Assembly: GCA_028753945.1 (NCBI GenBank)
Contig: JAPNXP010000012.1
Coordinates: 5,292,501 to 5,356,500 of the forward strand
DNA length: 64,000 nt
Reading direction: 5' to 3'
DNA from: Hexactinellida sp. DTS-2022
Lineage: Eukaryota > Porifera > Hexactinellida
Shown: positions 1-64,000 of the stretch, piece by piece
Layout: every line of letters starts with the position of its first letter
Numbering within the stretch: the stretch's first letter is position 1
Made by a program: the position numbers and the translations under genes
Notes under the pieces: generated by a model
What the model was told of the DNA's origin: nothing
Databases searched by the model: none
Seen by the model: only the letters and a program-made list of their open reading frames with translations

Positions 1-3000
1 CTGGTGCATGGAGTTCCGGAAATGGGCGCCGAGAATATTATTCATTGACTACAAAGGAGACCCGACTATCCGGAAAGCTCATCAGCAAAACATCAAGTAA
101 GAATTCTCCATTTCAATGGATAATATACAGTAGAACCTCGTTAGTACGAACAAGGTTAATACGAACATTATTTCAGTCACCTCAATGCCTTTTCAATACA
201 AATGACACCGGTTAATACGTATTTCGGATATGGCGAACAGATTTTGCCGCCCCTGGTGTTCGTACTAACGAGGTTCCACTGTATGTGCTACAGTGGAATT
301 GCTTTATTAGCAACTCGCATTTTGCATGAAATTTGATTGCTAATAGGCGAAGTTGCTTTGCTATTAGAGGAACAGAAATAACATTAAAAGCTCGCTTGGG
401 ACTTAAAATATGTTGCTAATAGAGCAATGTTGCTAATATAGCAATTCCACTGTATATTACTTATTGTTTGTTTCAGAGCTGGCAAGTTCAATGTCCTGAT
501 CACGACATTTGACTACGTCATGAAGGACAAAGCGTTCCTTAGCAAAACTCAGTGGAAGTACATGGTTATCGACGAGGGACACAGAATGAAGAACAGACAC
601 TGTAAGCTGACTCAGATTCTCAACCAGTACTACATAGCGCCTCACAGGGTTCTGCTGTCAGGTACCCCCATTCAGAATAACCTGCCAGAGCTCTGGGCAC
701 TCATGAACTTCCTGCTGCCATCCATCTTCAAGTCTTGTACCTCCTTCGAGCAGTGGTGAGTTAATAGTTTATACAGTTTATAGTAGATAGGAACTAAGTA
801 CAGTAGACTCTCGATTATACTATATATACATATCGGATAAAGATTACAAGTATAATTCAGCTAGCCTATACAAATGTATGCAAGTGACTCCGGTTAATTC
901 AAACATATTCCACGGTCCCCTGGTGTCCCTATAACAGAGGCTACTGTCTCCTGTTAGGTTTAATGCACCGTTCGCTAACACGGGAGAGAAGCTTGAGCTT
1001 AACGAGGAGGAGACCATTCTCATAATCCGACGGCTGCACAAGGCCCTGAGGCCGTTTCTGTTGCGGCGACTCAAGAAGGAGGTAGAGACGCAGCTCCCGG
1101 ATAAAGTGGAGTACGTGGTTAAGTGCGACATGTCCGCACTGCAGAAGGTCGTGTATAAACAGCTGTTGCAGGGGGGACTGGTGGTGGACACCAACAAGGG
1201 AAAGTTCAAGAAGCACTTTCTGAATAACATTATTGTGCAGCTCAGGAAACTGTGCAATCACCCGTTCATGTTTGATCGTATCGAGACTTCGATTTGTCAT
1301 CATATGGGCTGGGAGGGCCTGACCATCCCTACCTCCTCCAACCTCATATACAGGTTAGCTAGCCCTGTTCATACTGTCTTGTTAACTGAGCCCTTCGGTA
1401 TAGATCTATTTATTGGTACTGTCTCTATCTGATATTCCACTACTGTTTACCATTTGATACCAAAGACAACAATGGAGATAATGCTGATTTCGAATTTCGA
1501 ATTTTCCATTTCTAAATTTTTAATTTGAATATGTATTGTTGGACAAAAGTGGTAAACAAAACTTTATGGAAAGTTAGAAATTAACCTATAGTATTTAGAT
1601 TTTACAATGTGTTATATAAGATTTATTATTTGCAGATCGAGTGGTAAGTTCGAGCTCCTGGACCGCATTCTCCCCAAGTTCCTGACGACTGGCCACCGGG
1701 TGCTGCTCTTCTGCCAGATGACGGAGCTGATGACTATCCTGGAGGACTACCTCACCTGGAAGGGGTGGAAGGACCGCTACCTCCGTCTGGACGGGCACAC
1801 CAAGGCCGACGACCGGTGTATTCTGCTGGACGAGTTCAATATGCCGAACAGTCCCTACTTCATATTCCTGCTCTCCACGCGCGCGGGGGGGCTGGGGCTA
1901 AATCTGCAGTCAGCTGACACCGTCATCATATTCGACCTGGACTGGAACCCGCACCAGGACCTGCAGGCCGAGGCCAGGGCACACAGAATAGGGCAGTCCA
2001 ACGAAGTGCGCGTGTTGCGACTCATCACCACTAACAGCGTGGAGGAGAAGATTCTAGCGACGGCAAAGTTCAAACTTAATGTGGACGTTAAGGTTAGTGA
2101 TAACTTATTAACATGAGTGAGGTTTATACTCTCTTGTTAAGGTGATACAAGCTGGGATGTTCGACAACAAGAGCACGTCACGAGAGCGCCGGGACTTCCT
2201 GGTGACGCTAATGGAGGAGGACAAGCGCATCGAGGAGGAAGACCCGATTCCTGACGACGAGACGCTCAACCGGATGATAGCCCGCTCCGAAGAGGAGTTC
2301 CAGCTGTTCCAGCGCATGGACGGGGAGCGCATAACCCGGGAGTCAATGGACGAGCACATGCGTCACAGCTCGCGACTGATGCAAGAGGACGAACTGCCGG
2401 ACTACCTGCTAAAGGACATCGCGGAACTTATCGACCTCTCTGACGAGGACGAGAACCAGCAGGGGAAGGGACACCGGATCAAGGACAAGGTCAACTATTG
2501 CGAGATTATATCCGAGAGCAAGTGGCTGAAGGGGCTGAATGACTCTATAGACGAGCAAGAGGACACACCCTCTAAGTCCAAGAAAAGAAAACCCGGAGAG
2601 TCCTCAACCGAGGGGACCCCGCCCCCCAAGAAGCAGCGCAGGAAACAGGGCCGAGCTAAGATATCCACGGACCTTATCCGCGAGATGTTGCGCATCTGGC
2701 AGGAAGTGGTGTACTTCGAGGATGAGGAGGGACGGAGGCTGAGCGACATATTCATGGAGCTCCCGTCTAAGAAGGAGCTCCCTGACTACTACCAGATAAT
2801 CTCAGAGCCGATCGACCTGAAGAAAGTAAAGAACAGAGTACTCAAGGGCAGCTATAGGGAGTGGGAAGACTTCGATCATATAATGAAAATCCTATTTGCG
2901 AATGTCCGTCAGTATAACATTGAAACTTCTCGTATCTACGAGGACTCTAAAGTCCTGGAACAGGTGTTCGTTCGCGCCAGGAGCGAGCTGGAAATGGGAG

Positions 3001-3164
3001 ATATCGATTCCAACGACCTCCTGCCCGAGGTGCAGCACGACTTGGACTCCAGTCTGATCCCAAAGACCCCGCAGAGCGTCGGCCCCAAGAAGAAAAGGGG
3101 GCGGCCCGGGAGACCCAGGAAGAACGTTAATGTAGACTCAGAGGATGACGTGGGTTTTATGTAG
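1..3164 (+). CDS. SMARCA4: SWI/SNF catalytic ATPase, BRG1/BRM type (3' part)
   Basis: C-terminal half of the nucleosome-remodelling ATPase of the BAF complex; the N-terminal exons and the P-loop lie left of the window. Exons read as 1-96, 477-755, 958-1353, 1636-2092 and 2142-3164, all GT-AG with matching phases. Visible in order: helicase motif II (IDEGHRMKN), motif III region ([15 protein letters not shown]), the C-terminal helicase lobe with [16 protein letters not shown] and RAHRIGQ, the SnAC region after VIQAGMF, a basic stretch, a bromodomain (roughly 2690-2990, [19 protein letters not shown]) and an AT-hook-like [12 protein letters not shown] tail. Motif VI reads [11 protein letters not shown] where the family has QAQDRAHRIGQ, so the usual Asp is Ala. 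Introns 1 and 2 hold MITEs. SMARCA2 and SMARCA4 cannot be told apart outside vertebrates. Family assignment is certain; exon edges are read by eye. Confidence 0.95.
128..281. mobile_element. pogo/Tigger-like MITE in SMARCA intron 1
   Basis: Terminal inverted repeats CAGTAGAACCTCGTTAGTAC and its near complement ending in GAGGTTCCACTG, flanked by TA on both sides (126-127 and 282-283). The element is 154 bp with no coding capacity. TA duplication plus CAGT termini is typical of Tc1/mariner-pogo MITEs. Confidence 0.8.
291..452. mobile_element. second TA-flanked MITE family in SMARCA intron 1
   Basis: Starts CAGTGGAATTGCT and ends AGCAATTCCACTG between TA dinucleotides (289-290, 453-454). The interior repeats TTGCTAATAG-type words. 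The internal piece CTATTAGAGGAACAGAA recurs near 55867, 57667 and 59470 in the beta-propeller array, so this is a dispersed family. Confidence 0.75.
801..946. mobile_element. pogo-like MITE in SMARCA intron 2
   Basis: Begins CAGTAGACTCTCGATTATA and ends in a degenerate complement (ACAGAGGCTACTG). It fills most of the 202-bp intron and stops about 11 bp before the splice acceptor at 956-957. The interior (CTAGCCTATACAAATG) matches other copies in the window. Confidence 0.7.
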
Positions 3165-3299
3165 CTAGCTATAGATTGATCAGCTGATTGCTGTGTCCAT
3201 TCATATTGTGAAACTTATTTGATTTGATTGATAATGCATTGTTATATTTCCAATAGACTCTCATGATAGATCGGTTTATATCTACCGTGTTGTGTTAGC

Positions 3300-4849
3300 A
3301 TGTCTGAGTCTGCGTGGAGGCTGAAACCGAGAGTGACGCTGGGAGGGCGGTGCCGCCTCTCCGTCACCAGGAGGAGAGTCCGAAGAGGAACTGGGATCAA
3401 CAAGCGGGTGAGGAGAGCTCGCAGCAAGTATAGCGTTAGTAACAGTACGAAACAGCAGGAGATAATCCCAATACAAATATCTGAGTGTGAAGTGGCCCCG
3501 ATAATAGAGACCCCTAAGGATTGTTTCGAGGTACCAGCTGTTAAGCCGAAGAACAAACGTAGAAGAGACAAGACTCTGTCTGAAGTTAATGTTCTCCTTC
3601 TGGAGGCCGGCATAGAAGATCCTGACTCCGTGTGTCTGTGTCTGAGGGCTGGCATAAGCAATGGCTGCATTAACATAGAGAGAGACAACCCACTCGACCA
3701 GGTGCTGTACTGCTTACTTCTTATAACGAGTTAAGTAGACTCCGCTTAATAGAGCCACCGGTTAATATATTACACTGCTTAATCAGGTCAAAATCTCACA
3801 GGATTTAATAGGACGGAATTACATTTTGGCTTAAAAATATTTTCGGTTAATAGATTTATCCGCTTAATCGGGTCAAAGCGACTTGATCCCGAGGTGACTC
3901 TATTAAGCGGAGTCGACTGTATATTATCTATTTATAGGTATTACTGGACACTGAGTGCTACAAATGCTCCGCTTCCCTTGTGGTTAAGCTGAGAGACGTT
4001 TTGTTCCAGGAGGCAACGGGGGGCAGCTACTGGGGCGGGAGTGAGAATGACGTCACATGTCCCAACACGGAGTGTAATGGCAGCTTTGTTGTTAGCGAGA
4101 TGTGTACCAGGCGCCCTCAGCTGGGTACCGGGAAGTTCTACAACCACTGTGCATTGTGTCCTGGGTTTGGGGACTGCATTGGAGACTCTAGGTTAGTAGC
4201 CTCTGTTTGTCCATTATGTATACAGTAGTCTCGTTAATAGGAACACGGATAAGGCGAGTTTAATTCCGCTAGCCTATACGTAGCAAGTGACTCCAGTTCA
4301 GTGTACTATACAGACGTTTGTAAATACGCTCCTAATCCTGGTTTGATCCAATTGCCATACGCCTAAATCGCACAATAATGCTACGGTATAGGAAAATATT
4401 CCAAATTTTCGCGCTCCTAATTAATATTTCCCAAATTCATACTCCAAAAGGAGCGTCTCGCGCTCCTGGATAATTCCTTTCCCGGTTAATACTAATTTAT
4501 GGATAATACGACCGAGTTTCTACGGTTCCCTGGTGTTCCCATTACCGAGAATGTATGTTTGTTTGTTTATAGACAGACCCATTGTCCCAGCTGTGGGGAA
4601 CACTATTACTCGGGCAGCTGCAACCAGTTCAAGTGCTCAACCTGTTGCTCCCCTCCTGGTTTGGAGAAGGATCTTATGGGTTTGATCAGGTCCTTCTCGC
4701 AACCGCCGATTACTCACCAGGAGCCCCCGTCCATATTCGAGTATCTGTACAGAGAACAAGAGACAGTCAGATTCGATGAAGTTATGAGTGAATCTGATTT
4801 GAGTAAATCGGACGCTTTTCGCTATCTGTTACAGGACGAAGATAAATGA
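3300..4849 (+). CDS. cysteine-rich zinc-binding protein, tandem copy 1
   Basis: Exons 3300-3701, 3938-4191 and 4573-4849 join in phase to give 310 aa. The N-terminus is basic (many Arg/Lys). A short predicted helical segment follows (LLLEAGIEDPDSVCLCLRAG, residues about 97-117). Exons 2 and 3 carry a dense Cys/His domain with CYKC, CPNTEC, YNHCALCPGFGDCIG, HCPSCGEHY and CSTCC, enough ligands for several zinc sites. The C-terminal tail is acidic. The next gene (5047-6538) is a paralog with the same exon plan and motif order. I do not recognise the family; a nuclear zinc-binding role is only a guess from the basic region. The start lies one base after TTGTGTTAG, an acceptor-like site. Only 135 bp separate it from the SMARCA stop, and an AATAAA occurs at 4859-4864. 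Confidence 0.8.
3732..3922. mobile_element. MITE in intron 1 of cysteine-rich gene 1
   Basis: The left end reads GACTCCGCTTAATAGAG and the right end is its complement CTCTATTAAGCGGAGTCGAC, giving inverted repeats of about 28 bp around an AT-rich core. It begins about 30 bp after the exon 1 donor and ends about 15 bp before the acceptor. Confidence 0.75.
4223..4556. mobile_element. pogo-like MITE interrupted by a second repeat
   Basis: The outer ends (CAGTAGTCTCGTTAATAGGA and TGTTCCCATTACCGAGAATG) are the usual pogo-like termini. Inside, about 4295-4480, lies a different sequence with GCTCCTAATCCTGG and the self-complementary CTCCAAAAGGAG followed by CGTCTCGCGCTCCTGG. The same inner unit recurs at about 40800-40975. 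It fills intron 2 of cysteine-rich gene 1. Confidence 0.7.
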
Positions 4850-5046
4850 GATTCTGAAAATAAATGAATTTGTTCCTGCCCGGTCGCTTAACTATAGATT
4901 TTCAACCAATTCTATACAAGGATATTCCTATTGATTTCTTTTAGCTCTTTTGAGTCAATTCTATTGTTCCCAACTGTTAATTACAAGCAATTTCTTACCA
5001 AGTATAAACACTGGTAACTTAAGTATAAATTGGTATTCAAATAGAT

Positions 5047-6538
5047 ATGTCTGAATGTCTGCAGAAATTGCGTCCTAGATCTTTGGACTCTGGAACTAAA
5101 GGCAAACCCGTCTCTTCTCCAAACATCAAGAGGAGCCGATCGCTCAGTGAAGGGCTAAATAAAAAACGAAAAATATCGAAGAAACAAACAAAACCCAAAC
5201 ACAAACAGCCGACCTCTTCACAAGACGAGCAAACTGAAGGAACGCCTGCTAGCGACGAGGGAGAGGTCTCTCTCAGCTATTCAGCTGTGGACAGAGCTCT
5301 GACAGACGCAGGCGTTAAGAACGTTGGTGAGGTGTGTCTCTGTGTGAAGGCGGCGATAAGCAAGCGGCACATCTCTCTAGACATGCCTGCGCCTCTCAAA
5401 CAGGTACTTCATAGTATCTCAAATGATTACATTGCTAATTACAGTAAATACTAGTATATGAATCGGGACAGAGTGGAGTGTATTATATACTGGTAAATTT
5501 GTAATAACAAATATCCCTTTATAGTGTATAATGAGTTTACTTATCCACCGATCATCGGCGTTTGTATTAAAAAACCTCGCTATTTTCTACCGATTGTTTT
5601 TTTATGTTTATAAAAAACATCATCGGTAGAAAGTAGCGAGGTTTTTTAATACAAACACCGATGATCGGTGGATAAGTAAACTCTAATTATAAAGTGTAGC
5701 ATACACTGAAACCTGACCATTATATTGTATGTAGGTGCTACTGCGCAAGCGCTGCCCGGTGTGCTCAGAGGGCCATCGCATTAAAGTCCGTCTTAAGGAC
5801 GTGCTGTACCAGAGCGACAGGGGGGACTTCTACTACGGCTTTGATAGCAACATAGAGTGCTCTGTTTGCGAATCTCAGCTCGCAGTGATGAGCATGTGTT
5901 ACGGCCGCCCGACCCTCAACTCAGGGAAGCAATACAACCACTGTTCTAAGTGCCCCGGCTTCGGGCGGTGCATAGGGGACTACAGGTCAGGATGTATTCT
6001 TAAGAATAGTAGTAGTAGATTACACTAATTTCAGCGATTATACTCTAATTTGGCAATTATATAGTACTCATTTGCCTCGCCATTACACTCTATTTATTGG
6101 TTTCCAACCTGGGGTCCACGGATGGCTGTAGGTGGTCCACAGAATGTGTAATAATTACAATAGGGTGTCCACATAATTTGTAATATGTATCCACGGTTGA
6201 AAAGGTTTGGAATCACTACCAAGTTAAATCGAATCTTCTAGAACACTGACACAGTTGATACGTGGTTACTTTATAGGATGGGCCACTGCGACTGCTGTGA
6301 TAGGCACTATCACGCCGGGAGCTCAGGGGAGTCTTCTTGTCGCTACTGCTACTCATCTGACAGCGACAGCGACTCGTATCTGCCGGAATCCCAATCGGAA
6401 AGCGAGACTCCAGAAGCCATATTCTCATACCTGTACAATAAGCAGGAAACTAAAATGAAAGCTGCAATGCATTTAGTGCAGGGACCAGATGAACCCGACC
6501 TAAGTTCGGGTAACTTCCCGGATAGCGACACCGACTGA
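5047..6538 (+). CDS. cysteine-rich zinc-binding protein, tandem copy 2
   Basis: Paralog of the gene at 3300-4849. Exons 5047-5403, 5735-5985 and 6277-6538 join in phase to 289 aa, with introns at the same places in the protein. It shares the basic N-terminus, the helical segment (ALTDAGVKNVGEVCLCVKAA) and the Cys/His domain (CPVC, CSVC, YNHCSKCPGFGRCIGDYR, HCDCCDRHYH, CRYC); the conserved phrase across both copies is YNHC..CPGFG.CIGD.R. The tail is acidic and Ser/Asp-rich. Intron 1 carries the hairpin element at 5533-5683 and intron 2 a hAT-like MITE. Function not recognised. The ATG follows TATTCAAATAG by two bases. Confidence 0.8.
5533..5683. repeat. hairpin foldback element, copy 1
   Basis: A near-perfect 151-bp palindrome: the left arm starts GAGTTTACTTATCCACCGAT and the right arm is its complement ending in GATAAGTAAACTC, with a short AT spacer. 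Flanks both read TAAT (possible target duplication). It is homologous to 45167-45311. It sits in intron 1 of cysteine-rich gene 2 and would form a roughly 65-70-bp stem in the pre-mRNA. Confidence 0.85.
6096..6223. mobile_element. hAT-like MITE in intron 2 of cysteine-rich gene 2
   Basis: The left end TTGGTTTCCAACCTGGGGTC and right end GGTTTGGAATCACTACCAA form imperfect inverted repeats. The words CCAACCTGGGGTCCACGG and GGTGTCCAC resemble those of non-autonomous hAT elements known from other animals. Family assignment is tentative. Confidence 0.55.
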
Positions 6539-6814
6539 GGGCTTATGACCAGACCGGGTTAGATATTATTTTACAGCCTTGTTTCGGTCATTCGATAGCT
6601 AACTTGATAATACAATAATTTCTATAATTTATTATTGTTATTGTGCCGTAGAAAATACACAGATTCTTATATTTAACAACAAATTGATTAATCATAGGAT
6701 CTAAATTCATTAGCAAATACTTGTGGTATAAAGAGCTCAATGAGGGGTAGCTGATGTAACAAATAATTTCCCTTTAAATAGAATACCAATTATACAACAT
6801 GCAATTTGTTATGG

Positions 6815-7978
6815 TTATTTTTGGTGAGTAAATCTCAATGGATTAGTTTGACTGGGTGTGAATCTGGTTCGGACTCCAAATCCGAAGCGCGTCTTTAAAT
6901 CCGCCGAATAATTCATCCATAATAATGCCCCGGAGAGAACTGTGTAGTGGGTTGTCATTATCGTTTGAGCGAAAGTTATTAAGACCTTTATGAGCAGACC
7001 AACAATTGCATTTGCCAGGATCAAAGTTTCCACTTGTTCCGGGTCTCGTATTAAGGGTTCGTACGCTGGAAATCCGTACAGATAACTGAAGAGACAGGGG
7101 CCGTAGTAAACTCCAATAAAAGCGATAAAAAATATAGACATTATGAGCTCTCCTAATAGAAAACACGCGTAGGCAGTGACGTTAAGGAACATTATAATTC
7201 CGAACTGATTCTTGTTGGCAGTAGCTCGCATTATCACTGATTTGTTAAGTTGTTGTACTTTGTAGACATTAATTCGTTTATGTAGTATTTTGTAGAAAAA
7301 TTGAATGTGTTGAACCCAAATAATGAAGTATATAATCTGGATGATTGGTTCAAGGAGAATTTGAATTATCCTTAGCTCTTTAATGCATCCTGTTATTATT
7401 ACGAATAATGAAATAAGTCCAGTTTTCTTCACAAAAGCTGTATTTATTCTGTAATTATACTCATCACTGAGATACTGTATTAGACATACCACTAGGGCCA
7501 TTGACCACATAATACAGACCTGCCCTATGGTGACGGATATTCCCCCGAAGGAGACCTCGGTTAGTGCGTTTGTTGCCATATCCGAGATTCCTGATTGCTT
7601 ACTTATCTCTATTGTGCAGTTCTTGTTAGCAAATCTATTGGGGAACTCAATATTCCTGTCGCTTTCCCATAGAAAGTATATAAATGTTGAACCAAATGCA
7701 TAGCTCAATGCGCCTAGCATCTCCACGATATTTATCACGAGCAAAAAGCAATATTTTCCGAGTTCCTTCTTGTATTCGAGGGCTAAGTGAATATAATTAC
7801 CAAAAGGATCTGTTCGCGATTCTCTAATTGCATGCAGATACTTTTTGTTAAATTTCTTAATTCTTTTCCAAAGGAATACATTCCAGAGACAAGCTTGAAT
7901 TGATAAAATTATAATTGCTGGTATAAGCAAACAAAACTGTACTTGATTAGATACACTGTTGATTTCAAGAATTCCCAT
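6815..7978 (-). CDS. seven-transmembrane protein, unclassified
   Basis: A single-exon 387-aa protein with about seven hydrophobic segments (residues roughly 14-36, 76-104, 141-170, 184-199, 207-228, 259-292, 318-344) joined by basic or short loops. The loop after segment 2 has two Asn-linked glycosylation-type sites (NCT and one further on) and Cys121. No DRY, NPxxY, class B or class C motif is visible, nor the C-terminal signature of insect gustatory receptors. It may be a lineage-specific chemoreceptor-like GPCR or another polytopic membrane protein. It is divergent from NME8, separated by 484 bp. Confidence 0.75.
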   Translation of the reverse strand: MGILEINSVSNQVQFCLLIPAIIILSIQACLWNVFLWKRIKKFNKKYLHAIRESRTDPFGNYIHLALEYKKELGKYCFLLVINIVEMLGALSYAFGSTFIYFLWESDRNIEFPNRFANKNCTIEISKQSGISDMATNALTEVSFGGISVTIGQVCIMWSMALVVCLIQYLSDEYNYRINTAFVKKTGLISLFVIITGCIKELRIIQILLEPIIQIIYFIIWVQHIQFFYKILHKRINVYKVQQLNKSVIMRATANKNQFGIIMFLNVTAYACFLLGELIMSIFFIAFIGVYYGPCLFSYLYGFPAYEPLIRDPEQVETLILANAIVGLLIKVLITFAQTIMTTHYTVLSGALLWMNYSADLKTRFGFGVRTRFTPSQTNPLRFTHQK

Positions 7979-8462
7979 CTTGTTTTAATTTAACTTAATT
8001 TATTTGCAATTTATATCAGTGAAATTTAAAAAATTGTCCTTTAACCTAATTATAGTAATGTATTTTGACTTTACTATCTCAATCAATAAAATAAATTACT
8101 TTATAATATGAACAAAAATTACCAGAAATTATACATATATTGGAAGTATTATTCATCATGACATAATATAATTACGCATAATCAAATTATTGGGACAAAT
8201 ACAAATAGATAAACTAGTATAATGCAATAATTTAATGACTTTGAATACCGACTACACATAATTTATGGTAATATTATGAAGCAATACGGATGATTAGCAA
8301 ATGGTTTATTATATATGACTTGATTAGCAAATGGTTTATTATATATGACTTAAGGTAAAATGTTCAAGGTAATTATCCCACATTTTCATTTCCTAAATTA
8401 ATATCTATTGATACATTCGTATTACTGCTGGTGTACATTAAAAAATTCATTTTATTAGCAAG
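7979..8462. promoter_or_regulatory. divergent intergenic spacer with a 30-bp tandem duplication
   Basis: AT-rich spacer between the 7TM gene (-) and NME8 (+), presumably holding both promoters. The only structure I see is a perfect 30-bp direct duplication, 8291-8320 and 8321-8350 (TGATTAGCAAATGGTTTATT then ATATATGACT). No TATA box is obvious at a sensible distance from either start. Confidence 0.5.
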
Positions 8463-10274
8463 ATGCCTCCCAAACAAATACAGGTACAAACTAACGTTAC
8501 CACTGAGGAGGAATGGAATGCGGAAATGGAGAAGAAAGGCTTACACGTTGTGGAGGTGTACGCTGAGTGGGCGGGGCCTTGTAAGTCTGTCGTTGGAATT
8601 TTCAAGGATTTGAAAAATGAACTCGGGGACCCTCTTCTCCTTTTCGAGACGGTAGCAGCGGAGAAGTTAGCGCAGCTGGAGCCCTACAGGAACAGAAGCC
8701 AACCGACCTTCCTTATGTTCGCGGCCGGGTGTCTCGTCGCGGCAGTTCACGGCTGCAACGGGCCAAAGCTGTACCAAATGATAAAGAGCGAGCTCGAGAA
8801 GGAAAAGAGGAACATGGAGCATAACCTGGATCGGTTTCCGTTCGAGGATACTGAGCTGTTGAAACTGAAGCAAATCGAAGCCAACTTGGGACTCGAACCG
8901 ACGTCTGAAGAGAGAGAAGAAGAGATCATTCCCGTTCGCAAGGAATTCACGATCTGCATCATAAAGCCAGACTTAGTATCGGCCGGCAAAGCGGAGGAGA
9001 TCCTGTCTCTCCTCCGACACAAGTTCATAGAGGTTCTAGCTCGCAAGGAGGACACGCTGAGTGAGGAGGTCATTCGGGAGCTGTACTCGCACCTGCAAGA
9101 GGAGAGCTACTTTCCGGAGCTTCTCACCTTCATGACCAGCGGCCCTTCTGTCATTCTACTCCTCTCCAAGATGGGTCTAACGGGGGAGGGGGTCATCCAG
9201 GAGTTCAGAGACATAATCGGTCCGTTTGACCTGGAGACCGCCAAGGAGCAGTCCCCTCAATCGATACGCGCCCTCTACAGCTCCTCCAACATAGAGAACG
9301 CGATCCACAGCAGCTCCAGCCTCGAGCAGGCGGCCAGAGAGCTGGCCTTCTTCTTCCCGGAGTCCAGTGTCCCCTACGTCCGACACACAGTTCCCCAGGA
9401 GAGAACCCTGGCGCTCATCCGTCCGGACGCCCTGGCCGGACACAGGGATCAGCTGTTGCAGAGAATACGGGAAGCCGGGTTCGAGATTAGTTTCGTTCGA
9501 GAGGTGCAGCTGACGCGGGAGCAGGTGGAGGACTTCTACATCAGCCAGCGGGAGGAGGAGGGGTACGAGAAGCTTCTAGCGGACATGAGCTCTGGGCCCG
9601 TCCTGGCGCTGTGTCTGGCAGGTAGGAATGTGGTGCAGGGGTGGATCGACCTGATACAGCCCCTCCTCCCCGAGAGGGAGCAGTCAATAGAGAATGGGAA
9701 CTCCAGACGTCTGAGCATACAGGATATAATCAATGAGATTCTCCCCGAGGCGAGTGAGGTGCCTATATACGGTTCTGCGAGCAGCCAGACAGCAGTGGCA
9801 GACCTCGACGTGATATTCCCCGAGCAGGAGACCGTAGCGGTTATAAAGCCGAATGCGTTTCAGCACAAAGAGACCATAATAGACAAGATTAGAGATCTGG
9901 GATTCACTGTGAAGGCTCAGAAGGAGCAGGTTATGAATGAGGAACTGTTCGAAGCTTTCTACAAACAGCACCGGGGCCAGGAGTTCTACGAGAACCTGAA
10001 GGAGTTCATGACGTCAGGTCCCTCCGTAGTGCTCTTACTGACTGAAAGGAATGCGATCTCTAACTGGAGGGAGGTGATGGGACCAACAGACCCGTCCGAG
10101 GACACTCGGGGACTGAGGTCCATTTTCGGGAGTGACACTTTGGCTAACGGCCTGCATGGGACTTCTAATAATACCAAAGTGCAGGAGCTAGTCCAGCTGC
10201 TATTCACAGAGCGCACCCCGGTCACTGCTGAGGAGAGGGAGACCTCAGAATCCGACGAAGACGGAGAAGATTAG
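8463..10274 (+). CDS. NME8: thioredoxin/NDK protein of ciliary axoneme
   Basis: 603 aa, single exon (human NME8/TXNDC3 is close to this length). NME8 relatives are axonemal dynein intermediate-chain-associated proteins of motile cilia and sperm. A thioredoxin fold covers residues about 10-115, then three nucleoside diphosphate kinase domains (about 161-300, 314-453, 456-582), each with an IKPD/IRPD/IKPN start. The thioredoxin active site reads WAGPC (36-40), so the first redox Cys is Ala. The catalytic His is present in NDK1 (NAIHSSSS, His282) and NDK3 (NGLHGTSN, His565) but missing in NDK2 (SQTAVADLD). The C-terminus is acidic. It pairs functionally with DAW1 at 45781-47034 in this window. 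Confidence 0.93.
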   Translation: MPPKQIQVQTNVTTEEEWNAEMEKKGLHVVEVYAEWAGPCKSVVGIFKDLKNELGDPLLLFETVAAEKLAQLEPYRNRSQPTFLMFAAGCLVAAVHGCNGPKLYQMIKSELEKEKRNMEHNLDRFPFEDTELLKLKQIEANLGLEPTSEEREEEIIPVRKEFTICIIKPDLVSAGKAEEILSLLRHKFIEVLARKEDTLSEEVIRELYSHLQEESYFPELLTFMTSGPSVILLLSKMGLTGEGVIQEFRDIIGPFDLETAKEQSPQSIRALYSSSNIENAIHSSSSLEQAARELAFFFPESSVPYVRHTVPQERTLALIRPDALAGHRDQLLQRIREAGFEISFVREVQLTREQVEDFYISQREEEGYEKLLADMSSGPVLALCLAGRNVVQGWIDLIQPLLPEREQSIENGNSRRLSIQDIINEILPEASEVPIYGSASSQTAVADLDVIFPEQETVAVIKPNAFQHKETIIDKIRDLGFTVKAQKEQVMNEELFEAFYKQHRGQEFYENLKEFMTSGPSVVLLLTERNAISNWREVMGPTDPSEDTRGLRSIFGSDTLANGLHGTSNNTKVQELVQLLFTERTPVTAEERETSESDEDGED

Positions 10275-10324
10275 CACTTTTAGAACACAGAGATTCTATA
10301 TACTAGATGGCGATTTATTTTGTT

Positions 10325-10446
10325 TATTTAATATTTATTCATATAAAACATTATACAAAGTATAACAATATTTATTCGTATAAAAACATTAACAAAGTAT
10401 AACAATATTTATTCGTAAAAAAACATTATACAAAGTATAACAATAA
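10325..10446. repeat. short AT-rich tandem repeat downstream of NME8
   Basis: About three units of roughly 40 bp built on TATTTATTCRTATAAAA followed by CATTATACAAAGTATAACAA. It lies between convergent NME8 (+) and the sacsin-PARP gene (-), so it may contribute to both 3' UTRs. Nothing else is visible in 10275-10504. Confidence 0.7.
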
Positions 10447-10504
10447 TGAAAATAAAATAAAAGCATACAAGTTATACAACATAAGAGCTTAATTATAATA
10501 CAGT

Positions 10505-13500
10505 TTATCTGCTGTATGTGATGAGATAGCTGGGGTAAGCCAGTCCGTTCTGATACAGAATGTGTACCTGTGACCCACCAGTACATCCCTGTATTGAGTG
10601 GAACTTTCCCGTTGGCCCCACAATAGACCCATCACTCTTTCTCACCTCTGAGTATCCAACAAACACCTGTGCGAGGAACATACAATACTCTCCATTTCCC
10701 AAACTATGCGCGAGTGCATCCGAATAAGACGAGTTAACAGCAAAATACAACCCCTTTCCCCACATTCCACCGTTCGAATACTCCATTGAGAATCCGACAC
10801 GATGCTCGTATATGCTTTTTGGGTGAGTTGTTCTAGTTCCGTGGAAAAGCGGCTTTATCATGAGACACGAATCTCCGTATTTGCTAACTTGCAACTCGAC
10901 GTTACGTTTGAAATCCTTCCAGCATTCTCTGTTGATTATCTTCTCAATTGAGATTATTTTAACTTGGGGCAAGGTGGCGAAAAAACTGCGCGCTACCGTG
11001 AAGAACTCGTCCGAATCTGTTCGTAGGTTTAGTGTGCCTAAGTCGCAGTCCATTGGAACTAAATATAGAGTTAATTTAAATGTGGTAATGAATTAAAACT
11101 AATACATACAGTCACATTACAGTGGACTCTCATTAATACGAACACGGATAAGGCAAATATCGGTTAAGATGAACAAGATGTAATTACTCTAGCCTTACAA
11201 ATGCATGGAGATTACTCCGGTTAAAATTTCGATGGTCCCTTGGTGTTCCTATTAACGAAACTACTGTATAAATAAACTTACAATTAAACATTTCGTTTAT
11301 CGAGAGACAGGACATCTCTATGAACCCGCTCTCCCCTTCCTCTATCATGAGAGACTCCAGGTTGGGTTCGTTATGTCGAGTCGCCTCTTTCAGCTTCTGT
11401 AGAATCTGTCGCACGGATTTTATCGCCCCGCGAGCAGTTTCCAGCGTATAGAACTCCCTGGGAGTGTAGAACCCAATGCCAGGCGTCATGCATGGGAAGC
11501 GCGTCGGCTCATCATAGTTCATGAGTGGGATCACCAGTTCTTCCAGCCTCGCGGCTACCGCTTGAGTAGTATACCTGGCCACCTCTCCCAGGAGGAGAGA
11601 GAGGTTCCTGTCCGAGAGTGCGTCGCTGCAGGAGCCACCGTAGAGGTAGAGCACAGCTGTGAGGGCCTTGAGCGTAGCCTCAAAACACAGGAAGCACGAC
11701 TGAGGGGGAAATAAGGTGCTCTCCTCGGTCGACTTCTTGCTTAGTTTGCTGGCAGTTCTCCAATCGCACTGAGCTGTCCTGATCCATAGCTTGGCGGCTA
11801 AGGGGTCAGGCCGCTCTGCTCCCACTCCGGGCCGGGGGTTGTCTGCTCGAACTATTCTCGCGTGCGTTCTATGACTCGTGAGAGTCACTAGCGTAACAGG
11901 ACCAGACGGGAGAGAGGGTATGAAAGGAGGAGCAGCAATAGGAACAACAGAGGTAGCAGGGGTAGCAGCAGGCACTACTGGTGGTACGGGAACCGAGGGT
12001 GTCTGAGGTAATGGGATTTCGTCAAGGAACGGACAGTTCTGAATCTCCAAGTCATGGAATACTGACATGACAGTGTCTAATGCTATTTTGAAACAGAACT
12101 CGAGCGCGTTCAAAGTTTTTGAGAATATTTTCGCTAGAAACGAGTTTAATTCAATTGCGACGAATGTTGGGAGAGTGCTTCTCTTGTCTGATGACGAGTT
12201 GATGTAGAATTCATTTGTGTTCAGGTCTTTGTAACAGCTGAGTGCGTTAGAAATGGTAAACACCTCATTTGTGCGATTATCTGTTATATCGAGGTCAATC
12301 TGTGAAACAGAAATAACGGCAAGCTCTCTCACTAGGTCTAAAACAGGTTTGTAACCTTCATTTACGGGGAAATCGTTTTGATCCTCGCTATAGAATATCT
12401 GTCCATCTCGTAGCTTGAGGTGTATAATGTTCTTGTTAGTCTCGTGGTAGTAGAGCCGCATTAAACTTCTGTGGAAGTGTTGCGATACAAATATCTGGGA
12501 GTATATTGTAGTCAGTTGGTGGTTTGGTATTGTGTAAGTGGATATGGAGGTAGAGAGGCTTGGAATCAGTACTTGTTTCAGATTTTGTATTTTCAGGTGT
12601 GTGGGAGGGACACCGGATCCATTTTCATCAGGGGGCAGAGTTTTTAGGATATTTATCTCAATTCTCGTATTTCTTTTTACTTTCGCGAGGAGAGATGTGT
12701 TTTCCGCGTAATACACGATGTCGCATGGCATAATCCTGTCGTCGTCTGTTAGCACATGGGTATCGGACGGGTCTAAGTCTATATCTGCGTCAGAGGGGAG
12801 ACTCCTCAACATGGTTACCAAAGTGGAGAATGCTATTTTAGCGCATTCACTCATTCTCTCGTTGTCCAGGCGATGGTCTGTTGGAATACTTTCCAAGTAA
12901 ATAAATCTCAAAACTGAAATGTAGTGTGTGAAAGTAGCTGTTTGCTCAACACCAAGTATAGTTAGGAAATTCCGAAACTTGGAAAGTGAAGAAGGGACCT
13001 TGAACAGATAAGGGGATATTTCCTTTTCTAGCTCAAACACTAACTTCATTTTACTAAAAATGATCCCATTGCTGGTTATACAATCGAATTCCAATTCTTG
13101 TGAATTGAAGTCAGGTTTGTTTTGTAGATAGGAGTATGTCTCGTGGAAGAGACGCTCATGAATAACGTTATCCTCTGGGGACTGCTCCTGGCACTGCTCT
13201 GAAATAGTCCTCAGATGCTCTATCACAACGCTGCAAGGTGGGTTAGTTTGGATATTCAGATATGGCCAGTATTCCTGTGGGATATCAGACACCAGCTCTG
13301 GGAGGATATAACACATGGTGCCACATATACCAAGATTGCTGTGTGGGAGAGCAGTTTGTAAACTCCCCAATTCTCTGTCGTAGGTTAATTCCTGTCCATC
13401 GATTTTGCTTATTTTCTTAATGGGTACACATTTAATTTCTGAAATGGTACCCAACAGAGCAACGTCAGTTTGAGTAAGTAGCCTCATTTCTCTGAGGAAG

Positions 13501-16500
13501 TTTACAAGAATAGATAGAAACTTGTTGATTTCATCATCATCATAATTGTAATCGGCAATTATGCAAGCACAGTGTTTTAAGATAGGCAATGTGACACACG
13601 TTTTTAGACCCAACTTTGTGAGGATGTTTATTAGAGTTTCGTTATCCCAGGCCTTGGGTAATAGCTCGTCTTTCAAGCATAGTATGAACAAAGGCACTGT
13701 TCTTAAATAGAGTTGGTCTGTAGTGACTTGTTCATCAGAATTGTGCTTCTTGATAAATGGGATTGAGGACAGTATTGTGTAGAGATTCTCTTCAACTGGT
13801 CCCTCTAGTTTTGAAATAGCTCTGAGATAACTAATCTGCTCCTCGAGAGGAAGGTCTGGGAAACAAGGAAGGATGTAGTCAGATACAAATTTTTCTGTGT
13901 CTATTAGCTGTATTTTCATTTCAAAAGCAACACACTTAATCAGATTGATAGGGTTTTCATCCTCTGTTTTGGCTGAGAAGATTCCTATTCCTTGAGCTTC
14001 CAACTCCTGCGTTAAAGATTGCTCAATTTTAAAATTGCTTTCATTAACGAAACAAACTGTGAATTCAGAGATGGATTTTAAGGTTTTATTATGCGTCAAA
14101 AATATTCTTAGTTTGAATAGTATTTTAGCTGAGAGCTTTATTTGGACATCTTGCATTCCGGACATAGATTTCCTTAGCAACAATGCCTCTTCAGGTCCTA
14201 GCTCTGCTGCGAGGAAAGCTCCAAGAAATAAACATCCAATCAGCTGTGTTAAACTAACTTGATCTGAATCAGATATAAGTTGATTTTTCATAAAACTTAA
14301 CAGCACCTTATCTGGGCAAATGACTTCTTCCTTAAAATCTTTTAAATCTAGAAATGGACAATCGAGCTTTCTAAGAGCGGTGCAGAGAGTCGCCTTACTT
14401 CCCACCAAGTCTTCGCTTACAATGTAATCTAACTGATTAATCGGATAATTGTATAAAGATGTATCATTAGGATTCTCTCCCCTGTGATACACTGGGACTA
14501 ACGCATGTGCGCCGAACAGCTGTACAACCTTACCGATACTCTTGCACACCTTGATTGCAAACCTCCAAAATAGCAGATAGCAAGGTTCACTGAATGCTTC
14601 GTCAATAAGTATATTATTCGCTAGAAATTCAGGACTGAGGTCACTGATGAAACCGAGCTGAGTTAGGCGGTTATTTAATTCTTTAGCGAAATCTAAGTGA
14701 ATAAAGTTTGAAGCACAGTGGGGTAGGAGAGAAGCGTAATCTGAGAGGAAAGTTAGAGAACTGTCTTCTGTGTCTTTACTAAAGCTACAGAGGATTTCTT
14801 GTGAATCGATCTTCAATGGAATTTCAGTGAGTGCATTCAACTGATCACTGCTAGCCTTCAGAACGAATTCGAGGAGGATTAACACTTCTCGGAAACTGAG
14901 AACTGAGTCTTTTAGTTCACAAGGGAATCCAGCATCCCCGAACAGTAATTCCTTGTCATTAATCAGGAAATTTGCCAAATGATCAGGGTCCAAAGTTTGG
15001 TATTCCAAATTAAGAAACTTTACTTGTTCTAAAATGCGATGAGGCGCGTTTGTTAATGGATATTGAATATTATTTAAGGCTGAGTAAAGAGCGCCTAATT
15101 CTTTATCTGTTTTAACTTTAAACACGCCTTGATTGATTGAGTATAATTTCTCCATATCATCGCTGATCAGCACTTGTTGATTAGTCTCATGCAGGAGAGC
15201 GTACAACTCCCTACTAATCAGCTCTAGGAAGGGGGCATTGTTCGCTTTAGAAATACTAATATTAGGAAACACAGAGTAATACCATTTGTAGTATTCAGCT
15301 TCTGAGTCTATGTCTGTACAGATAAAATGCAAGTCTCTTAAGTCCAACAGGAGTTTAGCATAGAGCGGTACCAACACGTGATGAATGACAGACTTATGCC
15401 AAGTGTATTCCCACTGCTCCTCTCCTCCCTCTTGTCCCTTCTCGCTGAACTTCAAGAAACGTCTGTGTGGGTCAACAATTAACGGAGCGTTGATGTGAAT
15501 TGGGAAATTAAACGAAGTTCCTATTGGCAGGAAGCAGAAAATGTAGGACCACACCTGTTTTTTTTTAGAAATGTTTGTTAGATTTAGTGCGATGTTACCA
15601 AATATTTGGCTTAGTTTTTCGGCCTCTATCTTATCTCTGAACTTTTCATGATCAGGGAAAAAGTCAATAGATTCTTCGTGGTTGTAGCAGAGCCATTTAG
15701 TTGACTCTTTTTTCGATTTAAATTTAGTGCTAGGCGGATTGGAAGTTTCTGGGATTCTCACCTCGTTACTAGCTTGAGATTTAACTGAGACGGCAGTCCA
15801 TGTTTCTGTTTTTATCTCTTTAACGGTCACTACGACTGATTTCAGATATTGATCAGAGTAGAATTCTGGGAGATCCGGGGAAATATCTGGGTGTAAGATT
15901 GTGTTGCTTATCAACATTCCTTTAGGCTGAACCTCTCCATTTTCGTCAATACACATGATGTCTATTCTCTTTATGTTTTTCAGAAACAATAAGAGTCTAC
16001 TTGAATGGATAAGCAACTGATCAAGTATTCCATTTATTTTCTTCTTTATATCGTGTTTCGTTGCAGTCAGTGGAAAGCGAAATAAAGAATAGCACCCCCC
16101 GAATTTGAGATTTGTCAACATGTCTGGAAAATTGTCGTTCTCTGTGATTGCTAAAACTTCATATGGTCTCAGCTGATCTTTAAAAACCTGTTTACAATCG
16201 TTTCGCATTTTTATCTTCTTTCCTGGCAGTTCGGATTTATCTGAAATGTTTAGATATTCTCTGTATGGATCAAATATACAGAATGTGGTCGTGTCGCCTC
16301 CTGGAGAGGTGAGGAGACAGGGGGAGCGCGTGAGGTGGTACACGGCATTGAAACCTATTCCGAACCTACCGATGGTCTGACGACTCCTCTTACCGCCTAT
16401 TCCTACCTTCTGAATTCCTACGAGGTCATTCTCCGTGAAAGCTTGGTTGTTATAGACGAGCAGGGAAGGAGTGGACTGTAGCTTCTGCCATTCTTTATGC

Positions 16501-19500
16501 GTATCCGCTGCGAAGCATAGGTAGTCTGTGGGGTATTCCTGTTTATCGAGAATAAACGCTATTTCCGTAGCCCCCGCGTCTTCCGCGTTCTGTAGAAGTT
16601 CGTTCAGAATTGTGACATCACAGGTAACCTGAGACTTTATATTCTCGATGCGATCGGATATAGCTTCACTCGGCCCGAATTTCTCCATCTGAATCCCTTC
16701 TATGGACATGGGCTCTTCCTCGAAATACGTGCTTCGCATGCTTTTCGCACCGAGTATATGCGCCATGAAGGCGGGTATATACTTGTTCACAATAAATTCC
16801 TTGTCTGTGTCAGTGAAGGTATTTTCCATCCAATCTATGTCGTTTCGGAATAAATCTTTCGCCAAATGGAGACAGTTATTCTCCGATAAGAGGGATGTTT
16901 CTTCGGGCGGGGTATTATCTCTGTTCTTATCGTAATACTTACCTACCTCCTCCAAGATTAATCGTTTCGCTAATTCAAAATCGCATTCTTCTAATATATT
17001 TCCGTCATACTCCTGTCTCATCTTTGACAGAATCTCAATTGCCTCCGAGTGCTCTACATTTGGCTTCAAGCCCATAAACTCAAAGAATTGTCTCACTTTA
17101 TTATAATTCGATGCGAGCAATTCGGGGTATGGGAATGTGATCAGAAATTTGCTTTTGAAATTGAGAAATTCAGAAGCAATCTTTACCTGAGATATTTCGT
17201 AGAATTGTTTGTAAGCTGGATGCCAAATCCACGCTTTGTTCTTCAGATTTTCCTTTAGCTGCTTCCTAGATTGCTTTTTCTTCATGCCTTCTGAGTCATC
17301 CGAATCTCCCGCAGGAAAACAAAACCAAGCCAGCCACGAATAAATTTGTTTAATTCTCTCATCCAAATAATCGTCTTCATATTCTCTAAGTGAGTCTTCT
17401 TTGCTACAAAAGATTTCCAATAAATCTACAATAATATTCTGGTCTCTAACAATGCTCTGAATATTGAGTAATTCCAAAGCCTTTCCCAGTTTACTAACGT
17501 CTTCGCTCAGTGCGTAATACCGGGGTGTAAGCAAATAGCGACAGGAATACGAGTAGCACTCCTCAGGCGGGATCAGGTATCCTGTTTCTCTGCAGTCTAA
17601 ATGGATGAAAAGTGGATCTTCCCAAACTGGTAGGAAATCAATACTCGATAAGGAATTTGGGATTGCACGACATGTGTTAATGTAGTTGAGTAGTATCATG
17701 GAGTGCTTGTGTCCCTGATCTGTGTCATCGCTGTAGATTGACTGAGCCAAACTACAACGCTCGATTAATTCCTTTTCACTAAGACCATCTAGGATTATGC
17801 CTAATTGTTGTAGAACATATGTTTCTTTTTTGAATAATTTGTGGAAATCTGTGTGAGGGAGTCGTCTTTCTTCTGGATAGTATATGGAAGAGAATTTGGA
17901 ATCAGGATGCACAACTTCAGACGGAATCCTCAACACGGGATCCGAGTCCCCGCAGGGAATGAAAGCGAGATTACGGAGTGGAGACATGTAATGAAGGTAA
18001 TATTCTTGCTTTGAATAAAGATCAAGAAGATTCGAAATGACAAATAATAAATCCTTTAAGCTAGATTCCATAATTACTTCTATATTCGGAAATAATAGCT
18101 CCTCACAAATTCTCTTAAAATCATAGGATTTACTTGACACCCTGAAGAGATTCGTAAAGAACTGAGTATGCTTAATTGAATTTGTTATGTCGACGAAAAA
18201 AATGCCCATTTCAACAGCTAATTTTTTCAAAAACATGATAAACTCAAGATTGAGATTCGTGCATGTAAGAAATGAGACTTCGCTAAAACTTATCCAGTTT
18301 TCAGGATGGAGAGCACATGGGAATAGAGGCAGATCACAATCAATAATTTTTTGTATTGTTTTAGATGTATAAGTGTCCCATGGCTTTTCCTTTATGTCCG
18401 ACAGAGGAAAATATGAATAGTATTTCTCCAGCTGAGCAGAGCTGGTGGCTTGAAGGAACAATTCCTCTCTTATATGCATCAGTAGAGATATAAGGGCGTT
18501 TGGGAGAGCGTCATTTATGAGGGAACAGTTCCACTGAGTCAAGTGTGCATTCTCTTCAGTTATATGTAACTCAGTTCTGTAGGAGCTCAGATGGAAATAG
18601 CCATTGATATGCATACGGTAGGGAGATTTCTTTGGGATGGGAAGGAAACAGAACAACTTATAGTCCTCTTCACATTTATGTTTTGCTTTGCTGTTTTCTG
18701 GGGACAAGAGTTGTCTCGGTATTCCAACAGCTGCTACTGGGAGGACAGACGCCTGTTTGAGTTCTTCAAACTTGTTAATGACGTCAACACATTCCTCCGT
18801 CCCCGAAGCGTAGGATAGGATGTATTCCTCACAGCTTGACTTGTCCCTGCAAATCTCTATAACTTCTATGGCACTCACGTGGTCTTCTCGCTCGCATTTA
18901 ACTATTGAATTAAAATGGTCTTCGTAGTGGTTGAGGAATGATGTTTGGTAAGGACGGGTTTTAAATGTCTTGTCAACTTTACAAATAAGTTGTTTTTTCC
19001 CTCCTTTTTCCCGGCGTTCGTAAACTTCGATAGTTTGTACGTATTGTAAGAAAAATATAACTTGTTCGATGATATCTAGAAAGGATTGTTGGAGTTTCTT
19101 GATGTCTCCTTTCTTGTGGAACAGCCCGGTAGGTTTTATCATTGAGGCGGTCCTGGGAGTCCGAAAGGGAAAACGAAACAAAGTACCATCATAAGGGATT
19201 TCGCTAAAAACGTTGCAATCGAAGATATCATTGTAGACTTCGAATTGGTCGAAGTAGCACTCTTTCAGGATCGCCTCGTTTTCTGTAAAATTTATTTCCA
19301 ACCCACTCTCCCCACAGAATAAATGAGGATCGAGAATGTGAATAAATCGGCCACTCACAAAACTGGGGATATCAGTTAAATGATAAACCGTGTTAAAGCC
19401 CAGCCCAAATCTTCCAATTTTAGTAGTATCAGTTTTCTTCGTCTCGCCACCAATATCCATAATATTCTCAAAATCGTTAGTTGAGAAAGTTTTGTCATTA

Positions 19501-22500
19501 TACACATATAAACTTGGGCCCTGACACACTTCCATTTCAGATCGAATCAGACTTGTGTTGCCGTAGGAAGACATGTCGAAAAGGAATTTAACAGTTTTAG
19601 CTTTCGCATCATCTGCGTTTTGTAAAAGTTCTTTGAACACTTCGACTGGTGCCTCATAGCGATCCACAATATCCTTAAGTCGGTTTGTTAGTCGTTCCTG
19701 CTGGCTCTTGATTTGATAATCGAATTTCAGTTTTCTACTCGCAATAGTTATGATGCTGGAACTCAAACTGATCGCACCTAGCTTGTCAGCTGTGCTGTTG
19801 GAGATCTGAGGATGCACAAAGTAATAGGACTTGTTATTTATTTTGATATCGCCTTTGTAGCCTCCTTTGTTCTTCCACGTCAAGTCAAATAAAATACTTT
19901 CAGTAGATTTGTGAATGTATTTATCTTCTCCGATTAAGAAGATCGTGATAGAACTACTTGACTTCCCAATTTCTTCATACAGTCTGTTCGCCATTTCGTC
20001 AATTAATGTTATCGCTAGTGCTTCGTCAGTTGGATTTAGCTCAACATCTGCTTTCCACAATTCTTCAAGTACGTCTAAACATTGTATTAGAGTCAATGTT
20101 TGTCCTACCCCGATTGACAAGAATAACTTCTTTTCTAACCTATACAGGTGTTTAATACTGTGTATGTAAGGAGAGAAAGATCTTTCGTGTTCGAAGATTA
20201 CTCTCTCGGGGGCGACGAAACCTACCTCTGGAATGTAGATGCACTTCTTATCTAAATTAGCAATTATGAAAGTTCTGTCCTTCTCCATTCTCTCCGCTAA
20301 TTCTCCAAACAAACAAGTCATCTTCTCTAAGAGCAGTTCTGAATGCAAACTTAACTCTTCGTAACTTTCTCTACAAACCACGATTTCGTTTAATAGCATA
20401 TCGGTTGGAATCTGACCTGTACAGTTCGGCTGTATTTTTAGCAGCTTAATAGCATGACTAAGACAACTGACGTCATAAGTTAGAACAGTGCGTTGCAGAC
20501 CGAGGAAGTGCCTGAGTGAATAAACAACCACTTGTTTGGGAGCTGCTAGGCAGTCTTCTGATTGGATAGAAAGTGGGTACCCCTGGAGAGTTGGGATAAA
20601 TCTTTGATTTGATAATATATCATACATTTGTTCTGCATCATAATTGCTGAAAATGTCCTGGTTCAAATAGATAAGAATTTTCCCCGCAAGGTGAGTATCT
20701 CGACCTGCAACTATTTTGGCAACTCGCTCTTGTAAACAAGAGAGCGTTAGTTGTTTCGAAAGTAATCCGAATTCTTTCTTTAGAATCTGGTAGCAGGGTG
20801 AGTCAGTGGTGAAGAGTGGGGCCCTGCTGGATGGGAGTCTATTTTCTTCAGGGTAGTACAGGTCTGAAAGAATGCTATTATTTGGGTCAATAACATCTGA
20901 TGGCACCCTCAACTGATACGAATCACCACAAGGAATACAGGGAACATTTGAAATCAGATTGAAGAGAATAGGAATCGAAGAATGAGACGCGATCAACGCA
21001 GGAAGTAGTCCCATCATTAAACCCTCAGACATTTCATGTAATGATTCAAAGAATAGTTCTACAATCCTATTTATGCCGATTATACTGTCGTTATTGGTAT
21101 GCGTCAACAGGAAGTCGAGCAGACCGCTGGACTGGTGGAGTTCTGCTGGCACAGTAGCAATTTTAAGACCTTTTAGGTTGAACAGAAACTGTTTTATCGA
21201 GTCTAAAAAACTTTGATTAAAATATGCATCTACAATTTTATCTTTTAACTCCAATTCATTTAAAACGGCCACTTCGCTGAAAGAGCTCCAGCTGTTCCCT
21301 TGGGCTGAAGTTACTGGGAATAACCGTGCTTTGGATTGCATTAACTTCTGAGTTATCTGAACACAAAACGTTTTCCAAACCGGGTGGGAGATCATTTTCT
21401 TTGTGAATATATTGTATAGGAAATGGCAGTACAAGTCTGGCTTTGCTTTTTCAGCCAAACATGTGTACAGATTAAGTACTGCATTCGTTAGAGCGTTGCT
21501 TATCAGAAATGTGTTCCATTCTGTTTTCTGAGGTTCCATAGCTTCATTAAATAATGCCATCTTACCACTATCCAGTTCAAACATTCCATTACAGTGATAT
21601 GGTAACTGTAACGAGACAGATAATGGGTGTAAGCAGAATAATTTTGTCTCAAATACCAAATTTCGCTCGGTTAATCTGGTTAGATCAAATGCTACAGCAG
21701 TGATTGGAGCGTGGATCCGATAATTCTCGTTTTTCATCGAGTTAACAATGTTAGCTAACTCATCTCCTCCGCCACTGGTATAGCAGAGCAACCAGTACTT
21801 AGGGGAATGCGTAGTCGAAGAACTGATTGAACATTCAAAGGAATGTTCGATAGAATCGATAGGCTCTCCTTGTAAACATCGTTCTAAGGTAGTTTTTTGA
21901 GTCTTTAACAAAGATTGGAAGTTTTCTGGCTCTCGCTTTTGCCAATAGATAGGCTTAATGTGAGCTCCAGCATTTGTGAAAGTATTTCCTCTCAATTCAC
22001 TGATTTCAATTCTAGTTAAGTTTTCAGTAAAAAGTAGGATATTTTCAACATATTTAATTATCAATTTCTGTAGGTATTCCATATTCTTGTCGTATGATTT
22101 AACTGAGAGCTGGGACTTAATGCCAACAGATCTCAGAGGGATACGGAATAGAGTTGACTTGTAAAATTCATTATTAAGAATATTACAACCGAACAGGTCT
22201 TGGTATGGTGCAAACTGGTCTCGGTAGAACTTGACAAACTTCTTGCTGCAGAAATCTATTTTACAGACATTAGATTGGAAGTATTTCTGCTCCGTGTACC
22301 CCATGTGTGGGTCCAGAATATGAAGTGTATCTCCACTGACAAAGCTCGGTAAGTCAGTCAGATAAAAAGCAGAGCAAAACCCTATCCCATCCCGACCTAT
22401 CTTAGTAACATCGTTCGCTTTTCCTCTCCCGCCCACACAGAGGATGTTATGGCAATCGGATTCCTGCATAACTTTGTCGTTATAGAACCAGATAGCAGGG

Positions 22501-25500
22501 CCTTGCCAATGGTGCATACCTCTGGAGAGTAGGGAGGAGGTGTCCGGATTGTCAAAACTGGGATGGCGACGATAATCAAATAATATTTTCAATTGACTTG
22601 CTCCTGAATCATCGCTGTTCTGTACCATTTCCCTGACTAGTGCTAGCTCATCAGAATACGATTCTAGCAGGCATTTAATCTCTTGTATAACGGATTGATC
22701 TTTGTCAAGTGTCCCATAGTGAGCCCCGGTAGCTACACGCTCATAGAAAGATGTTATGCCCAGGTTAATAGCTGTCTTTCTCGAGATTCTTTCGTGAGCG
22801 AACACAAATGGAAACTCGGAACATATCTGAGCACGGTTGAGCCACTTGTCATCGGAGAATACGAGTCTATCGTCGCTAGTTGGATACATCACGTTATCGT
22901 GACCAGGCACGTAGATAGTATATACATTTGGATCAAGATAGGAAACCTCAAGGATCTTCATTATGATGCCAAGTTGCTGGGGACTGATAGGATTTCCATT
23001 TGATTGGATATAGATTGTATTTAAAACTGAGCTGTATTGATCAGCTGTTGGGCTCGTAGACATTCCTAATGACTTGAAAAGTTGGAGGCAATTGTAACCA
23101 AGGTTAACATACGAGTATAAATAGGGTCTCATATCGAATTCCGTAGTTTCAGTTATGTTTGCAATTTCAATAAATTCTCTCCTCTCTTCTGAGAATATAA
23201 AACGACTTTTCAGATTTTGCATACTTGGAGATGTTGTGTGTAGATTTAGGTTTTGGTAGATTGTAGACATAACCTTGTGCAAGTTCGAAAAGTCGCATTT
23301 TTCATTATGAAACGAGTTGATGATGTAATTTAACTGTTCTACAACATAACTACAAGGAATTTGAGTTTCGAATGTCATGCAGCTTAAGATCCCTGTGTGG
23401 GTATCTCCGTTCTCTGGTGAGCTCATTTCCGGTATAACGATGAATCTCCTCACAAAGGCAATTAATGGAACTTGTTCTAGGGTGCAAGCAATAACTTGAG
23501 AAGGGAAGCACAAAGTTCCATCAAATGGTAGCTTGAATGGCATCAGTGATGGAATATCTAATTGCGGAAGTACGAATTTCTTGTTGAACTCCTTCCAGAG
23601 ACTCTCCTGGTCTCTTAGTTCGCATTTATCAAAGTAGAGAGAAATGAGTTCTAGAAGAGCTCTGAACATTGTCAACCAGTCTACGTAACACTTCTGCTCT
23701 CTAAGGTTATTGATAGCTGCTTTGCTCACTTCTTTACGAAGCCGCGAGTTAAGATTGTTATTCGATTTGAATTCGAAATATTTTTTCATTTTCTCGACAT
23801 GGTCGTCGTATAATCCATTCGGGAAAAACCCCTCATTGCTCCTATCGATGAGCTGCTTGAGTAGAGGGTCAATTGGATTCAGCATACCAGAAGGTTTGAA
23901 CAACTTAACTTGTCCTGATTTATCGCTTGGAGTGCTAGAGTCTACCAACCATTTGGTGTCTCTTAAGAATTCCAATAACTCATCTCCAGTAGCTAGTTGA
24001 AGCGTGGGAAGTCGATCTAGCACCCATACGGCTAAAAGATTTCTAGTTAAGGGGAACTGAAAAAGTTCACTTGATATCATGTAAGGTACGAGGTCTAGTT
24101 GAATAAATTCATTTTCGTTGTTATTGCTGATATTCAGTTTCTGGTAGAGGACCACAAGGGGACTATCGAAGGGAGTTAGAATGTAGGGAGGATAGTCTAT
24201 GTTGTCGGGTATAGTTTTGGGAGCGAGGACGGGAAACCGCTGACCTATTTGAGTACTCAAAGTGAGCCAATGCCCCTTAAAGTTCAGAAAGATTGGTACT
24301 CGTTTAACAATATCCCGCGCTTCTTTTTTGTCGAGCGGAATCGAATTGAAGAATTCTATCAATTGCCTGTGTGTGCTATTGTTTGTCTTTGAAATTAGTG
24401 AAATGAATTGTGTTAAAATGTGCTCATTGCGAAATACGCTTATGAGACATTGGGGGACTGGTCGCAACACGAAATCTTCAAAACGTTGGATAAAGAAGTG
24501 ACGGTGACAAAGCTCACATCCAGCTTCAGACAGAATATTTTCTATTTCCGTTGTCCCCCTAGTTGCGTCAAACTCGACGTAAGGCACTTCATTGGATTGT
24601 GCAGATAAGAGCTGTATAGATTGTGTACTGAGCAGGCCTTTGGGCAGGATGGGAAAATGCTCCACAGCAGATAGCAGTGTAGTGCTTGTACCAATAAACT
24701 CCCATAGAGACTTTATCCAGTTAGCTCTAGGCTGATTATTGCAACCTGGTGTCCAAGTGAGTGGGGGAGTAACTGAATGGAAAGTTGTATTAAAAAATAG
24801 TGTTAATAAGCAAGAGAATGTCTCAGGTTCTATGTGAGTTATGTCTCTAATGTTGATAGCAATAACTCTGGAAATATTCACAAGTTTCCCGTGGATATTC
24901 TGAGGAAGTGCAGGGTCAACAAAACGACTCTCGAGGCCTGGAAATATACTCAGATACTTCGAAGTTATCTCACTGATGTAGTATATTTCGCTTGCTTCTG
25001 CAGAGAAAGTTCTAGGCTTGCTAGACTTGTCAGCTGTTAGGAGGAGAGGAATTCCTTCTAACGCCTCCTCCAAATGGATGTCATCACTCGAAGGCTCAAG
25101 ATCCCATAAAACGATATCTAGCAGCTGAATAGCGTTTTGTTTCGTTGCTAGGAATTCAAGACACAATTTATTAAATGAGTTCAGTCTTAAAATATTTCTC
25201 ATTCTCTTAGGAGAGAGTATCTGTGGTCTTATGCTTTCCTTCAGGAATTGGTATTTAGCAATTAACGCTATCACATTTGATGGCAGCTCCACGATTGGCT
25301 CTGACAGCCTCAACAGTAGGTTGATGCAACACCTCTCTGTGTCAGAGCTCCAAACAGACTCTGTGAGCTCAGGAATAGTACTCGGAGCGTATAGCGCCTT
25401 GTCCAGTGGAATCCAGTGGAGAGATTGTGAAAACACGAGTTTCCGATCCAATAGCAACCTCAGGCCTTCTCGCTGTATGATAGAGAATAGGGAATCGTCC

Positions 25501-27181
25501 ATCTCATGGATATTGAAGTCACCGAATAGTTTATAATGATAGTTTTCTGGTTGAGGGTGGGAGAAGTTTAAAATTGAAAGATGTAAGAAGCTAGCGTAGA
25601 GAACAGTCCCAAGCATTTCCGATTGAAACTTATTCCATTTACTGTCTGGACTTCTATCGTAGGAAGACGGCCATTTGGGAGACTTGCGGTTATCGTCCAA
25701 TGCAAAGTACGCATGTATATGAAATGGGAAAAGGGATTCCTTGGGGATAGGCAGAAAACAATAGTATTTCCCATCGTTTGTGTCGAGAATAGAATCCGAG
25801 GACAGTGGCAATGAAAATCTCACATTGGATTGTATAAACTCTAAAATACTGTCGAAGCTACAACCGTTCCAATCGAACTTCCACGTGTGGTTATTTTCAA
25901 TGCTATGACAAGATTTCGCGCCGGTAGGCATTCCTATTCCGAACCAAGGAATATATTTTAAAGTATTTTTACAGTAAAACCTGTAAAATTCGTTGTCAGA
26001 GCTCTCTGGACTACGCTCACCAAATCCTAACAGATTCATGACCAGCCAAATTGCCTCACTTCCATTTGTATCAATCGGGTACAAGGTAATGAATAGCCCG
26101 GTTTTCTCATGGTAACACTTATTCTCCGCGAAAATTGTAATTTCTTTTCTATGCGCATAGAGGCTCTGTTTGAATCTATCTGCGACTGCGACAGAATGCA
26201 CTACACTTACCTTGTTGTTCACTTTCTCGAGTATCCGTATCTGGTTAACATACTTCAGGAAAGGAATGATATGCTCCCCTTCACGAATTAATGGGTCGAA
26301 TAGGACACTCCTTATCTCATCAACTCCGTGTATCTCATTACTAATGCTAGAACTGTAGCTACCGGTTCTCAGAGGAAATCGGAAAATAGTACCGCTAAAT
26401 TCAGACCCACCGTTAAAACCGAAATAATGCCGAGAGAAACAGCTATGGTGGCCGGAGTATTTAGGGTTTGCAAAGAAACTGGACAGCGGGTAGCGACGCC
26501 CCGATTTATCTGGATTCTCATTCTGAGGATCCAGATAGCAGATGTTCTGTTTGCTGATGATCCATGGGCAATCTAGGATAGCAAAATAATAACGTTGGTT
26601 TGTAGTTGTATTTATTTATGTTATCACCTGTAATATGGTACATTGAGATAAAACCAAGTCCGAATCTTCCAACTTTGAGATAGTCCTCTTTCTTAGAGCT
26701 CCGTCCCGTCTCTTCAATTCCCTTCCAGTCCCTCTCAGAGAAACTAGCGCTGTTCCAGGAGTAGAGAGCGGGGCCCTGGTACTTAGCCAGAGAGGGGTCC
26801 ACCAGGCCAGCCCCCTCCTGGCTGTGGGAATCGAGGTCTAACATGAAGTCAACTTGCTCGGCCCCAGCGTCATCAGCATTCTGAATGACTTCCTATTCAA
26901 CGCAATTGTGTTAATTAATTAATTCAAGACGCATAAGTATACCATAACATTTGACTAACTTACCTTGAGTATTTGGTCCCCGAATGGATATTTCTCAAGA
27001 ATGCTCTGTATTTGCTCTAAAACTGTCATCTGTTTGTGTCCGAAGACCTCTCCATCTGAAATGAGGTCTCATTAGCAGTAATGACACAATTACAATATTA
27101 CTTGCAATAAATTGAATTTATTTATTATTAATTCTAAAAATAGATACTAGTCTTGAATTTTGGGTACTAACCTGTCGCCAT
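10505..27181 (-). CDS. SACS: giant sacsin-like protein with HEPN and PARP catalytic domain
   Basis: Five exons on the minus strand: 27181-27172 (ATGGCGACAG), 27055-26964, 26892-26628, 26572-11282 (15.3 kb) and 11058-10505. Phases agree throughout and give about 5403 aa. Sacsin is a large Hsp90-like ATPase/co-chaperone. Four ATPase modules are seen, with QNADDAG or equivalents at residues about 38, 1440, 2440 and 3450, each followed by a GR.G.GF glycine box and a LDP/FDP motif; human sacsin has three. A Pro-rich linker precedes a HEPN domain (about 5050-5190, AKLWIRTAQCDWRTA and CFLCFEATLKAL). No DnaJ (HPD) or ubiquitin-like domain is seen. The last exon is a PARP catalytic domain: LFHGTR (His5292), GMWGKGLYFA (Tyr5324), PSYLITY near the end; the PARP1 Glu position is Val, so mono-ADP-ribosylation is expected if active. 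The fusion rests on an in-frame GT-AG join (T|TT); without splicing the ORF ends at 11184 inside a MITE. Confidence 0.85.
11120..11266. mobile_element. pogo-like MITE in the HEPN-PARP intron
   Basis: Starts CAGTGGACTCTCATTAATAC and ends GTTCCTATTAACGAAACTACTG, with the usual interior (CTAGCCTTACAAATGCATGG). It fills most of the 223-bp intron between the HEPN exon and the PARP exon. Read in the sacsin frame it adds an artificial tail of about 30 residues to the unspliced ORF. Confidence 0.75.
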
Positions 27182-27578
27182 TTGTTTCCAATTTCGAGGA
27201 ATGTAAATTATGTAATGTCTAAAACTATGAAATTGCTAAACAGATTCCTTCCAGGCAACACTTGATACCCTCTCGAGTATTCTTATCGAAGTGGTTTGCT
27301 AACATATCAAATTATATGATAGCACCAATTTTATTTTATTTGAAGAACTTTGAACTGTGCATTTTCTTAAAATAGAACATAGGCCATCTCAATTTCCTTC
27401 AAAAGCAATGAACGTTCTGCACCATTATTTATGTGTCAGCTAATATTGTACAGTCGCATTTTGCTCGTGTGCTAACTGCTAAGTAACCAGTTATTACACT
27501 TGCTAAATATTCTAAAATGTTGTTTACATTCGGTTTATATACCATTGCTGCTAGCTAGTAGCCAATAGGATCATTAGG
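27182..27578. promoter_or_regulatory. bidirectional spacer between sacsin-PARP and TARDBP
   Basis: A 397-bp AT-rich gap between the sacsin-PARP start (-) and TARDBP start (+). It must contain both 5' flanks. I see no TATA box or repeat. TARDBP's ATG directly follows GATCATTAG (one base gap), an acceptor-like site. Confidence 0.5.
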
Positions 27579-28817
27579 ATGTCAGAGTTTATCAAGGTGT
27601 CTGCCTGTCTGATGGAGGACCAGCACGACGTGATTGAGTTGCCTCTGGAGGAGGACTCGACCCTCCTCCTCTCCACGATACACGCGCAGTTCCCCCAGGC
27701 CACCGGCCTCAAGTACTACAACCCCGACTCGGGGGCGTGGCGAGGGGTGCGCCTGGTGGAGGGGGTGCTCAGCGCGTCATCCGACGGATGGGGGGACCTC
27801 ATGTATGTCGCTGTGTTCCCGGATTCGGTGGGGATGAATGGGAACATGGGGGACAGCAACAAACGGAAGCTGGAGAGCGGGTCTCAGGAGTCCGGTCTGG
27901 ACCGGGCGCCCAAGAACCCGAGACACGGCCTGGGTCGGACGAGCAGGGAAGCCAGCCCCTTTGCCGAGTACAGCAACTCTCCATACGACCTCATTGTGCT
28001 GGGCATTCCCTACAAGGCTATGGAGGGAGACATACGGGAGTACTTCGAGCAGTTTGGGGACCTGGAGCTTTGCGAACTGAAGAGAAACGCGAAAACTCAC
28101 GAGTCGCGCGGCTTCGGGTTTATCCGGTTCATCACCTCTGGGGACCGCGAGTCCGTGCTGGCCCGGCCGGAGCACTACCTGCTCGGACGACAGATCGAGG
28201 TCAAGGTCCCCCGGAAGTCGGAGGACCTCCCACGCAAGGTGTTCGTGGGACAGCTCCCGCACGAGCCCGACCGGTCAGAGCTGGCTTCCCAGTTCGAGAA
28301 GTATGGGAACATCATAGACGTGTACGTGCCTAAGCCCTTCCGGGGGTTCGGGTTCGTGACCTTCCAGACGGGAGAGGAGGCGCAGCGGGCCCTCTCCGGG
28401 GGGGCGGAGATCGGCGGGAACATCCTCAACGTGACCTGCGCTAACCCCAAGCCCAGCCAGGACCGCATCCAGCGGTGGAAGGTGGCGCGGGAGCGGGACC
28501 AGCAGGACCCGGTGTTCCTGGCGGCCCCCAGCTACTCCCCGGCGGCCGCCTACCCCCAGGAGAGCTCCCGCATCATATACCGGAGCTACCCCTTCGAGTT
28601 CAACTTCCAGCCCAAGCTCCCGAGCGCCATAATGCGCTACACGCCCCACCCCCAGCGAGATACGCCACACAGCTTCGCGTACACTCAGCCGCCCTCCCCC
28701 GGCACCTACTCTTCCGCCTCGGGGGCCACATACTACGCGGGGAAGGACGGAGGCAAGTACTCCATCATGGGAGCCCACCAGCCGGCCCTCTCCCCACAGC
28801 AGGAGTATTACTGGTAG
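27579..28817 (+). CDS. TARDBP: TDP-43 family RNA-binding protein
   Basis: 412 aa, uninterrupted by introns. TDP-43 is a nuclear RNA/DNA-binding protein acting in splicing repression and mRNA stability. The N-terminal oligomerisation domain (1-80) is well conserved: LPLEEDSTLLLSTIHAQFP and RGVRLVEGVL. A basic nuclear-import-like stretch follows (NKRKLE, residues 94-99, and NPRHGLGRTSR). RRM1 covers 136-212 (DLIVLGIP, RGFGFIRF) and RRM2 219-293 (KVFVGQLP, RGFGFVTF). The C-terminal 113 residues are rich in Tyr, Pro, Ser and Ala, not Gly as in vertebrates; they could still be prion-like. The 3' flank has TCAGAAGTCAGCTG-type short direct repeats just after the stop and AATAAA at 28992-28997. Very sure. 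Confidence 0.96.
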   Translation: MSEFIKVSACLMEDQHDVIELPLEEDSTLLLSTIHAQFPQATGLKYYNPDSGAWRGVRLVEGVLSASSDGWGDLMYVAVFPDSVGMNGNMGDSNKRKLESGSQESGLDRAPKNPRHGLGRTSREASPFAEYSNSPYDLIVLGIPYKAMEGDIREYFEQFGDLELCELKRNAKTHESRGFGFIRFITSGDRESVLARPEHYLLGRQIEVKVPRKSEDLPRKVFVGQLPHEPDRSELASQFEKYGNIIDVYVPKPFRGFGFVTFQTGEEAQRALSGGAEIGGNILNVTCANPKPSQDRIQRWKVARERDQQDPVFLAAPSYSPAAAYPQESSRIIYRSYPFEFNFQPKLPSAIMRYTPHPQRDTPHSFAYTQPPSPGTYSSASGATYYAGKDGGKYSIMGAHQPALSPQQEYYW

Positions 28818-29128
28818 CGTCAGAAGTCAGCTGTCAGAAGTCAGCTGTCCCTCTTGTGGAGTCTGTTTGTCTCTAGTGCTCTGTCCTGTCTGTGTCCAGT
28901 CTCTAATACTAACTGTCAGTTTTAAACGTAGTTGTCTCAGCTCTCTCAGCTGGTAACGTGTCTCGTGTGTGTTTAGTATAAATAGAGTTTAAATAAAGTT
29001 AGATTTCACTGTCCGAAAGAGGTTACGAGTCTGTTTCACAAAATATTATTTAGTTTTAATTCGAATTCCCGTAATACCATAACAGCTTATATTAAGTAGT
29101 ACATATTTGTGTTCTGTACAGTAGAGTT
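28818..29128 (+). terminator. TARDBP 3' UTR and polyadenylation signal
   Basis: Contains a short duplicated GTCAGAAGTCAGCTG block (28819-28850) and one AATAAA at 28992-28997, likely the TARDBP poly(A) signal. The rest is the 5' flank of STXBP4, whose ATG lies seven bases after TTCTGTACAG. Confidence 0.6.
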
Positions 29129-54122
<24,994 letters not shown>

Positions 54123-54653
54123 CAATATATATTATTAGAATAACTTTTCATATTTTATCACTTTCGTTTTCAATACTCTTCAAATCGTATTTATTTGAAA
54201 ATATTATAATTATAATATCTAGCTACTGATTTGAATTCGCTCGATCAATAATTTTGTAGACGGTTTATAAGAGCCCATACAACTAAGCTAAAATTTGTAG
54301 ACCAATTATAAATTTGTAGACCAAAAGCCCTGGCGTATTTGAGTAATACTATTTAGGTCAAGAAACCTGGTCTAGAAATGGATTGTCTATTTTATTAATT
54401 CTATAATTCCACTTGTGATGTCACGAGAGTCAGTTAGCATAGCCTGCTTTCTATGAATTTGTTGAATACTTAGACATAATATATATGCAGCTGTCAGGTG
54501 CTGCATGCTGTGACTACAGTAGCTAATTAATAATTATACGAGAATGCTAATTATTGCAAGTCTCAAATAAGAGATACTGGTACATACAAGCTGTTTTGGA
54601 AAAGTGCTATGAAAAGTTAAAATATATGAACTAATTATTAGTTTGCGATTAGT
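54123..54653 (+). promoter_or_regulatory. upstream region of beta-propeller gene 1
   Basis: Between the STXBP4 stop and gene 1. It contains a degenerate GTAGACC-type repeat (54255-54390) and a block from about 54395 (ATTCTATAATTCCACTTGTG) that is shared with the region before gene 4 (59645-59915). TTTGCGATTAG lies one base before the ATG in gene 1, TTTGCAATTAG in genes 2-4. Confidence 0.55.
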
Positions 54654-55631
54654 ATGAAGGAAGACCCCTCAAGTGAGCGTGAAGAAGTATTTTCCAAAAG
54701 ACAGAAAAACGAAATTCCAATTGTCCTTACGAGAAACAAAGAGATACCTTCAAAAACCTTCATAAATACGTTCAGGAGTTTCTCAATTGAATTCCCAACA
54801 AATGCACTTTGCCTTCATCCCACCAAACAACTGATGGCATTATACGGCACTCCGGTTCGATGGCGGCTAAACAATCGCTATATACTTATTTATACAATCG
54901 AGGGGTACCTCGTTACCAAGTTTAAGGTACAGGAAAGGGCGTATAGTGTCATAAATACAAAAATCTATTTCTCAAATCACATAATAATTGCTTTTTTTAA
55001 TAGTACATTTCTAAGTAAACTGATATTATATAACGGCTACAATGCAAAATACAATGTGGTACTTGACGAATGCATTTTCGATTGTGGTGAAAACGAGTAT
55101 TTATATTTATGGGAAAAGGGGAATAATCGTATCAACATATACTCGCACGATTTTCAGAAAATAGGAACATTTACAGCTTACAAATCTGCTGGTACATCTA
55201 TAGCACTCAGAATAAGAGGAGATACAATGGTAGTGCTCAATGAAGAACCGCAGTCGGATAAAGAATCATCTATTGCTAGTCCGCTCTGTGACAATATAAC
55301 TATTTTAAGATTCTCGATTACAAACGATGAACTGCTTGAAAGTATTAAATTCAATGATAGATCCTTACTATTTCCGAAGTACATCGGTTTAGACCCGTTA
55401 AGTAACGTACTGATTACAAATGATTCATCAAAGAAATTAGCCGTGTGGTATCGAGACGGTCGACTGAGATACTACGACACTCCTGAATATATTCACACTA
55501 GAGCTACGGGTTTGGAAATGACAGATGATTTCCATATAATTAGGACGGAGTATGACTATCTTGATCATGCTATAAGGGTTTATATGTTCGACATTCCCAT
55601 TGGATATACTATAGAGATACTAGATAGTTAA
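54654..55631 (+). CDS. predicted beta-propeller protein, copy 1
   Basis: 325 aa, single exon, intact. The N-terminus is polar (EREEVFSKRQKNE). From about residue 40 the chain is a run of short beta-strand repeats: CLHPTKQLMALYGTP, ILIYTIEGYLVTKF, INIYSHDFQKIGTF, GLDPLSNVLITNDSSKKLAV, then WYRDGRLRYYDTPEY. The blade pattern (hydrophobic strand, D/N, strand with an aromatic residue) resembles NHL or WD-like propellers, with about six blades, but no canonical NHL or WD signature is strong enough to name. No signal peptide or membrane segment. First of four tandem paralogs; it differs from copy 2 mostly in the N-terminal third. Function unknown; probably a lineage-specific family. Confidence 0.8.
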   Translation: MKEDPSSEREEVFSKRQKNEIPIVLTRNKEIPSKTFINTFRSFSIEFPTNALCLHPTKQLMALYGTPVRWRLNNRYILIYTIEGYLVTKFKVQERAYSVINTKIYFSNHIIIAFFNSTFLSKLILYNGYNAKYNVVLDECIFDCGENEYLYLWEKGNNRINIYSHDFQKIGTFTAYKSAGTSIALRIRGDTMVVLNEEPQSDKESSIASPLCDNITILRFSITNDELLESIKFNDRSLLFPKYIGLDPLSNVLITNDSSKKLAVWYRDGRLRYYDTPEYIHTRATGLEMTDDFHIIRTEYDYLDHAIRVYMFDIPIGYTIEILDS

Positions 55632-56064
55632 TGTATTTGATATAAGCTGTATAGAGTGTATCAATTAATTTTTAATTTTGTGGTATATCAAAGAATAACA
55701 CAGGATTTTGATTGGGGTTTGTTTTACTCTTCTTGGGTTGCAAGGAAGAGCATTAAGCGCTATATAAGTACAACAGTATAGTATGTATCTGCTACTGTAT
55801 ATACAGTGAGTAATAGCAAGTCCTGTTTCGCACGAATTTGCTTACAATAAGCGAATTTGCTATTAGAGGAACAGAATTAAGACTAAATGTTCGCTTTGTA
55901 GATAGCACTATAGATGGCAACTTGCTATTAGGCAAGGGGACCGTCGATACCTGTTCGTGTAACCGGGCATGCATTTGTATAGGCTAGGGGAATTATGCTA
56001 ATTTTCCTTATCGGTGTTTATATTAACGAATAACAGTTGTATTATTATTATATTCTAAATTTAG

Positions 56065-56150
56065 ATACTATGCCAAGTTGCCAACTATGAAACACAAACA
56101 ACAACTTGGTTACACCGGGTCACTAAAACTGAACACAGCATTTTGAAAAA
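56065..56150 (+). pseudogene. degenerate copy of the STXBP4 WW exon (unit 2)
   Basis: Matches STXBP4's last exon from its acceptor (AAATTTAG) through GAAACACAAACAACAACTTG to AACACAGCATTTTG. An 8-bp insertion (CCAAGTTG) after ATACTATG breaks the frame, so it cannot code for the WW half-domain. Confidence 0.85.
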
Positions 56151-56199
56151 AATATAAAAATACATATATTTTAGCGAATATATTAAAATGCGTAGCGGT

Positions 56200-56410
56200 T
56201 AGGTGATCCATCGTGAAGCTTACGAGTACAAAGGGCCCGTTACATGTATATTCATTCCACCCTATGGGAGAAAATCTCAAATTTCAGCTGTGCTGACAAC
56301 ATATTCTGGTGGAGGCACTCTTAGTCATTGAACCACCAAATATAGTGCCTCCAAGTGACTATGCAGTCGACACAGCTGTAATTTTTGATTTTTCCTAACT
56401 AGAAGATTAT
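56200..56410. repeat. inverted-repeat block upstream of copies 2 and 3
   Basis: Nested inverted words: CAGCTGTG with CACAGCTG, and TGGAGGCACT with AGTGCCTCCA around GGTGG/CCACC-type pieces, about 100 bp in all (56285-56385). It is preceded by TGCGTAGCGGTTAGGTGATC. It is repeated at 58000-58210 and absent from units 1 and 4, so it entered one unit before that unit duplicated, or was lost from the others. Confidence 0.65.
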
Positions 56411-56458
56411 AAATAAATATGAAGTATTATGAACTATAATTATTAGTTTGCAATTAGT

Positions 56459-57436
56459 ATGAAGAAACGCCCCTCAAGTGAACGTGAGGAAATATTTTCC
56501 AAAAAACAGAAAAACGAAATTCCAATTGTCCTTAAGAGGAACAAAGAGATACTACATTCAAAAACCTTCATAAACACGTTCAGGAGTTTCTCAATTGAAT
56601 TCCCAACAAATACACTTTGCCTTCATCCCACCAAACAACTGATGGCAGTATACGGCACTCCGGTTCGATGGCGGCTAAACAATCGCCATATACTTATTTA
56701 TACAATCGAGGGGTACCTCGTTACCAAGTTTAAGATACAGAAAAAGGGGTATAATGTCATATATACAAAAATCTATTTCTCAGATCACATAATAATTGCT
56801 TTTTTTAATAGTACATTTCTAAGTAAACTGATATTATATAACGGCTACAATGCAAAATACAATGTGGTACTTGACGAATGCATTTTCGATTGTGGTGAAA
56901 ACGAGTATTTATATTTATGGGAAAAGGGGAATAATCGTATCAACATATACTCGCACGATTTTCAGAAAATAGGAACATTTACAGCTTACAAATCTGGTAC
57001 TCTTAAAGCACTCAGAATAAGAGGAGATACAATGGTAGTGCTCAATGAAGAACCGCAGTCGGATAAAGAATCATCTATTGCTAGTCCGCTCTGTGACAAT
57101 ATAACTATTTTAAGATTCTCGATTACAAACGATGAACTGCTTGAAAGTATTAAATTCAATGATAGATCCTTACTATTTCCGAAGTACATCGGTTTAGACC
57201 CGTTAAGTAACGTACTGATTACAAATGATTCATCAAAGAAATTAGCCGTGTGGTATCGAGACGGTCGACTGAGATACTACGACACTCCTGAATATATTCA
57301 CACTAGAGCTACGGGTTTGGAAATGACAGATGATTTCCATATAATTAGGACGGAGTATGACTATCTTGATCATGCTATAAGGGTTTATATGTTCGACATT
57401 CCCATTGGATATACTATAGAGATACTAGATAATTAA
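56459..57436 (+). CDS. predicted beta-propeller protein, copy 2
   Basis: 325 aa, intact. Nearly identical to copy 1 from about residue 105 to the end (including FDCGENEYLYLWEKGNNRIN) but with many differences before that (MKKRPSSEREEIFSKKQKNE, HSKTF for SKTF). At KSGTLKAL it is one codon shorter than copy 1 and resembles copy 4 (KHGSVKAL), which suggests gene conversion among copies. The fold prediction is as for copy 1. The start follows TTTGCAATTAG by one base. Function unknown. Confidence 0.8.
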   Translation: MKKRPSSEREEIFSKKQKNEIPIVLKRNKEILHSKTFINTFRSFSIEFPTNTLCLHPTKQLMAVYGTPVRWRLNNRHILIYTIEGYLVTKFKIQKKGYNVIYTKIYFSDHIIIAFFNSTFLSKLILYNGYNAKYNVVLDECIFDCGENEYLYLWEKGNNRINIYSHDFQKIGTFTAYKSGTLKALRIRGDTMVVLNEEPQSDKESSIASPLCDNITILRFSITNDELLESIKFNDRSLLFPKYIGLDPLSNVLITNDSSKKLAVWYRDGRLRYYDTPEYIHTRATGLEMTDDFHIIRTEYDYLDHAIRVYMFDIPIGYTIEILDN

Positions 57437-57872
57437 TGTATTTGATATAAGCTGTATATAGTGTATCAATTAATTTTTAATTTTGTGGTATATCAACGAA
57501 TAACACAGGATTTTGATTGGGGTTTGTTTTACTCTTCTTGGGTTGCAAGGAAGAGCATTAAGCGCTATATAACACAACAGTATAGTATGTATCTGCTACT
57601 GTATATACACAGTTGAGTAAAAGCAATTCGTGTTTTGCACGAATTTGCTTACAATAAGCGAATTTGCTATTAGAGGAACAGAATTAAGACTAAATGTTCG
57701 CTTTGTAGATAGCAATATAGATGGCAACTTGCTATTAGGCAAGGGGACCGTCGATACCTGTTCGTGTTAACCGGGCATGCATTTGTATAGGCTAGGGGAG
57801 TTAAGCTAATTTTCCTTATCGGTGTTCATATTAACGAATAACAGTTGTATTATTATTATATTCTAATTTTAG

Positions 57873-57957
57873 ATACTATGTCAACTATGAAACACAAACA
57901 ACAACTTGGTTACACCGGGTCACTAAAACTGGACACAGCATTTTGAAAAATAGATAA
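57873..57957 (+). pseudogene. in-frame copy of the STXBP4 WW exon (unit 3)
   Basis: Retains an acceptor (TTCTAATTTTAG) and reading frame: YYVNYETQTTTWLHRVTKTG then SILKNR and a TAA stop. Compared with the true exon, the conserved WW proline after WLH is Arg and the C-terminus differs. It could in principle serve as an alternative last exon of STXBP4 (phase fits) but more likely is a relic. Confidence 0.75.
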
Positions 57958-58259
57958 TAATACATATATTTTAGCGAATATATTAAAATGCGTAGCGGTT
58001 AGGTGATCCATCGTGAAGCTTACGAGTACAAAGGGCCCGTTACATGTATATTCATTCCACCCTATGGGAGAAAATCTCAAATTTCAGCTGTGCTGACAAC
58101 ATATTCTGGTGGAGGCACTCTTAGTCATTGAACCACCAAATATAGTGCCTCCAAGTGAATATGCAGTCGACACAGCTGTAATTTTTGATTTTTCCTAACT
58201 AGAAGATTATAAATATATATGAAGTATTATGAACTATAATTATTAGTTTGCAATTAGTA

Positions 58260-59243
58260 TGAGGAAACGCCTCTCAAGTGAACGTGAGGAAATATTTTCC
58301 AAAAAACAGAAAAACGAAATTCCAATTGTCCTTAATTAAGAGAAACAAAGAGATACTACATTCAAAAACCTTCATAAATACGTTCAGGAGTTTCTCAACT
58401 GAATTCCCAACAAATGCACTTTGCCTTCATCCCACCAAACAACTGATGGCAGTATACGGCACTCCGGATCGATGGCGGAAAAACAATCGCCATATACTTA
58501 TTTATACAATCGAGGGGTACCTCGTTACCAAGTTTAAGGTACAGGAAAGGGCGTATAGTGTCATAAATACAAAAATTTATTTCTCAAATCACATAATAAT
58601 TGCTTTTTTTAATAGTACATTTCTAAGTAAACTGATATTATACAACGGCTACAATGCAAAATACAATGTGGTACTTGACGAATGCATTTTCGATTGCGGT
58701 GAAAACGAGTATTTATATTTATGGGAAAAGGGGAATAATCGTATCAACATATACTCGCACGATTTTCAGAAAATAGGAACATTTACAGCTTACAAATCTG
58801 CTGGTACATCTATAGCACTCAGAATAAGAGGAGATACAATGGTAGTGCTCAATGAAGAACCGCAGTCGGATAAAGAATCATCTATTGCTAGTCCGCTCTG
58901 TGACAATATAACTATTTTAAGATTCTCGATTACAAACGATGAACTGCTTGAAAGTATTAAATTCAATGATAAATCCTTACTATTTCCGAAGTACATCGGT
59001 TTAGACCCGTTAAGTAACGTACTGATTGCAAATGATTCATCAAAGAAATTAGCCGTGTGGTATCGAGACGGTCGACTGAGATACTACGACACTCCAGAAT
59101 ATATTCACACTAGAGCTACGGGTTTGGAAATGACAGATGATTTCCAGATAATTAGGACGGAGTATGACTATCTTAATCATGCTATAAGGGTTTATATGTT
59201 CGACATTCCCATTAGATATACCATAGAGATACTAGATAGTTAA
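58260..59243 (+). pseudogene. beta-propeller copy 3 with N-terminal frameshift
   Basis: The homologous ATG at 58260 starts MRKRLSSEREEIFSKKQKNE, but a 4-bp insertion (CTTAATTAAGAG where copy 2 has CTTAAGAG) gives a stop at about 58338. The rest of the frame (KRNKEILHSK to YTIEILDS) is open and very close to copy 1. Unless translation starts at a downstream Met or an unusual codon, the N-terminal 27 or more residues are lost; a recent pseudogene is likeliest. Confidence 0.75.
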
Positions 59244-59915
59244 TGTATTTGATATAAGCTGTATAGAGTGTATCAATTAATTTTTAATTTTGTGGTATAT
59301 CAAAGAATAACACAGGATTTTGATTGGGGTTTGTTTTACTCTTCGTGTGTTGCAAGGAAGAGCATTAAGCGCTATATAACACAACAGTATAGTATGTATC
59401 TGCTACTGTATACAGTGAGTAAAAGCAATTCGTGTTTTGCACGAATTTGCTTACAATAAGCGAACTTGCTATTTGTGGAACAGAATGTTCGCTTTGTAGA
59501 TAGCAACATAATGGCAACTTGCTATTAAGCAAGGGGACCGTCGATACCTGTTCGTGTAACCGGACTCACTTGCATGCATTTGTATAGGCTAGGGAAATTA
59601 AGCGTTAAGTCAAGAAAATCTGGTCTAGAAATGTACGGTCTATTTTATAATTTTATAATTCCACTTGTGATGTCACGAGAGTCAGTTAGCATAGCCTGCT
59701 TTCTATGAATTTGTTCAATACTTAGACATAATATATATGCAGCTGTCAGGTGCTGTGACTACAGTAGCTAATTAATAATTATACGAGAATGCTAATTATT
59801 GCAAGTCTCAAATAAGAGATACTGGTACATACAAGCTGTTTTTGGAATAGCTAATATCCAAAAAAGTTCTATGAAAAGTTAAAATATATAAACTAATTAT
59901 TAGTTTGCAATTAGT

Positions 59916-60860
59916 ATGAAGAAACGCCCCTCAATTGAGCGTAAGGAAGTATTTTCCAAAAGACAGAAAAACGAAATTCCAATTGTCCTTAAGAGGAACA
60001 AAGAGATACCTTCAAAAACCTTCATAAATACGTACAGGAGTTTCTCAACTGAATTCCCAACAAATGCATTTTGTCTTCATCCCACCAAACAACTGATGGC
60101 ATTATGCGGCACTCCGGATCGATCGTGGCAAGCCAATCGCTTTATACTAATTTATACAATCGAGGGGTACTTCGTTACCAAGTTTAAATTACAGGAAAGG
60201 GGGTATGATGTCATATATACAAAAATCTACTTCTCAGATTGCATAATAATTGCTTTATTTGCTGGTAGAGTTGAGAGTAAACTGATTATATATAACGGCT
60301 ACAATGTAAAATACAGTGTGATACTTGGCCCATGTATTTTCGATTGTGGTGAAAATGAGTATTTATATCTAGGGGAAAATCGTATCAACATATACTCGCA
60401 CGATTTTGAGATTATAAGAAGATTTACAGCTTACAAACATGGTAGTGTTAAAGCACTCAAAATACGAGGAGATGCAATGGTAGTGCTGAATGAAGAACCG
60501 CGGTCGGATAAACAATCATATTTTGCTGGTCGGCCCTTTGACAATAGAAATGTAACTATTTTAAGATTCTCAATTACAAACGATGAACTGCTTGAAAGTA
60601 TTAAATTCAATAATAAAATCTTACCATTCCCGAATTGCATCTGTTTAGACCCGTTAAGTAACGTACTGATTGCAAAGAATTATTTAAAGAAAGTAGCCGT
60701 GTGGTATCGAGGTGGTCGACTGAGATACTACGACACTCCAGAATATATTCACACTCCATTAACTGGTTTGGAAATGACAGATGATTTCCAGATAATTAGG
60801 ACTGTGTGTAACTATACTGATCCAGCTATAAGGGTTTATATGATCGAACATTCCCATTAG
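59916..60860 (+). CDS. beta-propeller copy 4, divergent and C-terminally truncated
   Basis: 314 aa and the most diverged member, with substitutions spread along the length (ALFAGRVESKLIIYNGYN, KHGSVKAL, QSYFAGRPFD). A one-base insertion near 60846 (TCGAACATT against TCGACATT) changes the frame, so the last 14 residues (FDIPIGYTIEILDS in copy 1) are replaced by IEHSH. Loss of the final strand could weaken closure of the propeller. Its upstream region is like that of copy 1, so 1 and 4 may be the oldest pair. It may be functional or decaying. Confidence 0.7.
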   Translation: MKKRPSIERKEVFSKRQKNEIPIVLKRNKEIPSKTFINTYRSFSTEFPTNAFCLHPTKQLMALCGTPDRSWQANRFILIYTIEGYFVTKFKLQERGYDVIYTKIYFSDCIIIALFAGRVESKLIIYNGYNVKYSVILGPCIFDCGENEYLYLGENRINIYSHDFEIIRRFTAYKHGSVKALKIRGDAMVVLNEEPRSDKQSYFAGRPFDNRNVTILRFSITNDELLESIKFNNKILPFPNCICLDPLSNVLIAKNYLKKVAVWYRGGRLRYYDTPEYIHTPLTGLEMTDDFQIIRTVCNYTDPAIRVYMIEHSH

Positions 60861-60955
60861 ATATACTATAGAGATACTAGATAATTAATGTATTTGATAT
60901 AAGCTGTATAGAGTGTATCAATTGTACCATAATTTAATTTTGTGGTATATGTATT

Positions 60956-62782
60956 TCATAGAATAACACAGGATTTTGATTGGGTTTGTTTTAAATTTTC
61001 TTGGGTTGATGTGGTTGGGTTTAAAAGCTGTCCGTTCTCAGCCAATCCGATGTCCCCCTCGCTTCCCCGAGAGCTCACTGACTCGACAGGTGATATTCTG
61101 TTTCTCCTAAAGGCAATAGTCCTTGTAGATCGTGTGCTCATTTTATGTTTCAGATTTTGTTTGTCATTCGAGTTTACTGACTGCTGGATTTCACTATCTT
61201 TCGAATTCTTTCGGTTGCTAAGAGACCGGTTACCGTATGTATCAGAAGCGATAATTGTTTCATTTCCGCTCATTTCTGACAAATCGGAAACCGTGACCAG
61301 CGAACGCAGCTCCGGCTCTGTCCACTTGGAGTTGCAGTTCCCTAGCAACCCAATATCGGGGAAGAATGCTACAGTATCTTGACAGCTGGAATCCTCTGCT
61401 TCGCAAGTTCCTATAAACAGTATACTAAATGCTATATTATATAAGTCCAAAAATCTCCAAAAATTTTTGGTGCAAATTTTACACCAAGATCGGCCTTAAA
61501 AAAAACCCTGCTATATTATATAAGCTGGAGTTGTTAACTAACCATTTTGCAGCTGGCCTTCTGGTATTCCTTGGCTTTTCAGTGAAACGTGTTTGTTCCA
61601 AACACTCTGGAGTCTGCCCCCCACCTGCTCTTCCCCAGTTTCGTTGTATTTCAGCTCTAGGACCATGGATGCCTCGTTATACCGCGTTGCTGCCTCTCTC
61701 TCCCTTCTCTGTTTAACCAGTGCGTCTCCCAACCTCTCCAGCGCCTCTGATAGAGTCAGTTCGAGATCAGATGTTCTAGAAAGTTCCACCACCCTCTCTA
61801 GGATGCTCTCACACTCGCCGAACTCTCCCAGCTCGCTCCACCGATTAGCTATCCCTATCAGCATCTTGCCCGCCTCCTCGGGAGAGCCCCCGGCGGCAAG
61901 TTCGCACTCCTCTCTCGCCTCTCTCAGGGCCCTGCCCCTCCCCTCGCGGTCCCCGCTCAGCAGCTGGCCCCGCCTCAAGACCCCCCGCGCCCTCTCCAGC
62001 CCCCTGTCGCCCCCTGTCACCTCCTGTCCCTCGGGGGGCCGCCTCTCCCGGTAGAGTCCGCCGAGACGCCGGTACAGCTGTCTCTGCTGCTCGGGCCGGT
62101 GCGCCAGCCCCAGACAGAGCGCGTGTGTGCGCGCTATCGCTTCGGAGGCGCGCGCGGGGCTCCCGGCCCGGCGGCTCACCTCGGCCAGGTCGCAGAGGGC
62201 CTCGCCCTCCAGCAGCGACTGCCGACACCTCCGGAAGAGGAGCGCCGCCGTGCTCAGACTCAGTTCCGCCTGCGCGAGTCGCTCCAGCCCCGCCAGGAGC
62301 TTCCCCAGGCGGTGCCAGCTGACGGCTTCGTGTCCGGTCAGCTGATTATCTCTGTACAGCTGTATCGCCTTCTCGAGGTAGGCCTGCGTGAGCTCGGCTC
62401 TGCGGCACTTATCTGCCGCTACAGACGCATTCATGTACGCATGCAGGAGAGTGTTCCTACTCGCTTCAAACACCCTCTCCACGCCATAGGTGGACTCTGT
62501 GGAGACTAGCGCTGACATGTAAGTGAAAATGCGACGGGTGTTAACCTTCCCGAAGTAGCCTAGGCTGTCACTGGGTTTATCGCAGTACAACAGGCCCATA
62601 GCCAGGTGCACTATCAGACACTGCTGCAGTGTGCTCAAATCCGCTAGAGACTCGTTCGTGAGATTAGAATTTATAAGCGCTTTTAGACACTTCTTTATAA
62701 CTTCGATGGATTCTGTGAAATTAGATTCCCTCATGAGATTCTGGACATGCATAATGTCTGCTTCAATCGCCCCCCAGTCCAT
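60956..62782 (-). CDS. TPR protein with C-terminal CaaX box
   Basis: Exons 62782-61543 and 61410-60956 (minus; donor G|GTTAGT, acceptor TTTATAG|G, phase 1) give 564 aa. Start MDWGAIEADIM is chosen, 10 bases after acceptor-like ACCTATGCAG. Residues about 10-400 are helical pairs with TPR-like spacing (ALCDLAEVSRRAGSPARASE, IGIANRWSELGEFGECESIL, ALERLGDALVKQRREREAAT); some are Arg-rich. The second exon is polar and Ser/Asn-rich, probably disordered, and ends KSCVIL, a CaaX motif whose final Leu predicts geranylgeranylation and membrane attachment. I do not recognise the family. The last 17 or so codons are shared in antisense with the tails of the beta-propeller units. Confidence 0.75.
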
Positions 62783-63172
62783 AACTAGCTTTCTGCATAG
62801 GTAGACAGTTATAATTAATTGCAACTGTAATTTATGCAGAATTATTTATTCTGGTATATTAAATTTAAACATTAAGCTAAATTCCATAGATTATGTAGAT
62901 GATTCTTTCGAATTAAAATATACGAACTTAGTCCGTAAGGAATGTAGCAGAATAGTTATGAAATATGATAATTCGATTAACAGATTTTCTGGTGTCTCGA
63001 ATAGCCCCTGGCTTCGCCAAATGATTTTATTAACTTAACACCTTTTCTAATGGAATTATCAGACACTTGCAGGGACATTTAAAAAATTAAAAATCACTTT
63101 TGCAAAGCCGGTTTATATTGAAAAGGTGTTGGCCGATATATAAGTAAGCAAGGTCTTAAATTAAATATTAGA
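62783..63172. other. divergent spacer with MITE
   Basis: Between the TPR gene (-) and the zinc-finger gene (+). 63035-63146 is a GGCCAACACCTT family element (TTAACACCTTTTCTAATG on the left, AAAAGGTGTTGGCCGATATA on the right), reaching to about 27 bp before the zinc-finger ATG. No other feature seen. Confidence 0.6.
63035..63146. mobile_element. MITE, GGCCAACACCTT family
   Basis: Inverted ends as in the copies at 35419 and 52985, with the interior CACTTTTGCAAAGCCGG. It would form much of the promoter or 5' flank of the next gene. Confidence 0.65.
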
Positions 63173-63553
63173 ATGTCCCAGGATTACTGGACTGTGTCAG
63201 AAGGCCTGGCTGTCCGCAATGGGAACAAATGCAGAGAATGCAAGGAGTATATAAACATGAGAGAACCTATTTCTATTAGGGACGGACGGAAAATCCGTCT
63301 CTTCTATCACACAAAATGTTTCAGCGGATCAGCTGATCCCAGGACCCAGCCAAATGGCGCCTTTTCTCAACACAAGTTCGGAGGGGTCCTCTCCCCCTCC
63401 GCCCCCGCAGAGAAGGGACGCGGGAAGTGGTCCCTTCGGAGCTACGGGTACGCGCCCGACTACAAGGTGCTCTCAAAACTCACAGCTGGCAAACTTGAAA
63501 CTAAACAAAGCACGAAAGCAAACAAACCAATACAGAAAGCTTATGAAAAATAG
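63173..63553 (+). CDS. small CCHC zinc-finger protein (PARP-finger-like spacing)
   Basis: 126 aa, single exon. One Cys/His motif near the N-terminus: CRECKEYINMREPISIRDGR, then HTKCFSG, i.e. C-x2-C-x25-H-x2-C, the order of a PARP-type zinc finger, followed by DPRTQPNGAF. The rest is basic and low in predicted structure (KWSLRSYGYAPDYKVLSKLT). The finger together with GRK.R..YH.KCFSG..DPRTQ looks like a conserved small protein, but I cannot name it. The ATG follows TAAATATTAG by one base. ATTAAA just after the stop may be the poly(A) signal. It could bind DNA or RNA; not shown. Confidence 0.75.
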   Translation: MSQDYWTVSEGLAVRNGNKCRECKEYINMREPISIRDGRKIRLFYHTKCFSGSADPRTQPNGAFSQHKFGGVLSPSAPAEKGRGKWSLRSYGYAPDYKVLSKLTAGKLETKQSTKANKPIQKAYEK

Positions 63554-63838
63554 TTTCAGTTATAATTTCTTGTAATTAAAGTTAATAATGACTTTATTTA
63601 TTATTATACGTATCTGATTTGTTTTTTTGACAATAGTTTTACTTTCACTGCCCCCAAGAATTAAACACTTTCATAACCCTTTAATTGGAACTATAATTGA
63701 AATTAGCTTACAATTTCTGAATAATTACTTTCACTAAATCTGCATGTCAACCAACTTAGTTTGCCACGTATTAAAAACATATGAACAAGCTGATAAGGGA
63801 ATCATAAGAACCATAAAACTGATAAAATACAGAATTAA
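63554..63838. other. convergent 3' spacer
   Basis: AT-rich 3' flank between the zinc-finger gene (+) and the gene ending at 63839 (-). No element recognised. Confidence 0.5.
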
Positions 63839-64000
63839 TTAATTAATTTCCCATCCCATCTGTTGATAGGCAGCAGTGAGGTCCTCAAGCCTCACAGCTG
63901 GGAAGTATTCCTTCAGATAAGTGCGTTTCCACCAGTGCCCTGCCAATGCCGCTTCGCTGCCCAATCGCGTGAATGCGTATGAGTAGTGACTGGCCCGCAC
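63839..64000 (-). CDS. 3' end of an unrecognised gene (partial)
   Basis: An open minus-strand frame enters from the right edge and runs 53 codons to TAA at 63841-63839. The sequence is protein-like, RASHYSYAFTRLGSEAALAG then HWWKRTYLKEYF, ending QQMGWEIN, with codon use like the neighbouring real exons. Too short to classify. Confidence 0.6.
   Translation of the reverse strand: MRASHYSYAFTRLGSEAALAGHWWKRTYLKEYFPAVRLEDLTAAYQQMGWEIN

Follow-up and report, generated by a model that had tools for sequence, protein, structure and literature searches.

A locus in the glass sponge Hexactinellida sp. DTS-2022 places a giant frame of sacsin-type ATPase repeats ahead of a PARP catalytic domain, raising the question of whether a single gene encodes both and what such a protein might do. 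Human sacsin is mutated in a spastic ataxia. The window, meaning the whole 64,000-nucleotide stretch analyzed here (C4:5292501-5356500), belongs to a genome of 112.4 Mb in 18 contigs; positions given without a contig refer to the window, and the features of the gene all lie on its minus strand. Sequence comparison makes it nearly certain that one gene encodes the predicted fusion, a giant sacsin-family protein with a C-terminal HEPN-PARP module. The fused model already exists in public databases under automatic labels. What appears to be new is an expanded sacsin with an ADP-ribosyltransferase end and without a J domain, of which we found no description: titles and abstract openings in the literature described no sacsin-PARP protein (most subscription journals and all preprints lay outside the scope of this search), and a term search found both 'sacsin' and 'PARP' absent from the main text of the Oopsacas and Aphrocallistes genome papers.

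Gene model and domain order

The predicted gene runs from 27181 to 10505 on the minus strand and comprises five exons with GT/AG at all exon borders, encoding 5,403 residues plus a stop. Four ATPase repeats of the sacsin type come first, followed by a sacsin-like HEPN domain and then by a PARP catalytic domain that is complete. Exon 1 (27172..27181) holds the start codon and ends just past MAT; exon 2 (26964..27055) is bounded by the splice sites TTTCAG and GTAAGT; exon 3 (26628..26892) carries the N-box and G2 motif of the first sacsin ATPase; and the 15.3-kb exon 4 (11282..26572) supplies the remainder of repeat 1, repeats 2-4, a proline-rich linker and the HEPN domain. A phase-1 intron of 223 bp (11059..11281) separates the HEPN exon from exon 5 (10505..11058), which encodes the complete PARP (ART) domain and the stop. 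The coordinates of the initial annotation, its donor (11281), its acceptor (11059) and their phase are all reproduced by the spliced model.

Membership of the sacsin family is indicated by serial SACS (Hsp90-like) repeats, with four PF25794 domains in the window protein, and by the C-terminal HEPN expected of this family. SACS domain 1 (26217..26895) contains the intron 26573-26627 and is matched by PF25794 at C4:5318717-5319082 and C4:5319129-5319395; domains 2 (21984..22694; E 9.2e-60), 3 (18990..19700; E 1.3e-69) and 4 (15933..16667; E 2.7e-51) follow. The N-box pattern E-x-x-x-N is present in all four repeats. The layout leaves no room for an N-terminal ubiquitin-like domain, with about a dozen residues before repeat 1; the first SACS match starts near residue 34, covering the profile from position 22 onward. 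No J domain was detected ahead of the HEPN in a Pfam scan of three ORF pieces (no DnaJ match at E 0.01), and none of the 29 listed DnaJ matches in the genome falls within its nine sacsin loci.

The HEPN domain (11373..11819) is of the sacsin type, and its predicted structure matches 3o10 in a fold search, while a search of PDB sequences using the HEPN profile returned no match at E 1. The human sacsin HEPN dimerises. We considered the HEPN of the window copy as a probable RNase and rejected this, there being no Rx4-6H RNase motif: the spacing occurs nowhere within the 206-residue HEPN piece. Five of the seven paralog tails do have it, at positions in the piece that vary from tail to tail, and the other two lack it; a His at the shared Arg-Asn site occurs in one of 16 alignment rows (P0029).

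Several other features accompany the gene in the window. A converging neighbor (8463-10274, plus strand) encodes thioredoxin and nucleoside diphosphate kinase domains. A class C GPCR-like ORF (38384-40588, minus strand) has a weak match to the GPR158/179 extracellular domain. Four tandem ORFs of 314-325 aa (54654-60860, plus strand) share 70-94% mutual identity; a Pfam scan confined to the first gave no match at E 0.001.

The HEPN-PARP junction in relatives and paralogs

The nearest named protein is a 'Sacsin-like' model of 5,363 aa from Oopsacas minuta (P0004), which contains SACS and PARP domains and aligns end to end with the window model at 60.7% identity over 5,446 columns. Both begin MATDGE, and their HEPN-PARP junctions read NEMFF-FPMDC in P0004 and NEMFN-FPMDC in the window. 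The Oopsacas gene set, including this model, was built by Braker/Augustus with mapped RNA-seq reads, as stated in the part of its description consulted (PMC10280926). Oopsacas is a hexactinellid sponge, so the ctenophore setting suggested by the initial annotation gives way to a glass-sponge one. In two further relatives, P0029 and P0030, PF25794 and PF00644 lie in a single frame, in the order SACS repeats, HEPN, PARP, where the HEPN is assigned by alignment to other tails rather than by Pfam. The stretch between HEPN and PARP in these two resembles a short in-frame intron; since it stays in frame, the fusion holds whether or not it is spliced out. The frames P0003 and P0015 come from contigs of equal size (612,589), as do P0005 and P0016 (58,434), which makes it probable that sacsin and PARP frames adjoin there too. 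When the Oopsacas PARP end was used as a query among long proteins, a search reaching only relatives that share 5-residue words, four of 128 candidates matched: P0004, P0029, P0030 and P0005.

The same junction recurs within the genome. SACS matches number 42, of which 39 fall in nine loci with three or four repeats each; the other three are degenerate remnants at C18:5.34-5.39 Mb and lie outside the nine-locus count. A HEPN-PARP tail is present at seven of the nine loci, and one locus has a second, tandem tail, giving eight tails. All eight have a GTAAGT donor in phase 1 and an acceptor of matching phase (acceptors chosen by eye). The intervening introns measure 223-924 bp in seven tails and 16.1 kb in the eighth (C1:12.26-12.27 Mb). 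The tail is not universal: the frames of the two other loci, L034 and L035, stop shortly past the last repeat region and include no HEPN, and neither HEPN nor PARP was found in the 5.1 and 5.9 kb downstream of their ends.

These comparisons bear on whether the window instead holds two adjacent genes, a sacsin whose frame runs to the read-through stop 11186-11184, followed by a small PARP gene that begins with the ATG at 11053. The unspliced sacsin frame does run into a stop, and ORF predictions give the parts separately in relatives (P0003 and P0015, P0005 and P0016), as expected of intron-blind callers; against this, the sacsin frames of relatives diverge within a few residues past the donor codons. 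In the window the PARP frame does have an ATG five bases into its exon, but this is not general, as six of the eight PARP exons in the genome have no Met ahead of the ART core (two have none before FHG, and four only within the domain). Junction phase is identical in all eight tails. The window intron contains none of five poly-A hexamers tested, AATAAA and ATTAAA among them, whereas five AATAAA signals follow the PARP stop, the first at 10408..10413. Given phase, missing Met, poly-A positions, the one-frame relatives P0029 and P0030, and an ortholog annotated as fused, we reject the PARP as a separate gene and regard the two-gene arrangement as extremely improbable. The sacsin-HEPN-PARP fusion of the initial annotation thus has strong support from an annotated ortholog, from paralogs sharing its junction and phase, and from two one-frame relatives.

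Phylogenetic analysis places the sacsin-linked PARPs in one clade (support 100/99), separate from six other PARPs of this genome. This tree has 19 rows, 11 of them known to be sacsin-linked, is rooted for drawing only, and leaves out L041, L044, L047 and L048 of ten further PARP sites; the genome has 53 PF00644 matches in all. The HEPN and PARP trees recover the same three main groups, with a different order within one of them (L025, L026, L031/L033), and the HEPN tree contains an ortholog group (window, P0004, P0002, P0003, P0005) retained across relatives. The HEPN-PARP tail has been duplicated as a unit. For the PARP domain, dN/dS is 0.71 in the pair L029/L030, based on about 20 changes, which may reflect weak constraint or fast change; it is 0.27 in a second pair that includes the frame-broken L027 and 0.19 in a third, where dS is 1.37 and near saturation, and the fourth pair is saturated. 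HEPN values are 0.22 and 0.16 in two pairs, with the third saturated.

The paralogs differ considerably in their state of preservation. At L029/L030 (C1:534600-548800) one sacsin gene has its HEPN-PARP end duplicated in tandem, with the tandem tail L030 located behind a frame change; L027 (C2:0.87-0.88 Mb) has frame changes both before the HEPN and inside the PARP. These frame changes make some copies look non-functional. L036-L038 (C18:5338500-5396400) are degenerate pieces of another sacsin-PARP locus, and the L036 ORF is presumably transposase-like. The 16.1-kb intron (L032, C1:12266400-12273500, minus strand) contains an ORF of 1,247 aa, which we take to be transposon-like with an OTU-protease-like end. 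Elsewhere, at C6:2100142-2147601 and also on C3, C4 and C12, there are twelve equal-score PARP matches with a 207-aa open frame, as if borne by a mobile or tandem element.

The PARP domain and its predicted activity

The exon 5 domain is matched by PF00644 at 59 bits and is modeled with a mean pLDDT of 94.8. Poly-ADP-ribose polymerases possess an H-Y-E catalytic triad. The window protein has the PARP superfamily fold with the triad His (FHGT, 10841..10843) and Tyr (GLYF, 10745..10747), and Val where polymerising PARPs have the catalytic Glu (10565..10567), all as read initially and borne out by the spliced model. Both His and Tyr are invariant across the 23 rows of the PARP alignment, which excludes the frame-broken L027, and at the third position the sacsin-linked rows carry V, I or A, with Val in the window protein and Ile in that of Oopsacas. 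A fold search is led by PARP14, PARP12 and PARP15, with TM values of 0.81-0.87 (by query length) to those listed chains. The earlier description of the domain as mono-ART-like agrees with its resemblance to the mono-ADP-ribosyltransferases PARP14/12/15 in both sequence and fold. We therefore describe it as a putative mono-ADP-ribosyltransferase, an activity that sequence and modeled structure suggest and do not prove.

PARP13 is a catalytically dead PARP whose role is that of a scaffold or binding domain, and the fusion could be real with its PARP similarly inactive. This would fit the lack of Glu throughout the sacsin-linked rows and the presence of PARP13 (ZC3HAV1) structures among the sequence matches; these are weaker (3e-10) than PARP14 (9.5e-14), however, the closest solved domains being PARP14, PARP15 and PARP12, and PARP14 itself has Leu at the position aligned to the window Val. 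Together with the invariant His and Tyr, these points make a dead PARP unlikely in our judgment, and a putative active transferase is the reading we carry forward.

Proposed function and comparison with known systems

The most likely function is that of an ATP-driven sensor or scaffold steering a mono-ADP-ribosyltransferase. The Hsp90-like repeats would bind either a client or a ligand that is foreign or misfolded, and ATP binding would alter their shape; the HEPN would dimerise the giant protein instead of cutting RNA; the action of repeats and HEPN would position or release the tethered ART; and the ART would place single ADP-ribose units on clients, on itself or on neighboring proteins. Set apart from the fusion, this whole mechanism has in our view about even chances of being correct. 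By analogy, the likeliest setting is a cytosolic response, to stress or in innate immunity, given that the family is expanded and its ART is of the PARP14-like kind discussed for host-virus conflict. Immunity is suggested by these same two features together with demosponge sacsin-Death fusions, by the inclusion of sacsin among the domains of animal conflict proteins in the sections consulted of one survey (PMC8195603), and by oyster sacsins, listed in part of another study among antiviral genes with a sustained response after poly(I:C) (PMC7064767).

A tentative extension, to which we give somewhat less than even chances, is that a multigene family of immune receptor-effectors arose in glass sponges, its repeats sensing cargo that is foreign or misfolded and its tethered PARP14-like transferase marking that cargo or the cell's own machinery. 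If true, it would be an animal counterpart, within one molecule, of sensor-effector defence systems. The protein may alternatively be pictured as a housekeeping factor of proteostasis or the cytoskeleton, its ART marking clients or structural proteins of the sponge syncytium with no immune role. Chaperone activity of sacsin has been demonstrated, according to the portion of the literature consulted (PMC3710099), and one ortholog group, that of the window protein, is retained across relatives; yet the copies in this genome, seven loci with tails and a further tandem tail, include some with broken frames and have the appearance of a family in turnover, and we find the housekeeping role less likely. 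The sensor-effector reading joins a chaperone-like ATPase giant and ADP-ribosylation in a single polypeptide, in an animal whose genome has seven sacsin loci bearing the same HEPN-PARP tail, and could couple the sensing of stress or infection directly to protein modification. If active, the fusion would hint at a role of sacsin repeats elsewhere, that of presenting a client to an effector, and its catalytic domain is small and assayable at once.

Compared with known systems, the window protein resembles vertebrate sacsin (SACS) in its serial Hsp90-like repeats and C-terminal HEPN. It differs in having four repeats rather than three and a PARP after the HEPN, and in that neither the ubiquitin-like nor the J domain of the vertebrate layout, as outlined in the portion of PMC3710099 consulted, was found in it. 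Its catalytic domain is like those of PARP14, PARP12 and PARP15 in sequence and fold, with a hydrophobic third residue as in PARP14; unlike in those proteins, macrodomain, WWE and zinc finger were not found (Pfam at E 0.01, three ORF pieces and P0001). Animal TRADD-N proteins combine HEPN with Macro/PARP in one predicted immune protein, with sacsin in other members, but are built on TRADD-N, and the sections of their description consulted mention no sacsin-HEPN-PARP order (PMC8195603). The Oopsacas protein is the same protein end to end with the same junction, 61% identical and labeled 'Poly [ADP-ribose] polymerase' in UniRef, differing in its Ile at the Glu position and in a HEPN without the Arg-Asn segment. 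The demosponge Amphimedon has sacsin-Death-domain proteins, discussed for apoptosis and immunity in the part of PMC3710099 consulted; these likewise join a sponge sacsin to a signalling domain, there a Death domain and here a PARP.
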